This document shows positions 1 through 64,000 of a stretch of DNA of 64,000 bases, piece by piece. This DNA comes from Anderseniella sp. GTDB taxonomy: Bacteria; Pseudomonadota; Alphaproteobacteria; Rhizobiales; Aestuariivirgaceae. How positions within the stretch are numbered: the stretch's first letter is position 1; the number at the start of each line of letters is the position of its first letter. Location: contig DAOUPT010000013.1 in NCBI GenBank assembly GCA_030626025.1, forward strand, positions 1 to 64,000, written 5' to 3'. The position numbers and the translations under genes are program-made. The notes below the pieces were generated by a model that was not told where the DNA came from, did no database searches, and saw only the letters and a list, made by a program, of their open reading frames with translations.

Positions 1-111
1 AAGTATATTCGGTTTCAAATGGTAGGGGTTGGCTAAAAAGGCCGTAATGTTTGATTTATGAAGGTTTATGATGAACGAAATTCAATCATCAAAGATTTCA
101 AAATTAATTAA

Positions 112-216
112 CTATAATATTATGAAGGCGACCAAACCGGAAGAAATCTGGACTTGAACATCGACAGGAACAGCTTCAACACCCTGAAATGCGACGGTGG
201 AAATATGTGCAGTCAC
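112..216 (-). pseudogene. comM: comM (YifB-type Mg-chelatase-like ATPase), 5' remnant only
   Basis: Read on the minus strand, a GTG start preceded by GGGGAG opens a 34-codon frame. Its residues STVAFQGVEAVPVDVQVQIS match the N-terminal signature I know from ComM/YifB, the MCM-like helicase that helps branch migration in natural transformation. A full protein has about 500 residues. Here the frame runs through SSGLVAFIIL and stops at TAG, just where the family normally reads GLPAFxIVGLPDKAV. The remaining 111 bases to the left are AT-rich and show no continuation in any frame I could read. In related genomes comM often follows gshB, which fits the position. Either comM was deleted after codon about 32 or something was inserted there, with the bulk outside the window. 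Confidence 0.7.
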
Positions 217-370
217 TATTTTAGACTCCCCAAATGTCACAAAAATTCATACGGAATTGATGCGGAATACCTCCGGAGAATGGGTGGAAAACCTGCAGAA
301 TACCCGGAATGTCGTCAAGTTTAGCGGAATTCATCACCAACTACAAGAACATTATGGGAACAAATTTCTT

Positions 371-1312
371 TTAAGACACTTTTCGCTCTATTGCATCCCA
401 AATCATTACTGAAATATCATTCCCACCAAATTTTTGGACTTCTCTGATGCCGGTTGGTGAGGTTACGTTGATTTCAGTCATGTAATCACCAATCACATCG
501 ATACCGACAAAAATCAGGCCACGCTGTTTTAAATCGGGTCCAAGCACCTTGCAGATTTCGCGTTCGCGGTCGGTCAGTTCGGTGGGCATCGGTTTGCCAC
601 CGACGTGCATATTGGAACGGGTTTCACCTTCGGCCGGAACGCGATTGATGGCACCGGCCACTTCACCGTCAATCAGGATAATCCGCTTGTCGCCTTTTCG
701 GACATCAGACAGGAATTTCTGGGCAATAAAGGCTTCACGAAAGCTATCGTGGAACATTTCAACCAGCGATGAAAAATTCTGATCATCCTGGGTCAAACGA
801 AACACCCCTGCCCCGCCATTGCCATAAAGCGGTTTGACGATGATGTCTTTGTGCTCGGCGCGAAATTTTTTTAATTGCTCGACATCACGGGTAATCATGG
901 TTGGCGGCATGAATTGCGGATAGCGCAGGATAAACAGTTTTTCAGGTGCATTGCGCACATGAGCGGGATCATTGACCACAAGAGTTTGCGGATGGATTTG
1001 CTCAAGCAAATGAGTGGCGGTGATGTAGTGCATGTCAAAAGGCGGGTCCTGACGCATTAACACCACATCATAGTCATTAAGGTGGACGGTTTTCTCATCA
1101 AGGATCTTGAAATGATCGCTCTTTTGATCCTTGACACTGACCGTCTGGCCGGTGGCTGAAAGTTTGCCGTTTTCCAGCGCCAGCGTGTTGGGATGATAAA
1201 CAAACAACTCATGACCGCGCTTTTGTGCCTCCAGCATTTGAGCAAAGGTTGAATCACCGGCAATATCAATATCTTCAATCGGGTCCATCTGAACCGCTAC
1301 TTTCAATCCCAT
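371..1312 (-). CDS. gshB: Glutathione synthetase
   Basis: ATP-dependent ligase joining gamma-glutamylcysteine and glycine, the last step of glutathione synthesis, in the cytoplasm. The 313-residue length and N-terminus ([17 protein letters not shown]) are typical. The N-terminal domain is followed by an ATP-grasp fold with [16 protein letters not shown] near residues 155-170, the basic loop [19 protein letters not shown] near 205, and the metal/ATP site [13 protein letters not shown] near 280. It is the last gene of a minus-strand run rsmI-yraN-gshB, with only 17 bases from the yraN stop. The next gene in that direction is the comM remnant. I see nothing broken in gshB itself. Confidence 0.95.
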
Positions 1313-1329
1313 TTCATCTCTCTCAATTT

Positions 1330-1713
1330 TTAAATCGCTTGGCCGCTCTCATCGAAGGCGTTTTTAATGTGCTTGATCAACAGGTAGGGTTTGACGAGCA
1401 CGATGTCAAAGCGGCAGGTAAAATTTTGCTCATTTCTACGGGTCGAGCGCCAATATTGGGCAGCAGCAACTATGCGTCTTATTTGGTGGCGCGAGATTGA
1501 TTGAACACCGCGATCAAAATCAGCCCGGGCCTTGACCTCAATGAACACCAGCGTTTTGCCGCGCCGGGCAATGATATCTATCTCGCCTTTCGGGGTTTTC
1601 TCGCGCCGAGCGATAATCGCGTAGCCTTGCAGTCGCAGCCACCAAATGGCCAGATTTTCGGCGCTGCGGCCTTTCTTTTCAGCAATCTGGCGTCGGGAGA
1701 ATTTTGTGGTCAT
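1330..1713 (-). CDS. yraN: YraN family (UPF0102) endonuclease-like protein
   Basis: A 127-residue protein of the UPF0102 family, which has a restriction-endonuclease-like fold. The core [20 protein letters not shown] near residues 43-62 gives the D-(ExK) metal-site pattern, and the N-terminus is rich in Arg/Lys. Its precise role is not settled; a nuclease role linked to replication or recombination is assumed. Its ATG overlaps the rsmI stop as ATGA, so translation is probably coupled. The rsmI-yraN pair is common in proteobacteria, which supports the call. Confidence 0.9.
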
Positions 1714-2630
1714 TGCTTTGCAGCGTTTTTAAGAGCTACGGCAGTGTCGTACAACTGGCGTTTTTGCAAACCGTAATGCTTTGCCACTTCAAGGGCTGCT
1801 TTTGCAGCGGGCATCGATTTAATTGCCTCTTTGAGGGCTGCGGTTACCCGCTCATCATCAGGCGCGATCGCTTTGATTTCACCGGGCCATATGGCCAGCG
1901 TTATTTCGCCCTTTAAACCGCCACGCTGACTGATAATTGTTAAAAGCTCCTGCGCTGTGCCGCGGATAACTTCTTCAAATTTTTTGGTCAGTTCGCGGGT
2001 GATGGCAATCTGGGCATCGGGAATGACTTTTGCCGCATCGGTGAGGCATTTTTCGATGCGTTTGGGGCTTTCAAAAAACAAACTGACACCCGCAAAAGTG
2101 CCCGCCTGAGCTAAAATCGTACTTCGTGCCGCAGATTTGGGCGGTAAAAACCCGCAAAACTGAAACCTGTCACTGGGAAAGGCGCACAGCGCCAGTGCCA
2201 TGATCGGGGCCGAGACACCCGGTGACATATGGATTGGTAAATCCTGCTGGCGCAATTCATAAACCAGCTTAAAACCCGGATCGGAAACCAGCGGGGTGCC
2301 GGCATCAGAAACCAGCGCTATGGCCTTGCCTGTCTTGATTGCTTCAATAACCATTGGCCTGACTTTTGCCCCATTATGGTCGTGATATGGCTTCATAGGG
2401 GTGATTATCTGATAGCGCTGCAACAATCGTGAGGTAATGCGGGTATCTTCGCACAATATCAGATCGGCAGCAGCCAGCGTATTCAAAGCCCTCAGGGTGA
2501 TGTCGGCAAGGTTGCCGATTGGCGTGGCGGTGATGTGCAGACCCGGTGCAATCGGGCGACAGGTGATCTTGTTGCCTTCAATGACAAAATCAGATGGTGT
2601 TTCGCTGGTCTCGGGCATAAAAACGGGCAT
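1710..2630 (-). CDS. rsmI: 16S rRNA 2'-O-methyltransferase RsmI
   Basis: SAM-dependent enzyme that methylates the 2'-OH of C1402 in 16S rRNA (E. coli numbering). The tetrapyrrole-methylase fold shows HITATPIGNLADITLRAL and LILCEDTR near the N-terminus, SDAGTPLVSDPG and SPGVSAPIMAL in the middle, and FFESPKR later. The open frame extends upstream to 2753. I chose the ATG giving MPVFMPETSET because family members start shortly before the TPIGNL motif. The ATGs at 2684 and 2618 are alternatives, and no start has a clear ribosome-binding site. It is divergent from the lipoprotein gene and heads the rsmI-yraN-gshB run. A near-CtrA half pattern (TTAA-N7-TTTA) lies at 2666-2680 upstream of the chosen start. 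Confidence 0.9.
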   Translation of the reverse strand: MPVFMPETSETPSDFVIEGNKITCRPIAPGLHITATPIGNLADITLRALNTLAAADLILCEDTRITSRLLQRYQIITPMKPYHDHNGAKVRPMVIEAIKTGKAIALVSDAGTPLVSDPGFKLVYELRQQDLPIHMSPGVSAPIMALALCAFPSDRFQFCGFLPPKSAARSTILAQAGTFAGVSLFFESPKRIEKCLTDAAKVIPDAQIAITRELTKKFEEVIRGTAQELLTIISQRGGLKGEITLAIWPGEIKAIAPDDERVTAALKEAIKSMPAAKAALEVAKHYGLQKRQLYDTAVALKNAAKQ

Positions 2631-2782
2631 AATAATAGTGGCTGACAGTTGGGGATTTGAATTGCTTAACGAATTGTTTATCATAAAAGCTGTTAGGTGC
2701 AGTACGGGATTTGTGCAATTGTGCAACAAAAGTGTTGCCAGGCAAATATTCAATCGGAAACTTTGATCGGGATGGGCGTGTC

Positions 2783-3988
2783 ATGGATCAGATACAAAGA
2801 TTATTAAACAGCAGCCTGAAAGCGATTGGCCTTGCTGGCGCTATGCTGGCACTTTTGACATTGGCTGGATGTGGCGGGCTTGATCTGGGCGGGGTTTTTA
2901 ATGACTCCGGTTCCGGCTTTAACAATAATCAGGCCACCAGCGCCCAACCGGCAAAGGTTCTCTTGCTGTTGCCGTTGTCCGCACCGGGCCAGACGGCCAG
3001 CATCGGCGCGGCAATGAAGAAAGCGGCTGAACTTGCCTTGTTTGAAGCAGGCAAAACCAATGTGACGCTGATCACCAAAGATACCGCTGGCAATCCACAA
3101 ACAGCCGCTGCTGCTGCTCAAGCTGGCATTGCCGAGGGTGCTGAGATTATTCTCGGTCCATTGCTTGGCAGCGAGGTTGCCGCCGTTACGCCCATCGCCA
3201 AAGGCCGCAACATTCCAATTATTGCTTTTTCATCGGTCAGCAAAGTTGCCCAACCCGGGGTTTATCTGATGAGCTTCCTGCCTGAACAGGAAGTCAGCAA
3301 CCTTTTGCGGCACACCTCGCAAACCGGCATAAAAACCATTGCGGCAATGATCCCGAACTCAACTTACGGTGCAGTGGTTGAAAGAGCGCTGAAAACATCT
3401 GCCAGCCGGCTTGGCGTCACTATTGTGGCGATTGAACGCTTCAATCGTAATGGCCAGAATCTTTCTGCCGGCGCCGCACGGGTGGCAAGAGCAGTAAATT
3501 CAGCCAGCAACCCGGCTCAGGCTGTGTTTATTCCAGAAGGCGGACAAAGCCTGCGCAGTGTTGGCACAGCGCTTACTCAGGCAGGCTTTTCATCACGCTC
3601 GGCAAAAGTACTGGGCACTGGTCTTTGGGACGGTCCGATGACAAATGGTACACCGATTGCCTTTGGTGGCTGGTACGCCGGTGTTTCACCGCAACAGGTG
3701 CAAAAATTCAATCAACGTTACAGCGCCAGCTATCAGGCCACGCCACCACGCATTGCCAGCCTTGCCTATGACGCGCTGTCCCTGACATTATCATTTGCCA
3801 GATCACCGATCGGCACCCGATTTACACCAGCACAAATCACCAATGTTGAAGGCTTTAACGGCGTCAACGGCCTGTTCCGCTTCCGCCCTGACGGACGCAT
3901 CGAGCGCGGGCTGTCTATTCTTGAAGTTTCAGCCAGCGGCACCCGGGTAGCAGCGCAAGCACCAGCGAAGTTTTCATTCGGGTTTTAA
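2783..3988 (+). CDS. Penicillin-binding protein activator / periplasmic-binding-like lipoprotein
   Basis: A 401-residue lipoprotein. The start at MDQIQRLL gives a signal peptide with a hydrophobic stretch and the lipobox LAGC near residues 29-32. The upstream in-frame ATG at 2711 would bury the signal and is rejected. The mature part is a type I periplasmic-binding fold (Peripla_BP_6): VLLLLPLSAPGQTASIGAAM, then LGPLLGSEVAAVTPIA, and IPIIAFSSVS. In other proteobacteria this family includes LpoA, the outer-membrane activator of PBP1A, and rhizobial homologues beside rsmI carry the same name. Whether it really activates a transpeptidase is inference, although a class A PBP gene lies in the same window. 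Its stop abuts the grpE stop with no spare base. Confidence 0.8.
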   Translation: MDQIQRLLNSSLKAIGLAGAMLALLTLAGCGGLDLGGVFNDSGSGFNNNQATSAQPAKVLLLLPLSAPGQTASIGAAMKKAAELALFEAGKTNVTLITKDTAGNPQTAAAAAQAGIAEGAEIILGPLLGSEVAAVTPIAKGRNIPIIAFSSVSKVAQPGVYLMSFLPEQEVSNLLRHTSQTGIKTIAAMIPNSTYGAVVERALKTSASRLGVTIVAIERFNRNGQNLSAGAARVARAVNSASNPAQAVFIPEGGQSLRSVGTALTQAGFSSRSAKVLGTGLWDGPMTNGTPIAFGGWYAGVSPQQVQKFNQRYSASYQATPPRIASLAYDALSLTLSFARSPIGTRFTPAQITNVEGFNGVNGLFRFRPDGRIERGLSILEVSASGTRVAAQAPAKFSFGF

Positions 3989-4633
3989 TCAGGCTTTTTT
4001 ATCTGATCTGGCAACACCAACCATGGCCGGGCGCAGGATGCGTTCGCCGATGGAATATCCGGCCTGCACGACCTGAACAACGGTGCCATTGATGGCTTCG
4101 GGGTCTGGCACTTCAAACATTGCCTGATGCTTGTTGGGATCGAACTTTTCGCCCAGCGGCTCGATGATGTTGATATTGTGTTTTTGCAGCGTGTTGAGCA
4201 ATTCGCGCTGGGTCAGGATCATGCCTTCAATCAGGTTCTTGACCGCATCATCAGCATTTTCACGCGCTTCGGCACTCATTGATTCCAAAGCCCGGGCAAG
4301 GTTATCACCAACCGGCAGCACATCGCGGGCAAAATTTGTTGCCGCATAAAGGGTTGCCTCGGCTTTTTCGCGCTCGGCCCGACGGCGCATGTTTTCCATC
4401 TCGGCCATATTGCGCAGCAGTTGGTCTTTCAAATCAGCATTTTCGATTTCGAGCAGGGCAACCGGGTCAAGCGCCTCTTCTTCCGCCACTTTTGCCGCTT
4501 GGGCTTCTTCCAGCGCTTCGGCAATTTCCAAAGCTTCTGCTTCAGCAGCTTCTGCTGCATCCAGCGCTTCAAAGTCATCCAGCAATGCTTCTTCGTTTGC
4601 GTGTGGACGGTCGTTTCTTCCAATAACAGACAT
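3989..4633 (-). CDS. grpE: GrpE nucleotide exchange factor
   Basis: Releases ADP from DnaK to drive the chaperone cycle in the cytoplasm. The 214-residue protein begins with a long acidic Ala/Glu-rich coiled coil (residues about 10-75, DFEALDAAEAAEAEALEIAE), continues with the dimer helix RNMAEMENMRRRAEREK, and ends in the beta domain signature EKFDPNKHQAMFEVPD and QVVQAGYSIGERILRPAMV. It lies downstream of hrcA on the same strand with about 108 bases between. I looked for a CIRCE element there and found none, so control by HrcA is not shown by this sequence. Confidence 0.97.
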   Translation of the reverse strand: MSVIGRNDRPHANEEALLDDFEALDAAEAAEAEALEIAEALEEAQAAKVAEEEALDPVALLEIENADLKDQLLRNMAEMENMRRRAEREKAEATLYAATNFARDVLPVGDNLARALESMSAEARENADDAVKNLIEGMILTQRELLNTLQKHNINIIEPLGEKFDPNKHQAMFEVPDPEAINGTVVQVVQAGYSIGERILRPAMVGVARSDKKA

Positions 4634-4741
4634 GCTTGGTCTTTAGTCCTTGTATGTTCAGATCGATGTAATTCGTATCAATGCAATTTTGGGCAATAAA
4701 TAGTGATTCTACAGACGATATCAGGCTTTGCGCCACAAAAA

Positions 4742-5806
4742 TCAAGTGATGAGTTTACCAATTATTTTTGCGGTATAATCAACCATCGGAATTATCCGGG
4801 CGTAATTAAGCCGGGTCGGGCCGACAACGCCCAAAACTCCGACAATCTTTTCATGGGAATCTCGATAAGGCGAGACGATCAGAGACGAGCCAGACAGCGA
4901 AAACAGCTTGTTTTCCGAACCGATGAATATCCGCATGCCTTCACCGTTTTGAGCCCGGCCCAACAATTCGACCATTTCGCGTTTTGATTCAAAATCATCA
5001 AACAGCTGGCGGATTTTTTCCAGATCTTCCAGTGCGGCATCATCATTGATGAGGTTTGCCTGACCGCGCACAATGAGGTTTTTCGGCTCACCTTCAGCGC
5101 TTCCAGCCCAGGTGGCGATGCCAAGTTCGATGACCTTGGCCGTTAGCGTATCAAGCTCGCGTTTGACCGTATCTATTTCGCCGCTGACAATATGCTGAAT
5201 ATCCTCAATCGTCTGGCCCTGAAAGCGAACATTGAAATAATTGGTGGCAGCAACCAGACTGGATGACGGGAAATCTTCCGGGATATCCAGCGCCCGGTTT
5301 TCCACCGAACCATCATCACCGACCAGCACCACCAGCGCCTTGCCGGTGGCCAGTCGCATAAATTCGATGTGTTTGATGTGCACATCATGTTTCGGGGTGA
5401 CGATGACACCGGCACAATGGGACAGGCCGGACAACAGATTTGTGGTTTCTGACAACAGGTTTTCAATGGATTGCTCACGATCGACCCCGGCCATGTGCTT
5501 GTCAATTTCTTCGCGTTCTTTACTGCCGAGCGGTCCGGTTTCCAAAAAGGCATCAACAAAAAGGCGCAGTCCTGTTTCGGTCGGAATGCGGCCAGCGCTG
5601 GTGTGTGGGGCAAAAATCAGACCGCTCTCTTCAAGGTCCGACATGACATTGCGCACCGAGGCTGGCGACAGACTGACCGGCAGGCCTTTGGCAATGGTGC
5701 GCGAGCCAACTGGGATGCCGGTTTCGATATAGGCATCAACCAGCTGGCGAAAAATTTCACGCGAGCGATCATTAAGGGCGGCAAATTTTGATTGAACAGA
5801 ACTCAT
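4742..5806 (-). CDS. hrcA: HrcA heat-shock repressor
   Basis: Repressor that binds CIRCE operators of groESL-type operons and is kept active by GroEL. 354 residues, with an N-terminal winged helix-turn-helix (SREIFRQLVDAYIETGIPVG, then SVRNVMSDLEESGLIFAPHT near residues 50-70), a GAF-like middle and a C-terminal ELLGRAQNGEGMRIFIGSEN and VVGPTRLNYARIIPMVDYT typical of the family. It is divergent from rph, as in many Rhizobiales. No CIRCE palindrome is visible in the flanking gaps, so its targets are presumably elsewhere. Confidence 0.96.
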   Translation of the reverse strand: MSSVQSKFAALNDRSREIFRQLVDAYIETGIPVGSRTIAKGLPVSLSPASVRNVMSDLEESGLIFAPHTSAGRIPTETGLRLFVDAFLETGPLGSKEREEIDKHMAGVDREQSIENLLSETTNLLSGLSHCAGVIVTPKHDVHIKHIEFMRLATGKALVVLVGDDGSVENRALDIPEDFPSSSLVAATNYFNVRFQGQTIEDIQHIVSGEIDTVKRELDTLTAKVIELGIATWAGSAEGEPKNLIVRGQANLINDDAALEDLEKIRQLFDDFESKREMVELLGRAQNGEGMRIFIGSENKLFSLSGSSLIVSPYRDSHEKIVGVLGVVGPTRLNYARIIPMVDYTAKIIGKLIT

Positions 5807-5927
5807 AGGGTAAATTTAGGGGGACCGGGCGGGAAGGTCAATCACATGTGCAAGCTTTTGTTGCCTAACCAGTGTATGGGCGCTAGAACACCGGCAACAA
5901 ATACTCAAAAAACAGGTGATAAAAAAG

Positions 5928-6644
5928 ATGACTGCAAAGAGACCTTCGGGCCGGGCCCTTGATGAAATGAGATCTGTACGTCTGGAAACCGGCTTTTCCA
6001 AACATGCTGAAGGGTCTTGTCTGGTAAAGTTCGGTGACACCCATGTTTTATGTACCGCTTCACTGGAAGATCGGGTTCCACCGTGGATGCGCGGTGGTGG
6101 TTCGGGCTGGGTGACGGCTGAGTATGGCATGTTGCCACGCTCGACCGGTAGTCGGATGCGCCGCGAAGCAACAGCGGGCAAACAGTCAGGCCGCACGGTG
6201 GAAATTTCGCGCCTGATTGGCCGTTCGTTGCGGGCAGTGGTTGATATGGAGGTTTTGGGTGAGCGGCAGATTACGGTTGATTGTGATGTCATTCAAGCTG
6301 ATGGCGGCACCCGCACGGCAGCGATCACCGGTGGTTTTGTCGCTCTTAAGCAATGTATTGACTGGATGATGACCCGCGACATGCTTGAGCGAACACCGTT
6401 GAAAGACGAGATTGCAGCTATCTCCTGCGGCATTTACAAGGGTCAGGCGGTTTGTGATCTTGATTATGCCGAAGACAGTGAAGCTGAAACCGATGCTAAT
6501 TTTGTCATGACCGGGTCAGGCAAGATTGTTGAAATTCAGGGTACAGCCGAGGCCGACCCATTTTCCGAGGAAGAATTCATGGCGTTGTTGGGTCTGGCCA
6601 AAAATGCCATTGTTGACCTTACAAAGCTGCAGCGCGATGCTTGA
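5928..6644 (+). CDS. rph: Ribonuclease PH
   Basis: Phosphorolytic 3'-5' exoribonuclease that trims tRNA 3' ends. 238 residues from the ATG at 5928, which has AGG about ten bases upstream; a GTG four codons earlier is a possible but weaker start. Family marks: [19 protein letters not shown] at the N-terminus, [14 protein letters not shown] near residue 70, [18 protein letters not shown] near 105 and [20 protein letters not shown] near 120. It overlaps rdgB by eight bases, starting a tight rph-rdgB-hemW operon. Confidence 0.97.
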
Positions 6645-7245
6645 AGCCGGGACAAAACTGGTTGTTGCCAGCCACAATGCCGGCAAGGTGCGTGAAATTG
6701 GTGAATTGCTTGAGCCATTCGGGCTTGAGGTTATTTCTGCCGGTGAGCTTGGCCTTCCAGAACCGGTGGAAGATGGTGATACTTTTGCGGCCAATGCCTT
6801 GATCAAGGCGCTGGCAGCAGCTGAGGCATCCGGGTTTGTGGCGCTGTCTGATGATTCAGGCCTGGCGGTTGATGCGCTTGATGGCGCGCCGGGCATTTAT
6901 TCAGCCCGCTGGGCCGGTGAGAGCAAGGATTTTGCCCTTGCCATGCGCAATGTTGAAGAGGCCTTGGCAGCAAAAGGTGCCAAGACTGACGATCAGCGGC
7001 GAGCACATTTTGTTTGCTCGCTGTGTCTGGCAAAACCTGACGGAACCCATGAAATATATGAAGGCCGGGTAGATGGCGCTCTGGTGTGGCCGCCACGCGG
7101 CGAAAACGGTTTTGGTTATGATCCGGTTTTTCAATGCGATGGCTATGACATTACATTTGGTGAAATGGAACCTGATGCCAAACATGCCATCTCGCACCGG
7201 GCCAATGCTTTCAAGAAGATGATAAAAGCCCAATTTGGTGGCTGA
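6637..7245 (+). CDS. rdgB: XTP/dITP pyrophosphatase (non-canonical purine NTPase)
   Basis: Hydrolyses dITP, XTP and related deaminated purine nucleotides to keep them out of DNA. 202 residues from [17 protein letters not shown]; the motif [10 protein letters not shown] (residues 11-20), the acidic [11 protein letters not shown] near 70-80 and GFGYDPVF near 150 are family hallmarks, with SHRANAF at the C-terminus. The start lies inside the end of rph, and its own end overlaps hemW, so the three genes are probably coupled in translation. Confidence 0.97.
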
Positions 7246-8419
7246 GGGCACAAAGAATTATTCCCCCTATGATGTGGGGTTTGGGATTTATGTCCATTGG
7301 CCGTTCTGTCTGGCCAAGTGTCCCTATTGTGATTTTAACTCTCATGTCCGTCACCAGCGGGTTGATACAGATGCTTTTGCAACCGGGCTGGTGCGTGAAC
7401 TGCAACACTTCCACCAGCTAGCTGGCGACAGAACGGTAACCAGCGTATTTTTTGGTGGCGGGACACCTTCGCTGATGCCGCCACGCTGTGTGGAGCAGGT
7501 TATTGCCGCGATTTATGATTTGTGGGATGTGGCCGGTGATGTGGAAATCACCCTGGAGGCCAATCCGACCAGCGTTGAAGCACGAAATTTTGCCGGATAT
7601 CGCGCCGCCGGGGTTAACCGGGTTTCGGTCGGGGTGCAGGCGCTTGATGATGACGATCTGAAAAAACTTGGCCGCCAGCATAGTGTTGATGAGGCGCTCA
7701 AGGCCTTTAAGTTGGCTGGTCGTATCTTTGAGCGAACCAGTTTTGATTTGATTTATGCCCGGCCGGGACAAACAGTTGCGGCCTGGCGGACTGAACTTGA
7801 ACGGGCATTAGCTGAGCAGCAGGGGCATATGTCGCTGTATCAGTTGACGATTGAACCCGATACAGCGTTTGAGCGCTTGCACCAGACAGGAAAGCTGGTG
7901 GTGCCTGATGATGATCTGGCAGCAGCGTTGTTTGATGTGACCCAGGAACTTACCGACAAGGCGGGGCTTCCTGCCTATGAGATTTCAAACCATGCAGCTT
8001 GCGACCAGCAATCGCGTCATAATCTGCTATATTGGCGTTATGGCGAATATGCCGGGGTTGGAGCCGGGGCGCATTCCCGGTTGCTGACCGAAAATGGTGG
8101 CCGGGTTGCCTTGAGTGCCGAAAAGCACCCTGAACGCTGGCTGGCCGATGTTGAAGCAACCGGCAGCGGGGTGATTGAAACTGAAAACCTGTCGATGGCC
8201 GATCAAGCGCGGGAATTTCTGCTGATGGGCCTGCGCCTGCACGAAGGCATAAGCCTTGAGCGGTATGAGCAGCTATTTGGCCGCAAGGTCTCACAACAAC
8301 AGGTAGAAGCGTTGAACAAACAGGGTTTTATCGATTTTGACAAAACCCGTCAAAACATCGCTGCAACCAAAACCGGCATGCGGGTTCTCAACAGTTTGAT
8401 TGCCCTGTTGGCCGACTGA
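7235..8419 (+). CDS. hemW: HemW, heme chaperone (radical SAM, HemN-like)
   Basis: Oxygen-tolerant HemN paralogue thought to bind and hand over heme to respiratory enzymes. Radical-SAM cysteines are Cys25, Cys29 and Cys32 ([14 protein letters not shown]), followed by [31 protein letters not shown] and the C-terminal HemW winged-helix domain. True coproporphyrinogen dehydrogenases have an additional CxxxCxxCxC pattern, so HemW fits better. No ATG is available near the N-terminus: the start is TTG at 7235 or GTG at 7238, both inside the end of rdgB. This suggests coupled, low-level translation. Confidence 0.93.
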
Positions 8420-8421
8420 TT

Positions 8422-9051
8422 TTACCCCAAAATATCTTTTGAGTTTTTGAGCACCACACCCTGGGCTTCAAATTGCTCATATATGGCCTCAAGCGAACCG
8501 CCCATATTAATCGCCCGGCAGGCATCTTGGATCACCACAACGTCAAGATCAAGCTGGCTGGCATCAAGGGCTGAAAAGCCAACACAATAATCAGTAGCAA
8601 GTCCGGCCATAAATATGCGCTTGAATCCGCGATCATGAACATAGCCCATCAGGCCGGTCGGGGTTTCCTGATCATTTTCAAAGAACGCCGAGTATGAATC
8701 GATGCCGGGATGAAAGCCTTTGCGGATGGTTATTGCCGCCTTGTCGGTTTCAAGCCCCATATGCAACGCCGCGCCAAAGGTCCCTTGCACACAATGATCG
8801 GGCCACAGGTTTTGCTGACCATAAGAAAGCTCAATCATTTCAAAGGGCGATTTTCCCGGATGGGCGCTGGCAAATGACGAATGTCCGACCGGGTGCCAAT
8901 CCTGGGTCAGGGCAACATCATCAAAATGTTCTGATAGCTGGTTGATAACCGGAATAACTTCATTGCCGCCTTGCACAGCAAGGGCGCCACCGGGGCAAAA
9001 GTCGTTTTGAACGTCGATAATCAGAAACAGATCAGTTGGCAGGATTTTCAT
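8422..9051 (-). CDS. pncA: Nicotinamidase (PncA)
   Basis: Converts nicotinamide to nicotinate and ammonia in the NAD salvage pathway. 209 residues of the isochorismatase-like fold, with catalytic Asp13 (LIIDVQNDFCPGG), the metal-site region LTQDWHPVGHSSFA, a lysine in AITIRKGFHPG, and the nucleophile in GLATDYCVGFSALDA. It converges on hemW with two bases between the stops. Its promoter must lie in the long gap shared with dnaA. Confidence 0.93.
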   Translation of the reverse strand: MKILPTDLFLIIDVQNDFCPGGALAVQGGNEVIPVINQLSEHFDDVALTQDWHPVGHSSFASAHPGKSPFEMIELSYGQQNLWPDHCVQGTFGAALHMGLETDKAAITIRKGFHPGIDSYSAFFENDQETPTGLMGYVHDRGFKRIFMAGLATDYCVGFSALDASQLDLDVVVIQDACRAINMGGSLEAIYEQFEAQGVVLKNSKDILG

Positions 9052-9164
9052 GGGGCTTGCTCTCCGGTTTCAATGTTTTTCGGGTTTTTGGCTATTTTCT
9101 GCCACTTTTCGTCACTATCGCGGTCACCCAATCCAATAATACGCCTCTTTTCGCGGCATTGGGG

Positions 9165-9179
9165 TTAAGAAGTCGTTAA
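9165..9179. promoter_or_regulatory. CtrA box, perfect TTAA-N7-TTAA
   Basis: The sequence TTAAGAAGTCGTTAA matches the full consensus for the cell-cycle response regulator CtrA. It lies about 115 bases upstream of pncA and roughly 790 bases upstream of dnaA, so it could serve either gene or mark a replication-control region. A chance match is possible in AT-rich DNA. Confidence 0.5.
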
Positions 9180-9315
9180 TATTTCAACTTTTCAGGTGTC
9201 GGGTAGCGACGCTATTTTCCCTGCCATTTCTGGCACTGGCAAGCACAGTTTTTACCGATAATCGACCAGATGAATTATTGGTATTTTTTTTTGTTGTATT
9301 TCAAGCCATTAACCG

Positions 9316-9397
9316 GGTTAAGAATTTGCAACCGGTTTCAACGGCTGAATTCGCGCCTGCTGTTGTTTTCGAGGCTCAAAAAAGGTTGAGAATTTGC
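9316..9397 (+). repeat. Two 14-base direct repeats GGTTRAGAATTTGC
   Basis: GGTTAAGAATTTGC at 9316-9329 and GGTTGAGAATTTGC at 9384-9397 differ at one base and are 68 bases apart start to start, about six to seven helical turns. They sit in the middle of the dnaA upstream region. Spacing and conservation suggest paired protein sites; the protein is unknown. Confidence 0.45.
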
Positions 9398-9405
9398 GCA
9401 AAAGT

Positions 9406-9548
9406 GATTCGCCCATTCGAAATTCCGAATCATCACATAGAGTCAACAAGTTGGCAGTTTTCGTCCACAACATAAAAAGGTTTTATCGTTTTATTTTTTT
9501 AGTACGTACACGGATTATCTAACTGGTTTTTGTTGCTTCCGGTGAGTC
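9406..9548. promoter_or_regulatory. Cluster of four GANTC (CcrM methylation) sites before dnaA
   Basis: GATTC at 9406, GAATC at 9427, GAGTC at 9440 and GAGTC at 9544. Random sequence would give about one per 256 bases. CcrM methylates GANTC after replication in alphaproteobacteria, and dnaA transcription is known to depend on this mark in Caulobacter. The link in this organism is inferred. Confidence 0.45.
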
Positions 9549-9953
9549 AAACGTGTAGGTTACAGTCAAGTTGCAGAGACAAAACAACGAGCGTAACAAA
9601 ATTCTGCAATGACGGTGGGCACCCCGGTTTTCCGGGCAAAAACAATAATAAAGCAGGTATTGCGTATACGATCTCTCGATCGTTGACATGGGGGTGGTGG
9701 TCTTTCATCGGAGCGCCGCGTTAGTTAACATTTTAAAATGCCTGGTTGCAAAAATTTATTTTTTGCAATGCTGGAAACTTGCGTCTGGCTCACTTTTGAG
9801 TTGTGCCGGACATGGGAGACCTGCGGCTTTTTTGACTAATATCGCGGAAGCTACAACCGGGATTGCCATGTTTGAGAGCACAGTAAGCACAAGACAGCTT
9901 TAAAACGAATGCACTTTACAAGTGAGTGCACAAGTCAAGGCGGGCAAAACATA

Positions 9954-11462
9954 ATGAGTGAAAGAAAGGCAGGGGATTCGATGGCGGCGAAAACGGCGAT
10001 TATAGGGAATGAGCAAGGTAACGTAGAAAGCGATTTTCTCAGTGACAAAAAGCTGAAAGAAAAATGGCAACGGATTGCTAAAAAATTGCAGATGGAATTG
10101 GGCGAGGATTTGTTCTCAAGCTGGTTTGCCCGTATGGAAGCTGAGCAATTTGTTGGCGGTCAACTGGTTGTGTCGGTACCAACGCGGTTTTTGCGCAATT
10201 GGGTCGATTCACATTATGCTTCGGCACTGAATCGGGTTTGTCAGTCTGAGCTGGGATCTATGGAAAGTGTCTCTGTGGTTGTACGCACTCGCGGTCTTCC
10301 AACCCGGCAATCGCACTTACCACACTCAATGCCAGAAGTCGCTCAAGCGGCCAATTCGAATGTGGTGTACGGTACAGCAACTTCGCCGCCAGACGTTCTT
10401 TCCTTTACCGGACGCGGTTCGCCGATTGATAAAGCTCTGTCTTTTGAATCCTTTATTGCAGGTAAATCAAATGCCCTGACTCATGCCGCTGCCATACGTG
10501 TGGCAGATGCAAATTCCGGCAGTCCTTTGAGCTTTAATCCGCTTTTCATTCATTCTGCCGCCGGTCTTGGTAAAACCCATCTGCTCAATGCCATATCTGC
10601 GCGTATCAGCCAGCACCAGCCCGAGCGCAAGGTTCTCTACATTACGGCTGAGCGCTTCATGTATCATTTTGTTGCGGCACTGAAAGCCAAGGATGTTCTG
10701 TCTTTTAAAGACTTTTTTCAGAGCATCGACGTGCTGCTGATTGATGATTTTCAGTTTTTGCAGGGTAAAACCATGCAACAGGAATTCTGCCATACCTTTA
10801 ACTCCCTTGTGGATGCCAAGCGTCAGGTTGTGGTTGCGGCCGATGTGCCGCCCTCACAATTGGGCAGTATTGACCAGCGCATGCGTTCGCGTTTTGCCGG
10901 TGGACTGGTGGTCGATATTCAGGCCCCTGAACTTGAATTGCGTCGCAAAATTCTTAATGGCCGTCTGGCCCAGGCCCAGCGCAAAGACAATTCGCTCTAT
11001 ATCGGTGATGATGTGATTGAATTTATCGCCAACCGGATTACCAGCGGTGGACGTGAACTGGAAGGTGCCCTGAACCGGGTGATTGCCAGCCAGCAGCTTA
11101 CACGGGCTAAAATCACTGTCGATCTTGCAGCTCTTGCCCTGCGTGACATGGATCGGCAAAGCGAACCGACGCGCATTCGTATTGACGACATATTGCGGAT
11201 TATTGGCCACCATTATTCGGTCACCCGGGCTGATCTGTTGTCACCACGCCGGGCCCGTTCTATCGTTCGGCCGCGTCAGGTAGGCATGTATCTGGCCAAA
11301 AAATTCACCCCGCGCTCTCTGCCTGAAATCGGGCGGCGGTTCGGCGGCAGAGATCACTCGACTGTGTTGCACGCTGTCAGGAAGATTGAAGACCTGATGA
11401 AAGGTGATGATATTCTGGCCCGTGAAGTGTCAATGCTCGGCAAACTGGTTGAGCAAAGATAA
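9954..11462 (+). CDS. dnaA: Chromosomal replication initiator DnaA
   Basis: AAA+ protein that binds DnaA boxes and opens oriC. From the ATG at 9954 it has 502 residues: domain I (EKWQRIAKKLQMELGEDLFS), a variable linker, then the ATPase domain with Walker A AAGLGKTH (Lys207), Walker B VLLIDDFQFLQGK and sensor region IDQRMRSRFAGGL, and the DNA-binding domain IV with the signature GGRDHSTVLHAVRKIE. ATG 9981 has a stronger ribosome-binding site (AGGGG) and is a good alternative; ATG 9909 is less likely. It stands alone, separated from dnaN by 327 bases. Confidence 0.97.
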   Translation: MSERKAGDSMAAKTAIIGNEQGNVESDFLSDKKLKEKWQRIAKKLQMELGEDLFSSWFARMEAEQFVGGQLVVSVPTRFLRNWVDSHYASALNRVCQSELGSMESVSVVVRTRGLPTRQSHLPHSMPEVAQAANSNVVYGTATSPPDVLSFTGRGSPIDKALSFESFIAGKSNALTHAAAIRVADANSGSPLSFNPLFIHSAAGLGKTHLLNAISARISQHQPERKVLYITAERFMYHFVAALKAKDVLSFKDFFQSIDVLLIDDFQFLQGKTMQQEFCHTFNSLVDAKRQVVVAADVPPSQLGSIDQRMRSRFAGGLVVDIQAPELELRRKILNGRLAQAQRKDNSLYIGDDVIEFIANRITSGGRELEGALNRVIASQQLTRAKITVDLAALALRDMDRQSEPTRIRIDDILRIIGHHYSVTRADLLSPRRARSIVRPRQVGMYLAKKFTPRSLPEIGRRFGGRDHSTVLHAVRKIEDLMKGDDILAREVSMLGKLVEQR

Positions 11463-11529
11463 GTCAAGGTCTGCCACAGGAACCTCCCACAGGTCTGAAA
11501 TGGCCTGAAACAGAGAGGCAAGCGCCGAG

Positions 11530-11538
11530 TTTTCCACA
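11530..11538 (+). promoter_or_regulatory. DnaA box TTTTCCACA
   Basis: Exact match to the TTWTNCACA consensus, about 68 bases after the dnaA stop in the dnaA-dnaN gap. It may let DnaA influence dnaN transcription; a single box cannot define an origin. Confidence 0.45.
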
Positions 11539-11618
11539 AGCCACGCATTGTTTGCAGGCCGATATGGGCTTGGGCTTGCCTTTCCCTGCATAGATATTAA
11601 ATTCCTTGTTCACTTGCG

Positions 11619-11646
11619 TGGAAGTTTAGACTAGTCTGCGCTTCCA
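11619..11646. promoter_or_regulatory. 28-base interrupted inverted repeat upstream of dnaN
   Basis: Outer arms TGGAAG / CTTCCA and an inner perfect palindrome AGACTAGTCT share the same centre, with three unpaired bases on each side. This nested symmetry looks like a dimeric repressor site about 145 bases before dnaN. The binding protein is unknown. Confidence 0.4.
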
Positions 11647-11671
11647 TTTTAGTCTCATCTAATGAGTTAGG

Positions 11672-11773
11672 GCGTTTCTGGTTTAGTTTGAATCACAAAC
11701 TCAATCAAAAACGCAACGATGTCGATAACGTAGAGTGGCATTTCGTATTCATTCTGAACCCGAAATGCTCTAG
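11672..11773. repeat. Paired palindromic intergenic repeats of rhizobial type, before dnaN
   Basis: Two imperfect palindromes in tandem. The first (11672-11714) has outer arms GCGTTT / AAACGC and inner GTTTG / CAAAC around a GAATC-centred loop. The second (11731-11773) has arms GCATTTCG / CGAAATGC and ends in CTCTAG. Both resemble the element at 45318-45370 in this window and the AGAGCATTTC-type repeats common between genes in Rhizobiales. They end 16 bases before the dnaN start. Confidence 0.6.
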
Positions 11774-11789
11774 TTGAAAGGTCTTTTGC

Positions 11790-12908
11790 ATGCGGGTGAC
11801 CATTGAGCGGGCACAATTTCTTAAATCGCTAAATCACGTCCAGAGTGTCGTTGAACGGCGCAACACCATACCGATTTTATCCAATGTCCTGCTGAAAGCA
11901 GCAGCCGGTGAAATTCAACTGACCGCCACAGACCTTGATATTGAAATCGTTGAGGGTGTTCCAGCTGACATCTCGGTTGAGGGCGCGACAACCATACCGG
12001 CCCATTTGATGCATGACATTGTGCGTAAATTGCCTGATGGATCGCAACTTGAAATCGAGCAGGGGCCCGATGAAGGCCGGTTGGCGATCAGTGCCGGGCG
12101 CTCACGCTTTTCGCTGCAGGCGTTGCCACCGGATGATTTCCCAAATCTTTCAGCCGGCGAATTGAGCCATAAATTTATTATGTCGGCCGGTGATCTCAAA
12201 ACAATGATCGAAAAAACCCGCTTTGCCATCTCGACTGAAGAGACCCGGTATTACCTGAACGGGATTTATCTGCATCACATTGAAATTGACGGTAAGCCGA
12301 TGTTGCGGGCTGTTGCAACCGATGGCCACCGCCTGGCCCAGGTGGAAGTCCCCTGCCCTGATGGCGCGCAAGGTATTCCAGGCATCATTGTACCACGCAA
12401 AACGGTTCTGGAACTAACCAAACTGATTGAAGATCAGGATGGCAGCATTGAGATTGCCCTGTCTGACAGCAAAATCCGTTTTACCTTTAATGACATGGTG
12501 CTGACCTCAAAGCTGATCGATGGATCTTTTCCTGATTATGAGCGGGTTATTCCGACCAACAACGACAAAATTATGGAAGTTGACCGGCGGCTGTTTGCCC
12601 AGGCGGTGGACCGGGTATCAACCGTTTCGGCTGAAAAAGGCCGGGCAATCAAGCTTAACATCAATCCGGACAAGGTTATTTTGACCGTCAACAATCCTGA
12701 TTCCGGCAATGCCGAAGAAGAAGTTGCGGCAAGCTGTGATTCTGAACCGCTTGATGTTGGTTTTAATGCCCAATATTTGCTCGACATCGCAAGCCAGCTG
12801 GATGGTGATACGGCCCAGTTTCATATGTTTGATTCCGGCTCGCCAACCATTGTTCGTGATCCGGCCAATTCAAGTGTGCTGTATGTTTTGATGCCGATGC
12901 GCGTATAG
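11790..12908 (+). CDS. dnaN: DNA polymerase III sliding clamp (beta subunit)
   Basis: Ring-shaped processivity clamp for DNA polymerase III. 372 residues in three clamp domains; recognisable segments are VVERRNTIPILSNVLLKA (about residues 20-37), TATDLDIEIVEGVPADI, the middle AVATDGHRLAQVEVPCP and the C-terminal PTIVRDPANSSVLYVLMPMR that forms the partner-binding cleft. It heads a dnaN-recF-gyrB run with gaps of 7 and 10 bases, presumably one transcript. Confidence 0.98.
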   Translation: MRVTIERAQFLKSLNHVQSVVERRNTIPILSNVLLKAAAGEIQLTATDLDIEIVEGVPADISVEGATTIPAHLMHDIVRKLPDGSQLEIEQGPDEGRLAISAGRSRFSLQALPPDDFPNLSAGELSHKFIMSAGDLKTMIEKTRFAISTEETRYYLNGIYLHHIEIDGKPMLRAVATDGHRLAQVEVPCPDGAQGIPGIIVPRKTVLELTKLIEDQDGSIEIALSDSKIRFTFNDMVLTSKLIDGSFPDYERVIPTNNDKIMEVDRRLFAQAVDRVSTVSAEKGRAIKLNINPDKVILTVNNPDSGNAEEEVAASCDSEPLDVGFNAQYLLDIASQLDGDTAQFHMFDSGSPTIVRDPANSSVLYVLMPMRV

Positions 12909-12915
12909 CAAGGCT

Positions 12916-16534
<3,619 letters not shown>

Positions 16535-16541
16535 AGCACCT

Positions 16542-16556
16542 TTAACAAAGGGTTAA
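16542..16556. promoter_or_regulatory. CtrA box upstream of the class A PBP gene
   Basis: TTAACAAAGGGTTAA is a perfect TTAA-N7-TTAA match. It lies only eight bases after the gyrB stop and 59 bases before the PBP start, a good promoter position. It overlaps a small CCTTT-AAC-AAAGG hairpin that could also help end the gyrB transcript. Confidence 0.6.
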
Positions 16557-16614
16557 TCGGACTTGGCTAAACCTTTGGTACTCGGTTTTACATTTAGGAT
16601 CTCAAGATAGCTCA

Positions 16615-18741
16615 ATGGCTTTGTTTCGCAAAAAATCCAAAGTAGCGACAACGGCGCGCAAAGAACCTGTGCTGGGCCCTGGACCAGACGTAAAACCGGT
16701 TAAAAGATCCCGCAAGAAAAAACCGGCCAAGGCAACTCGCAGAAGAAGACGCTCGCGGCCGATTATTTTTACCTTGCTGTCTTGGGGGATGACCCTTGCC
16801 ATGTGGGGTATCATCGTCATGGCGGCGACAACGGCTTATGTGTTTATCAACCTTGAAGAAAAAGGTCTGTTCAATATTCCCGAACGCGAACCGGGCATGA
16901 TGATGCTGGCCCGCGATGGCACGGTGATCACCGAACGTGGATCCTTTTACGGCGATGCGGCAAATATTCATGAATTGCCGGTCTATGTACCATTGGCCGT
17001 GGTTGCCATTGAAGACCGGCGGTTTTACAGCCATTTTGGTATTGACCCGATTGGTCTGGTACGGGCGTTTTATGCCAATTACAAAGCCGGACGGGTTGTG
17101 CAGGGCGGCTCGACGCTGACCCAGCAATTGGCAAAAAATCTGTTTTTGAAATCTGAACGCACTTATGAGCGCAAATTTCAGGAAGCGGTTTTGGCGCTAT
17201 GGCTGGAAAACAAATTCACCAAGGATGAAATCTTACAGCTATATCTCAACCGGGTTTATTTTGGTGCCGGTGCCTATGGCATCGAAAAGGCCGCCCAGCG
17301 GTTTTTTGGCAAGTCAGCCAACGATGTGTCACTGTCAGAAGCAGCTATCATGGCAGCAGTGCTCAAAGCGCCTTCCAGCCTGAACCCGGTTCGGCACCCT
17401 GAAAGAGCGGCCAAAAGAGCCAATGAAGTGATCAAGGATATGATCGAGACCGGCTTGATCACCGAGGAACAGGCCCGTCAGGCATCGCAAACCGCAACAC
17501 AGGTAAAATCAGCCGATTACAAGCCAGCGACAGAATATGTGGCTGATTGGGTAGAAGACATCATACCAGAGCTGATTGGCAAATTTGACCGCAGTATCAT
17601 TGTTGAAACGACAATCCAGACCGGTTTACAAACCCTGGCTGAACGGGTTATTCGCAACCGTATGAAAAAACAGGGGGAAAGCCGCAATGCCAGCCAGGCA
17701 GCTTTCGTGGCAATGGCGCCCAATGGTGAAGTGATGGCCATGGTTGGTGGCAAGGATTATGTTGCAAGCCAGTTTAACCGAGCTGTAAAGGCCCAGCGTC
17801 AGCCCGGATCAGCCTTTAAACCATTTGTTTATCTCACCGCTCTTGAGCAAGGCGCTTCGCCCGGCACGATTGAAGTTGACGAGCCGGTTACCATCGGCAA
17901 ATGGAAGCCGGAAAACTATAACCGGCGTTATCACGGGGCTGTAACGCTCAAGACAGCACTGGCACTTTCTCTCAATACCGTTGCAGCAAAAATTGGTGCT
18001 GCCGCGGGGCCCGCCAATGTAGCCATGACAGCGCAACGTTTAGGCATCCGCTCTGAGTTGCACACAAATGCATCAATTTCCCTTGGAACGGCCGAAGTCA
18101 ATCTGCTTGAACTAACCGGTGCTTTTGCACCGTTCGCCAATGGCGGCTCGACCATTATCCCCCATGTCATCACCCGCATTACCAGCCGCGATGGCAAGGT
18201 TTTGTACCAACGACAGGGTAGCGGACTTGGGGCCTCAATTTCTGAATATGATCTGGGTGCGATTAACGAAATGATGCGTGCGGTGGTTACCAACGGCACG
18301 GCGCGACGGGCTCGTTTGAAAAATCAGGACGTCGGGGGGAAAACCGGAACCAGTCAGGATTATCGCGATGCGTGGTTTATTGGCTATACCAGTCACTTGA
18401 TCGCCGGGGTGTGGGTTGGCAATGATGACAATTCACCCACCAAAAGAGTGACCGGCGGCTCATTGCCGGCCCAGATTTGGCAAGAGGTCATGTCGGCCGC
18501 CCATAAGCGGCTGAAATTTGCCAAACTGCCAGGCAAGCTCGATCCCTATCGTGAAGGCGAAGGTGATGATGATCTGTTTGCCCAGGGAAGAGGTGGATTT
18601 TTCGAAGCGTTACAAAGTATGTTTGGCGGCCGGAATATCGAACCCGGGTTTGATCAACAGTCACCCACACGCCGGAGAAGCCGGAAAGAACACCGAAAGC
18701 GCAATGCCAAACGCCAGCAGGATTTATTTGACTCGCGTTAA
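16615..18741 (+). CDS. Class A penicillin-binding protein (PBP1A-type), transglycosylase/transpeptidase
   Basis: Bifunctional peptidoglycan synthase anchored in the inner membrane. 708 residues: a very basic cytoplasmic tail (residues 1-45), one transmembrane segment near 50-75, then GT51 glycosyltransferase motifs EDRRFYSHFGIDPIGLVRA (catalytic Glu) and GGSTLTQQLAKNLFL. The transpeptidase follows, with SxxK in RQPGSAFKPF, SxN in LSLNTVAA and KTG in GGKTGTSQDYRDAWF. A basic, Arg-rich tail ends the protein. A perfect CtrA box precedes it, suggesting cell-cycle control. Its last 18 bases overlap the opposite MFS gene. Confidence 0.95.
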   Translation: MALFRKKSKVATTARKEPVLGPGPDVKPVKRSRKKKPAKATRRRRRSRPIIFTLLSWGMTLAMWGIIVMAATTAYVFINLEEKGLFNIPEREPGMMMLARDGTVITERGSFYGDAANIHELPVYVPLAVVAIEDRRFYSHFGIDPIGLVRAFYANYKAGRVVQGGSTLTQQLAKNLFLKSERTYERKFQEAVLALWLENKFTKDEILQLYLNRVYFGAGAYGIEKAAQRFFGKSANDVSLSEAAIMAAVLKAPSSLNPVRHPERAAKRANEVIKDMIETGLITEEQARQASQTATQVKSADYKPATEYVADWVEDIIPELIGKFDRSIIVETTIQTGLQTLAERVIRNRMKKQGESRNASQAAFVAMAPNGEVMAMVGGKDYVASQFNRAVKAQRQPGSAFKPFVYLTALEQGASPGTIEVDEPVTIGKWKPENYNRRYHGAVTLKTALALSLNTVAAKIGAAAGPANVAMTAQRLGIRSELHTNASISLGTAEVNLLELTGAFAPFANGGSTIIPHVITRITSRDGKVLYQRQGSGLGASISEYDLGAINEMMRAVVTNGTARRARLKNQDVGGKTGTSQDYRDAWFIGYTSHLIAGVWVGNDDNSPTKRVTGGSLPAQIWQEVMSAAHKRLKFAKLPGKLDPYREGEGDDDLFAQGRGGFFEALQSMFGGRNIEPGFDQQSPTRRRSRKEHRKRNAKRQQDLFDSR

Positions 18742-19923
18742 CGCGTGCCTCTTGTAGGCAAGGCTGAGACCAAAATTTGCAAGACCGGTAATGCCGATGA
18801 TCCAGGCCAGCGCATTGGGGTCAATATCAATCAGCCGGGCAGCAGCGATGCCGCACAAAGCGGCAAAGGCGTTTTGCACAAAACCTATCAGAGACGAAGC
18901 GGTGCCGGCCATTTGCGGAAAAGGTGTCAGGCCGCCGGCCATGCTTTGCGGCATGACAAAACCGACACCAATCATCGAAACAAACAGCGGCAGCAAAAGA
19001 TGCCAAACCTGTTGCTCAGTTGCGAACGACAGCAAAATCATCACAAGACCGGCTGCACCCAGCAGGACCGAACCGAAATAAGTCAGGGTTTCGACGTTGT
19101 GTTTGCCGCTTAAACGGGCACCTGCCAGCGTGCCGATGATATAGCCTGCCACACACACCGAGAATGTGAAGCCGAACTGTAGTTCAGTTAAACCAAAATG
19201 GTTCTGGAAAACAAATGATGAGGTTGAAATGAGAACAAACAACCCACCATAGGCCAGACACAGCGCCGTCATATAGCGCAGGTAAATAAGATGCCTTAGC
19301 AAAAATGAGAAATCGGTGAGCATGCCGAAAAATGACCAGTGGCGTTTGCGATCGGCAGGCAGGGTTTCGGGCAGAAACAACACACTGATGATCAACAACA
19401 AGGCCGAGATAATCGATGTCAGGGCAAAGCTGGCGCGCCAGCCGAAATTTACCTCCAGCACCGCCCCCAGAACCGGGGCGACCAGCGGCACAACGCCCAT
19501 AAGAGCCCCCATCAGAGACAGTAACCGGGCGGCTTTTTCACCGCCAAACAAATCACGCACGATGGCCCGAACCAGGACAATAGCAGCACTGGCACCCAGG
19601 GCCTGAAAGAACCGGGCAATGATCAACATCTCAATGGTTTCGGCCAGAAAACAGGCAATTGATCCGGCCACATAACCGGCCAGTCCGATCACCAGCACCG
19701 GTTTGCGTCCGTAGCGATCTGACAACGGCCCGTAGAAAATCTGCCCGATGGCAAACCCGGCGATAAACACCGACAAGGTGAGTTGCACCATTGATGTATT
19801 GCCCTCAAGTGCCCGACCGATAGCTGGCAGAGACGGCAGATACATATCGGTTGAGAGTGGGCCTACGGCGGTTAAAAAGGCCAGTAACAAGGTAAAGGCC
19901 AGCGAGCCTTTTTGCAGTTTCAT
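18724..19923 (-). CDS. Bcr/CflA-type multidrug efflux MFS transporter
   Basis: Proton-driven exporter of the DHA1 group in the inner membrane. 399 residues with 12 predicted helices; the N-terminus LLLAFLTAVGPLSTDMYLPS and the loop FYGPLSDRYGRKPVLVIGL (MFS motif A) are typical of Bcr/CflA proteins, which export drugs such as bicyclomycin and sometimes cysteine. Substrate here is unknown. It follows the YgjP-like gene with no intervening base and converges on the PBP gene with an 18-base overlap containing a 12-base palindrome. Confidence 0.88.
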   Translation of the reverse strand: MKLQKGSLAFTLLLAFLTAVGPLSTDMYLPSLPAIGRALEGNTSMVQLTLSVFIAGFAIGQIFYGPLSDRYGRKPVLVIGLAGYVAGSIACFLAETIEMLIIARFFQALGASAAIVLVRAIVRDLFGGEKAARLLSLMGALMGVVPLVAPVLGAVLEVNFGWRASFALTSIISALLLIISVLFLPETLPADRKRHWSFFGMLTDFSFLLRHLIYLRYMTALCLAYGGLFVLISTSSFVFQNHFGLTELQFGFTFSVCVAGYIIGTLAGARLSGKHNVETLTYFGSVLLGAAGLVMILLSFATEQQVWHLLLPLFVSMIGVGFVMPQSMAGGLTPFPQMAGTASSLIGFVQNAFAALCGIAAARLIDIDPNALAWIIGITGLANFGLSLAYKRHALTRVK

Positions 19924-20697
19924 CTACACACCATAGCGATGCAGTGACCGTCCGTTGGCTTTCAGCCATTTTTTAGCTTGTGTTGTTGCCAGACAATGGC
20001 TTTCAACCAGATGCCAGAACCGTGGTGAGTGGTTCATTTCCAGCAGATGGGCCACCTCGTGTGCGGCCACATAGTCAAGTACATAGGGCGGGGAAAATAT
20101 CAATCGCCATGAGAACGACAGCGCCCCGTCACTGGAACAAGACCCCCAACGGCTGGAGGTGTCTCTGATCGAAATCCGCGAGATTGTTGTCTCCATCTTG
20201 TCGGCGTATAAATGTGCCGCGCCGGTTAAATCGGATCGAGCCTGCTTTTTCAACCAATCCTTGATGCGCCGGGAATGATGCCGGTCATCACCACTGACAA
20301 ACAAAATGTCTTGAGGTGTTTCCTCCTGGGACTGCTCACACCAAACCGGTGTTCGCCTGTCATTGCGGCCGGTAATGCGATGTGGAACCCCGCGAACCGG
20401 GATAATCTGCCCGGTACTCAGTTGCACCAGGTCTGGTTGTTTGGCCAGTTGCTGCCAAATCCACGGACCCTGACTGGCGGCAAATTCCATTGCTTTGCCA
20501 TGGGATGTTCCCGACGGCACGGTCAAAACAATTCCGTCGCCCTGCTTGTCAAGGCGCAAAATTATCCGCTTGGCGCGGGCGTTAGGCCGCAAGGTGACAT
20601 CGAGAGTTTTGCCATCAAGGACAAGTTGTGATTTCGCTGCCGCCTTAATACCGGCCCTGATGCCAGCTTTGTGCAATATTGAAGGCAAAAGTGCCAT
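19924..20697 (-). CDS. YgjP-like zinc metalloprotease (M48-related, SprT/WLM fold)
   Basis: A 257-residue soluble protein of the YgjP group (DUF45). The zinc motif is HEVAH in AAHEVAHLLEMNHSPRFW near residue 210, with the downstream H providing a further ligand. RDTSSRWGSCSSDGALSFSW before it is the second family hallmark. The biological substrate is unknown. It directly precedes the efflux gene and probably shares its promoter. The ATG at MALLPSILHK is supported by normal length. Confidence 0.88.
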   Translation of the reverse strand: MALLPSILHKAGIRAGIKAAAKSQLVLDGKTLDVTLRPNARAKRIILRLDKQGDGIVLTVPSGTSHGKAMEFAASQGPWIWQQLAKQPDLVQLSTGQIIPVRGVPHRITGRNDRRTPVWCEQSQEETPQDILFVSGDDRHHSRRIKDWLKKQARSDLTGAAHLYADKMETTISRISIRDTSSRWGSCSSDGALSFSWRLIFSPPYVLDYVAAHEVAHLLEMNHSPRFWHLVESHCLATTQAKKWLKANGRSLHRYGV

Positions 20698-20847
20698 GGA
20701 ACCTCTGGAAAATACGAATCACAATTGCTGATTATAGCATTGACAATAGCGCGCCAACAAACCTGGAAAAATTAATAATACTGCAATTGGTGCGGCTCTG
20801 ATAGAGTGGTTTTCTCTCTATAGACAAACAAGACTTAAAGCAGGGAC

Positions 20848-22218
20848 ATGGCAAAAAACTCTACTGAAAACACCATCACCGGCCTGCCGCGGACAATCCA
20901 TCAGGGGGTTGACGGGTTGCGGTTGCAAACTCTCGTGCGGCTGCGCTGGCTGGCGGTCATTGGCCAGAGCGTTGCGGTTTTGACGGTGTATTTTCTGTTT
21001 GAGTTTTCACTGCCCCTGACCGCGTGCCTTGCATTGATCGCCGTTTCTGCCTGGCTCAACATATTTTTATCCATTCGCTGGCGGGTGAGTTTGCGGCTGA
21101 AAAACAAATATGCTGCCCTGCTGTTGGCCTATGATGCCAGTCAATTGGCCGGTTTGCTATTTTTAACCGGCGGTCTTGAGAATCCATTTTCATTTTTGTT
21201 TCTGGTTCCGGTAACAGTGTCGGCAACCACATTGCCGGTTTCACGCACCCTGGCCCTTGGTTTTTTGACCATGGGCCTGATTACCATTCTGGCCACATTC
21301 CACTATCCCTTACCATGGAAACCGGGTGAGCATTTTGACCTGCCGGGGCTGTATCTGGCCGGGGTTTGGAGTGCACTTGTTTGCGGATTGGGATTTGCTT
21401 CGGTTTATGCCTATCGCGTTTCGTCAGAAGCGCGCGACATGTCGGGTGCCCTTGCTGCCACCGAATTTGTGCTGGCTCAGGAACAACGCCTTTCAGCACT
21501 GGACGGCCTGGCAGCAGCTGCAGCCCATGAACTGGGAACACCGCTGGCAACAATTGCGCTGGTGGCAAAAGAACTCAAATACGACCTGCCAAATTCAGAA
21601 AACTTTACTGAAGATCTGGATTTGCTGTCATCGCAAACTGATCGATGCCGGGAGATCCTTTCAAAACTTGCCAATCGCGACGAACAGCAAGAAAATATGC
21701 ATACTCGCTTGAAGTTGACGGTTTTGCTGGAAGAGCTTATCGAGCCGTTTCGGACCGGTATGCCCCAGATCAATATGATTGTTAAACCTGGTGGAGACGG
21801 TTCATTTGAACCGGTAGTTACCCGCCACCCTGGCATTCGGTATGGTTTGGCCAACCTGCTTGAAAATGCTGTCGACTATGCCAAGTCAACGGTTTCTGTA
21901 GAGGTCAGTTGGACCGTCCGTGAGGTGGTGGTGGCAATCATAGATGACGGCCCGGGATTTTCTGAAGACATCATTGACCGGCTGGGTGAGCCCTATGTCA
22001 CCACCCGCAAAGGGTATGGGCAAAAACAACTGGCTAATGCCCCGACAAAAGGGCATCAGGGCATGGGGCTCGGGTTCTTTATTGCCAAAACTCTTTTGAC
22101 CAGGTCTGGGGCCAATGTTGCCCTTGCAAACCTTGCCAAACCGCAAAGCGGCGCGACCATTCGGATTTCCTGGCCGCGGGAAAAAATCGAACCCCAGGAC
22201 GATGGATGGTCATTTTAA
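20848..22218 (+). CDS. regB: RegB/PrrB/ActS redox sensor histidine kinase
   Basis: Membrane sensor of the aerobic/anaerobic switch. 456 residues: six transmembrane segments between about residues 30 and 185, including the ubiquinone-binding heptapeptide GGLENPF; the H-box AAAAHELGTPLA with phospho-accepting His227; the redox-box cysteine Cys267 in SQTDRCREIL, matching Cys265 of Rhodobacter RegB; and the ATPase boxes LLENAVDYA, DDGPGF and GMGLGFFIAKTLL. With both redox elements intact the sensor is probably responsive to quinone and thiol state. regA follows 161 bases downstream. A weak inverted repeat ATAGAG-N9-CTCTAT lies just before the gene. Confidence 0.95.
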   Translation: MAKNSTENTITGLPRTIHQGVDGLRLQTLVRLRWLAVIGQSVAVLTVYFLFEFSLPLTACLALIAVSAWLNIFLSIRWRVSLRLKNKYAALLLAYDASQLAGLLFLTGGLENPFSFLFLVPVTVSATTLPVSRTLALGFLTMGLITILATFHYPLPWKPGEHFDLPGLYLAGVWSALVCGLGFASVYAYRVSSEARDMSGALAATEFVLAQEQRLSALDGLAAAAAHELGTPLATIALVAKELKYDLPNSENFTEDLDLLSSQTDRCREILSKLANRDEQQENMHTRLKLTVLLEELIEPFRTGMPQINMIVKPGGDGSFEPVVTRHPGIRYGLANLLENAVDYAKSTVSVEVSWTVREVVVAIIDDGPGFSEDIIDRLGEPYVTTRKGYGQKQLANAPTKGHQGMGLGFFIAKTLLTRSGANVALANLAKPQSGATIRISWPREKIEPQDDGWSF

Positions 22219-22269
22219 TGTTTGTTTTCAATCCGTTATAACAAATGCGATTTTTCTAATAAACGATTT

Positions 22270-22315
22270 GATATATTCGCAATAAACAGCAATAATAAGG
22301 AAAGCTGAATATATC
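22270..22315. promoter_or_regulatory. Inverted repeat GATATATTC-N28-GAATATATC between regB and regA
   Basis: Two perfect nine-base arms, 28 bases apart, inside the regB-regA gap and about 65 bases before the regA start. It could be an operator for autoregulation or a loop in the message. No U-run follows it, so it is not a standard terminator. Confidence 0.4.
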
Positions 22316-22379
22316 GGGGTTGAAGTACGCCTTGATGGGGAAATCGTACAAGAAGAAACATTAAAACAGAGGCATAACC

Positions 22380-22928
22380 ATGACGGATGAAGTAGCTGCT
22401 CTTGAAGACAAAACGCTTTTGCTGGTTGACGATGACAGACCATTTCTGACCCGTTTGGGCCGAGCGATGGAAAGTCGTGGATTTGAAGTTACAACCAAAG
22501 AAACTGTTGCCGAGGGTCTTGCAGCGGTTCGCAACGCCCCGCCTGCCTTTGCCGTGGTCGACATGCGTCTTGAAGACGGCAATGGTCTTGATGTTATCGA
22601 AGAATTGCAAAAACAACGCCCTGATGCGCGCGGTATTGTGCTGACCGGTTATGGAAATTTGGCAACGGCGGTTTCAGCAGTCAAGCTGGGTGCGGCTGAT
22701 TATCTGGCCAAACCGGCTGATGCTGATGCGGTTTATGCCGCTTTGATGGCCAATCTGGATGATCGTTCTGCTTTGCCCGAAAATCCGATGTCGGCTGACC
22801 GGGTGCGCTGGGAACATATCCAGCGGGTTTATGAATTGTGCAATCGCAACGTTTCAGAAACCGCACGGCGCCTGAACATGCACCGACGGACCCTGCAACG
22901 CATTCTGGCCAAACGCGCTCCTCATTAG
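22380..22928 (+). CDS. regA: RegA/PrrA/ActR response regulator
   Basis: DNA-binding partner of RegB that controls respiration, carbon and nitrogen fixation and redox genes. 182 residues: receiver domain with acidic pocket LLVDDD, phospho-acceptor Asp61 (AVVDMRLEDGNG), switch Thr in IVLTGYGN and Lys in YLAKPAD. The C-terminal Fis-like helix-turn-helix NVSETARRLNMHRRTLQRIL is almost invariant in the family. It is transcribed after regB and converges on mmcB. Confidence 0.96.
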   Translation: MTDEVAALEDKTLLLVDDDRPFLTRLGRAMESRGFEVTTKETVAEGLAAVRNAPPAFAVVDMRLEDGNGLDVIEELQKQRPDARGIVLTGYGNLATAVSAVKLGAADYLAKPADADAVYAALMANLDDRSALPENPMSADRVRWEHIQRVYELCNRNVSETARRLNMHRRTLQRILAKRAPH

Positions 22929-23020
22929 ACCGTTCCAATCTTTGATTGAACCATCTTCGCTTGCGGCTGGTTTTATTCCGCTCACGGCTGTTCCTCACTT
23001 TGCTCGGGCCTCCACTGGGG

Positions 23021-23036
23021 CGGCGCACAAGCGCCG
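23021..23036. terminator. Hairpin between convergent regA and mmcB
   Basis: A perfect six-base GC stem CGGCGC / GCGCCG with an ACAA loop. It lies in the 133-base gap between the two stops. There is no T-run, so it is at best a weak or Rho-assisted terminator. Confidence 0.35.
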
Positions 23037-23061
23037 GGCCGCAGTCGCGACCTTGGGTCGT

Positions 23062-23523
23062 TCACACACCTTTGTCATAGACACGCTGCAATCGCAAAGC
23101 GGCGGTGCGGGCAACCAGCAAGGTTATGGCCTTTCTTCTGGCCGGTGACAGTTTTTGTGCCGGTGGGGTTCTGGTAATCTCTGCGCCATAAGAATCTGCA
23201 ACGATCAAACCGGCTTCAAGCGGGAATATGGTTTCATCAAGATCGACCGGCCGGGCGAAAAACAGCTGATCGCAATAGTCCCAGTATTCCGGCCATTTTT
23301 GATCGACCTGATAATCTGCCAACGATGATTTTATCTCTACAATCCAGATGTTGCCCTTTTTGTCGATCGACAACACATCGGCGCGGCGACCCGATGCAAG
23401 TTTAAACTCTGGAATTGAAACGTGTCCGGCGTTGTACAACATCCGGCAGACGCCGCGCTGCACACTGGCGGCGGTGGGTGATTGCCGGCCATCATGGATA
23501 ACCAACTCGTCATCATTTTCCAC
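23062..23523 (-). CDS. MmcB family DNA repair protein (DUF1052)
   Basis: A 153-residue protein of the alphaproteobacterial MmcB family, which in Caulobacter is SOS-linked and contributes to DNA damage tolerance. The core DVLSIDKKGNIWIVEIKSSL near residues 48-67 gives a nuclease-like D-ExK pattern, followed by KWPEYWDYCDQLFFA. I see no clear SOS box (GTTC-N7-GTTC) upstream, so damage control is not shown. It is convergent with regA and divergent from the cyclase gene. Confidence 0.85.
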   Translation of the reverse strand: MENDDELVIHDGRQSPTAASVQRGVCRMLYNAGHVSIPEFKLASGRRADVLSIDKKGNIWIVEIKSSLADYQVDQKWPEYWDYCDQLFFARPVDLDETIFPLEAGLIVADSYGAEITRTPPAQKLSPARRKAITLLVARTAALRLQRVYDKGV

Positions 23524-23640
23524 AAAAACAATTCCCTAAAGTGACTTTTGGCAAAAAACAGTTATAACGAAGTTTACAATAACAGAAATCGCTTGATATG
23601 AAAAACCGGCCCGGATTAATTCAGCCATGAAACATTCAAT

Positions 23641-25845
23641 ATGAAGCAATCGAAATGGCTTGCCATCCTTTTTGGTTTGTTAATCGTTATTACGCTTACG
23701 TTTTTGCGCGGCATTGACGGGTTTGTTCCCCAAACCATTCGCAATTTGACTTTCGACCAGTTTCAACAATTGGCGCCCCGCCAAAGAACACCTCAACCGG
23801 TTCGGGTCATTGATATTGACGAGCAGTCATTGGCAAAAATCGGGCAGTTTCCATGGCCGCGTACGGAATTTGCCAGACTGGTTGATGAACTCAAAAAACT
23901 GGACGCCGCGGCGATTGTTTTTGATGTAATTTTTTCCGAGGACGACCGCCTGTCACCGCGACGGGTTTTGCAACGTGACGATCTGAAAAAATGGTTGGGC
24001 GATGTCGGGATGGGCAAATCAACCGATAGCTTACCTGACAATGACAAAATATTTGCTGACAGTATTTCAAAAGCACCGGTGGTTCTGGCATTCGGCCGCA
24101 ATGAAGATGGCCTGGCTGGTAAACCGGCCAGCAAATCAGGTTTTGCCTTTACCGGCACTTCAACACTGGAAGCGTTGCATGATACCGGGCGGATTACGCG
24201 GTTGCTCAGTATTCTGGAAAAACCGGCAACCGGCATCGGGTCAATAAGTGTCAGCCCGGACGCCTCGCAGGATATTATTAGAAAATACCCGCTGCTATGG
24301 TCGCACGAGAGCAAAGCCTACCCCAGCCTGGTGATGGAAGCATTGCGAGTTGCCCAGGGAGCTTCTACCTTTGTCATTCAGGGCGCTGCCACTGACGAAA
24401 AAATTGTTGAGGGCGTAAAGATCGGTGCCATCCCGGTCAGCACCACAAGGCGGGGTGAGTTGTGGATGTATTATGCGCCCGACAATCCTGATTTGTATAT
24501 TCCAGCTCACCATTTGTTGCGCGGTGAGGCAAAACAAAGAGAAGCCTTGAGAGAGAAAATTCAAGGCCATATCGTCTTCATTGGCACCTCCGCAACGGGG
24601 CTGTTTGACATTAAAACCACTTCACTGGCACAAACGGTTCCTGGCGTTTCTATCCATGCTCAGGCGACTGAACAAATCCTGTCGCAAAGTTTTTTATGGC
24701 GACCGGACTGGATAGAGGGAGTAGAAATTTTACTGGTGTTGGTTCTTGGCATTATCATTGTGATTGCCGCTATCTTCCTGTCGCCGATTTCTTCGTTTGT
24801 AATCGGTGCTAGCCTTGCCTTGTTGCTTGCCGGTGGCTCATGGCTGGGCTTTAAACAATACGGCATGCTGTTTGATCCAAGTTTTCCGTTATTTTCTGGC
24901 CTGCTTATCAATTTTACCATGACGGCGTACCGATATCTGGTCACCGACAAAGAAGCCCGCTTTGTCCGTATGGCTTTCTCGCGTTATGTTTCATCTGATG
25001 TTTTGAAAGATATTCAAACTGATCCTGAAGCGCTTGAGCTTGGCGGTGACACCCGCGAGCTGACCATTATGTTTGTTGATATCAGGAACTTCACACCGCT
25101 CAGTGAAGGATTGTCACCGCAAGACCTGGTGGCGTTCCTTAACAAGCTGCTGGGTGAATTATCCCTGTGTGTGACACAGGAAAAAGGGACAATTGACAAA
25201 TATATCGGTGACTCAATCATGGCTTTCTGGAATGCACCGCTAAAGGTTGGTGATCATCAAAAGCGGGCCTGTTGCGCTGCCCTGAAAATGCGCAAAACAC
25301 TGGAGCGGCTTAATCGGCTGGATGCTTTCGGGTTTCGCAAGAACGGTTTGCCCTTTGCTGATATTGCCATCGGGGTCGGGATCAATACCGGTCAGGCCTG
25401 TGTCGGCAATCTTGGCTCGCAGGAACGGTTTGATTATTCGATCATTGGTGATGCTGTCAATGTTGCGGCGCGGACCGAGTCCAGTTGTAAAGAACTCGGC
25501 ATGGATATTCTGCTAACCGCGTCTACGGCGCAGGCGGTCTCTGAATTTGCATTTCTTGATGCCGGCAAAATTCCGTTGAAAGGCAAGTCCGAGGACCAGC
25601 AGATTTTTACGCTGGTCGGCGATGAGCTAATCCAAGAGAGTAAGCCTTTTCAAACTCTTTTGGAAACCCATAAAGAACTGATGACTAAAACAACCACGTC
25701 GGCGATCAGATCAACCGCGCAACAGTGCAAATCTGCAGCGATTCCAATTCTTCCGCGCCTGGCTTCATTTTATGAAAAACTGACAAACCGACTGATTTCA
25801 CCACCCTCTCGCGACGATGTGCGAATGGGTAAAAAGTCTTCTTGA
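23641..25845 (+). CDS. CHASE2-domain adenylate/guanylate cyclase
   Basis: Membrane receptor that probably makes cAMP in answer to an extracellular signal. 734 residues: one N-terminal helix (residues 7-24), a periplasmic CHASE2 domain (about 30-340), three closely spaced helices (about 358-435), then a class III cyclase domain (about 470-640) with metal aspartates in IMFVDIRNFTPLSEGL and IGDSIMAFW and the transition-state motif SIIGDAVNVAARTE. A 90-residue tail of no known family follows. The ligand is unknown. Neighbours give no hint of the target pathway. Confidence 0.9.
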   Translation: MKQSKWLAILFGLLIVITLTFLRGIDGFVPQTIRNLTFDQFQQLAPRQRTPQPVRVIDIDEQSLAKIGQFPWPRTEFARLVDELKKLDAAAIVFDVIFSEDDRLSPRRVLQRDDLKKWLGDVGMGKSTDSLPDNDKIFADSISKAPVVLAFGRNEDGLAGKPASKSGFAFTGTSTLEALHDTGRITRLLSILEKPATGIGSISVSPDASQDIIRKYPLLWSHESKAYPSLVMEALRVAQGASTFVIQGAATDEKIVEGVKIGAIPVSTTRRGELWMYYAPDNPDLYIPAHHLLRGEAKQREALREKIQGHIVFIGTSATGLFDIKTTSLAQTVPGVSIHAQATEQILSQSFLWRPDWIEGVEILLVLVLGIIIVIAAIFLSPISSFVIGASLALLLAGGSWLGFKQYGMLFDPSFPLFSGLLINFTMTAYRYLVTDKEARFVRMAFSRYVSSDVLKDIQTDPEALELGGDTRELTIMFVDIRNFTPLSEGLSPQDLVAFLNKLLGELSLCVTQEKGTIDKYIGDSIMAFWNAPLKVGDHQKRACCAALKMRKTLERLNRLDAFGFRKNGLPFADIAIGVGINTGQACVGNLGSQERFDYSIIGDAVNVAARTESSCKELGMDILLTASTAQAVSEFAFLDAGKIPLKGKSEDQQIFTLVGDELIQESKPFQTLLETHKELMTKTTTSAIRSTAQQCKSAAIPILPRLASFYEKLTNRLISPPSRDDVRMGKKSS

Positions 25846-25860
25846 TACCCAACAGGCCCT

Positions 25861-25961
25861 AAAGCATGGCTCCTTTTTTGAGATTCATGTGACATGCTTT
25901 AAGTCTTTGTTTTTACGCATGTCTTTATCCCAAAACCGGTGCCCACTTTTGGGAGACATGC
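25861..25961. repeat. Tandem palindromic repeat of rhizobial type between cyclase and polA
   Basis: Two linked hairpins. The first has arms AAAGCATG / CATGCTTT (25861-25868, 25893-25900). The second has outer arms GCATGTCT / AGACATGC (25917-25924, 25954-25961) and inner arms CCCAAAA / TTTTGGG. The second closely resembles a short repeat I know to be abundant between genes in Rhizobium, Brucella and relatives. It ends one base before the polA stop and probably ends both converging transcripts. Confidence 0.7.
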
Positions 25962-25962
25962 T

Positions 25963-28830
25963 TTAATGTGCCTCATCCCAATTATCGGCAGCGCGGGCAT
26001 CAACGGTCAGCGGCACCGACAGTTTGAGGGCCGGTTGCGGGGCATTTTCCATTGTTTTGGTGACCACCTCAATCAAGCTGTCAACACTGTCCTCGGCAAC
26101 TTCAAATATCAGCTCATCGTGCACTTGCAGCAACATGCGGGCCAAAACGCCAGCCTTGCTCAGCGCGCCGGGCATTTGCACCATGGCGCGGCGAATGACG
26201 TCGGCGGCACTGCCTTGTATGGGAGCGTTAATGGCCGCGCGCTCCTGAAAGGATCGCTCGGATGGGTTGCTCGACGACATACGCGGGAAGTGACAGCGTC
26301 GACCAAATACCGTTTCCACATAGCCGTGCTCTTTGGCAAAAGCCTTGGTGGCGTCCATATAATCCCTGATGCCGGGGAAGCGTTCGAAATAGGTCTTGAT
26401 ATAAGCCCCCGCTTCACTGCGCGAGATGTTCAGTTGATTGGCCAAGCCAAAGGCTGAAATGCCATAAATTATGCCAAAGTTAATCGCCTTGGCCTGCCGC
26501 CGGATCAGCGGGTCCATGCCTTCGATAGGAACACCAAACATCTCTGATGCGGTCATGGCATGAATATCAAGCCCGTCGGCAAAGGCCTGTTTGAGTTGTG
26601 GAATATCGGCCACGTGGGCAAGGATGCGCAACTCAATTTGCGAGTAGTCAGCCGACACCAGCTTGTTGCCCTTTTCTGCCACAAAGGCTTGGCGAATGCG
26701 ACGTCCAGATTCGGTGCGCACCGAAATATTCTGCAAATTGGGATTGGTGGATGCCAGCCGCCCGGTGGAGGTTGCAGCCATCGAATAGGAGGTATGCACC
26801 CGGCCAGTATTAGGGTTTATGTGGTTTGGCAGGGCATCAGAATAGGTCGATTTGAGTTTTGACACCTGACGCCAGTCCAGTACTTTACCGGCCAGTTCCA
26901 CCCCTTCACGGGCAAGGTCTTCAAGCACCTGACTATTGGTACTCCAGGCGCCGGTAGCGGTTTTTTTTCCACCTTCAATAGCAAGTTTGCCAAACAGGAT
27001 TTCACCAAGCTGTTTGGGCGAGCCCGGATTAAACTTTTCATCGGCCAGCTGGTGGATCTCTTCTTCCAGCCCGGCAGCTGTGATGGCAAACTCGCCTGAT
27101 AATCTGGCCAGCGCTGCACGGTCAACCCTGATACCCTCGGCTTCCATTTGCGCCAGCACCGGCACCAGCGGACGCTCAAGAGTTTCATACACCACGGCAC
27201 GATGCTCACTGGCCAGACGCGGCTTTAACATCAGCCACAGGCGCAAAGTCACATCGGCATCTTCGGCAGCGTATTTCGTTGCCTGCTCAATCGGCACCAG
27301 ATCAAAAGTAATGGCGGACTTGCCTGATCCGGCAATCTCCTTAAACGGGATCGGGGTATGATCAAGATGGCGCTTTGACAGTTCATCCATACCGTGATTG
27401 CCAAGACCGGAATCAAGCGCGTAGGACAACAGCATGGTGTCGTCAAAACACCGCACCTTGATGTCGTAGCGCTTCAGGATCAAGTAATCATATTTGAAAT
27501 TCTGGGCAATTTTCAAGATGCTGGCATCTTCAAACAAGGGTTTGAGGGCGGCTAGCGCATCATCCAGTTTAATTTGCTCGCTTATCGGGCCATCAAAGGC
27601 AAATCCATCGTCAGAACGATGTTGCAACGGGATATAGCAGGCCCTGCCCGGCTCTGTCGCCAGTGCAATCCCGACCAGTTCCGCCTGCATAGCGTCCAGA
27701 GATGTTGTTTCGGTATCGAAACAAATGACACCCCGCTGATAGGCCGCGTCAATCCAGCTTTGCAAAGCCTCCATTGTACGCACTGTCTCATAGGCATCAC
27801 TGTTAAAGGGAATGGCTGAAAGGTCGGGGGTTTCGGCTGCCCCGGTTATGCTTTCATCGGGGTTGGAAACAGGCGCTTCCCAACCGGTAATCTCGACTTC
27901 CACCGGTTCAATGTCAGATGAATTGACATCAAACTCACCGGCAATACGGCGGGTAAGAGCGGTAAATTCCATGGTCTTTAAAAAACCAATCAGCACTTCG
28001 GGATCGGTTTCGCAAACGCCAAATTCACTCAACTGGGCTTCAACAGTAACGTCCCTGTCGAGTTGAACCAATTCCCTTGAAACGCGGGCCTGATCGGCAA
28101 ATTCGATAAGGTTCTCGCGGCGTTTTGGTTGCTTGATTTCGCCCGCCCGGGCCAGCAGTGTTTCCAGGTCGCCATATTCATTGATCAACAGCGCTCCGGT
28201 TTTAACACCGATGCCGGGCACACCGGGAACATTATCCACACTGTCGCCAGCCAGGGCCTGGACCTCGACTACTTTTTCGGGTCCAACACCAAATTTCTCA
28301 ACAACCTGATCAGGACCAATCTCTTTGTCTTTCATCGAGTCATACATCGAGACCTGATCGCTGACCAATTGCATCAAATCCTTGTCAGATGAAACGATAC
28401 GCACCGTTGCCCCGGCCTTTTCAGCTTGCACAGCATAAGTGGCGATAAGATCATCAGCCTCAAAACCCTGCAGCTCAATGGAAGGGACACCAAAGGCCCG
28501 GACCGCCTGCTTGATCAAACCGAACTGCGGTATCAGGTCTTCGGGTGCCGGTGGCCGATGGGCTTTGTATTCAGGATAAATATCATTGCGGAATGTTTTG
28601 CCCGATTTATCAAAAATCACCGCCAGATGGGTCGGCCTGTTATCAGCCGGCATATCGCGCAACAGCTTGTTGAGCATGGCGCAAAAGCCCTGCACAGCGT
28701 TAACCGGCAGACCATCACTTTTGCGGCTCAGTGGTGGAATGGCATGATAGGCCCGGAAAATATAGCCCGAGCCATCAATGAGATATACATGATCACCGGA
28801 TTTAACCGGGCAGGAAGGTTTGTCTGACAT
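25963..28830 (-). CDS. polA: DNA polymerase I
   Basis: Repair and Okazaki-fragment polymerase. 955 residues with all three domains: the 5' nuclease (YLIDGSGYIFRAYHA, GVKTGALLINEYGD), a 3'-5' exonuclease with an intact metal site beginning ICFDTETTSLDAMQ and DYLILKRYD, and the polymerase with motif A DYSQIELRILAHV, motif B RRQAKAINFGIIYG and motif C QVHDELIFEV. The short gap upstream holds a CTCAAC-TTT-GTTGAG hairpin at 28895-28909, overlapping the acyltransferase stop, and an AT-rich stretch that could be the promoter. Confidence 0.97.
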   Translation of the reverse strand: MSDKPSCPVKSGDHVYLIDGSGYIFRAYHAIPPLSRKSDGLPVNAVQGFCAMLNKLLRDMPADNRPTHLAVIFDKSGKTFRNDIYPEYKAHRPPAPEDLIPQFGLIKQAVRAFGVPSIELQGFEADDLIATYAVQAEKAGATVRIVSSDKDLMQLVSDQVSMYDSMKDKEIGPDQVVEKFGVGPEKVVEVQALAGDSVDNVPGVPGIGVKTGALLINEYGDLETLLARAGEIKQPKRRENLIEFADQARVSRELVQLDRDVTVEAQLSEFGVCETDPEVLIGFLKTMEFTALTRRIAGEFDVNSSDIEPVEVEITGWEAPVSNPDESITGAAETPDLSAIPFNSDAYETVRTMEALQSWIDAAYQRGVICFDTETTSLDAMQAELVGIALATEPGRACYIPLQHRSDDGFAFDGPISEQIKLDDALAALKPLFEDASILKIAQNFKYDYLILKRYDIKVRCFDDTMLLSYALDSGLGNHGMDELSKRHLDHTPIPFKEIAGSGKSAITFDLVPIEQATKYAAEDADVTLRLWLMLKPRLASEHRAVVYETLERPLVPVLAQMEAEGIRVDRAALARLSGEFAITAAGLEEEIHQLADEKFNPGSPKQLGEILFGKLAIEGGKKTATGAWSTNSQVLEDLAREGVELAGKVLDWRQVSKLKSTYSDALPNHINPNTGRVHTSYSMAATSTGRLASTNPNLQNISVRTESGRRIRQAFVAEKGNKLVSADYSQIELRILAHVADIPQLKQAFADGLDIHAMTASEMFGVPIEGMDPLIRRQAKAINFGIIYGISAFGLANQLNISRSEAGAYIKTYFERFPGIRDYMDATKAFAKEHGYVETVFGRRCHFPRMSSSNPSERSFQERAAINAPIQGSAADVIRRAMVQMPGALSKAGVLARMLLQVHDELIFEVAEDSVDSLIEVVTKTMENAPQPALKLSVPLTVDARAADNWDEAH

Positions 28831-28895
28831 GGGCCGACTATGGCACCGGTTTGACGAACTTTCCAGCGGTTAAAGTGCTCAAAATAATATAGTCC

Positions 28896-29948
28896 TCAAC
28901 TTTGTTGAGAGAGCCCGGTTTTGTGAGCTGGTTTTGTTTGTGTCAAACGGAACGCAGGGTGACGGCGGTACATGTAAACCAGCGGCGTGTTTTTAACAAT
29001 CTGGAAGGCAATCAACGGTCCGACAACGGCTACCGCCGTTACAATCAACGCGACAAGACCCGGATCGTTTATGATGTCCAGCTTGAGCAACACAATACGG
29101 GTTCCGGCCATAAAGATAAAATAAGACAGGAAGATCAGGATCGAGTTCTGTCCGCAGTAACCAACAAATTTACCAAAATTGAATTTGGATAACAGAACAC
29201 CGACCGCGATGACAGCCGCAGTCCCGGCATACCCCATAGCCAGTTCGACAACTGGCAATAGCGACCAGCCGCCAAACACCAGCCAGGCATTAAGCACCGC
29301 CCAAATCACCAGGCCGTTGAGCGTGCTGGCAGTCTTTTGTTTGTCGATAAAATCGGCAACAGAAAAGGCATATGCGGCAAAGGCATAACCAGAGTAAAAG
29401 AACACGAAGCGGGCGGCAAACTCATCAATAACCCGGGCTCCGGTCTCAATATGCATGGCATGAAGGACCGCAGCGGCCAGCCAGATGACAACAACCGGTG
29501 CGTTTCGCAGTAACTTTGTCGCCACAAAGAAAACCGCCAGCAAATAGATAAACCACAGAGTACCAAGCGGTTGGATGAAACTGAGCGGATAAAGCAACAA
29601 AGCGCTCTCAAGACCTTGCTGGCCGATAAATTCCGGCAATTTCAGCACGTACCACACGGTCATCCAGATAATATAAAAGTAAGCAAAATGCACCACTTTG
29701 GTGTCGAAATAACTGCGCCATGGCCGGTCAATCCGGCGGCTTAAAAACAATCCGGCGATCAAAAAGAAATCGGGCATCCGAAACGGTCGGGCCCATTCAA
29801 TAAAGCCATGCAACCAGCTTTCCATGCCAAATGCCTTTTCGACACCATTGGTGGTATGCAACAAAACCACCAAAATGATGCAAATTCCTTTGGAAAAATC
29901 AACCCATCCGATACGGGAGATTGCTGTCTGACTGTTGTTACCGCTCAT
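28896..29948 (-). CDS. Acyltransferase family 3 membrane protein
   Basis: A 350-residue integral membrane protein of the acyltransferase-3 group, which O-acylates sugars of surface polymers or small molecules. The N-terminus shows WVDFSKGICIILVVLLHTTNG with the conserved His, then RPFRMPDFFLIAGLFLSRRI with the second family motif; about ten hydrophobic helices follow. I chose the ATG giving MSGNNSQTAISRIG over one 21 codons upstream because the family begins just before the DxxKG motif. A TACAC-CTT-GTGTA palindrome lies at 29954-29966, just before the start. The acceptor is unknown. Confidence 0.82.
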   Translation of the reverse strand: MSGNNSQTAISRIGWVDFSKGICIILVVLLHTTNGVEKAFGMESWLHGFIEWARPFRMPDFFLIAGLFLSRRIDRPWRSYFDTKVVHFAYFYIIWMTVWYVLKLPEFIGQQGLESALLLYPLSFIQPLGTLWFIYLLAVFFVATKLLRNAPVVVIWLAAAVLHAMHIETGARVIDEFAARFVFFYSGYAFAAYAFSVADFIDKQKTASTLNGLVIWAVLNAWLVFGGWSLLPVVELAMGYAGTAAVIAVGVLLSKFNFGKFVGYCGQNSILIFLSYFIFMAGTRIVLLKLDIINDPGLVALIVTAVAVVGPLIAFQIVKNTPLVYMYRRHPAFRLTQTKPAHKTGLSQQS

Positions 29949-30338
29949 AATTCTACACCTTGTGTACTTTTCCGACACGCTGATAGCGTACCAGACAATC
30001 GATGCAAACATGGGACCACAAATGCAAAATTCTCAAGAAGATGAAAAAACTGGTTACCAAATAGTAAAAACCAGCAACAAATGTAAACCGTACTGTATAC
30101 AACTTGATCTGACGTTTTTAAGCATAATGCGTCGGACAGCACGTTGCCATATCAGTAAACGCGAGCAATAACTTTTGTCGTTCGGGTATTTGTAAGCTAA
30201 AGTCTGACTAGCTCTTTTTTGATGGTCAGAGTACCGTTGTTCGCTCGTCCACTTGCTGGCTTTAGACCCGCATCAATGCGGTTCCAGCGATTTTGGCGAT
30301 GGTTTAAGCGGTTGAGAAAAAGGTTGGAATTTGATTTG
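29949..30338. other. Divergent gap between acyltransferase and Lon-related genes
   Basis: About 390 bases without a credible gene. An in-frame extension of the Lon-related frame begins at 30219, but its 40 extra residues are Arg-rich and unlike the family. The gap must hold two divergent promoters. I see a 13-base palindrome TACAC-CTT-GTGTA near the acyltransferase start and nothing else I can name. Confidence 0.5.
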
Positions 30339-32798
30339 ATGACACAAAAGTACAAACCTGCAGTTCCACTAGTTGCCCGCCAGCTTTGCGTGACCTGCAA
30401 TACTTCACTCTTTAAGTTCAAGACAACCAGGGATTTGCCGCAGCTTGTCGGGCTTATTGGGCAAGAGCGCGCTCTTGATGCGATCAAGATGGCAGCAAAA
30501 ATTCATCATCACGACTTCAATTTATTTGTGCTTGGCACACAAGGAAGCGGACGGCACACGGCGCTGCAAGAGCTTTTCACGCAAGAGGCAACCAGCCGTC
30601 CGGTGTCAGCTGACTGGGTTTATGTGAATAATTTCGAGGCACCCGACAAACCGCTTGCCATTGAGTTACCACCCGGTATGGCCGTTCATCTTAAGTCAGC
30701 CATGGAAGCACTGGTTGATGATCTGGCAAACAACATTCCAGCTCTTTTTGAATCGGATGATTATCAAACACAACGCGGTAACATTGAGCAGGAGTTTGGC
30801 GAACAGCATGAGCGTTCTTTTTCTGAGTTGGGCGCCAAGGCGAGCGAAAAACTTATTACTATTCTACGCACCCCAATGGGGTTTGCTGTTGCGGCATTGC
30901 GTAAGGGCGAAGTTATTAGACCAGATGACTATGACGCATTGAACAAAAGCGAACGCCGCAAGATTGATGACGATATTGCCGAAATTCAGCAGCAACTTGA
31001 AGCGGTTCTCAAGGAAGTTCCCAAACGCGAAAAGAAACATCGCCGCGCCATCGAGGAGTTAAATGCGCGGATAGCAGAAGAGGGCGTTGAGGACTCATTT
31101 GGCGATGTTACGACCGAGTTCAAAAAAATAGAATCTGTAGCAGCCTATCTCAACTCCGTTCGTGCTGACCTTATTTCCAATGCGGATATTTTTCTCAAAT
31201 CCGAGCCAGCAACTCAGGCAGGTGCATTTCCGGTTGCAACTTCAAAACACTATGCCAAACCCCAGTTCCAGCGTTATGCTGTCAATGTCATGGTCTCCAA
31301 TGACCCTGACAGCAAGTCCGGTGCACCGGTTGAAGTTGAGGACATGCCTACGCTTGCCAATTTGTTAGGACGCGTTGAGCATGTATCGGAAATGGGGACA
31401 CTTATAACTGATTTCACGATGATCAAAGCCGGTGCCCTGCATCGTGCTAACAGTGGATATTTGATCCTTGATGCTCTGCAAGTTCTCACCGAGCCTTTTG
31501 CCTGGGATGCACTCAAACGTTGCCTTAAAACCGGTGTTATCTCGATTATTTCAGCCGGAGAGAAACTAAGCCTGGTAACGACATCATCATTGCAACCGGA
31601 CCCGATTCCGTTAAATGTAAGGGTGGCACTGGTTGGTGACCGGTTTCTTTACTATCTGCTGGCGGCTCTTGATCCTGAATTTCAAACCCTTTTTAAAGTA
31701 CAAGCCGATTTCAATGATGTTGTCGAACGTTCAGATCAAACGATGGAGCTTTACGCCGGTATGATTGGCTCAATTGCCCAACGTGAAAAGCTCAGGCCGC
31801 TAAACCCAAAGGCGGTTGCGCTGATGGTACAGGAAGGCACACGGCTTGTTGATGATGCTGAGCGATTGTCGGTTAATATTGGCCGGTTATCAGATATTTT
31901 GCGTGAGGCCGATTATTGGGCCGCAGAATTGAACCATAAGATCATTAGCGTTAAAGATATCGACAAGGCTATTTATGAAACAGACCGGCGGGCAAGCCGT
32001 ATTCGTGAACTGTCACAACAGGCAATCACACGAGGAACGGTTCTGATTGATACCGATGGCCAAAGGTGTGGACAAATTAACGCCCTTTCGGTTCTTCAAA
32101 TCGGCAATCACCGGTTCGGACAACCATCACGCGTCACCGTCAAGGTGCGGATGGGAACCGGCAAAGTGATTGATATTGAACGCGAAGTCGAGCTGGGCGG
32201 GTCGCTGCATTCAAAGGGTGTGATGATACTCTCAAGCTATCTGGCAACAACCTATGCACTGGATGTGCCGATGTCACTTTGGGCAAGTATTGTTTTTGAA
32301 CAAAGTTATGGCGGCGTGGATGGTGACAGTGCCTCAGCGGCTGAATTGTTTGCACTCCTGTCGGCCATTAGTGAGCTTCCTATTGACCAATCTTTTGCAG
32401 TTACCGGTTCCGTTAATCAGCAAGGGGAAATTCAGGCGATCGGTGGTATTAACGAAAAAATAGAAGGGTATTTCGATATCTGCACCGCACGCGGTTTAAC
32501 AGGAAGGCAAGGCGTTATGATGCCGGCCTCAAATGTTAAAAATCTGGCACTTCGCGCGCGGGTGATTGATGCGGTGAAAAAGAAAAAATTCAAGATCATT
32601 CCGATTGAAACAATTGATCAAGGAATTGAAATATTGACGGGCCATACCGCGGGTCAACGCGGTAAAGATGGTCAATACCCGGAAAAATCAATCAATGGCC
32701 TGACCGAAACCCGCTTAAGGGGATTTGCCTTGCGCCGGGCAGAGTTTTCGAAGCTGGCAGACAATAACGAGAATGGAAAACCGGAGGAACCATCGTGA
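30339..32798 (+). CDS. Lon-related ATP-dependent protease (LonB-like, AAA_32)
   Basis: A 819-residue protease of the COG1067 group, distinct from housekeeping Lon. N-terminal domain (to about residue 110), AAA module with a P-loop GTQGSGRHTAL in which the usual Lys is Arg, a long coiled-coil insert (residues about 195-275), the sensor region, and a C-terminal Lon protease domain. The Ser-Lys dyad is Ser664 (DGDSASAAE) and Lys707 (INEKIEG), 43 residues apart as in E. coli Lon, so proteolysis should work. The start MTQKYKPAVP is chosen for family length. Its TGA overlaps the next gene's GTG. Confidence 0.85.
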   Translation: MTQKYKPAVPLVARQLCVTCNTSLFKFKTTRDLPQLVGLIGQERALDAIKMAAKIHHHDFNLFVLGTQGSGRHTALQELFTQEATSRPVSADWVYVNNFEAPDKPLAIELPPGMAVHLKSAMEALVDDLANNIPALFESDDYQTQRGNIEQEFGEQHERSFSELGAKASEKLITILRTPMGFAVAALRKGEVIRPDDYDALNKSERRKIDDDIAEIQQQLEAVLKEVPKREKKHRRAIEELNARIAEEGVEDSFGDVTTEFKKIESVAAYLNSVRADLISNADIFLKSEPATQAGAFPVATSKHYAKPQFQRYAVNVMVSNDPDSKSGAPVEVEDMPTLANLLGRVEHVSEMGTLITDFTMIKAGALHRANSGYLILDALQVLTEPFAWDALKRCLKTGVISIISAGEKLSLVTTSSLQPDPIPLNVRVALVGDRFLYYLLAALDPEFQTLFKVQADFNDVVERSDQTMELYAGMIGSIAQREKLRPLNPKAVALMVQEGTRLVDDAERLSVNIGRLSDILREADYWAAELNHKIISVKDIDKAIYETDRRASRIRELSQQAITRGTVLIDTDGQRCGQINALSVLQIGNHRFGQPSRVTVKVRMGTGKVIDIEREVELGGSLHSKGVMILSSYLATTYALDVPMSLWASIVFEQSYGGVDGDSASAAELFALLSAISELPIDQSFAVTGSVNQQGEIQAIGGINEKIEGYFDICTARGLTGRQGVMMPASNVKNLALRARVIDAVKKKKFKIIPIETIDQGIEILTGHTAGQRGKDGQYPEKSINGLTETRLRGFALRRAEFSKLADNNENGKPEEPS

Positions 32799-33517
32799 GT
32801 GAGATCGGCAAGCAACATTGCAATCGGGTAATCATCGGAGCAACCTGTTTTGCCGACGCTGATGGCGCTATCGCAATGGCGGCAATTCTGGCTCGAAAGC
32901 TCGAAGGCGAAATCCTGGGCTTGTTGATTGAAGATGATGCGATTTTGCGTATTGCCTATTTGCCGTCGGCAAAGACGCTGGCCTTCAAGGGCGGATCTGT
33001 ACAATCAATCACGCCCGAGGCAATGGAGAGCGCTTTTCAAAGAGATGCCAAAGATTTTCAGCGCCGGTTGACCAGGGCTGCCGGACAGATGGCTGTTAAC
33101 TGGTCGTTCGAACGCAAACGCGGACAAATGATGTCGCTATTACAATCGGTCGCATCTACGGGAGATGTCGTCTTTCTGGGGCACCAGCGGACAAGTTTTT
33201 CAAAAGGTGAAATCATCTTTATTGACGATACTCATGGAGAAAAAACCCACCTGTTGGATATGGGCATGGAAATTTCCCGCGAAATGGACCTTTCCTTACA
33301 AAGGATCAATCTTTCCAAATCAGATGAACCGCTGACAAAGCCCGAAACCGGGTTACTTTCAACTGTTTCCGTCAGCAGCAAGGATGAAATGCTGGAATAT
33401 CTTCACAAAACAAACCCTTCAGCCGTTTTTGTTGCCTTAAAAACCGGACACAATTTTGACCTCCATGAAATACTCGAGGCAGCGCGTTGCCCGGTCATTC
33501 TTGCCATTCATGAATAA
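32795..33517 (+). CDS. Uncharacterised protein coupled to the Lon-related protease
   Basis: 240 residues, starting with GTG inside the stop of the protease gene (GTGA), so the two products are probably made together. I do not recognise a characterised family. The N-terminal half alternates hydrophobic strands and helices (RVIIGATCFADADGAIAMAA, EGEILGLLIEDDAILR) and the C-terminal half again (AVFVALKTG, CPVILAIHE), reminiscent of a universal-stress-protein-like or Rossmann fold, but the USP nucleotide motif G-x2-G-x9-GS is not seen. No signal peptide or membrane helix. A partner or adaptor of the protease is a guess from position. Confidence 0.7.
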   Translation: MSEIGKQHCNRVIIGATCFADADGAIAMAAILARKLEGEILGLLIEDDAILRIAYLPSAKTLAFKGGSVQSITPEAMESAFQRDAKDFQRRLTRAAGQMAVNWSFERKRGQMMSLLQSVASTGDVVFLGHQRTSFSKGEIIFIDDTHGEKTHLLDMGMEISREMDLSLQRINLSKSDEPLTKPETGLLSTVSVSSKDEMLEYLHKTNPSAVFVALKTGHNFDLHEILEAARCPVILAIHE

Positions 33518-33528
33518 CATCTGGTGCT

Positions 33529-34935
33529 CTATAAGTGGCTCGCGTCAATCAATGCTGTTTGGCCCGGTTTCGGGATGTCTGTATCCCAACCCAAGCTGTC
33601 ACTGATTTTCTGGCCCAAAGCCGATGCGGCGTTGGGCTCGCCGTGGGTAATAAATGTTTGCAGTGGTGCCTTTTTGAAGCCCTCAAGCCAACTGATAATC
33701 GCGTTTTGATCGCCATGAGCTGAAAATCCACCAATGGTGCTGACCTGGGCTCTGACGGTTACATCTTTACCAAATATCCTGACACTTTTTGCACCATCAA
33801 CAAGACGCCGACCCAGGGTGCCCCGGGCCTGATATCCGGTTATCAAGATCGTATTTCCTCGATTGCCAAGACCGTGTCTTAGATGATGTAAAATCCGGCC
33901 GGCTGTACACATGCCGCTTGCTGAAATAATAATCGCACCCGAACGGATCGAATTTATCGCCATTGATTCCTGCACGCTTCTGGTAAATGTCAACGTTAAT
34001 TCTCCACCTGATCGGGCCCGCCATTCGGCAAGCTTTTTAGCCTCCTTGTCAAACAAGTCAAAATGGCGTCGTGTCAATTCGGTGACGCGTTGTGCCATCG
34101 GCGAATCAAGGAAAACGGTCAGGTTTTTGACCCGGCCAAGATAAGTCAGGTGATACAGGTAATAGATCAATTCCTGGGTTCGACCGACCGCAAAGGCAGG
34201 CACGATAATATTGCCCTTGCCGCTAACGATTGTATCATTGATGGCATCAACAAGTTCATCTAGTGAGGGAGACAGGGCTTTATGCTGGCGATCACCATAG
34301 GTCGATTCAACCACCAGATAGTCAGTTTCCTCGATCAGGCATGGATCACGCAAAATAGGTCTGCCGGGCTGACCAAGGTCACCTGAGAAAACGATTTTCC
34401 GCTCAGCGCTTTTATCCCCGACCCAGATTTCCAGAATTGCAGAACCCAAAATGTGTCCGGCATCGCGCATACGTATTCTAACACTTTCGCGGGGATTAAA
34501 AATTTCATCATATGGTTTTGCTTCCACCTGCAACAGCGCATTGTCGGCATCAGCCATCGTGTAAAGCGGTTCTATGGTGCGGCCATGATTTTTCCGCTTT
34601 CGGCTGGCGCGTTCGGCTTCTTTTTCATGGATATAGGCACTGTCGCGCAGCATTATTGCGAGCAAATCTGCTGTCGCCTGCGTCGAGTAAACCGGTCCTT
34701 CAAACCCATCCCGGCAAAGCTTTGGCACAAGTCCCGAGTGATCTATATGAGCATGAGTCAAAATGACGAAATCAATATCGCGTGGCTGGAATGAAAATTT
34801 AGCGCGATTTTTGTCGTCAGCATCGCGGTCCCCCTGAAACATTCCGCAATCTACAAGAAACCGGACGCCTTGCCCTTCAACCAGATAGCAAGAGCCGGTG
34901 ACTTCTCCAGCGGCCCCCAGAAACGTAATTTCCAT
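33529..34935 (-). CDS. MBL-fold / beta-CASP RNA-processing nuclease-like protein
   Basis: 468-residue protein of the RNA-specificity-domain metallo-beta-lactamases (CPSF73/YSH1-like). Zinc motifs: LTHAHIDHSGLVP (motif 2), RDAGHILGSA, VFSGDLGQPGRPIL and a C-terminal ISASGMCTAGRILHHL with GGFSAHGDQ. All ligands for a two-zinc site are present, so it should be a nuclease, probably of RNA. I start at the second ATG (MEITFLGAAGEVTGSC), which is where the family begins; an ATG six codons upstream is possible. It converges on the Lon pair and is followed upstream by the LOG gene. Confidence 0.88.
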   Translation of the reverse strand: MEITFLGAAGEVTGSCYLVEGQGVRFLVDCGMFQGDRDADDKNRAKFSFQPRDIDFVILTHAHIDHSGLVPKLCRDGFEGPVYSTQATADLLAIMLRDSAYIHEKEAERASRKRKNHGRTIEPLYTMADADNALLQVEAKPYDEIFNPRESVRIRMRDAGHILGSAILEIWVGDKSAERKIVFSGDLGQPGRPILRDPCLIEETDYLVVESTYGDRQHKALSPSLDELVDAINDTIVSGKGNIIVPAFAVGRTQELIYYLYHLTYLGRVKNLTVFLDSPMAQRVTELTRRHFDLFDKEAKKLAEWRARSGGELTLTFTRSVQESMAINSIRSGAIIISASGMCTAGRILHHLRHGLGNRGNTILITGYQARGTLGRRLVDGAKSVRIFGKDVTVRAQVSTIGGFSAHGDQNAIISWLEGFKKAPLQTFITHGEPNAASALGQKISDSLGWDTDIPKPGQTALIDASHL

Positions 34936-34971
34936 ATTTTTTTCAATCCTCATATACCGCTGAAACCATAT

Positions 34972-35853
34972 TTATTCCGGAAGGTTGCCATTATAGAAAT
35001 CGCTTATCAAACGCACTGCTTCTTTGGCCGTATCGACGACTTCAAATAGCGCCAGATCGGTGGGTTCGATAAACCCTTCTTGTGCGAGAAATTCAAAATT
35101 CACTGCGCGTGACCAGTATTCTTTTCCAAACAATATTATCGGTAGAGGTTCTACCTTTTTCGTCTGCACGAGGGTTAAAACTTCAAACACTTCATCAAGG
35201 GTGCCAAACCCGCCAGGAAACGCCACGAGTGCTTTGGCCCGCATGAGAAAGTGCATCTTGCGCAGACCGAAATAGCGAAACCGAAAACACAATTCAGGCG
35301 AGATATACGGGTTGGGATCCTGTTCTTTGGGTAGTTCAATATTAAGACCGATGGAACGTGCGCCGACATCATCGGCTCCCCTGTTTGCCGCTTCCATGAT
35401 CCCCGGTCCGCCACCGGTTACCATTACAAAATCACATTGTCCTTCTTCCTGAAACAGTTGTGAAATAATGGAAGAAAATTTGCGGGCCTCATCATAATAC
35501 TTAGTGTAATTTTTACGCTTGCTGAGAACTTCTAACCGGGCCAGCAGCGCTTTGTTTTTTGGCGCCTTTTGTAATCCGTCCCGCAGCACTGCGATCTCGC
35601 GTTCCAGTTGCCCCCCTGATCGCAACCGTGCGCTACCAAACACAATGATTGTCGAGGTGACGCCTTGTTTGCGCATGGTCCATTCAGGTTTTAAGTATTC
35701 CAGTTGCAGCCGAACTGAACGCAGATCGTCATGTTCGAGAAAGTCGGGATCATTGGTCGCCAGGCGAAAGGGTTCACTTTTAACCAGCGTTCGTACGCGC
35801 CGGGCAAGATCATCAAGATTGGAATTTGAGAGTTTGTGGGCTTTTGTTGTCAT
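34972..35853 (-). CDS. LOG-family (TIGR00730) nucleotide phosphoribohydrolase
   Basis: 293 residues of the lysine-decarboxylase-like Rossmann family. The two hallmarks are VTGGGPGIMEAANRGA near residue 150 and VAFPGGFGTLDEVFEVL near 210. Family enzymes cleave nucleoside 5'-monophosphates, either cytokinin precursors or AMP/IMP, to a base and ribose 5-phosphate. Which substrate applies here is unknown. The first 60 residues are an extra N-terminal segment seen in the longer bacterial form. It lies between the MBL and permease genes on the same strand. Confidence 0.85.
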   Translation of the reverse strand: MTTKAHKLSNSNLDDLARRVRTLVKSEPFRLATNDPDFLEHDDLRSVRLQLEYLKPEWTMRKQGVTSTIIVFGSARLRSGGQLEREIAVLRDGLQKAPKNKALLARLEVLSKRKNYTKYYDEARKFSSIISQLFQEEGQCDFVMVTGGGPGIMEAANRGADDVGARSIGLNIELPKEQDPNPYISPELCFRFRYFGLRKMHFLMRAKALVAFPGGFGTLDEVFEVLTLVQTKKVEPLPIILFGKEYWSRAVNFEFLAQEGFIEPTDLALFEVVDTAKEAVRLISDFYNGNLPE

Positions 35854-35894
35854 AAGTCAGTTTACTTTCCTGAACCGAATTTTCAAGGTGACAC

Positions 35895-37139
35895 TCACAT
35901 CAATCCAGATAAAAGCAATAACAAACTGGTGACAAAGCCAATCGCTGGCACCCATATGGGTACTTGAAAAATGTCGTTGCTCGGAGGTTCGCCCCATAGT
36001 TTCAGACGCAAGAGAGCCAAATTCACCAACATGAAAATGACCAGGACAAGTTGCGATGTTCTTTCTGCAAGTGCGGCGATTGGCAGAAACAGCGCCAGGC
36101 CCATTACCACGGCAACAACCAAAAATGTCGCGACAAGGGGTGTGCGTGTGACCGGATGGATATAAGCCAGTTTTTCAGGTAAATTTCCCTGTGATGCCAG
36201 ACCATAGAGCACTCGAGAGGCCATGATCATTTGTATAAGCACGCCGTTGATGGTCGCTAGAGAGGCGATGATGGTGAAAATCCCTTTGGTCGTTGCACCA
36301 GCATTTTCAAATACAAGGACCAGCGGGGCGGCAGAATTTGCCAGTTTGCTCATCGGTACAACCAGAATGACGACAGACACGACAACAAGATAGATTACGG
36401 TTGCAATAATAAGCGTCAAGATGATTGCCCACGGCAGAGTCTTGCTTGGGTTTTTGACTTCTTCAGCAACATTGGCGATATCTTCAAAACCAACAAATGC
36501 AAAAAATGCCAGCAACCCGGCCGAAACGATACCCGCCCAAGCACTGATTTCTAAGGGTGGGACAAGACGGCCCAATTCACTGAGAAGGTCCGGCTTTATG
36601 GTAAATCCATAGACAATAACAAAACACAGACCGCCAATTTCAATCAGTGTGATAATAGCTGCTGCTGTCACGGATTCAAGAATACCCCAGGCAGCCGCCA
36701 GACCAAGAATTACAACAATAACAATTGTCAGCATTACTGGTGGAAGAGGAACGAAATGTCCCACGTAAGCAGTCGCACCAATCGAAACAGCCGCTGATGA
36801 AACCACCCCTGATGCCGCCACCATGAGCCCGACAATCAAGGCCAGCATGCGCGAGTTAAAACCATTTCTGACATAAGCTGCCTCACCGGCGCTGACAGGA
36901 TAACGGGTGCCAAGTTCTGAATATGAAAAACCGGTAAATGCGACAACTGCCGCGGCCAACAAAAAGGAAGCGGGTGCATAAAAACCAGCCCTGGAGGCTG
37001 TTGCACCAACCAGCACGTAAATGCCTGCGCCAATGGTAACGCCCAAGCCATAAAGCGTCAAAAGCGGCAGGGTCAGGCGGCGCTTGAGTGTCACTTCATC
37101 ACCATCACCCGATTTTGGCTGCGAGTTTATGGTTGTCAT
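35895..37139 (-). CDS. APC-superfamily amino-acid permease
   Basis: A 414-residue inner-membrane protein with about 12 hydrophobic helices. The first helix carries LYGLGVTIGAGIYVLVG, the unwound G-x-G-x-G-I/V substrate region of amino-acid/polyamine permeases, and FFAFVGFEDIANVAEEVKNP is the second signature. The likely substrate is an amino acid, but it cannot be told which. It is divergent from the BT1-like carrier across a 306-base gap. Confidence 0.85.
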   Translation of the reverse strand: MTTINSQPKSGDGDEVTLKRRLTLPLLTLYGLGVTIGAGIYVLVGATASRAGFYAPASFLLAAAVVAFTGFSYSELGTRYPVSAGEAAYVRNGFNSRMLALIVGLMVAASGVVSSAAVSIGATAYVGHFVPLPPVMLTIVIVVILGLAAAWGILESVTAAAIITLIEIGGLCFVIVYGFTIKPDLLSELGRLVPPLEISAWAGIVSAGLLAFFAFVGFEDIANVAEEVKNPSKTLPWAIILTLIIATVIYLVVVSVVILVVPMSKLANSAAPLVLVFENAGATTKGIFTIIASLATINGVLIQMIMASRVLYGLASQGNLPEKLAYIHPVTRTPLVATFLVVAVVMGLALFLPIAALAERTSQLVLVIFMLVNLALLRLKLWGEPPSNDIFQVPIWVPAIGFVTSLLLLLSGLM

Positions 37140-37207
37140 TATCAGACCTTCCTGTTCGGGTGCGAATCTGCTGCCTCAAACTATAGACAATCGTCTTCTT
37201 GCACATT

Positions 37208-37221
37208 TTGAGTCATATCAA
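37208..37221. promoter_or_regulatory. FNR/FixK-like box TTGAG-N4-ATCAA
   Basis: TTGAGTCATATCAA matches nine of ten fixed bases of TTGAT-N4-ATCAA. It lies in the 306-base gap between the APC permease and the BT1-like carrier, with TATAAT at 37234-37239 following on the plus strand. Low-oxygen control of either gene is possible. Apart from this the gap shows no further element I can name. Confidence 0.45.
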
Positions 37222-37446
37222 TAGTCGCCTTGTTATAATCCCAGTTATCATGATTGATTGTCAAACCAAACTCGGTGATAATCAAAAATCGACCTTTCTG
37301 TCACGGGGACAGTCGGTCGAACCGGAGCTTTGCGGTTCTTTACAAGGTAAAACCGGTGCAACCAGTACCTATTGGGTGACGTCAACTGGTATGATGGACG
37401 GGTGAGGCCAAACAGTTTGGTGTCTGAATTCTAGGGACTGATTTTT

Positions 37447-39081
37447 ATGTCTGGTCAAAATACCTTTACAGACTGGTTTGACAGAACGTTTATCGAACTG
37501 GCCCGCCAGTTAAGGTGGTCTTATCTGCCTCCTCTCATGGTTTACCTTGCTGCCGGAATTTCCGGATTGACCGTAATCGTGGGAACGTTTTTCGTTAAAG
37601 ACTATTTGGGCCTGTCTGCAGCCTTTCTGGCCGGGCTGTCATTCTGGGCTGGAATTCCCTGGGCGCTTAAAATACCTCTTGGCCATCTTGTCGACCTGAT
37701 CTGGCGCTGGAAATCCATACTCGTCTATGCCGGGGCAGGTCTAATCACCTCCAGTATTTTGATCATGTACGGATTGATCGCCCATACGGACCAAATGACA
37801 ACATATATGAGTATTCAGGCCTGGTATGTGACCAGCGTTTTGCTCGCCCCTATTGGTTATGTTGTCCAAGATGTTGTTGCAGATGCGATGACCGTTGAGG
37901 CTGTACCGACCACAAATCCACAGGGAAATGCCTACACAGAAGCTGAATCCAAGGCCATGCACACGATTATGCAAACCCTGGGCAGGTTTGCCATTATCAG
38001 CGGCTTGATGTTTGTGGCAATACTTAACATTGCCATGTTTTCCGGCGTCGAAAATATGTCGCAAGACGATAAAGCCCTTATCTATGCCAATATCTATCTG
38101 GCCGCTCTGGGCATACCGATCATCTCGATTGCCGGTGTTATGCTGGGCCAGATCATGTTGCATAACCGGGCAAGATCCATGCGTGATCACGGCGCCAGCG
38201 AAACCCTGATCAATGACACACTTTTCAATCCGCTCGAAAAGACCGAGCCCAATTGGTGGATATTTGGCGGCAGCGGCGTGTTTGTGGCATTTACTTTGAT
38301 GATGGGGCTAAGCGATGTTGCCTATGCCCAGGAAGTTATCTTTGCAGGTTCGATGGCCATCGTGCTGTTTCTCATGTCACGGCTGATCCGCGAGCTTGAG
38401 CCCGAACTTGCCCGCGCTCTTATCGGAACGGCTGTTATCATTTTTGTGTTCAGGGCAACACCTCTGCCTGGCGTCGGCGCAACATGGTTCGAAATCGATG
38501 TCTTGGGCTTTGATCAGCATTTTCTGTCCATCCTGAGCCTTGTTACATCAGGGCTTGCGCTGTTGGGCATGGTGGTGCTGAGGCCTTTGATGGCAACTAG
38601 ATCAATTGCCTATATTGTGCTTTTACTGACATTTGCCGCCGGAATATTATCTCTGCCAAATATCGGTCTATTTTACGGCGTTCACCAATGGACGGCACAA
38701 TGGACCGGCGGCATTGTTGATGCCCGTTTTATTGCCATTATTGACACCGCAATTGAATCGCCACTCGGGCAAATCGCCATGATCCCGATGTTGGCCTGGA
38801 TTGCCAAAAACGCTCCGGTCAGGCTAAAGGCAACGTTCTTTGCTGTGATGGCATCGTTCACCAATCTGGCACTTTCAGCAAGCAGTCTGGCGACTAAATA
38901 CCTCAATAAAACTTTCATCGTCTCGCGCGAAGTCAAGGATAAAGTTACTGATGAGGTTGTCACGCCAGCCGACTATAGCGACCTTGGCATCCTGATGATC
39001 ACCGCATCCCTGATCATCGTCATATTACCTGTGACCACCGTTTTTCTTGTGCAGCGTTCGCGATTCAAAACGAAACAATAA
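37447..39081 (+). CDS. MFS transporter, folate-biopterin (BT1)-like
   Basis: A 544-residue inner-membrane protein with 12 to 14 hydrophobic helices. The long N-terminus before helix one, GIPWALKIPLGHLVDLIWRW in the first loop and the motif GYVVQDVVADAMTVEAVP resemble the BT1/FBT group of the major facilitator family, which includes folate and pterin carriers of protozoa, plants and cyanobacteria. The bacterial members are poorly studied, so the cargo is not known. Alternative: an unrelated long MFS carrier. It converges on the exporter operon with ten bases between the stops. Confidence 0.65.
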   Translation: MSGQNTFTDWFDRTFIELARQLRWSYLPPLMVYLAAGISGLTVIVGTFFVKDYLGLSAAFLAGLSFWAGIPWALKIPLGHLVDLIWRWKSILVYAGAGLITSSILIMYGLIAHTDQMTTYMSIQAWYVTSVLLAPIGYVVQDVVADAMTVEAVPTTNPQGNAYTEAESKAMHTIMQTLGRFAIISGLMFVAILNIAMFSGVENMSQDDKALIYANIYLAALGIPIISIAGVMLGQIMLHNRARSMRDHGASETLINDTLFNPLEKTEPNWWIFGGSGVFVAFTLMMGLSDVAYAQEVIFAGSMAIVLFLMSRLIRELEPELARALIGTAVIIFVFRATPLPGVGATWFEIDVLGFDQHFLSILSLVTSGLALLGMVVLRPLMATRSIAYIVLLLTFAAGILSLPNIGLFYGVHQWTAQWTGGIVDARFIAIIDTAIESPLGQIAMIPMLAWIAKNAPVRLKATFFAVMASFTNLALSASSLATKYLNKTFIVSREVKDKVTDEVVTPADYSDLGILMITASLIIVILPVTTVFLVQRSRFKTKQ

Positions 39082-39091
39082 AGGCCTACTC

Positions 39092-40309
39092 CTAGTTCCC
39101 TTGGGCTCGTTCAGTAACAGGAGTGTCCGCAAGTACTTTGTCGCTGGGGTAAACAATGACGCGAGCACCCTCTTTAAGCCCACCGAGAACTTCAGCAAAG
39201 CTCAGGGAAAACTTTCCAAGAGTAACTGGCGTGAGAACCGCAATGCCATTTTGCTCAGTATAGACGGCCCATTGATCCGCTTTACGAAACAATGCGCCAA
39301 GCGGCACCCTGAGAGCATCTTTCTTGTGTGAGGTAATGATACGTACTGTGACCTTGAATGAATGCCCCAGCTTTTGCCATTGAGCGGGTGGACTGGTAAA
39401 ATCGAGCACCACATTGACCCTTTGTTCCTCAATGCCCAAGGCTGAAACCTTGGTGAAACCAATCGGGTCTTTGCGTAATACGCGCGCATTAAGAGCGCCT
39501 TTGCCACCCCAGTCCTCAATTCTTGCAAGTGTTCCCGGCGCGATGCCCACGGCATCAACAGATAACAGATCAACAACGACCTCAATATCTTTCAAATTCC
39601 CCACTTCCAGCAACGAAGCACCAGCCCCAACGACCTGCTCACTTTCGGTGAACAGTTTAAGGACCGTGCCGGCAATCGGCGCAACAATTGCCACACAGCA
39701 TTGATCTTCCAGTTCCGGGCGCGAAATCTGGGTCGGCAACAACTCGCGCGCCTGTGCGGACTCCAGTTCACGCCGCTTGAATTCAAGGCTTGCTTGCGCC
39801 TGCGCCAATTGGGCATTTTTAACAGCCACATCCAGCTCTGCCTGCTGCAGAGCACGGATGGAAATTGTATGGGTTAATGCAAGTTTTTGCGCCCGCGCCA
39901 ATTCAGTTTTCGAAAAATCAAGAGCTGAACGTGCTCGGGCAATTTCAGCCTGTCCCAATTTCACACCGGCGTGCGCTGATTTAGTGGCAGCAGACAATTG
40001 ACGCCTTGTACGGATATCACGAATTGGCGGGTCAACCGGACGCAGGCGAGCAATCCGCTCGCCCTTTTCCACCCCATCACCGGCCTGCACACTCAATCGC
40101 TCCAGCTTGCCGCTGATGGGGGCCGAGATGCGATAGACATTTTTGATGCGGGTTTTACCATCTTCATCAACAGTTGTTTCGATTTCCCCGCGTGAAATAA
40201 CCGCAATATCCACCCCTACCGGTTGTGGCTTGATCATAATATAGGCACCAATTGCCAAAAAGGCGGCAATTACAACAATACCAAGACGCTTTATCCATTT
40301 TAAAAACAT
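39092..40309 (-). CDS. HlyD-family periplasmic adaptor of ABC exporter
   Basis: 405 residues: one N-terminal membrane helix (GIVVIAAFLAIGAYIMI), a lipoyl half-domain (RISAPISGKLERLSVQAGDGVEKGE), a long alpha-hairpin coiled coil (about residues 85-195) and barrel domains with IVAPIAGTVLKLF. It connects the inner-membrane ABC pump to the periplasm or an outer-membrane channel. It is the third gene of ATPase-permease-adaptor, three bases after the permease. No outer-membrane TolC gene is nearby. Confidence 0.88.
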   Translation of the reverse strand: MFLKWIKRLGIVVIAAFLAIGAYIMIKPQPVGVDIAVISRGEIETTVDEDGKTRIKNVYRISAPISGKLERLSVQAGDGVEKGERIARLRPVDPPIRDIRTRRQLSAATKSAHAGVKLGQAEIARARSALDFSKTELARAQKLALTHTISIRALQQAELDVAVKNAQLAQAQASLEFKRRELESAQARELLPTQISRPELEDQCCVAIVAPIAGTVLKLFTESEQVVGAGASLLEVGNLKDIEVVVDLLSVDAVGIAPGTLARIEDWGGKGALNARVLRKDPIGFTKVSALGIEEQRVNVVLDFTSPPAQWQKLGHSFKVTVRIITSHKKDALRVPLGALFRKADQWAVYTEQNGIAVLTPVTLGKFSLSFAEVLGGLKEGARVIVYPSDKVLADTPVTERAQGN

Positions 40310-40312
40310 AAC

Positions 40313-42679
40313 TTATTCCTTGGTCTTGAGAACACGAATGATGTCAAGTTGCCGCACGCGGCTAATGACAATGAACGCCGAGAGCACCGAAGCAATGATC
40401 ACCACGATACTTGACCAGCCATAGGCTGAATTTTGAACGACAAATGGTATACGGAACAGGTCACTTTGAAATCCGCGCACCACCGCCCAGGAAAATCCAT
40501 AGCCCAATATCCAGCCCACGGGTTGGGCCACAAGCAAGATGATGGCCAGCTCAATAATCAGCACCCGGGAAACCTCATTTCTGGTGAAACCAAGCACCCG
40601 CAAGCTGGCCAGTTCACGGGCTCGCTCCGACAATTGAATACGGGCGCTATTATACACAACACCAAAGGCGATAATAACAGCCAATACAATATAGACTGTC
40701 GTCATAATGGTAATATTTTGTTCGATTGTTTCGCGAAACTTTTTTAACGATTGGGTTTGCAAGGCAATAGATGCTGCCTTTGGCATAGCCTTGATCGCAG
40801 CATATATTTCTTTATGCCGGTTTGCATCAAGTTCAACATAAACACCTGAGCGACGTGGTCCAATTCGCGATAGCCGGTCTAGTGCAGCGATATCCATATA
40901 TGCGCCAAGTCCAAAATAACTTCGTATGATGTCAACCACAGGCACTTTAACTTCATGCCAGCCTTCTTCAAGCAGCTTCATACTGATTACATCACCGCGC
41001 TGTGCCCCAAGATGCATGGCCAGCCGTTCACTCAATACCAGACCCGATGACGGTAAACTGATCGGCGCAAGCTCTATATCGAGAAGCCGACTGAGACGCA
41101 TATTTTGCGGCTTGCCGGTGATAGCCACACGGCGAGAGTGTGAGCCATGACTCATTTGCACCATCATCACCCGGTAAGGTTCCACAGACAAAACCCCGGG
41201 CAATTTTTTAACCGCATGAACCGCTGTTGGTGCCAAAGGTGTTGAAAAGCTTATGGTTGCATCCTGCCGGTCGGTTCTAAAGTACACCGTATCAATCATG
41301 AAGTTGATCGAGCCAAAGGAAAACATTGCGGTCACCAGCAACGCAACCGCCAGTGAGGTGCCAAGCATGGTGAAGCCCGAGCGCAGAGGCCAGCGGACGA
41401 GGTGCCGAAAGGCCATCACCGTCAGTTGTGACATCGTGCTTGCCAGCCATTGGCCAAACGCACTTGATTTACGATATAGCGTTGGTGCGGCTGGCCGCAT
41501 GGCGGTTGCCGGTGGCAGGGAGGCCGCCGAAAGGGCAGACTTCAACCCACCCAATAAAGCAGCAGCAATGCCTATACCTGCGGCCAACAGGTATACATCG
41601 AGCGAGCGTTGAAAGATAAAAAACGGGAAATTGAAAAATTCCGAATATAGACGCGTAAGCCCATCACCCAGCCAGGTTCCTGCCGCAAAACCTATCACCA
41701 CCCCGGTAAGTGAAATCACCAACACCAGTTTGACATAGTGCGCAGAAACCGCCAGTTGGCTGTATCCAAGCGCTTTTAGTAAACCAATCTGCTCACGTTC
41801 CAGCGCAACCAGACGCGACATAATCATGTTGATCAGGAATGCTGAAACAAACATGAAAATGGGCGGAATAACACCTGCCATAGCCTGCAGCTGTTTCAAT
41901 TCGCTATCCAGAAACGCATTAGACATCTGGTCTTTTCTACCATAGGCAGCCGTGCCGCCGTAAGGTGCCAACAACCGGTCCAGCGCGGCAATGACCGCCG
42001 GTTGTGAAGTTCCCGGCAACAATGTCAATGAAACTGAATTAAAGGCACCATCAAGCTTGGTCAGGCCAGCCACTTGTTGCTGGCGCATCCAGATAACCCC
42101 AAAGCGGCGATAGTCTGGCACCAGATCACCGGGGCCAAGAGCATAAATAAACTCTGGCGACATGGCGACACCGGTAATCTGAAATTTCACTTGCCGTCCT
42201 TGCAAGATACCAGCAAATGTCGAGCCAACGCGAAATCCATGGGCTTTGGAAAACCTGTCAGAGACCACTGCCTCGCCTGATTTTCCCGGAGTTGGCAAAC
42301 GTCCGCTGCGAAGGTACAATTTATTAAGGCGCAAGGTGTCGTGATCGGGCAGGGAGACCACCAACCCGGATGCAGGCTCAATCATGCCGGTTATGTCCAG
42401 CAGCACGGGTTCAACAATACGACCCTGGGCGCCAGCCACACCCGAAATAAGCCCGATCTCGCGCATCAGTGACTGCGGCGCCCGGCTTGCCGTTGCAAAA
42501 ATTGAAGCAAACTGATGGCGCTCATAATACGCCCGCCGCGTCTCGTCTAATGAGCGATAGGTGCCGATGGATAAAATCAGGGTTGCCACACCGCAGGCAA
42601 GCACCAGCGATATGGCCAGGGCTTGCGGCCATAATCGTTTGAAATCACGCAGCAGCTTTTTATCAAGTGTTCTCATCAC
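40313..42679 (-). CDS. ABC exporter permease, double FtsX-domain
   Basis: 788 residues, an inner-membrane permease with an N-terminal helix after a basic segment (DFKRLWPQALAISLVLACGV), a large periplasmic domain, three helices near residues 275-400 (FtsX domain 1, with VALEREQIGLLKALGYSQLAV), a second periplasmic domain, and three C-terminal helices (FtsX domain 2, with RELASLRVLGFTRNEVSRVL). The duplicated FtsX layout is that of lipoprotein-export and DevC/MacB-like systems. Cargo is unknown. Confidence 0.88.
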   Translation of the reverse strand: MMRTLDKKLLRDFKRLWPQALAISLVLACGVATLILSIGTYRSLDETRRAYYERHQFASIFATASRAPQSLMREIGLISGVAGAQGRIVEPVLLDITGMIEPASGLVVSLPDHDTLRLNKLYLRSGRLPTPGKSGEAVVSDRFSKAHGFRVGSTFAGILQGRQVKFQITGVAMSPEFIYALGPGDLVPDYRRFGVIWMRQQQVAGLTKLDGAFNSVSLTLLPGTSQPAVIAALDRLLAPYGGTAAYGRKDQMSNAFLDSELKQLQAMAGVIPPIFMFVSAFLINMIMSRLVALEREQIGLLKALGYSQLAVSAHYVKLVLVISLTGVVIGFAAGTWLGDGLTRLYSEFFNFPFFIFQRSLDVYLLAAGIGIAAALLGGLKSALSAASLPPATAMRPAAPTLYRKSSAFGQWLASTMSQLTVMAFRHLVRWPLRSGFTMLGTSLAVALLVTAMFSFGSINFMIDTVYFRTDRQDATISFSTPLAPTAVHAVKKLPGVLSVEPYRVMMVQMSHGSHSRRVAITGKPQNMRLSRLLDIELAPISLPSSGLVLSERLAMHLGAQRGDVISMKLLEEGWHEVKVPVVDIIRSYFGLGAYMDIAALDRLSRIGPRRSGVYVELDANRHKEIYAAIKAMPKAASIALQTQSLKKFRETIEQNITIMTTVYIVLAVIIAFGVVYNSARIQLSERARELASLRVLGFTRNEVSRVLIIELAIILLVAQPVGWILGYGFSWAVVRGFQSDLFRIPFVVQNSAYGWSSIVVIIASVLSAFIVISRVRQLDIIRVLKTKE

Positions 42680-42680
42680 A

Positions 42681-43406
42681 TCACCATTCCAGCTGTGATG
42701 GCGTTAGTCGTTTGTCACTGACTTGCTCTCGAACAATCTCACCATCGGCAAAATACAATGTCCGGTGCGCCAGTTTGTGAATGACCGCATTGTGTGAGAT
42801 GATTGCCGTGGTCGTGCCCAACTCGTCATTGATGCGGGTCAGAGCTTCAAGCACCAGCCGCCCGGTTTTGGAATCAAGCGACCCGGTTGGCTCATCACAC
42901 AATAGCACCTCGGGGTTTTTCGCAATGGCCCGTGCGATCGCCACCCGCTGTTGTTCACCACCTGACATCTGGGCTGGAAAATGGTTCATACGCTTTTCAA
43001 GCCCGACGAGTGCAAGCGCATCTTCAGGCCGCATCGGGTTGGTGGAAATTTCAGTCACCAGGGCGACGTTCTCGCGGGCTGTCAAACTTGGAATAAGATT
43101 ATAAAACTGAAACACAAAACCAACATGGCGGCGTCGAAAATTTGTCAGTTCAGTTTCACTAGCCCCGGAAAGATCAAGATCTTTAAACATCACCCGGCCC
43201 GAAGTGGCCGTATCCAAACCGCCAATAATATTCATAAAAGTAGACTTGCCGCTGCCAGATGGCCCCAGCACAACAGAAAGTTCACCTTGATAAAGTTTGG
43301 TGCTGACCCCTCGCAAAGCATAAACGTCAACCTCACCAGTATGGTAGGTCTTTGTCAGGTCCTCGACCGTGAAAACGGCCACTTTCTTATTCTGCCGTAT
43401 ACTCAT
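42681..43406 (-). CDS. ABC exporter ATPase (LolD/MacB-like)
   Basis: 241 residues with Walker [14 protein letters not shown]-loop [17 protein letters not shown], signature [16 protein letters not shown], Walker [14 protein letters not shown] and the switch His in TTAIISHN. It belongs to the LolD/FtsE/MacB branch that pairs with FtsX permeases. First gene of a three-gene minus-strand operon; gaps are 1 and 3 bases. Its promoter lies in the gap shared with the VIT1/CCC1 gene. Confidence 0.92.
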
Positions 43407-43537
43407 TTATCCGAGCATAACGCAAACGACCGGTAAAATCTTGACTGAAGTTTGCCTTTCAAAAAAGACCTATATAGCGTAGATATTCAGTCGATCTGAC
43501 AAAGCCCCGGTCCCATCATTATTAGGTCGCAAAGATC

Positions 43538-44260
43538 ATGAAGCTTGAACACAGTCACGACCATGCTGAAATCGCTACCCGGCTGGCTGAGGAGCAAAAA
43601 CTGTCCTATATTCGCGATTTCGTTTATGGTGGAATCGATGGCGCTATTACCACATTTGCCATTGTGGCAGGCGTAGTAGGGGCCGCGTTGTCTTTGAAGG
43701 TGATCCTCATTCTGGGCCTTGCCAACCTGCTCGCCGATGGGTTTTCAATGGCTGCAGGCAACTATTCCGGCATGAAGACTATTGTTGATGACTTCAAGCG
43801 AATTAGTGAGATTGAAAAGAAACATATCAGGGTCGATCCGCAGGGCGAAACTGAAGAAGTGCGCCAGCTTCTGCAAAAAAAAGGCCTGACCGGTGAAACT
43901 CTTGAAAACGTCGTGAAAACAATTACTGCCGATGAGCAAACCTGGCTCGACTTCATGTTAACTGAAGAATATGGCCTTCCGCTCACCCAGCATTCACCGT
44001 TCCTTGCTGGCCTTGCAACATTTATCGCCTTTATAATCTGCGGCGCGGTGCCTCTGCTGCCCTTCATCTTTGAAATACCGGCAACCTTCACGGTTTCGGT
44101 CATCATGACTGCAGTGGTGTTTTTTGCCATTGGCGCTGCAAAAAGCAAATGGGCATTGGCCCCATGGTGGCGCTCAGGCCTTGAGACACTGGCAATCGGT
44201 GGCATTGCCGCCGCGATGGCATATGCTGTTGGTTATTTTTTGAGCAACATAATTGGCTAG
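43538..44260 (+). CDS. VIT1/CCC1-family iron/manganese transporter
   Basis: 240 residues, inner-membrane, with five hydrophobic helices. It opens with YIRDFVYGGIDGAITTFAIVAGVVGA, the first family helix with its metal-binding acidic residue, then LGLANLLADGFSMAAGNY, and an acidic cytoplasmic domain (KHIRVDPQGETEEVRQLL) of the metal-binding type before the last three helices. Members move Fe2+ or Mn2+ out of the cytoplasm. I see no clear Irr, Fur or RirA site upstream. It converges on bhcD. Confidence 0.85.
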   Translation: MKLEHSHDHAEIATRLAEEQKLSYIRDFVYGGIDGAITTFAIVAGVVGAALSLKVILILGLANLLADGFSMAAGNYSGMKTIVDDFKRISEIEKKHIRVDPQGETEEVRQLLQKKGLTGETLENVVKTITADEQTWLDFMLTEEYGLPLTQHSPFLAGLATFIAFIICGAVPLLPFIFEIPATFTVSVIMTAVVFFAIGAAKSKWALAPWWRSGLETLAIGGIAAAMAYAVGYFLSNIIG

Positions 44261-44284
44261 AGCCCTGATTGGCTGCAGCACAAA

Positions 44285-45250
44285 TTAAAAATCAACCTCA
44301 ATGGCCACGCCCTTTTTGACAGCCAGATCGACAACGGCTGATGCGACGGCCAGATCCTGGAGGCCTACCCCGGTGCCATCAAACAGCGTAACTTCATCTT
44401 GCGATGTTCTGCCCGCTGTCTGGCCATTGATAACTGCACCAAGCTCCCTGATGTCGGCTTCTTTAAGTGATCCATCGCCAATTGCGTGCTGACATTCACC
44501 GATGCTGATTGATTGGGCGATTTCATCGGTGAAAACAGTGGCCCGGGCAACAAGGGCTGCTTCAACCTCTTGTTTGCCTTTGGTGTCTGTGCCCATGCAA
44601 GCGATATGGGTGCCACCTTTAACCTGGGCATCCATCAAAAGTGGACTAAAACTGGAAGTGATTGTGATTATGACATCAGCTTGCTCACCCAACCGGTCAA
44701 GATCTACCGCTTCAAATGGCAAACCCAGTTCCTTTGCAGTATCCTCCAGACGACCGAGCCTTTCGGGGTTGTGGTTCCAACCGATGATTTTTTCAAAATT
44801 GCGATGTTCAACAGCAGCGCGCATTTGAAAGGCAGACTGGTGACCGGCACCGATCATACCAAGAACCTTGGCATTTTCAGGAGCCAGATACTTGATCGAA
44901 ACAGAAGAAGCAGCCGCTGTGCGCAATGCGGTCAAAAGATTACCGCCGACCAGCGCTTTGACTTTGCCGGTATCAGCATCAAACAGGATCACCATTGACT
45001 GGTGATTGGTCAGCCCTTTTGCTTCATTGCCCGGCCAGTAGCCTCCAGATTTTAATCCCAGCGCCAACCCGGTCCGGTCAAAGCCGGATTTAAATCCATA
45101 TAAAGCATCAGCATGACCGATTGCTTCGCGGATGACGGGAAAGTTATAGGCATCCTTGCTGGCCATCGCTGCAAAGACTTTTTCAACCGCGTCAAAACAG
45201 TCTGCACGCCCGATCAGCGCGGCAATTTCTTTTTCTGGAACAATAATCAT
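44285..45250 (-). CDS. bhcD: Iminosuccinate reductase BhcD
   Basis: Last enzyme of the beta-hydroxyaspartate cycle: reduces iminosuccinate with NADH to L-aspartate. 321 residues of the ornithine-cyclodeaminase/mu-crystallin fold, with the nucleotide loop KVLGMIGAGHQSAFQMRAA near residue 130 and GFKSGFDRTGLALGLKSGG before it. Family alone would say ornithine cyclodeaminase, but the bhcABC context decides. The start MIIVPEKEIA is preceded by AGGA; an ATG 50 codons upstream is rejected because it runs through a terminator. It stands 116 bases after bhcC, beyond a strong intrinsic terminator, so it may be expressed less than bhcABC. Confidence 0.9.
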   Translation of the reverse strand: MIIVPEKEIAALIGRADCFDAVEKVFAAMASKDAYNFPVIREAIGHADALYGFKSGFDRTGLALGLKSGGYWPGNEAKGLTNHQSMVILFDADTGKVKALVGGNLLTALRTAAASSVSIKYLAPENAKVLGMIGAGHQSAFQMRAAVEHRNFEKIIGWNHNPERLGRLEDTAKELGLPFEAVDLDRLGEQADVIITITSSFSPLLMDAQVKGGTHIACMGTDTKGKQEVEAALVARATVFTDEIAQSISIGECQHAIGDGSLKEADIRELGAVINGQTAGRTSQDEVTLFDGTGVGLQDLAVASAVVDLAVKKGVAIEVDF

Positions 45251-45272
45251 GTTTACTTCGTCCTGCTTGAGT

Positions 45273-45301
45273 AAAAAATGGGGCAGGTCTAACCTGCCCC
45301 A
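45273..45301 (-). terminator. Intrinsic terminator between bhcC and bhcD
   Basis: Ten-base perfect stem (TGGGGCAGGT paired with ACCTGCCCCA) with a three-base loop at 45279-45301, followed on the minus strand by six U. All three parts of a Rho-independent terminator are present. It stands 66 bases after the bhcC stop and about 23 bases before the bhcD start codon, so some readthrough or another promoter is needed for bhcD. Confidence 0.85.
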
Positions 45302-45317
45302 AGCTTCCGGGAGAAAA

Positions 45318-45370
45318 CTAGAGCATTTCAGGTTGTGTTTGCGATTCAAACAAAACCTGAAACCCTCTAG
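45318..45370. repeat. 53-base palindromic repeat covering the bhcC stop
   Basis: Symmetric about position 45344 with 23 of 26 positions paired in the arms; outer ends CTAGAG / CTCTAG, inner TTTCAGGTT / AACCTGAAA and TGTTTG / CAAACA around a GCGATTC loop. The bhcC stop codon lies inside the right arm. It belongs with the elements at 11672-11773 and is of the AGAGCATTTC type common in Rhizobiales intergenic DNA. Confidence 0.7.
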
Positions 45371-46533
45371 TATGCTTTGCCGCGCGCCGAGACCGGCCAC
45401 AGGGTTTCAACCTTGCCACCGCGAACACCCACATACCAGTCATGGATGTTGCAGGTCGGGTCACAATGGCCCGGCACCAATTTCAGCTTGTCATTTACTT
45501 TCAACACGCTGTCAGGGTCGCCAACAACGCCGTGCTCATCGGAACATTTCAGATATTCAACTTTATCATCACGACCAAAAACGGTGGGCAAACCAGAGTC
45601 CACAGATTGTGCTTTGAGACCGGCATCGACAATCGCCTTGTCTGCTTTTGCATGGCTCATCACAGATGTCAGGAGGAACAGGGAGTTTTCCCATTCACCC
45701 TGATCTATGCGATTGCCATCCTTGTCAAGAATACGGCCATAGTCAGCATCCATAAAGGCGTAAGAACCACACTGAAGTTCATTATATACGCCAGAGTTGC
45801 CTTCAAAATAATAGGACCCGGTGCCGCCGCCGCCAACGATATCACATTCCAAACCTTGCGATTTCAGTGCGTTCACAGCATTTTCTACCATCTCAACAGC
45901 AATATCGATTTTCTCTTTGCGATCAGTGTAAAGATCAAGGTGCTGCATGGCACCCTGATAGGCTTGGATGCCGGCAAATTTCAGACCTTCTGCCGCATCG
46001 ATTAGTTTTGCGATATTCACAACATCTTGCGAAGTGGTCACGCCGCAGCGACCGGCGCCGCAATCAATTTCGACAAGGCACTCAAGCTCGGTGCCGTGCT
46101 TTTGAACAGCCGCAGCCAGATCAGCAACGTTCTCGGGGTCATCCACACACACCAGAATGCGGGCACCCAATTTTGGCATCCGGGCAAGGCGGTCAATTTT
46201 TGCGGGATCGCGAACCTGATTGGAAACCATCACATCCTTGATGCCACCGCGTACAAATACTTCTGCCTCTGACACTTTTTGACAACAAACACCGACTGAA
46301 TCACCCAGGGTTCCTTGCAACTTGGCGACATCGACAGATTTGTGCATTTTACCGTGCGCCCGGTGGCGTACACCCATTTCTTTGGCCAGCGTGCCCATTT
46401 TTTTAACATTGCGCTCCAGCGCATCCAGATCGACAATCAGGCAAGGCGTTTGTATATCGGCCTCGTCCATGCCCGGCAGTGCAGGCACGTCATAACCCAC
46501 TTCAAGGTCGTCAAAATTAACTTTAGCGTTCAT
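45367..46533 (-). CDS. bhcC: erythro-beta-Hydroxyaspartate aldolase BhcC
   Basis: Joins glycine and glyoxylate to (2R,3S)-beta-hydroxyaspartate. 388 residues of the D-threonine-aldolase/alanine-racemase type III fold: QTPCLIVDLDALERNVKKMG, the PLP region VRHRAHGKMHKSVDVAKLQG with the Schiff-base lysine near residue 60, DCGAGRCGVT, and a C-terminal metal site (VPGHCDPTCNIHDWYVGVRG). The start MNAKVNFDDL has a strong GGAG seven bases before; an ATG ten codons upstream is rejected. It lies 14 bases after bhcB. Its final codons are part of a palindromic repeat. Confidence 0.93.
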   Translation of the reverse strand: MNAKVNFDDLEVGYDVPALPGMDEADIQTPCLIVDLDALERNVKKMGTLAKEMGVRHRAHGKMHKSVDVAKLQGTLGDSVGVCCQKVSEAEVFVRGGIKDVMVSNQVRDPAKIDRLARMPKLGARILVCVDDPENVADLAAAVQKHGTELECLVEIDCGAGRCGVTTSQDVVNIAKLIDAAEGLKFAGIQAYQGAMQHLDLYTDRKEKIDIAVEMVENAVNALKSQGLECDIVGGGGTGSYYFEGNSGVYNELQCGSYAFMDADYGRILDKDGNRIDQGEWENSLFLLTSVMSHAKADKAIVDAGLKAQSVDSGLPTVFGRDDKVEYLKCSDEHGVVGDPDSVLKVNDKLKLVPGHCDPTCNIHDWYVGVRGGKVETLWPVSARGKAY

Positions 46534-46547
46534 TGGTAATCTCCTTT

Positions 46548-47510
46548 TTAGCTGTTCAGCCATGGCAGCAAGTCAAGATCGACATTACCACCTGTGATTA
46601 TCACACCCACCCGCTTGCCAGCGAAGGTGTCTTTGTTTTTGAGAATGGTTGCCAACGGCACAGCGCTGCTGGGCTCCATGACGATTTTCATCCGTTTCCA
46701 GGTCAGTTTCATGGCATCGATAATTTCCTGTTCAGAAGCCGTCAGGATGTCGGTCACATGATTTGAAACGAAATGCCATGTCAGGTCTTTAAGCGGCACC
46801 TTCAGGCCGTCAGCCACGGTCTCGGGCGCATCATCAGCAATGATATACCCTGCCTTGAAACTGCGCGCTGCATCATCGGCCTGTTCAGGCTCGGCGGCGT
46901 AAATTTTTGTTTCCGGTGCCAGATTTGACAAGGTCAGACAAGTGCCTGACACCATGCCACCACCACCAATCGGGGCAATCACCGCATCAAGTCCCTCAAC
47001 CTGATCGATCAGTTCACGCGAGCAGGTGCCCTGACCCGCGATTACCCGGTGATCATTATAAGGATGCACAAATTCGGCGCCGGTCTCGGCAACGACTTCT
47101 GCAAAAACCGCTTCACGACTGCTGGTCGAAGGCTCGCACTCCACAATTGTGCCACCATAACCCTTCACCGCATCCTTTTTAGCCTGCGGTGCTGTACGCG
47201 GCATTACCACAGTGCAGGGAATGCCCCTGCGACCGGCCGCATAGGACAGGCTGAGCGCGTGGTTGCCTGAGGAATGAGTTGCAACCCCTTTTTCCAGCAT
47301 ATCATCGCTGAGTGAAAAGACAGCATTAGAGGCCCCACGGGCCTTGAAAACGCCAGCCTTTTGAAAGTTCTCGCACTTGAAGAACAATTCAGCACCAGTC
47401 AGTTCGTTTAAAAAGCTTGAGGTCAAAACCGGGGTTTTGTGGACATGGGGTTTGATGCGCTCATGAGCAGCAAACATATCATCAATTGACGGGATTATCA
47501 TCTCGTTCAT
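46548..47510 (-). CDS. bhcB: erythro-beta-Hydroxyaspartate dehydratase BhcB
   Basis: PLP enzyme that removes water from beta-hydroxyaspartate to give iminosuccinate. About 320 residues of the serine/threonine dehydratase (fold type II) family: PLP lysine near residue 56 in GVFKARGASN, HSSGNHALSLSYAAGRRGIP near 85-105, and the phosphate loop GGGGMVSG near 190. By sequence alone it could be a threonine/serine dehydratase or racemase; position within bhcABCD settles it. The start is uncertain: GTG at 47522 overlaps the bhcA stop, the ATG used here follows GGAG by only two bases, and ATG 47501 (MIIPSIDDM) fits the family best. Confidence 0.92.
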   Translation of the reverse strand: MNEMIIPSIDDMFAAHERIKPHVHKTPVLTSSFLNELTGAELFFKCENFQKAGVFKARGASNAVFSLSDDMLEKGVATHSSGNHALSLSYAAGRRGIPCTVVMPRTAPQAKKDAVKGYGGTIVECEPSTSSREAVFAEVVAETGAEFVHPYNDHRVIAGQGTCSRELIDQVEGLDAVIAPIGGGGMVSGTCLTLSNLAPETKIYAAEPEQADDAARSFKAGYIIADDAPETVADGLKVPLKDLTWHFVSNHVTDILTASEQEIIDAMKLTWKRMKIVMEPSSAVPLATILKNKDTFAGKRVGVIITGGNVDLDLLPWLNS

Positions 47511-47518
47511 ATCTCCAA

Positions 47519-48709
47519 TCACGCGGCAGCTTTTTTGATTTCAGAGAACTCTGAGCGGTAATATTCCTGAGCTGCGGCAACGCCGGAACCAAGGTGAACT
47601 TTCAGGCCCAAATCTACCATGCACATTTCTGCGGTCGCGATGCCCGACAGGGTCATCACATCGGTCAAACTACCCAGATGGCCAATGCGGAAAACCTTGC
47701 CTGCGACTTCACCCATGCCGATGCCGAATGCAACGCCATATTTTTCTGAAGCCAGATTGACAATGTCCAGCGAATTGAACCCTTCAGGCGTTTTGATTGC
47801 ACTTACGGTGTCAGAATACAAATCGGGACTTTGCGCACAAAGCTCCATTCCCCAGGCTGCAACAGCGGCGCGGACACCACATGCAATGCGGGTATGACGG
47901 GCAAAAACATTTTCCAGCCCTTCGCTGAGCAACATTTCAGTTGACCGTTTCAGCCCGTTCAGCAAACCAACAGCCGGGGTGTAAGGGTAAAGGCTGTTTT
48001 TGTAGCTGGCAGCCATGTCCCTGATGTCAAAGAATGTCCGTGGCAGGGTTGCAGTTTCCACAGCTGCCATTGCCTTTTGGCTAAAACCGATGATGGCCAG
48101 ACCAGCAGGCAGCATGAAACCTTTTTGCGATCCGGTAATAGCGATATCAACGCCCCATTCATCCATGCGAAAGTCCATGGAGGCGATAGAGCTGACACCA
48201 TCCACATAGAGCAATGCCGGATGAGAAGCAGCATCCAGGGCGCGACGCACACCGGCAATGTCTGATTTTACACCGGTTGCCGTTTCATTGTGGGTGGCAA
48301 GGACAACCTTGATTTCATGGTTCTTGTCAGCGGTGAGAATTTCCTCGTACTGATCGAGCGGTATGCCAGCGCCCCAGGCAGCTTCGACCACGTCCATTTT
48401 CAACCCATGACGTTCGCACATATCAATCCAGCGATGGCTGAACATGCCGTTGCGGGCAGCTAAAACCCTGTCACCCTTAGACAAGGTATTGGTGAGTGCG
48501 GTTTCCCAGCCACCTGTACCGGTTGAGGGAAAAACGAATATTTCGGCACTTTCTGATTTGAGAATTTTCTTCACACCGGCCAGCGCAGGATGCAGTATCT
48601 CCCCAAACAGTGAAGAGCGGTGATCAAGCGTCGGCATGTCGCAAGCACGCCGCAACTCTTCGGGCATATTTGTTGGCCCGGGAATAAAAACGGGATTTTG
48701 AAAGCTCAT
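47519..48709 (-). CDS. bhcA: Aspartate-glyoxylate aminotransferase BhcA
   Basis: Transfers the amino group of L-aspartate to glyoxylate, giving glycine and oxaloacetate; the oxaloacetate is the product of the cycle. 396 residues of class V aminotransferases (serine-glyoxylate type). N-terminus NPVFIPGPTNMPEELRRACD, FPSTGTGGWETALTNTL for the cofactor phosphate, DGVSSIASMDFRMDEWGVD with the PLP aspartate and ITGSQKGFMLPAG with the Schiff-base lysine near residue 195. First gene of bhcABC(D), divergent from bhcR, with a 184-base AT-rich control region between. Confidence 0.93.
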   Translation of the reverse strand: MSFQNPVFIPGPTNMPEELRRACDMPTLDHRSSLFGEILHPALAGVKKILKSESAEIFVFPSTGTGGWETALTNTLSKGDRVLAARNGMFSHRWIDMCERHGLKMDVVEAAWGAGIPLDQYEEILTADKNHEIKVVLATHNETATGVKSDIAGVRRALDAASHPALLYVDGVSSIASMDFRMDEWGVDIAITGSQKGFMLPAGLAIIGFSQKAMAAVETATLPRTFFDIRDMAASYKNSLYPYTPAVGLLNGLKRSTEMLLSEGLENVFARHTRIACGVRAAVAAWGMELCAQSPDLYSDTVSAIKTPEGFNSLDIVNLASEKYGVAFGIGMGEVAGKVFRIGHLGSLTDVMTLSGIATAEMCMVDLGLKVHLGSGVAAAQEYYRSEFSEIKKAAA

Positions 48710-48759
48710 TTCGATAACTCCTTGGAATATTTTTACTATTGTAATCGGAGTAATGGTTA

Positions 48760-48855
48760 TTTTTCAATTTTTTTGAAAAAATTTTTCATTTATTGAATTA
48801 TTCGAATAATTTCTTATAATATAAGGACTTACAATTTTTCATTATCTGAAAAATT
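48760..48855. promoter_or_regulatory. Three AT-rich inverted repeats in the bhcA-bhcR gap
   Basis: (1) TTTTTCAA-N5-TTGAAAAA at 48760-48780. (2) A perfect 16-base palindrome AATTATTCGAATAATT at 48796-48811. (3) AATTTTTC-N7-GAAAAATT at 48833-48855. The first and third share the half-site TTTTTC/GAAAAA. The spacing and place suit an IclR-type regulator such as BhcR controlling both promoters. Confidence 0.55.
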
Positions 48856-48893
48856 ATAATACTTCAGGACTGTTGAAACAGGATATCAGGTTG

Positions 48894-49694
48894 ATGAACT
48901 CACAAAAACGCTTACGTGGCAGACCAAAAAGTTTTTATGACAAGAGTGCCCAGAACAGAATCCAGACACTTGACCGTGCCCTGGATGTTTTGAATTGTCT
49001 TGCCGACACAAATGGTATGACCCTTACAGAAATTGCGGAAAAACTGGAGCAATCGCCTGCAACGATCTATCGTATTCTGTCAACCTTTGAACATCGGCAA
49101 GCGGCCGAAATGGACCCCGCCAGCCAGGAATGGTTCATCGGCCCGACAAGTTTCCGGCTTGGGTCGGCATTCCTGCGGCGAACCGGTGTGGTTGAACGAG
49201 CCCGCCCGCTGATGCGCGAATTGATGGAAGAAACAGGCGAAACAGCCAATCTTGGAACAGAGGTTTCCGGCGAGGTGATGTTTCTTTCACAGGTAGAAAC
49301 CCATGAAAACATCCGGGCATTCTTTCCACCGGGAGCAAAATCACCCATGCACGCTTCGGGAATCGGTAAAGCATTATTGGCTCATGCAGAACCATCAAAA
49401 ATCGAAAAGTATGTCACACAAAAAAAACTGGAAACTTTTACCGACAATACAATTTCGCAGCAGGATGATCTGCGGGCTGAACTGATAAAGATTAAAGCTC
49501 AGGGTTATGCTTTTGATGATGAGGAAAAAAACATCGGCATGCGTTGCATCGCGGCTCCTATTTTCAATTTCCATGGTGAAGTCACTGCTGGGATTTCAAT
49601 CTCAGGTCCAACAATCCGGTTGTCGCTTGAGCGGGTCAAACTTGTCAGCGAGATGGTCAAGAACAAGGCTAAATCTCTCTCGACGAATTTGTGA
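48894..49694 (+). CDS. bhcR: BhcR, IclR-type regulator of the beta-hydroxyaspartate cycle
   Basis: 266 residues: a basic leader (RLRGRPKSFYDK), the winged helix-turn-helix (LTEIAEKLEQSPATIYRILS near residues 45-64) and the C-terminal IclR effector domain (HASGIGKALLAHAEP, YAFDDEEKNIGMRCIAAPIF). In Paracoccus denitrificans BhcR binds the bhc promoter and its binding is weakened by glyoxylate. Divergent position from bhcA matches. I chose ATG 48894; a TTG seven codons upstream is possible. Confidence 0.92.
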   Translation: MNSQKRLRGRPKSFYDKSAQNRIQTLDRALDVLNCLADTNGMTLTEIAEKLEQSPATIYRILSTFEHRQAAEMDPASQEWFIGPTSFRLGSAFLRRTGVVERARPLMRELMEETGETANLGTEVSGEVMFLSQVETHENIRAFFPPGAKSPMHASGIGKALLAHAEPSKIEKYVTQKKLETFTDNTISQQDDLRAELIKIKAQGYAFDDEEKNIGMRCIAAPIFNFHGEVTAGISISGPTIRLSLERVKLVSEMVKNKAKSLSTNL

Positions 49695-49742
49695 TCTTGG
49701 AGCATCGGACATTCAGGAAATAGCTCGGTTATTTTGAATCTA

Positions 49743-50693
49743 TCAGATAGCTTTTCTCAAACCTGAAGGTGTCTGCCCAAACTTTTTTGAAAAGGCCCGG
49801 GTCATTGCGCTTGCATTTTCATAACCGCTACGAACTGCAACTTCAGTAACCGGCAGATCGGTGTTTTCAATCAGGCGTCGGGCTTCGGTCAGGCGTAAAT
49901 GCCTTGAAAGCTCTGCAGGATTCTTGTTCAGTTGTTTTTGAAAGCAGCGCTCAAGGTATTTCACATTGCAATCAAGCATTTTGCATATCTGGACAATCGT
50001 CAGCGGCGTTTCGATATTGTTGCGCATAATGACAATGGCCTGCTCGACAATTGTACTATTTGGTTTTCGGCCAAGCCTGGTTGATTGCAGGTCAGAACCA
50101 CCGTGCAGAAACAAGGATGCCAGGTCCATTTTCAAAACCTGACCATGCTCATTGCCGATGAGTTCCAGCATCAGATCAAAAGCGGCCATGGCACCACCGC
50201 ATGTGATGCGAGCGCCATCGATCACAAACCCGGTTCGCACGACATCAATCTTCAAGAAGGTTTCCGACAGGCTTTCTATCAGGTCCGGGTGAACGGTTGC
50301 CCGGTATCCATCAAGCAGACCGGCACCTGCCATAAGCCATGCACCGGTATCCAGACCAACAACGAATTTGCTGTACCGACTGGCCTGGACCAATTGCTTG
50401 CGCACGAGTTTTGCGTCCAGTTGCCGATGACCATAGCTGGAAACAATAAACAGCATATCGCCAGATTGACGATCGTCGATACCCGCGTCGGGAATAATCG
50501 GTAAACCGCTGGAAGAGGTTACTTGCTGCCCGTCAGGAGTAAAAAACTTCCACTGGTATAGTTTTTGATCGGCAAGCGTATTAGCAGCTCGAAAAGGTTC
50601 CAGGGCATTTGCCAAGCAGTGGTTCGAAAACTGCTCAAATACGAGAATATCAATTTGGACGGGTTTTCGAAGGCTATTTGTCGATTTTTGCAT
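49743..50693 (-). CDS. GlxA/CdhR-like AraC-family regulator
   Basis: 316 residues: an N-terminal DJ-1/PfpI-like domain (IDILVFEQFSNHCLANALEPF, LDTGAWLMAGAGLLDG in place of the nucleophile loop, so not enzymatic) and a C-terminal AraC double helix-turn-helix (IVQICKMLDCNVKYLERCFQ, TEVAVRSGYENASAMTRAFS). CdhR, which controls carnitine dehydrogenase genes in Pseudomonas, has this design. It is divergent from the BKACE-carnitine operon, and carnitine or an intermediate is the likely signal. It converges on bhcR with a gap of 48 bases. Confidence 0.88.
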   Translation of the reverse strand: MQKSTNSLRKPVQIDILVFEQFSNHCLANALEPFRAANTLADQKLYQWKFFTPDGQQVTSSSGLPIIPDAGIDDRQSGDMLFIVSSYGHRQLDAKLVRKQLVQASRYSKFVVGLDTGAWLMAGAGLLDGYRATVHPDLIESLSETFLKIDVVRTGFVIDGARITCGGAMAAFDLMLELIGNEHGQVLKMDLASLFLHGGSDLQSTRLGRKPNSTIVEQAIVIMRNNIETPLTIVQICKMLDCNVKYLERCFQKQLNKNPAELSRHLRLTEARRLIENTDLPVTEVAVRSGYENASAMTRAFSKKFGQTPSGLRKAI

Positions 50694-50733
50694 GATGAAT
50701 GTCTATCATTGCACATACTCTTTAGTCAAACTT

Positions 50734-50745
50734 AGTAAGATTACT
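50734..50745. promoter_or_regulatory. Palindrome AGTAA-GA-TTACT before the carnitine-type operon
   Basis: A 12-base palindrome in the 83-base gap between the GlxA-type regulator and the BKACE gene, about 32 bases before the BKACE start. A further TTAGT lies nearby. It could be part of the regulator's site, but such short AT-rich matches are weak evidence. Confidence 0.3.
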
Positions 50746-50776
50746 CAATATACCGACATTGATCAGGGAGAAAATG

Positions 50777-51685
50777 ATGTCACTGGAAATGAACCAAGAG
50801 GTCTTTATCACTTGCGCCGTAACCGGTTCCGGCAGCTCACAAGATCGCAGTCCTCATGTGCCGCGCAGCCCTGAACAAATAGCTGACAGCGCCATTAAAG
50901 CCGCAAAAGCCGGGGCCGCCGTTGTTCATTGCCATGTGCGTGACCCCGACACCGGGGTTCCGTCTCGCGACGTGAAGCTCTATCGTGAAGTTACCGATCG
51001 TATTCGCGCCAGCGATGTTGATGTCGTGTTGAACCTCACAGCGGGCATGGGGGGTGATTTGGTGTTTGGTTCACCGGATTCGCCTCTGCCCCTTCAACAG
51101 GGCACCGATATGGTAAGCGCGGCTGAACGCGTTGCCCATGTGGCTGAATGCCTGCCCGAAATTTGTACACTTGACTGTGGCACAATGAATTTTGCTGAAG
51201 CTGACTATGTGATGACCAACACCCCGGGCATGCTTACGGAAATGGGCCGCATGATGACCGAACTCGGGGTGAAGCCGGAAGTGGAGGCTTTTGATACAGG
51301 TCACCTGCATCTGGCAAAACATCTGGTTTCACAAGGCGTACTCGAAAGTCCGGCGATGGTGCAATTGTGCATGGGCATCCCATGGGGCGCACCCGATGAT
51401 CTCAATACATTTATGGCCATGGTCAATAATGTTCCAGCCGACTGGATCTGGTCAGCGTTCTCAATAGGGCGAAATGAAATGCCCTATGTGGCAGCTGCTG
51501 TTTTGGCTGGCGGTAATGTCCGCGTCGGTCTTGAGGATAATTTATGGCTGGCCAAAGGGGAATTGGCGACAAATGAAGCTTTGGTGGCCCGGGCTGTGAC
51601 CATCATTGAAGCAATGGGGGCAAAGGTGATCGGCCCTGAGGCTGTTCGCAAAAAACTGGGTCTAACCAAAAGGATGCCACGATGA
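50777..51685 (+). CDS. BKACE-family beta-keto acid cleavage enzyme, probably 3-dehydrocarnitine-cleaving
   Basis: 302 residues of the DUF849 family: a Zn-dependent TIM barrel that reacts a beta-keto acid with acetyl-CoA, giving acetoacetate and a shorter acyl-CoA. The zinc pair is in VVHCHVRDPDTG near residue 45; LNLTAGMGGDLVFG and EAFDTGHLHLAKHLV are further family marks, with FSIGRNEMPYVAAAVLAGGN late in the barrel. Adjacent carnitine dehydrogenase makes 3-dehydrocarnitine the obvious substrate, giving betainyl-CoA and acetoacetate. AGGGAG precedes ATG 50777; ATG 50774 is nearly as good. It overlaps the next gene (ATGA). Confidence 0.85.
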   Translation: MSLEMNQEVFITCAVTGSGSSQDRSPHVPRSPEQIADSAIKAAKAGAAVVHCHVRDPDTGVPSRDVKLYREVTDRIRASDVDVVLNLTAGMGGDLVFGSPDSPLPLQQGTDMVSAAERVAHVAECLPEICTLDCGTMNFAEADYVMTNTPGMLTEMGRMMTELGVKPEVEAFDTGHLHLAKHLVSQGVLESPAMVQLCMGIPWGAPDDLNTFMAMVNNVPADWIWSAFSIGRNEMPYVAAAVLAGGNVRVGLEDNLWLAKGELATNEALVARAVTIIEAMGAKVIGPEAVRKKLGLTKRMPR

Positions 51686-52656
51686 ACGGTACCATAGCAA
51701 TTATTGGGGGCGGTGTTATCGGTGGTGGTTGGGCCGCACGATTTTTGTTGAATGGCTGGGATGTCGCCATTTTTGATCCAAGCCCTGATGTTGAACGCCA
51801 GATTGATGAAGTAATGGCAAATGCCCGCCATGCACTTCCCGCCCTTGCAGATGCCGACATGCCTGCACAGGGAACTTTGCGGTTTTGCAAAACTGTTCAA
51901 GAAGCAGTCGGCGGCGCCAGCTGGATACAGGAAAGTGTCAGCGAACGGCTGGACCTCAAACACAAAGTGCTGAAAGAAATTCAGGATCATTGCCGGGAAG
52001 ATGCTGTGATTGGCTCATCGACTTCCGGTTTCAAGCCATCACAATTACAGGAAAAAAGCAAAAGGCCAGAACAGATTATCGTTGCCCACCCGTTTAACCC
52101 GGTTTATTTGCTGCCGCTGGTGGAACTGGTTGGCGCGCAAAAAACCACTACGCAGGCCAAAGAGATTTTGAATAAGCTTGGCATGAAACCGCTGGTGGTT
52201 CGCAAGGAAATAGACGCCCATATTGCCGACCGGTTTCTTGAAGCTGTATGGCGAGAAGCGCTTTGGCTGGTAAAAGACGGCGTTGCTACAACCCAAGAGA
52301 TTGATGATTCAATCCGTTTTGGCTTTGGTCTGCGCTGGGCGCAAATGGGTTTGTTTGAAACCTACCGTGTTGCAGGTGGTGAGGCGGGCATGGCCCATTT
52401 TATCAAACAGTTCGGCCCGGCGCTTAAATGGCCGTGGACCAAACTGATGGATGTGCCCGAATTAACCGACAAACTGGTTAAAACCATTGCCGACCAGTCA
52501 GATGAACAATCTGGCGCTCATTCCATTCGCCAGCTGGAACGTATTCGAGATGACAACCTTGTGGGCATCATGCGCGCCTTGAAACAAACCAACTGGGGAG
52601 TTGGTGAATTGTTGAATGCGCACGATGAGAACATGAAAAACCGGGACGACAAGTAA
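51682..52656 (+). CDS. lcdH: L-carnitine 3-dehydrogenase
   Basis: Oxidises L-carnitine to 3-dehydrocarnitine with NAD+. 324 residues of the 3-hydroxyacyl-CoA dehydrogenase fold: NAD loop IIGGGVIGGGWAARF at the N-terminus, ESVSERLDLKHKVL, IGSSTSGFKPSQL, the catalytic His in VAHPFNPVYLLPLVELVG, and the C-terminal helices with WREALWLVKDGVATTQEIDD. These strings are very close to known carnitine dehydrogenases, closer than to fatty-acid enzymes. Many rhizobial versions carry a fused thioesterase; this one ends without it. It overlaps its upstream neighbour by four bases and its downstream one by one. Confidence 0.9.
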   Translation: MNGTIAIIGGGVIGGGWAARFLLNGWDVAIFDPSPDVERQIDEVMANARHALPALADADMPAQGTLRFCKTVQEAVGGASWIQESVSERLDLKHKVLKEIQDHCREDAVIGSSTSGFKPSQLQEKSKRPEQIIVAHPFNPVYLLPLVELVGAQKTTTQAKEILNKLGMKPLVVRKEIDAHIADRFLEAVWREALWLVKDGVATTQEIDDSIRFGFGLRWAQMGLFETYRVAGGEAGMAHFIKQFGPALKWPWTKLMDVPELTDKLVKTIADQSDEQSGAHSIRQLERIRDDNLVGIMRALKQTNWGVGELLNAHDENMKNRDDK

Positions 52657-53816
52657 TGCAGTTTGGATTGACTCACGAACAGGAGATGATCGTTTCGACG
52701 GTTCGCGATTTCGTCGAAACCGAGATGTACCCCTACGAAGCTGAAGTTGAACGCAGCGGACATGTCGGTCCAGAAATTGCTGATATCATAAAACAGAAAA
52801 CAATTGATCTTGGATTTTACGCCTGTAATTTCCCTGAAAGCGTTGGAGCTGCCGGTCTTTCCCACCTGGATTTTGTTCTGGTTGAGCGTGAGCTTGGCCG
52901 GGCCAGCATGGCGCTCAATCACTTCTTTGGCCGACCGCAAAATATCTTGATGGCTTGCAAGGGCGATCAGATTGAGCGCTATCTGATGCCTGCTGTACGC
53001 GGCGAAAAAACGGATGCGCTGGCCATGACCGAACCGGAAGCGGGGTCTGATGTTCGCAGCATGAAATGCACAGCGGTGCGAGACGGGTCAGACTGGATTG
53101 TCAATGGCACCAAACACTTCATATCGGGTGCCGAACACGCCGATTTCGTTATTGTATTTGTGGCAACCGGAGAAGATCAAACCCCGCACGGTCCAAAGAA
53201 ACGCATTACCACTTTTCTGGTTGATCGCGGCACACCGGGTTTTACCATTCGTGAGGGATACAAATCTGTCTCGCACCGCGGCTATTCCAATTCAATTCTG
53301 GAGTTTGATGACTGCCGCCTGCCCCAAGCCCAGGTGCTTGGCGAGGTTGATGGCGGGTTCGCGGTGATGAATGAATGGCTCTATGCCACGCGTCTGACAG
53401 TTGCAACCATGTGCGTGGGGCGAGCACGGCGCTGCTTTGATCTGGCTTTGGAATATGCAGCCGAACGCAAACAGTTTGGTCAGCCGATTGGAAAATTTCA
53501 AGGTATCAGCTTTCAGATTGCCGACATGATTACCGAAATTGATGCTGCCGACTGGTTGACAATGTCGGCTGCCTGGCGGCTTGATCAGGGCTTGCCCGCT
53601 AATCGCGAGATCGCCAGCGCCAAGCTATATGCATCTGAAATGCTGGCAAGGGTCACAGATGCAACCTTGCAGATTTTCGGCGGCATGGGGCTGATGGATG
53701 ATTTTCCGGTTGAACGCTTTTGGCGCGACGCGAGAGTTGAGCGCATATGGGATGGCACTTCAGAAATCCAGCGTCACATTATCAGTCGCGAGTTATTACG
53801 ACCGCTTGGTGCCTGA
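52656..53816 (+). CDS. Acyl-CoA dehydrogenase, probably gamma-butyrobetainyl-CoA dehydrogenase
   Basis: 386-residue FAD enzyme. It has the family signature ALAMTEPEAGSDVRSM near residue 125, SHRGYSNSILEFDDCRLP in the middle, AAERKQFGQPIGKFQGISFQ, and a C-terminal WDGTSEIQRHI. In the medium-chain enzymes this last motif is YEGTSQIQ with the catalytic Glu; here that position is Asp. In this operon the natural reaction is gamma-butyrobetainyl-CoA to crotonobetainyl-CoA, but another short acyl-CoA cannot be ruled out. The electron-transfer flavoprotein needed is not in the window. ATG overlaps the preceding stop (TAATG). Confidence 0.82.
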   Translation: MQFGLTHEQEMIVSTVRDFVETEMYPYEAEVERSGHVGPEIADIIKQKTIDLGFYACNFPESVGAAGLSHLDFVLVERELGRASMALNHFFGRPQNILMACKGDQIERYLMPAVRGEKTDALAMTEPEAGSDVRSMKCTAVRDGSDWIVNGTKHFISGAEHADFVIVFVATGEDQTPHGPKKRITTFLVDRGTPGFTIREGYKSVSHRGYSNSILEFDDCRLPQAQVLGEVDGGFAVMNEWLYATRLTVATMCVGRARRCFDLALEYAAERKQFGQPIGKFQGISFQIADMITEIDAADWLTMSAAWRLDQGLPANREIASAKLYASEMLARVTDATLQIFGGMGLMDDFPVERFWRDARVERIWDGTSEIQRHIISRELLRPLGA

Positions 53817-53819
53817 CCG

Positions 53820-55844
53820 ATGGAAAACCGTTCAAACCTTGCCCGCCTGCTGCGCCCACACTCTATAGCAGTTGTGGGTGGAGGTGTGTGGTGCAAATCG
53901 GTTGTCGAGCAATGTCAGAAAATCGGCTTTGAAGGCCCTGTCTGGCCGGTGCATCCCTATAAGAAGACGATTGCCGGATTGCCGGTTTTTTCTCAACCAA
54001 ATGAGTTGCCTGCGGCACCAGATGCGGTGTTCATCGGCGTTAATCGTCATGCGCTGATTGAAACATTGCCTGAACTTAATGCTTTGGGCGCAGGCGGTGC
54101 GGTTTGTTTTGCCAGTGGCTTCATGGAAACCGGAGAAAGCAGTTTGCATCAAAAACTGCTCAAAGCAGCTGGTGATATGGCGTTACTTGGTCCCAATTGT
54201 TATGGCTTTATCAACTACCTTGACCGCTGTGCTCTATGGCCGGACCAGCATGGGGGAGAAGTCGTTGAGCGCGGTGTGGCCATTATCACCCAGTCGTCGA
54301 ATATTGCCCTGAATATCACCATGCAAAGACGCGGCCTGCCGGTAGCATATATGGTCACTGCTGGCAATCAGGCCCAGACCGGTCTTGCTGAAATTGGCGA
54401 GGAGTTGCTGAACGATGATCGCGTAACGGCACTGGGCTGCCATATTGAAGGATTTGGTGATCTGAGGGCTTATGAAGCTTTGGCAAAAAAAGCTTATGGG
54501 CTTGGCAAGCCGGTTATAATTTTGAAAGTCGGTCGATCCAAACAAGCCCGTGCCGCATCCATATCCCACACGGCCTCGCTCGCAGGAGACGATGCAGGGG
54601 CGCAGGCCTTTATCGACCGGCTCGGCTTTGCCCGTGTTGAAAATCTGCCGCAATTTCTGGAAATGCTCAAACTGGTTCATGTTCACGGACGCCTTGGCGG
54701 AACGCGGGTTGCATCGCTGAGCTGTTCTGGAGGTGAAGCCTCTCTGGTTGCAGATGCCGGTCACATTCATGGCATAAGTTTTCCCAAACTTACCGCATCA
54801 AGAAAAAAGCGCTTGGACAATAGTCTTGGCGAACTGGTTTCACTTGCCAACCCGCTTGATTATCATACTGACATTTGGCGCGACCGCACGGTGATGGGCG
54901 AGGTATTTGCAGCAATGAGCGGGCCGGATATTGATTTGACCATTGTGTTGCTTGATTTCCCGCAAACAGACAATTGCCGGGATGAAGACTGGATAATCGC
55001 TATTGAAGCTGTGGAAGACGCAGCTGCTCAGACCGGCCGCCCCTTTGGCGTGGTTGCGTCCCTGCCTGAAAACATGCCTGACATTTACGCAAAGCGGTTG
55101 ACAGAAAATAATATTGTTCCTCTTTGCGCAATTGATGATGCGCTGGCTGCGATGGTCGGCGCATCATGTGTTTTACGCAAACCTGCCGCTGAGCCCGTAC
55201 TGCTTGCAAACTCGTCGACTGACATCGAAGTAATAAGTGAGCACGCAGCCAAAATTGAACTGGCAGAATTTGGCTTGTATATTCCTGTCAGTGCCAGAGC
55301 CGGGACTGTAAGTGAAGTTGCAAAAGCAACTGAACAATTGCCATTTCCGGTGGTTCTCAAAGGCGAAGGGTTTGCGCACAAATCTGAAGCCGGTGCTGTT
55401 GTTCTTGATCTCAAGGACAAACAAGCTGTTTGCAATGCTGCACAAAAAATGAACGCAGACAGTTTTCTTGTTGAAGAACAAATTACCGATGTCGTTGCAG
55501 AATTGCTGATTGGTGTTACCCATGACCCTGCTCACGGGTTTTTATTGACTCTGGCTGCTGGCGGTGTTCTCACCGAACTTTTGCAGGACAGCCAGACATT
55601 ACTTGTTCCAGCCACTAAAGATGAAATAGGTGTCGCGTTAGATAGCTTAAAATGCGCCGTGCTGCTGAAAGGGTATCGCGGCAAACCGGCGGCTAATCAT
55701 TCGGAAATTGTTGATGCTGTTCTTGCGGTGCAAAATTATGTAATTTCAAACGCAGGGAAAATTTCTGAAGTTGAGATTAACCCGCTAATGTGTACGCCGA
55801 AAAATGCAATTGCCGCAGATGCTCTTATATCCAGGGAAAAATAG
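53820..55844 (+). CDS. ADP-forming acyl-CoA synthetase (acetate-CoA ligase family)
   Basis: 674 residues with the fused layout of ADP-forming acyl-CoA synthetases: CoA-binding domain (RPHSIAVVGGGVWCKS), ligase domain with phospho-His250 in AASISHTASLAGDD, and a C-terminal ATP-grasp (VVLKGEGFAHKSEAGAVVLD, EVEINPLMCTP). The reaction is reversible: acid + CoA + ATP to acyl-CoA + ADP + phosphate. Here it could charge gamma-butyrobetaine or carnitine, or recover ATP from betainyl-CoA. AMP-forming ligases are the usual choice for this pathway, so the family is notable. It starts three bases after the dehydrogenase. Confidence 0.85.
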   Translation: MENRSNLARLLRPHSIAVVGGGVWCKSVVEQCQKIGFEGPVWPVHPYKKTIAGLPVFSQPNELPAAPDAVFIGVNRHALIETLPELNALGAGGAVCFASGFMETGESSLHQKLLKAAGDMALLGPNCYGFINYLDRCALWPDQHGGEVVERGVAIITQSSNIALNITMQRRGLPVAYMVTAGNQAQTGLAEIGEELLNDDRVTALGCHIEGFGDLRAYEALAKKAYGLGKPVIILKVGRSKQARAASISHTASLAGDDAGAQAFIDRLGFARVENLPQFLEMLKLVHVHGRLGGTRVASLSCSGGEASLVADAGHIHGISFPKLTASRKKRLDNSLGELVSLANPLDYHTDIWRDRTVMGEVFAAMSGPDIDLTIVLLDFPQTDNCRDEDWIIAIEAVEDAAAQTGRPFGVVASLPENMPDIYAKRLTENNIVPLCAIDDALAAMVGASCVLRKPAAEPVLLANSSTDIEVISEHAAKIELAEFGLYIPVSARAGTVSEVAKATEQLPFPVVLKGEGFAHKSEAGAVVLDLKDKQAVCNAAQKMNADSFLVEEQITDVVAELLIGVTHDPAHGFLLTLAAGGVLTELLQDSQTLLVPATKDEIGVALDSLKCAVLLKGYRGKPAANHSEIVDAVLAVQNYVISNAGKISEVEINPLMCTPKNAIAADALISREK

Positions 55845-55846
55845 AC

Positions 55847-56629
55847 ATGGAAAATCCGATCAAGACACATATTCAAGACGGCATTCTGGAGGTCACACTG
55901 GACCGCCCTAAAGCCAATGCGATTGATCTTGCAACAAGTCGTATCATGGGTAATGTATTTGCTGACTTCAGGGACAACCGGGATCTCAAAGTGGCGATTA
56001 TTCAGGCTGCGGGAGAAAAGTTCTTTTGCCCCGGTTGGGATTTGAAAGCTGCTGCTGATGGCGATGCTGTTGATGGCGATTACGGCGTTGGCGGGTTTGG
56101 CGGACTGCAGGAATTGCGGGACCTGAACAAGCCGGTGATTGCAGCAGTGAATGGCATTTGTTGTGGCGGCGGACTGGAACTTGCCCTTTCAGCCGATATC
56201 ATTCTGGCCTCAGATATTGCAACTTTTGCCCTGCCGGAAATTCGATCGGGCACTGTCGCTGATGCAGCCAGCATCAAATTGCCCAAGCGCATCCCCTATC
56301 ACATCGCCATGGAAATGCTGATTACCGGGCGTTGGCTGGATGCAGAGGAAGCCCACCGCTGGGGTTTTGTCAACCACATCTACGCTCTCGAAGAACTGCA
56401 CGAAAAGGCCAGAGAAATGGCTCGTATGATAGCCTCTGGCCCGCCACTGGTTTATGCTGCAATCAAGGAAATTGTTCGCGATGCTGAGGGTTCGAAATTT
56501 CAAGACACAATGAACAGGGTAACTAAGCGCCAGTTAAAAACCGTCGACACACTCTATGGGTCAGAAGACAATCTGGAAGGCTTTAAAGCTTTTGCAGAAA
56601 AACGGGACCCTGTTTGGAAGGGAAAATAA
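55847..56629 (+). CDS. caiD: Carnitinyl-CoA dehydratase CaiD
   Basis: Interconverts crotonobetainyl-CoA and L-carnitinyl-CoA. 260 residues of the crotonase fold: ILEVTLDRPKANAIDLATS at the start, the oxyanion-hole segments FFCPGWDLKAAADG and VNGICCGGGLELAL, and the ending AFAEKRDPVWKGK. These match E. coli CaiD (as I recall it) almost motif for motif. The start used lies two bases after the preceding stop and has AGGGA upstream; an earlier in-frame ATG overlaps the ligase and is rejected. Last gene of the operon. Confidence 0.9.
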   Translation: MENPIKTHIQDGILEVTLDRPKANAIDLATSRIMGNVFADFRDNRDLKVAIIQAAGEKFFCPGWDLKAAADGDAVDGDYGVGGFGGLQELRDLNKPVIAAVNGICCGGGLELALSADIILASDIATFALPEIRSGTVADAASIKLPKRIPYHIAMEMLITGRWLDAEEAHRWGFVNHIYALEELHEKAREMARMIASGPPLVYAAIKEIVRDAEGSKFQDTMNRVTKRQLKTVDTLYGSEDNLEGFKAFAEKRDPVWKGK

Positions 56630-56721
56630 CCTGTAGCAGTATCAAGCCCGCTTTTGTTATGCTTGAGTCGGTTATTCCCAACGGGTTTGCCCCGCTTGTC
56701 GTCTTTGGTTTTATTATAGTG

Positions 56722-56738
56722 TTGACGGGCCGGGTCAA
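56722..56738. promoter_or_regulatory. Inverted repeat TTGAC-N7-GTCAA before the MAT gene
   Basis: Perfect five-base arms about 70 bases before the methionine adenosyltransferase start, in a 179-base gap. It resembles a FNR/CRP-like pair, but the spacing is three bases too wide. It may be a site for another dimeric regulator. I see no SAM riboswitch in this gap. Confidence 0.3.
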
Positions 56739-56808
56739 TTATTGAGAGCATGGCTGGAAACTCAAAGCATCTGAACTCGCACGAGGCCATAGAAAGAAGT
56801 AGAAACCG

Positions 56809-58008
56809 ATGGTTAAAAATTTTACTTTGAGGGCGCAGCCAGTTGATCCGTTGCCAGTTGAAATTGTCGAGCGCAAAGGCATAGGTCACCCTGATACTAT
56901 TTGCGATGCGCTTGCCGAAAATCTGTCACGCAATCTTTGCCATTGGTACCTTGAGCACATGGGTGAAGTTTTGCATCACAATGTCGACAAGGCCTTGTTG
57001 CGTGGCGGCAGCGCACATGCCTTTTTTGGTGGCGGTGAAATTCTTGAACCGATTGAGATTTATCTAACCGGCAGGGCAACGACGTTGGCAAGAGGTCTCG
57101 AGGTTCCAATTGCCAAAATTGCCATTGAAGGTTCCCGCAAGTGGTTGAAGGAACATTTACATGCACTCGATGTAGAAAACCATGTACGCATTCATTGTCT
57201 GGTACGCCAGGGTTCGGCAGATCTGACAGATTTATTTGAACGCCATAGCCAACAACGGGTTCCAAAGGCCAACGATACTTCATTTGGTGTCGGCTACGCG
57301 CCTGCCAGTCCACTCGAATTGGCAGTGCTTGAAGGTGGGCATGTTCTTGATCGCACAGCCGGTGGCCCGACATGCCCGGGCCGTGGAGAAGACACCAAAA
57401 TCATGGCTATCCGGCGCAATGACAATGTCGAGTTTACAATTGCCTGTGCGATGATTGCTCCAAACATTGATGATGCGGATGCCTATGGGCAGGAATGTGA
57501 CAGCATTAGAAATGACCTCAATGGCGTTTTTGGTCGGCACGGTTTTGTAAATTCAAAAATCGCTGTCAATGCTGCCGATGATCCACAACATGACAGTTAT
57601 TATTTGACGGTAACGGGCACATCGGCTGAAGCTGGAGATGATGGGCAGGTTGGTCGGGGCAATCGTGCCAGTGGTCTGATCACGCCCTATCGCCCCATGA
57701 GCCTTGAGGCCGTATGCGGTAAAAACCCGGTCAATCATGTCGGCAAACTCTATAATATTGCGGCTGCAGAAATTGCCAATAGGTTGGTTGAGGAATGCGC
57801 CTTGATTGAAACTGCACATTGCTGTCTTGTCAGTCAGATCGGGCGCCCGATCACCGAGCCTGCTGCTGTCGATATCGCGATATCGACAATTGATTCCAGC
57901 CTGACAGGCGAACATCGTGAGGCCGTTCAGGATATTGTTGCCAGTGTGTTGTCAAATCTGCCATTAATGTTTGAGCGTTTTATGAAGGGTGAAGTGCAAC
58001 TATATTGA
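56809..58008 (+). CDS. Methionine adenosyltransferase, archaeal type
   Basis: Makes S-adenosylmethionine from methionine and ATP. 399 residues of the archaeal AdoMet synthetase family, which shares little sequence with the usual bacterial MetK. Signs: ERKGIGHPDTICDALAENLS at the N-terminus, GGGEILEPIEIYLTGRAT near residue 75, GGPTCPGRGEDTKIMAIRRN near 180, and GRGNRASGLITPYRPMSLEA near 280. Next to it is a SAM-using protein repair enzyme. This type is rare in bacteria and probably came by transfer; a normal metK is presumably elsewhere in the genome. Confidence 0.9.
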   Translation: MVKNFTLRAQPVDPLPVEIVERKGIGHPDTICDALAENLSRNLCHWYLEHMGEVLHHNVDKALLRGGSAHAFFGGGEILEPIEIYLTGRATTLARGLEVPIAKIAIEGSRKWLKEHLHALDVENHVRIHCLVRQGSADLTDLFERHSQQRVPKANDTSFGVGYAPASPLELAVLEGGHVLDRTAGGPTCPGRGEDTKIMAIRRNDNVEFTIACAMIAPNIDDADAYGQECDSIRNDLNGVFGRHGFVNSKIAVNAADDPQHDSYYLTVTGTSAEAGDDGQVGRGNRASGLITPYRPMSLEAVCGKNPVNHVGKLYNIAAAEIANRLVEECALIETAHCCLVSQIGRPITEPAAVDIAISTIDSSLTGEHREAVQDIVASVLSNLPLMFERFMKGEVQLY

Positions 58009-58044
58009 AAATAAAATAAACAGCTATGTAAATTGGGTAACCGA

Positions 58045-58725
58045 ATGGACTACAGCAAAGCGCGCCACCGCATGGTGGATCAACATATCTCTGGTCGCGG
58101 CATAAGCGACCCGCTGGTTTTGGCGGCAATGAAAAAGGTTGAAAGGGATAAGTTTGTTCCGGCACTATTTCGTGACCAAGCTTATAGCGACCGGCCTTTA
58201 CCGATTGAATGCCAACAGACAATTTCACAACCTTACATGGTTGCACTGATGACCGAGGCCTTGCGGCTTAAAGGTGACGAGCATGTGCTGGAGGTCGGCA
58301 CAGGTTCGGGTTACGCTGCTGCGGTGCTTGCCGAAATCGTCGACAAAGTAATTACCATTGAATACATAGAGCAATTGGCTGACCATGCCCGCAGCGTGCT
58401 GGAAGAATTGAAGTACGATAATATTACAGTTGTTACGGGCGATGGCTCGAAAGGATGTGCGGAATTTGCACCTTACGATGCAATTGTGGTTACGGCCGGT
58501 GGCCCGGAAGTACCGCAATCCTTACGCAATCAATTGAAAATCGGTGGGCGGCTGGTCATACCTGTCGGCCGTGCAGAGACCATCCAGATGCTGGTCCGTG
58601 TTACAAGGTTGGGGCCGGAAAAATTCAGCGAGGAAAATCTGTGTGGTGTGCGTTTCGTGCCACTGGTGGGTGAGGAGGGCTGGAATCACAGCCAACACGA
58701 AAACTGGTCAGACCCGCACCTTTAA
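58045..58725 (+). CDS. pcm: Protein-L-isoaspartate O-methyltransferase
   Basis: Repairs isoaspartyl damage in aged proteins, using SAM. 226 residues: RMVDQHISGRGISDPLVLAA at the start, PIECQQTISQPYMVALMTEAL before the SAM-binding VLEVGTGSGYAAAVLA, then YDAIVVTAGGPEVPQSLRNQ and GGRLVIPVG. The ATG giving MDYSKARHRM fits the family; a TTG four codons earlier is less likely. It follows the MAT gene by 36 bases in the same direction. Confidence 0.93.
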   Translation: MDYSKARHRMVDQHISGRGISDPLVLAAMKKVERDKFVPALFRDQAYSDRPLPIECQQTISQPYMVALMTEALRLKGDEHVLEVGTGSGYAAAVLAEIVDKVITIEYIEQLADHARSVLEELKYDNITVVTGDGSKGCAEFAPYDAIVVTAGGPEVPQSLRNQLKIGGRLVIPVGRAETIQMLVRVTRLGPEKFSEENLCGVRFVPLVGEEGWNHSQHENWSDPHL

Positions 58726-58743
58726 ACAACGAGGTAGCAATCG

Positions 58744-59649
58744 ATGATGGACAACACATCTGTAGATAACCTGAAAGCCAATAGTGTGATCGAGGCCAAT
58801 TTGCGCGAGATGGCAGATTTGCTTGAGCAACAACAGGCAGACGGGTTTCGCGTCAAAGCCTATCGCAATGCTGCCGACACCATTTCCACCATGGATTGTC
58901 CTTTGTCTTCAATCCTCAATAAAGATGGCCTGCAAGGCTTGATTGGATTATCCGCGATAGGTAAATCCATTGCCTCGGCAATTGCCGAGATGTTGCACAC
59001 AAGCCACTGGGCGCAACTGGAAAGGCTGCGTGGAGCAACTGCGCCTGAAAAGCTCTTTTGCACTGTTCCGGGAATTGGCCCGGCGCTGGCCGGTGAGATC
59101 CACGACGAACTTCATATTGACACTCTGGAAGCGCTCGAAATGGCTGCTCATGATGGCCGGTTGCAAAAAGTGTCAGGGTTTGGTGCTCGCAGGGTCGCCA
59201 TGGTAAAGGCGAGCCTGCTTGAACGTCTCGGCAGGCGGCGGGTCCGGGCTGCTCATCTGACAATTGCGCCCGGTGTGGATTTGTTACTTGATGTGGATCG
59301 TGAATATCGCCAGCGCGCAGCAAAGAATGACCTGCGAAAAATTGCACCCAGGCGGTTCAATCCCGATGGAAAGGCCTGGCTTGCGATCATGCATACCCGC
59401 CGCCAAGATTGGGTTTTTACGGTGATGTTTTCCAATACGCAACGCGCCCATCAACTGGAAAAGACCCAGGATTGGGTTGTTATTTATTTTCACACCGATG
59501 ATACAGCCGAAGGCCAGTGCACAGTCGTTACCGAAACCACAGGCCCGTGGCGTGGATATCGAATTGTACGTGGCCACGAAACCGAATGTGCGTCTTATTA
59601 TCGTCAACACATGGCCAAGCAGTCTGAAGACGAAGGTCTGGAGCTCTAA
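58744..59649 (+). CDS. PolX-like helix-hairpin-helix protein without polymerase domain
   Basis: 301 residues. The N-terminal 170 or so residues match the first domains of family X DNA polymerases: NLREMADLLEQQQADGFRVK, AYRNAADTISTM, GLSAIGKSIASAIAEML, then helix-hairpin-helix segments TVPGIGPALAGEIHDEL and KVSGFGARRVAMVKA. The palm domain with the GS and DxD motifs is missing. The remaining 130 residues (VDLLLDVDREYRQRAA, AWLAIMHTRRQDWVFTVMFSN) are of no family I know. It probably binds DNA at nicks or gaps. It begins 18 bases after pcm. Confidence 0.75.
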   Translation: MMDNTSVDNLKANSVIEANLREMADLLEQQQADGFRVKAYRNAADTISTMDCPLSSILNKDGLQGLIGLSAIGKSIASAIAEMLHTSHWAQLERLRGATAPEKLFCTVPGIGPALAGEIHDELHIDTLEALEMAAHDGRLQKVSGFGARRVAMVKASLLERLGRRRVRAAHLTIAPGVDLLLDVDREYRQRAAKNDLRKIAPRRFNPDGKAWLAIMHTRRQDWVFTVMFSNTQRAHQLEKTQDWVVIYFHTDDTAEGQCTVVTETTGPWRGYRIVRGHETECASYYRQHMAKQSEDEGLEL

Positions 59650-59674
59650 ACCAAATTCGACAGGAGATGGATGG

Positions 59675-60271
59675 ATGAAAATTGATAGACTGGTGGAAAA
59701 GATCAAGGGCCTTGAAGATGATCTGGATCAGGTTGTTGACGAACACCGGCAGCAATTCCAGTATGAGATCAAAAATAAACGTGTCCAGTTTGAACAGGCT
59801 GTCAGGCAACGCCACCGAGAGCTGAAGACCAATCTTTTCCGCTATCTGTTTGAGCGTGGGTTTCTGGCTGTTCTGTTCGTGCCGGTGGTTTATTCGTTAA
59901 TTTTTCCGCTGATCTTGCTTGATGTTTTTGGCACGCTTTTTCAATTTGTCTGCTTTCCGGTTTACGGTATCAAAAAGGTCAAACGATCCGATTTCATCGT
60001 TCTCGACCGCCATCATCTTGCCTATCTCAATATATTTGAAAAAATGAATTGTGTTTATTGCAGTTATGCCAACGGTCTTCTGGCCTATGTCCGCGAGATT
60101 GCCGGTCGTGCAGAAGAGCATTGGTGCCCGATAAAACATGCCCGGCGTATTAAAGGACAACATCACCTTTATTGGACATATAGCGAATACGGCGATGCGG
60201 AGGGGTTTTTGAACAAAGAAGCCAAAATCAAGAAAAGAAGTCTGGCGCAAAACAAAAAGGATTGGGAGTGA
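59675..60271 (+). CDS. Uncharacterised membrane protein with coiled coil and cysteine motif
   Basis: 198 residues, start chosen at the ATG eight bases after CAGGAG. I do not recognise the family. Residues 1-60 are charged and likely coiled coil; residues about 63-100 are hydrophobic (GFLAVLFVPVVYSLIFPLIL, DVFGTLFQFVCFPVYGI), one or two membrane helices. After this comes NCVYCSYANGLLAYVREIAG and HWCPIKHARRI, a CxxC plus a third Cys and His that could bind metal. Fourth gene of the run that starts with the archaeal-type MAT. It converges on the dehydrogenase with four bases between. Confidence 0.65.
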   Translation: MKIDRLVEKIKGLEDDLDQVVDEHRQQFQYEIKNKRVQFEQAVRQRHRELKTNLFRYLFERGFLAVLFVPVVYSLIFPLILLDVFGTLFQFVCFPVYGIKKVKRSDFIVLDRHHLAYLNIFEKMNCVYCSYANGLLAYVREIAGRAEEHWCPIKHARRIKGQHHLYWTYSEYGDAEGFLNKEAKIKKRSLAQNKKDWE

Positions 60272-60275
60272 CAGG

Positions 60276-61409
60276 CTAGCTGTGCCAGCGGGTAAGAGAC
60301 ATGGCACGCTTAAGCCTCTTTCGGGCAAATTTTTCTGCCGCCGCGCGTGGCAATAGATTTTTGCTTCTGGCCGTGGTCAACACTTCACGCGTGTTGAACC
60401 GGATCTTTTCCTTGATTGCCTCGAGCGCGGCGGTTTCTGACCCGCCATGATATTCCACTGATGCGCAAATGACACCACCGGCATTGGCGATAAAATCGGG
60501 GATCGATAAAATGCCTTTTTCATGCATTCGGGCTTCGGCGCTTGCGGTCGCAGGAATATTGGCCCCCTGCAGGAACAGACGCGCTTTCAGACGGTCAACG
60601 TTGCCATCATGAATGACATCGGGACGCGCTGCCGGTATCCAGATATCGCAGTCAACATCAATAATGTCGTCACCGTCGCGTTTCGTGCCTTTGTCAAAAT
60701 CACCCACATGACCGCCAGCTTTTTTCAATTTGATCAAATCGTTGATACCAAGTCCGTTCTGGTTTTCGGTCATTCCGCGAGAATCGGCTGCGGCCACAAG
60801 GCGCGCACCGTGTTGCTCAAGAAATCTTGCCGCATGCTGGCCGACAGAACCAAAACCCTGAACCGCCACGCGCGCACCTTTAAGGGCAACGCCTGAAAAC
60901 TCTTCAGCAGCTTTTGCAGCAACAGCCAATCCCAGGCCGGTTGCGCCGATTTCATCAAGCGGTATGCCACCCAGCTCTCGTGGCAGGCCAACGGCGCGAC
61001 TGATTTCATCCTTGACGAAAGCCATAGCCTGTTCATTGGTTCCCATGTCGGGGCCGGGAATATAGCCAGCAAGGTCTTTGATCCCCTGCGCGAAGGCGCG
61101 AATAAGCTCTTCCTTTTGATCGCCCGGCATGGCCGGGTCGGCAAAGATTACCGATTTTCCCCCGCCATGGGGCAGACCGGCTGCGGCATTTTTAAGTGTC
61201 ATGGCACGCGCCAACCGGAAGCATTCTTCAACGCTAACATCAACTGCCATGCGGGTTCCACCGATGCCCGGTCCTGCAGCGGTATTGTCAATCACCACAA
61301 TGGCCTTGAGACCCAAAGCAGGCTGGTATAGATGGACGATTTTTTCAGGTCCCAGATCATCTGCAAAGCGGAAAATTCCCTCATCATTTTCAACACTCTT
61401 CATATCCAT
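60276..61409 (-). CDS. Leucine-dehydrogenase-type amino-acid dehydrogenase
   Basis: Oxidative deamination of an amino acid with NAD+. 377 residues of the Glu/Leu/Phe/Val dehydrogenase family: PGIGGTRMAVDVSVEECFRL, NAAAGLPHGGGKSVIFADP with the glycine-rich substrate loop and Lys, GPDMGTNEQAMAFVKD with the catalytic Asp, and the NAD loop VAVQGFGSVGQHAARFLEQ. The pattern is that of leucine dehydrogenase. Sitting behind the branched-chain 2-oxoacid dehydrogenase genes, it would feed valine, leucine and isoleucine into them. The start has GGAG six bases before; a TTG ten codons upstream is rejected. One base separates it from the E2 stop. Confidence 0.85.
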   Translation of the reverse strand: MDMKSVENDEGIFRFADDLGPEKIVHLYQPALGLKAIVVIDNTAAGPGIGGTRMAVDVSVEECFRLARAMTLKNAAAGLPHGGGKSVIFADPAMPGDQKEELIRAFAQGIKDLAGYIPGPDMGTNEQAMAFVKDEISRAVGLPRELGGIPLDEIGATGLGLAVAAKAAEEFSGVALKGARVAVQGFGSVGQHAARFLEQHGARLVAAADSRGMTENQNGLGINDLIKLKKAGGHVGDFDKGTKRDGDDIIDVDCDIWIPAARPDVIHDGNVDRLKARLFLQGANIPATASAEARMHEKGILSIPDFIANAGGVICASVEYHGGSETAALEAIKEKIRFNTREVLTTARSKNLLPRAAAEKFARKRLKRAMSLTRWHS

Positions 61410-61410
61410 T

Positions 61411-62475
61411 TCAGTCTCCAGATTTTTCCATATTTTCAATCACCGCATTAAAAAATCGGCCAGCTTCTCCACCAGTGACAGCGCGATGATCAAAGGTCAG
61501 TGAAAGCGGCATGATACGGGCCACGCGCACTTTTCCATCGTCAACAACAGCCCGTGGTTCGACCCGTCCAGCACCCAGAATTGCGACCTGCGGCGGCACC
61601 ACAATCATGGCCGAGTGACGTCCGCCGATCATACCGAAATTAGACAGGGTGATGGTTTGGCCCCGCAATTCCTCAGGTGGAACGGTACGTGCCGTGACAT
61701 CTTTTTTTAATCGCTCCAGACTATCGCGAAGGGCTTTATCCGATCGGTTGGTAATATCGCGCAGGGTCGGGACAAACAGGCCATCGCGGGTGTCCATGGC
61801 AAGACCCAAATCAATATGCCGGTGCAATTGCCGCGTCATTTTCTGACCGTCAAACCAGGCATTAAGGGCCGGTTCCGCCTTTACACCTGCTGCAATCGCC
61901 CGGATTAAATACATGGTTGCATCACTGCCTTGCGGCCAATGGTCAATATTGGCTTCACCGGTCAATGTTGCCGGAACCGCTTGCGCGCCAGCACGGCTCA
62001 TATTGCGGGCCATGGCGCGGCGTGCACCGCGTAATGGTTCAAATGGTGTGCCTGCGCCAGCAACACCGCCAGCATTTTTAAGATCCTCAATCGTGATGCT
62101 GCCGCCCGGGCCGGTGCCGGTGATTTTGACAAGCTCTATGCCAAGCTCTTTTGCAAGCGCGCGTACAGCAGGTGATGCTTTAGAGGGCGCCACTTTTCCT
62201 GTCGGCAACTCTCCAACGACTGCCCCTTTGTCTTTTCTTGCCTCTCCATCATAGTCAACCAGCTTGGCGCCAACCTCTATAATGTCGCCCGGCGCACCGT
62301 ATAGTTTGACGATGGTTCCTGATTGGGGAGAGGGAACTTCGACCACTGCTTTTTGCGTTTCAACCGAGACCAGCGGCTGGTTGGCCACCACACGATCACC
62401 TTGGCTCACATGCCAGGAAACGATTTCTGCTTCCTGTAGTCCTTCTCCAAGGTCTGGCAAATAAAATGATGTCAT
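61411..62475 (-). CDS. 2-Oxoacid dehydrogenase E2 (dihydrolipoamide acyltransferase)
   Basis: Transfers the acyl group from E1 to CoA through lipoyl-lysine. 354 residues: one lipoyl domain with Lys42 in VETQKAVVEV (the usual ETDKA has become ETQKA), a peripheral binding domain (ASPAVRALAKELGIELVKIT), and the catalytic domain ending SLTFDHRAVTGGEAGRFF. There the usual HRxxDG is HRAVTG, so the catalytic His is kept while the Asp position is Thr, a change I have seen in other small E2 proteins. E1 and leucine dehydrogenase neighbours favour branched-chain substrates. Its ATG overlaps the E1-beta stop. Confidence 0.9.
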   Translation of the reverse strand: MTSFYLPDLGEGLQEAEIVSWHVSQGDRVVANQPLVSVETQKAVVEVPSPQSGTIVKLYGAPGDIIEVGAKLVDYDGEARKDKGAVVGELPTGKVAPSKASPAVRALAKELGIELVKITGTGPGGSITIEDLKNAGGVAGAGTPFEPLRGARRAMARNMSRAGAQAVPATLTGEANIDHWPQGSDATMYLIRAIAAGVKAEPALNAWFDGQKMTRQLHRHIDLGLAMDTRDGLFVPTLRDITNRSDKALRDSLERLKKDVTARTVPPEELRGQTITLSNFGMIGGRHSAMIVVPPQVAILGAGRVEPRAVVDDGKVRVARIMPLSLTFDHRAVTGGEAGRFFNAVIENMEKSGD

Positions 62476-63452
62476 GAGTATTCCAGTACTTCCCTTGCCG
62501 CGGTCAAGATTCTGTCGAGCGACGGCATATAATGATGCTCCAGCCTGGGCATCGGTATCACCGTATCATAACCAGTTACGCGCTTGACCGGGGCAAGCAG
62601 GCTGAGCAGTCCATCTTCGGCTAAACGGGCCGCGATCTCGCCACCAAAACCGCCGGTACGTGCCGCTTCATGAACGATCACGCAACGACCGGTCTTTTCC
62701 ACCGATGAAAAAATCGTATCTGTGTCGAGCGGTGTCAGGGTCGCCACATCTATTACCTCGGCGGAAACGCCATCTTCGGCAAGCTGATCGGCGCCAGCCA
62801 ATGTTTCAACAATCATCGCCCCCCAGGTGATGAGCGTAATGTCGCTACCCTCACGCAGCACGAAACATCTGTCCAGAGGCAGCGCCTTGCCATCATCTTC
62901 GACGTTCTCTTTTTGCACATGATAAATCCGTTTGGGTTCAAGAAATACAACCGGGTCAGGATTCTCGATGGCTGCCAGTAGCAGACCATAGGCGCGCTTT
63001 GGTGAAGATGGTATGACCACTCGCAGGCCCGGTATGTGAGCAAACATGGCCTCGGTACTTTCTGAATGGTGTTCGGGTGCATGAATGCCACCACCAAACG
63101 GTGCGCGCAGCACCATCGGACAAGTGAGCCTTCCACGGGTGCGGTTACGCAAGCGCGAAGCGTGGTTGATTATCTGATCGATTGCCGGATAAATGAACCC
63201 CATAAACTGGATCTCTAAAACCGGTCGAAAGTCCTGGGCTGCAAGTCCGACGCTCAACCCTGTGATCCCCGCTTCTGAAAGTGGTGTGTCGCGCACACGT
63301 TCGGCCCCAAAGCGCTCGATCAGACCGTTGGTGGCCCGAAACACTCCACCATCGACGCCAACGTCTTCGCCAAGCACAATGACACGGTCATCGGTTTCCA
63401 TCGCTTTTGTCAGCGCCATGTTTACCGCTTGCAGGAGATCGACTTCAGGCAT
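62472..63452 (-). CDS. 2-Oxoacid dehydrogenase E1 component, beta subunit
   Basis: 326 residues; pairs with E1-alpha to form the ThDP-dependent decarboxylase. Features: NMALTKAMETDDRVIVLGED, DTPLSEAGITGLSVGLA, MVLRAPFGGGIHAPEHHSES near residue 110-130, and the C-terminal transketolase domain (GRCVIVHEAARTGGFGGEIA). The layout is that of pyruvate or branched-chain dehydrogenase beta subunits; the neighbours favour the latter. It overlaps E1-alpha by eight bases. Confidence 0.92.
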   Translation of the reverse strand: MPEVDLLQAVNMALTKAMETDDRVIVLGEDVGVDGGVFRATNGLIERFGAERVRDTPLSEAGITGLSVGLAAQDFRPVLEIQFMGFIYPAIDQIINHASRLRNRTRGRLTCPMVLRAPFGGGIHAPEHHSESTEAMFAHIPGLRVVIPSSPKRAYGLLLAAIENPDPVVFLEPKRIYHVQKENVEDDGKALPLDRCFVLREGSDITLITWGAMIVETLAGADQLAEDGVSAEVIDVATLTPLDTDTIFSSVEKTGRCVIVHEAARTGGFGGEIAARLAEDGLLSLLAPVKRVTGYDTVIPMPRLEHHYMPSLDRILTAAREVLEYS

Positions 63453-64000
63453 CGGTTTTCTCCCTGCTCAATTCTTCTACCTGCTTGCGTTGGTTTTCCA
63501 AATCGCTCGGCAGGCTTTCAAACAGATGATCGAACATTTCGCCTGCCTGCGGCAGCGGCGTTGCCAGATAAGCTGTGACAGCCTCTTCCACCTGTACCGT
63601 GCTCTCGTTAAGAAGCGTCTCCTCGTCCTTACCTGTCCAGGCACCCAAATCGGTCAGATAGGTCCGCAATCGGCTGACCGGTTCCTTCTTCCAGCGGGCG
63701 GAAACTTCTTCATCAGGGCGATAGCGCGTTGCATCATCCGCCGTTGTATGGTCTGACAACCGGTAAGTGAGCGCTTCGATCAGCGAAGGACCTTGTCCGG
63801 CACGGGCGCGCTCCAGTGCCCGCTCAACGACAAAGCGCACAGCGATGACATCATTACCGTCCACCTGCTCACCGGCAATGCCAACAGCAAGCGCTTTTTG
63901 CGCCAGCGTCTTTGCTGCGGTTTGTTTTTTGCGGGACACCGAGATTGCCCACTGGTTATTGCTAATGACAAAAACCACCGGCAATTGCCATACGCCTGCA
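63445..64000 (-). CDS. 2-Oxoacid dehydrogenase E1 component, alpha subunit (partial)
   Basis: C-terminal 184 residues of an E1-alpha protein whose start lies beyond the right edge; the frame is open to the last base (AGVWQLPVVFVISNNQWAIS). LPVVFVISNNQWAIS is the family's ThDP-domain strand, followed by VDGNDVIAVRFVVERALERA and LIEALTYRLSDHTTADDATRY, where the phosphorylation-loop region of branched-chain E1-alpha lies. About half of a normal 360-410-residue subunit is seen. First gene of the visible E1a-E1b-E2-dehydrogenase operon. Confidence 0.9.
   Translation of the reverse strand, partial: AGVWQLPVVFVISNNQWAISVSRKKQTAAKTLAQKALAVGIAGEQVDGNDVIAVRFVVERALERARAGQGPSLIEALTYRLSDHTTADDATRYRPDEEVSARWKKEPVSRLRTYLTDLGAWTGKDEETLLNESTVQVEEAVTAYLATPLPQAGEMFDHLFESLPSDLENQRKQVEELSREKTDA

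Follow-up and report, generated by a model that had tools for sequence, protein, structure and literature searches.

The 64-kb window, meaning the whole stretch of DNA that was analysed, carries a genuine bhc operon. The regulator gene bhcR is divergent from bhcABCD, and all five encoded proteins (5/5) score above their NCBIfam equivalog cut-offs (Table 1). The β-hydroxyaspartate cycle is a carbon-conserving glycolate route of marine bacteria that is currently being built into plants and production strains. Elsewhere in the genome, two BhcD-like genes are present at 31-33% identity (next best 33%), and a second close BhcD homologue was not found in this genome. At its downstream end, bhcD is faced by a converging plus-strand gene (43538-44260). 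The two are separated by 24 nt (44261-44284), in which scanning and folding found no strong terminator.

Table 1 Features of the bhc operon and of the bhcC-bhcD junction (window coordinates)
Feature	Coordinates	Strand	Basis or remark
bhcD, iminosuccinate reductase, last operon gene	44285..45250	-	NF045643.1, 594.9 bits (cut-off 500)
AGGA, likely bhcD Shine-Dalgarno, 10 nt before ATG	45261..45264	-	inferred from sequence
U6 tract directly 3' of hairpin	45273..45278	-	read from sequence
Putative terminator hairpin	45279..45301	-	perfect 10-bp stem, 3-nt loop; stem also in two congeners, one pair compensated
Dispersed palindromic repeat, missed in the original prediction	45318..45370		contains bhcC stop TAG (45367-45369)
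bhcC, 3-hydroxy-D-aspartate aldolase	45367..46563	-	NF045642.2, 744.2 bits (cut-off 690)
bhcB, β-hydroxyaspartate dehydratase, overlaps bhcC	46548..47522	-	NF045641.2
bhcA, aspartate-glyoxylate aminotransferase, overlaps bhcB	47519..48709	-	NF045640.1
bhcR, divergent IclR-type regulator	48873..49694	+	NF045644.1

Between bhcC and bhcD, two co-directional genes of one operon, the minus strand from 45301 to 45273 reads directly as UGGGGCAGGU UAG ACCUGCCCCA UUUUUU (the whole element written out, UGGGGCAGGUUAGACCUGCCCCAUUUUUU). This is the sequence signature of an intrinsic (Rho-independent) terminator, in which a GC-rich stem-loop leads straight into a U-rich tract of the coding strand. Both the structure and the coordinates given in the original prediction proved to be right: a perfect 10-bp stem, then U6, between bhcC and bhcD. 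The bhcD start codon follows 22 nt past the U tract, with the AGGA motif in between. The hairpin folds with an energy of -18.7 kcal/mol alone and -19.3 kcal/mol with its tail, leaving the U6 free, whereas shuffled sequences have a mean of -7.5 kcal/mol and none of 200 equals it. In a scan of 38-50 kb it was the best terminator-like match on the minus strand (10 pairs, 7 GC), and a scan of the entire window under a stricter rule found no other site where a long GC stem and an unbroken U6 come together. A single hairpin of lower energy, at 55136-55166, lies inside an ORF and its T tail is broken. No other candidate for a canonical intrinsic terminator in the window is as strong as the bhcC-bhcD hairpin. 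The sole Rfam match is to suhB/mmgR sRNA (45266-45328, minus strand); it covers the hairpin, stays below threshold (21.6 vs 41 bits) and is probably due to the terminator hairpin alone. A riboswitch or known sRNA was rejected on these grounds.

Just upstream of the hairpin, at the bhcC stop, lies a palindrome that is larger than the hairpin itself; its ends are CTAGAG...CTCTAG. An alignment with two congeners identifies it as a clean insertion of ~50 nt directly after the stop codon that is absent at this site in both. Two more near-full copies are found in this genome, the repeat was also noted at 11650-11775 and at L016 1501-1605, one congener has 47 matches, and among the 13 genomes searched the repeat is restricted to the genus. 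At bhcC, the repeat seems to have inserted at CTAG and to have preserved the stop codon, behaviour that could be expected of a miniature mobile element. The terminator hairpin, in contrast, is present in all three aligned genomes, which makes the palindrome the later arrival at the site and the hairpin the older element. One pair of the hairpin stem is C-G here, A-U in one congener and G-C in the other; the congener with A-U also has a mismatched position in its stem and an interrupted tail.

To see how widely such an element occurs, 204 distinct bhcC-bhcD junctions were gathered from genome collections. The bhcA-bhcB and bhcB-bhcC junctions are mostly fused or overlapping, and only bhcC and bhcD are usually spaced (median gaps of -7, -16 and 78 nt, respectively, over up to 204 junctions). 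Tight bhcC-bhcD junctions (<45 nt) account for 57 of the 204, near relatives of the window operon among them. A hairpin of ≤ -12 kcal/mol is present in 141 of the 147 spacers that measure at least 45 nt, in many cases without a U tail; the element thus recurs, as an internal terminator that sets stoichiometry should. For spacers of 50-100 nt, a hairpin is present in 94-100%, compared with 41-59% of shuffles. Where the spacer measures 45-160 nt, the distance from the end of the hairpin to the bhcD start is usually ~25 nt (~20-30 nt in 63/120). In Ruegeria pomeroyi DSS-3, the bhcC-bhcD hairpin reads GGGGCGGGTGCGCCCGCCCC then GTTTTTTC. Stem changes are compensated among the congeners and also in another group; the covariation counts are biased, since the sequences were picked for forming the stem, and are used as support only. 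The spacers of several roseobacter loci (including L185, L187, L198, L213 and L216) contain a pair of hairpins in succession. In the second, a conserved 10-bp stem carries a loop of 15-22 nt, often rich in pyrimidines and, at some loci, with complementarity to the bhcD ribosome-binding site. Pairing of this loop with the Shine-Dalgarno sequence was considered and rejected as inconsistent by eye.

Mapped onto a BhcD tree, the presence or absence of the hairpin requires at least 29 changes, against a mean of 54 and a minimum of 46 for shuffled labels. By this comparison the junction hairpin is inherited over moderate distances, yet often lost or gained. Given these frequent changes, and the fused bhcC-bhcD junctions in several near relatives of the window operon, the hairpin is not essential for the cycle. 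On several Paracoccus plasmids, bhcC and bhcD are annotated as touching or overlapping, so studies of such species would not bring it to light.

As a background, co-directional spacers of similar length were taken from seven annotated Rhodobacterales plasmid regions. A hairpin at -15 kcal/mol is found in 114/126 bhcC-bhcD spacers and in 15/29 other spacers (Fisher p 7e-6), and a -12 kcal/mol hairpin whose end lies 18-32 nt upstream of the next gene in 73/126 and 8/29 (p 0.004), p-values that are indicative only, because the controls are small, hand-assembled and include non-operon pairs, and the bhc loci are mutually related. Eleven spacers after transporter binding-protein genes (L254-L260) were classed apart, as junctions known for step-down control. 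All 11 carry a -15 kcal/mol hairpin, located 18-32 nt before the next gene in 8/11 and mostly at 20-30 nt from the following start codon, and so resemble the bhcC-bhcD spacers.

The tails of the bhcC-bhcD hairpins are biased in their orientation. T-tailed hairpins (≥5 T in 8 nt) occur in 45/147 spacers on the coding strand and in 15/147 on the reverse strand (p 2e-5); under other criteria, 47 T-tailed spacer hairpins were observed against 4.4 in shuffles. The 120 nt after bhcD, with T-tailed hairpins in 53/202 cases on the coding strand vs 30 on the reverse, are similar to the bhcC-bhcD spacers. At least 4 T in the 8 nt after the hairpin are present in only 34/120 relatives, and most tails are poor. 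The counts indicate that a directional terminator signal exists at bhcC-bhcD junctions and that the hairpins of most relatives are poorly tailed. The hairpin of the window is among the most canonical of the set. As most relatives' hairpins lack a good U tail, termination cannot be their shared function everywhere unless it is weak; what the lineages share may be a weaker form of termination or, as in puf, shielding of the bhcABC 3' end.

For the window operon we favour, with moderate confidence, the view that the hairpin and its U6 act as an internal, partly read-through intrinsic terminator, creating an expression step within the operon that would leave BhcD below BhcABC. Termination, its efficiency and the resulting enzyme ratio are predicted here from features that were read directly, namely the anatomy of the junction, the strand-biased U tail and the recurrence. 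Transcription would start upstream of bhcA. Ribosomes would dissociate at the bhcC stop codon, with ~65 nt still to go to the hairpin, which would therefore be free to form. A fraction of the polymerases would halt at the U tract and yield a bhcABC message with a stable hairpin at its 3' end, while the remaining polymerases would read through and yield a bhcABCD message. The outcome would be more BhcABC than BhcD. Readthrough is suggested by the lack of a second close BhcD copy in the genome. Possibly, the hairpin is a 3'-end stabiliser as well. The original prediction that BhcD is lowered relative to BhcABC gains from the anatomy and from the recurrence across related operons, but not from codon bias, a weak proxy in which hairpin-bearing operons show no lower bias for bhcD than for bhcC (p 0.34).

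The same outcome, BhcABC above BhcD, would arise if the hairpin were mainly a decay barrier with little termination. Cleavage of the bhcABCD message in the AU-rich sequence that links the hairpin to bhcD would leave bhcABC shielded from 3' exonucleases and bhcD decaying faster, much as the stoichiometry of the Rhodobacter puf products is set by the differing stability of mRNA segments (PMC6238624). A strong hairpin without a U tail, the commonest form in relatives, would fit such a role. A pure barrier needs neither a U6 that directly abuts the stem, as in the window, nor T tails that are strand-biased overall, and we regard this explanation as rather unlikely. That the hairpin insulates or tunes bhcD translation, keeping the ribosome-binding site open or closed from a fixed distance to the start, is improbable. 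The distance of ~20-30 nt in about half of the spacers noted above (63/120) speaks for it, as do the pyrimidine-rich loops of some roseobacters, which could pair with the ribosome-binding site. Such complementarity is inconsistent across the group by eye, however, the loop in the window is merely UAG, and the U6 is left unexplained.

Two further possibilities had been raised in the original prediction. If termination were complete, no BhcD would be made from the bhc locus unless bhcD had another transcript source, the other BhcD-like genes being only 31-33% identical. Canonical terminators can indeed be efficient (a clostridial test reached 97%; PMC9045158), so that bhcABC could be ended completely and bhcD expressed from its own promoter. 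The ATG lies just 22 nt past the U tract, and a scan of the gap from hairpin to bhcD found no promoter-like site; the nearest upstream minus-strand match (45836-45808) is weak (9/12) and lies inside bhcC, so its transcripts would meet the terminator too. Reliance of bhcD on another promoter is thus at best weakly supported, and we consider it very improbable. We give even less credence to a regulated attenuator that switches between terminator and antiterminator folds. Apart from the position in the operon, such a switch could draw on the hexamer CAGGTT that the upstream palindrome shares with the stem. Refolding with a blocked 3' arm gave, at best, structures 9.5-14 kcal/mol less stable, leaving no competitor within ~9.5 kcal/mol, and no Rfam regulatory family is matched at cut-off. 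The palindrome itself is a dispersed-repeat insertion that the congeners do not have at this site. The attenuator option was therefore abandoned.

An internal, partly read-through terminator would have counterparts in other operons. In the Ralstonia cbb operon, an internal terminator is located downstream of cbbS; the bhc case would likewise place partial termination inside a central carbon operon, in another pathway and another lineage. Internal intrinsic terminators have been described between the binding-protein and translocator genes of ABC importer operons in Ruminiclostridium, where stem and poly-U length determine termination efficiency, termination was lost once the U tract was removed, and altered stems gave efficiencies between ~4 and 97% (PMC9045158). 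The bhcC-bhcD junction shares with these importers a GC stem-loop and U tract inside an operon, here behind a gene that is presumably highly expressed, and a predicted downstream step-down. It differs in that the products of the bhc operon are soluble enzymes, all belonging to one metabolic cycle, that the setting is alphaproteobacterial and that the effect here is a predicted one. The puf operon of Rhodobacter, whose mechanism is RNase E cleavage with decay by segments (PMC6238624), also has an alphaproteobacterial intercistronic hairpin proposed to set the product ratio within one operon, but the hairpin of the window bears a canonical U6 terminator tail.

As a gene-dosage device, the proposed mechanism belongs to a known class; its location between bhcC and bhcD is unreported in the literature searched. 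A 2024 mBio study of how bhc is regulated (PMC11323563) nowhere uses the word terminator, and a literature search by guessed Ruegeria locus tags gave no matches. We tentatively extend the reading beyond the window: across marine alphaproteobacteria, the junction hairpin may be a recurrent, repeatedly gained and lost step-down element that holds BhcD below BhcABC, and operons in which the spacer has been lost may run the cycle at another enzyme ratio. If natural operons do hold BhcD low by means of the hairpin, the alternation between hairpin-bearing and fused junctions would amount to a natural test of the best enzyme ratio for the cycle.

Follow-up and report, generated by a model that had tools for sequence, protein, structure and literature searches.

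Bacteria are usually assumed to supply all their methyltransferases from one SAM synthetase, and the protein-L-isoaspartate O-methyltransferase Pcm, which methylates isoaspartyl residues using SAM, is most important in non-growing cells. A passage of PMC1282579 gives GHPD as common to all known SAM synthetases, and for the methionine adenosyltransferase (MAT) of P. furiosus a passage of PMC8727953 names H30, H59, N61, D141, L142, D280 and Y268 as SAM-contact residues. In the 64,000-nucleotide stretch of DNA analysed here as a whole (the window), an archaeal-type MAT gene is followed by a Pcm gene (Table 1), and no description of such a pairing was found in the open-licence literature, searched with narrow terms and with most subscription papers lying outside its scope.

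Table 1. Features of the window around the MAT-Pcm pair
Feature	Position	Strand	Size or remark	Basis
Archaeal-type methionine adenosyltransferase (MAT)	56809..58008	+	399 aa	PF01941, NF003366, motifs
Accessory Pcm (protein-L-isoaspartate O-methyltransferase)	58045..58725	+	226 aa	PF01135, NF001453, Pcm tree
Helix-hairpin-helix (HHH) protein like the front of PolX	58744..59649	+		PF14716, PF14520
Protein with hydrophobic stretch	59675..60271	+	last gene of putative four-gene operon	translation
Intergenic stretch before MAT, 179 bp	56630..56808	+	likely place of operon promoter	ORF map, sequence
Glutamate/leucine-dehydrogenase-like gene beside 2-oxoacid dehydrogenase E2-/E1-like genes	60276-63999			
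LonB-like protease, beta-CASP metallo-hydrolase, lysine-decarboxylase/LOG-like gene	30219..35853	.		Pfam
HlyD / FtsX permease / ABC ATPase module	39092..43406	-		Pfam, tblastn

The first-pass annotation had read the gene at 56809 as an archaeal-type MAT, and the family models agree: PF01941 matches over the full length (residues 7-395, E 4.7e-144, 480.5 bits vs a cut-off of 27), and the NCBIfam subfamily NF003366 gives 490 bits against a cut-off of 435, the protein staying under the own cut-off of each of the NCBIfam equivalog models PRK04439.1-1 to 1-4. Its PDB matches comprise six distinct sequences, every one an S-adenosylmethionine synthase, and all of them presumably archaeal. The protein carries the stretches GHPD, HHN, NDTS, GED, GDDG, GRGNR, GKNP and HVGK, together with GSADL and YLT; thus the catalytic-histidine GHPD signature and the SAM-contact residues are present, the P. 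furiosus numbering having been matched by motif, and from its residues we infer that the window MAT would be an active enzyme.

The bacterial MetK family, represented by its C-terminal domain PF02773, has no match at the window locus and one in the genome (G000, completeness 100% by tool estimate), at C93, where an intact bacterial MetK of 397 aa is followed by trmB-, rimP- and nusA-like genes, named by eye. The prospect that the archaeal-type enzyme would be the only and general SAM synthetase of this bacterium, against which the earlier idea of a dedicated unit was to be checked, therefore falls away. Pcm is also represented elsewhere, by a surE-linked gene at C23, where the row reads serS-surE-pcm-lipoprotein (named from translations), and by a divergent, weak-scoring copy at C51. 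Because metK stands at C93 and pcm at C23 and C51, the MAT and the Pcm of the window are both extra copies. Contamination is an unlikely source of the contig, since it is 71.7 kb long, carries gyrB-like (14078-16534) and polA-like (25963-28830) genes, again named by eye from translations, and the GC content of MAT (0.494) is close to that of the window (0.505).

The Pcm open reading frame covers 58033-58725, with ATG 58045 as the better start, and the protein matches PF01135 (E 2.3e-66, 224 vs 20.3 bits), NF001453 (258.1 bits, cut-off 188) and TIGR00080 (228.5 bits, cut-off 159.05), so that the Pcm proposed earlier as the neighbour of MAT is confirmed, 36 bases downstream on the same strand. 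The protein belongs to the PIMT family; there is no surE beside it, it falls outside the surE-type clade, and it has 48% identity to the surE-linked copy of its own genome. As to other members of the family, the divergent Pcm of a genus-mate (G051, L071:1435-2115) has its best match in chain t of PDB 8qby (E 2.7e-43), an entry which we take to be the Paracoccus complex I; because of this match, the divergent Pcm of G051, and the similar one at C51, may belong to a respiratory complex as a subunit and not act in repair. On Rhizobium etli plasmid p42b (L112:5004-6980) a Pcm is fused to an erythromycin-esterase domain, and long Pcm open frames in G040 (C99), G047, G056 and G057 may represent the same fusion. 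No MAT was found near Pcm in the 10-kb stretches of R. etli and Ensifer plasmids examined.

Because of the 36-base gap and the common strand, MAT and Pcm are likely to belong to one operon, and its promoter is likely to lie in the intergenic stretch before MAT. Within this stretch no sigma-70-like site of the plus strand was listed, and the sigma-70 and terminator scans gave results near chance. Two candidates for control were tried and rejected, namely an EcfG-type promoter (three matches in the window vs 2.2 expected, none upstream of MAT) and riboswitch control of SAM genes (no Rfam match at 56500-60500 or at the metK/MAT loci L026, L002 and L001). Downstream of Pcm the row continues on the same strand, with 18 bases to the helix-hairpin-helix gene and then 25 bases to the gene at 59675, and is closed by the glutamate/leucine-dehydrogenase-like gene on the opposite strand. 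The helix-hairpin-helix protein matches neither a polymerase nor a PHP domain; its PolX match is confined to residues 19-168, and X-family polymerases are matched in PDB. Its gene stands directly after Pcm also in G046. The last protein of the row has no Pfam or NCBIfam match; its relatives occur in six plasmid records, and in the two examined they lie near genes for copper ATPase, USP, CbpM and ppsA.

Further away in the window, the protease, metallo-hydrolase and LOG-like genes, more than 20 kb upstream of MAT, are possible stress-type company of the putative operon. Relatives of the HlyD/FtsX/ABC module abut MAT in G025, and of its HlyD part in G273 (both by tblastn), and a like-annotated set follows MAT on a Bosea plasmid, by annotation only. 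The cluster at 60276-63999 occurs near MAT also in G046 and G039. The row at 50759-56629, which ends 179 bp before MAT, resembles a carnitine-type breakdown cluster: it contains BKACE-like and hydroxyacyl-dehydrogenase-like genes (by eye), a CoA ligase, an enoyl-CoA hydratase whose best match is crotonobetainyl-CoA hydratase, under its cut-off, and a GbdR-like regulator, also under cut-off.

The archaeal-type MAT had been called unusual in bacteria, and the counts bear this out. PF01941 was found in 7/69 genomes of the family, and NF003366 in 8/386 genomes of the class (own genome included in both counts), a second class-wide search giving the same eight among 385; in the phylum sample PF01941 matched in 3/397, these being the own genome, a 40-residue piece (G646) and a below-cut-off match (G501). 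The three other genomes of the genus have no PF01941 match. Searches around relatives found MAT in 1/4 genomes around G145, 4/23 around G274 and 1/16 around G214. On plasmids the gene occurs in Phenylobacterium, Bosea and Methylocystis, with more distant copies in Cupriavidus, Burkholderia, Streptomyces and haloarchaeal plasmids (29 records in total); G646, G501 and the fragments on Ciceribacter, Sinorhizobium and a second Methylocystis plasmid were left out. A phage origin of MAT was considered and rejected, there being no match in phage records; in viral contigs a single-protein query found no MAT match, and an alignment query found four distant MAT relatives of 21-34% identity.

Sixteen genomes have a MAT that belongs to the clade of the window MAT or stands close to it by similarity. 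In ten of them (G000, G038, G039, G040, G145, G214, G269, G274, G808, G809) Pcm is its same-strand neighbour, the adjacency being counted in G269 although only the C-terminal part of MAT is present; the unpaired ones are G025, G046, whose contig ends 245 bp after MAT, G057, where MAT lies in four frame-shifted pieces and was counted as present, G115, G273 and G806. MAT comes first in eight of the ten pairs and Pcm in G808 and G809. In G040, G145, G274, G808 and G809 the second gene has a candidate start that overlaps or abuts the stop codon ahead of it, though a later start could also be the true one. Adding the three plasmid copies that are intact (Phenylobacterium, Bosea, Methylocystis), none of which has an adjacent Pcm, brings the count to 10/19. 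Since G806, G808 and G809 came from the search around G274, the sixteen are not an even sample, and the fairer count is that of the class sample minus the own genome, with 4/7 paired, from four families; it includes G352, whose MAT belongs to another branch and is outside the sixteen. The MAT-paired Pcm of G145 (L060:1309-2073) possibly starts with a signal-peptide-like stretch, as judged by eye, other starts being possible.

The canonical metK gives a measure for comparison: in 13/13 genomes no Pcm match was found in its fetched flanks, which covered about 1.5 kb around the C-terminal domain and were in some cases cut by contig ends, G806, G808 and G809 being outside this check. Fisher's test gives p 4e-4 for 10/16 vs 0/13 and p 0.07 within the class sample (4/7 vs 0/6), kinship being uncorrected in both, and a rough binomial estimate for 4/7, which assumes a 75-gene island with three Pcm genes, gives p about 1e-3. 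In the family an accessory-type Pcm, defined as having at least 56% identity to the window Pcm by a cut-off set after the gap in the list was visible, occurs in 6/7 genomes with MAT vs 3/62 others (p 5e-6; p 3e-5 without the own genome; counted by genus, p 0.21, not significant). An island-type Pcm without MAT is found in three family genomes, and also on rhizobial plasmids.

The phylogeny of this MAT, proposed earlier as a check, places it within a clade formed by 17 of the 19 class rows (99/96) in a tree of 34 rows, from which G057 and G269 are absent. Eight archaeal rows and HRbin37 stand outside this clade, and we infer an archaeal donor, the tree indicating no particular donor lineage. 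The paired state changes at least five times on the tree, gains and losses not being told apart, and a constraint uniting the paired rows was rejected. A Megaera plasmid and G352 form part of another branch; the G352 gene (C2:361438-362622) belongs to a 1.1-Mb genome without a metK or Pcm match, and its MAT is possibly a replacement of MetK. In the Pcm tree of 48 rows, which includes 19 of 25 surE-linked genomes, the 19 surE-linked copies and one G273 copy without a surE match make up a 20-row clade (100/100) with no MAT-linked Pcm among its rows. The ten MAT-linked Pcms fall in two regions, four among the family and rhizobial-plasmid copies and six in a 12-row clade (99/93), so that at least two accessory lineages, neither of them in the surE-linked clade, have supplied partners, and pairs therefore formed or swapped partners more than once.

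The pair also occurs as a single protein. In G214 (L041:8607-10484) one frame of 625 aa holds PF01941 at residues 11-376 and PF01135 at 432-614. Its MAT half reads GQAD for GHPD, RHG for HHN, GLT for YLT, GRGG for GDDG, GHGNQ for GRGNR and GRS for GKN, with H.GK absent. GHPD, GRGNR, GKN and H.GK are kept in 31 of the 32 aligned MATs; HHN, YLT and GDDG vary in some of the 31, the HHN position being HYN in G273, HFN in three Cupriavidus/Paraburkholderia rows and HHW in G352, Parageobacillus and PGU19. With GHPD and other catalytic motifs lost, the G214 protein probably does not act as a SAM synthetase; the fusion favours a physical link between MAT and Pcm and argues against channelling as its purpose. 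In G269 a frame of 759 aa joins an ABC exporter, the last third of MAT with its motifs, and Pcm; since the junction with the exporter may come from faulty assembly of a doubtful contig, a MAT-Pcm fusion there is no more than likely. As a speculation to which we give little credit, MAT and Pcm of this clade may bind each other, the MAT oligomer being a platform that would hand SAM to Pcm, and the MAT half of G214 may be a pseudoenzyme, catalytically dead, that serves the attached repair enzyme as scaffold or regulator.

What surrounds MAT elsewhere has a common theme, stress and energy shortage, with some neighbours that do not fit it. G046 has a CBS-like, Pcm, HHH and USP-like row (CBS and USP read from translations) on a contig other than that of its MAT, and its Pcm is the nearest to the window Pcm, with 74% identity. 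Genes for GroEL, an alcohol dehydrogenase and USP stand on one strand in G039, with Pcm and MAT next on the other, and G808 has on one strand a hibernation-type S30AE/cold-shock protein, USP, Pcm and MAT. The order in G273 is HlyD, MAT, phosphoketolase and acetate kinase, and the plasmid copies lie near copper resistance, acetate kinase, PpsA, PPK2, FtsH or USP genes. The neighbours outside the theme are an L,D-transpeptidase and an IF-2B family gene in G115, and DHO-dehydrogenase-like and molybdopterin-enzyme genes in G806. The one-strand row of G025 (metal ATPase, MFS, PPK2, CFA synthase, a small ORF, a PEMT/ICMT-type methyltransferase and MAT) places two other SAM users ahead of MAT in place of Pcm (L021:4680-9152), which suggests that a SAM consumer on the same transcript is what matters.

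We lean, with modest confidence, towards the reading that the window holds an accessory unit for making SAM, placed in a stress-survival island, in which a SAM source may be expressed together with its client. The archaeal-type MAT has spread between lineages of the class, as its single clade, plasmid copies and patchy presence show, and in ten of the sixteen genomes it has an accessory Pcm as its same-strand neighbour, the two being probably co-transcribed. The island may be switched on in stressed or non-growing cells and would then supply the isoaspartyl-repair methyltransferase along with newly made SAM for its use, regardless of the state of the growth-linked metK. Other methyltransferases would be the clients in at least one lineage. 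The SAM probably enters the common pool of the cell and is not kept as a private one. This reading draws on the presence of metK and a surE-linked pcm elsewhere in the genome, the recurrent pairing, the kept motifs and the stress-type neighbours. Counted against it are the unpaired MATs (6/16 and the plasmids), neighbours that do not use SAM, the catalytically deficient G214 fusion, the signal-like start in G145, the class-sample p of 0.07, the genus-level p of 0.21 and the island-type Pcms without MAT. The first-pass annotation had proposed a dedicated damage-repair unit independent of the general SAM supply: the unit is supported by the 10/16 pairs and the one clean fusion, and the independence is left unproven in view of the 6/16 genomes and three plasmid copies without an adjacent Pcm, the neighbours in G025 and the non-catalytic MAT half in G214. 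The proposal is therefore better put in a softer form, as a SAM source of a stress island that would be expressed along with its client.

Unpaired MATs, in 6/16 genomes and on plasmids beside stress-type genes, are also what would be expected of a general spare SAM synthetase, a stress isoform upholding the whole SAM pool when MetK fails, with Pcm just another protective gene of the island. The HlyD/ABC neighbours agree with it, and islands with relatives of the HHH gene duplicate further housekeeping genes, such as GroEL, ribose-phosphate diphosphokinase and F-type ATP synthase. We regard this explanation as rather unlikely, however, since Pcm is the neighbour observed most often, either before or after MAT, some pairs have ends that may be coupled and one pair is fused, the trees have the pairing arising or being lost repeatedly, and the binomial estimate for 4/7 gives p 1e-3. 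The possible overlaps, adjacency and the in-frame protein of G214 could be taken further, to a dedicated channelled unit in which a MAT-Pcm complex passes SAM from one partner to the other; this seems quite improbable, because the MAT half of that very protein lacks the catalytic residues and is unlikely to make SAM for its Pcm half, and because G025 and others have no Pcm partner. Finally, mobile stress islands may simply have carried both MAT and Pcm, which would then have come to lie side by side without any functional tie: each gene is accessory and rare, gene order further out varies between genomes, and the association at the genus level is not significant. We consider such hitch-hiking very improbable against the recurrence in four class-sample families, the possible coupled ends and the fusion.

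If the accessory-unit reading is true, a portable SAM synthetase of foreign type combined with a repair enzyme would suggest that starved or dormant cells are limited in their repair by the supply of methyl donor, and the MAT-Pcm pair would offer a simple two-gene system for testing such a limitation. The same pairing in several distant relatives suggests a portable protein-repair kit under stress.

Compared with the described systems, the window protein is like the archaeal MAT family in its full-length match and motif stretches, and differs in that its host has a bacterial MetK as well, in forming part of a clade of its own class and in its Pcm neighbour. The bacterial MetK is expected to catalyse the same reaction, but is encoded by a separate gene at C93, and in 13/13 genomes no Pcm match lies near it. 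The canonical surE-linked Pcm is of the same family as the window Pcm and differs from it in the surE neighbour, the clade and the sequence, at 48% identity. The plasmid-borne Pcm-erythromycin-esterase proteins of rhizobia are, like the window Pcm, accessory; they differ in that no MAT was found in the R. etli and Ensifer stretches examined, and in their fusion, the window Pcm having a single domain.
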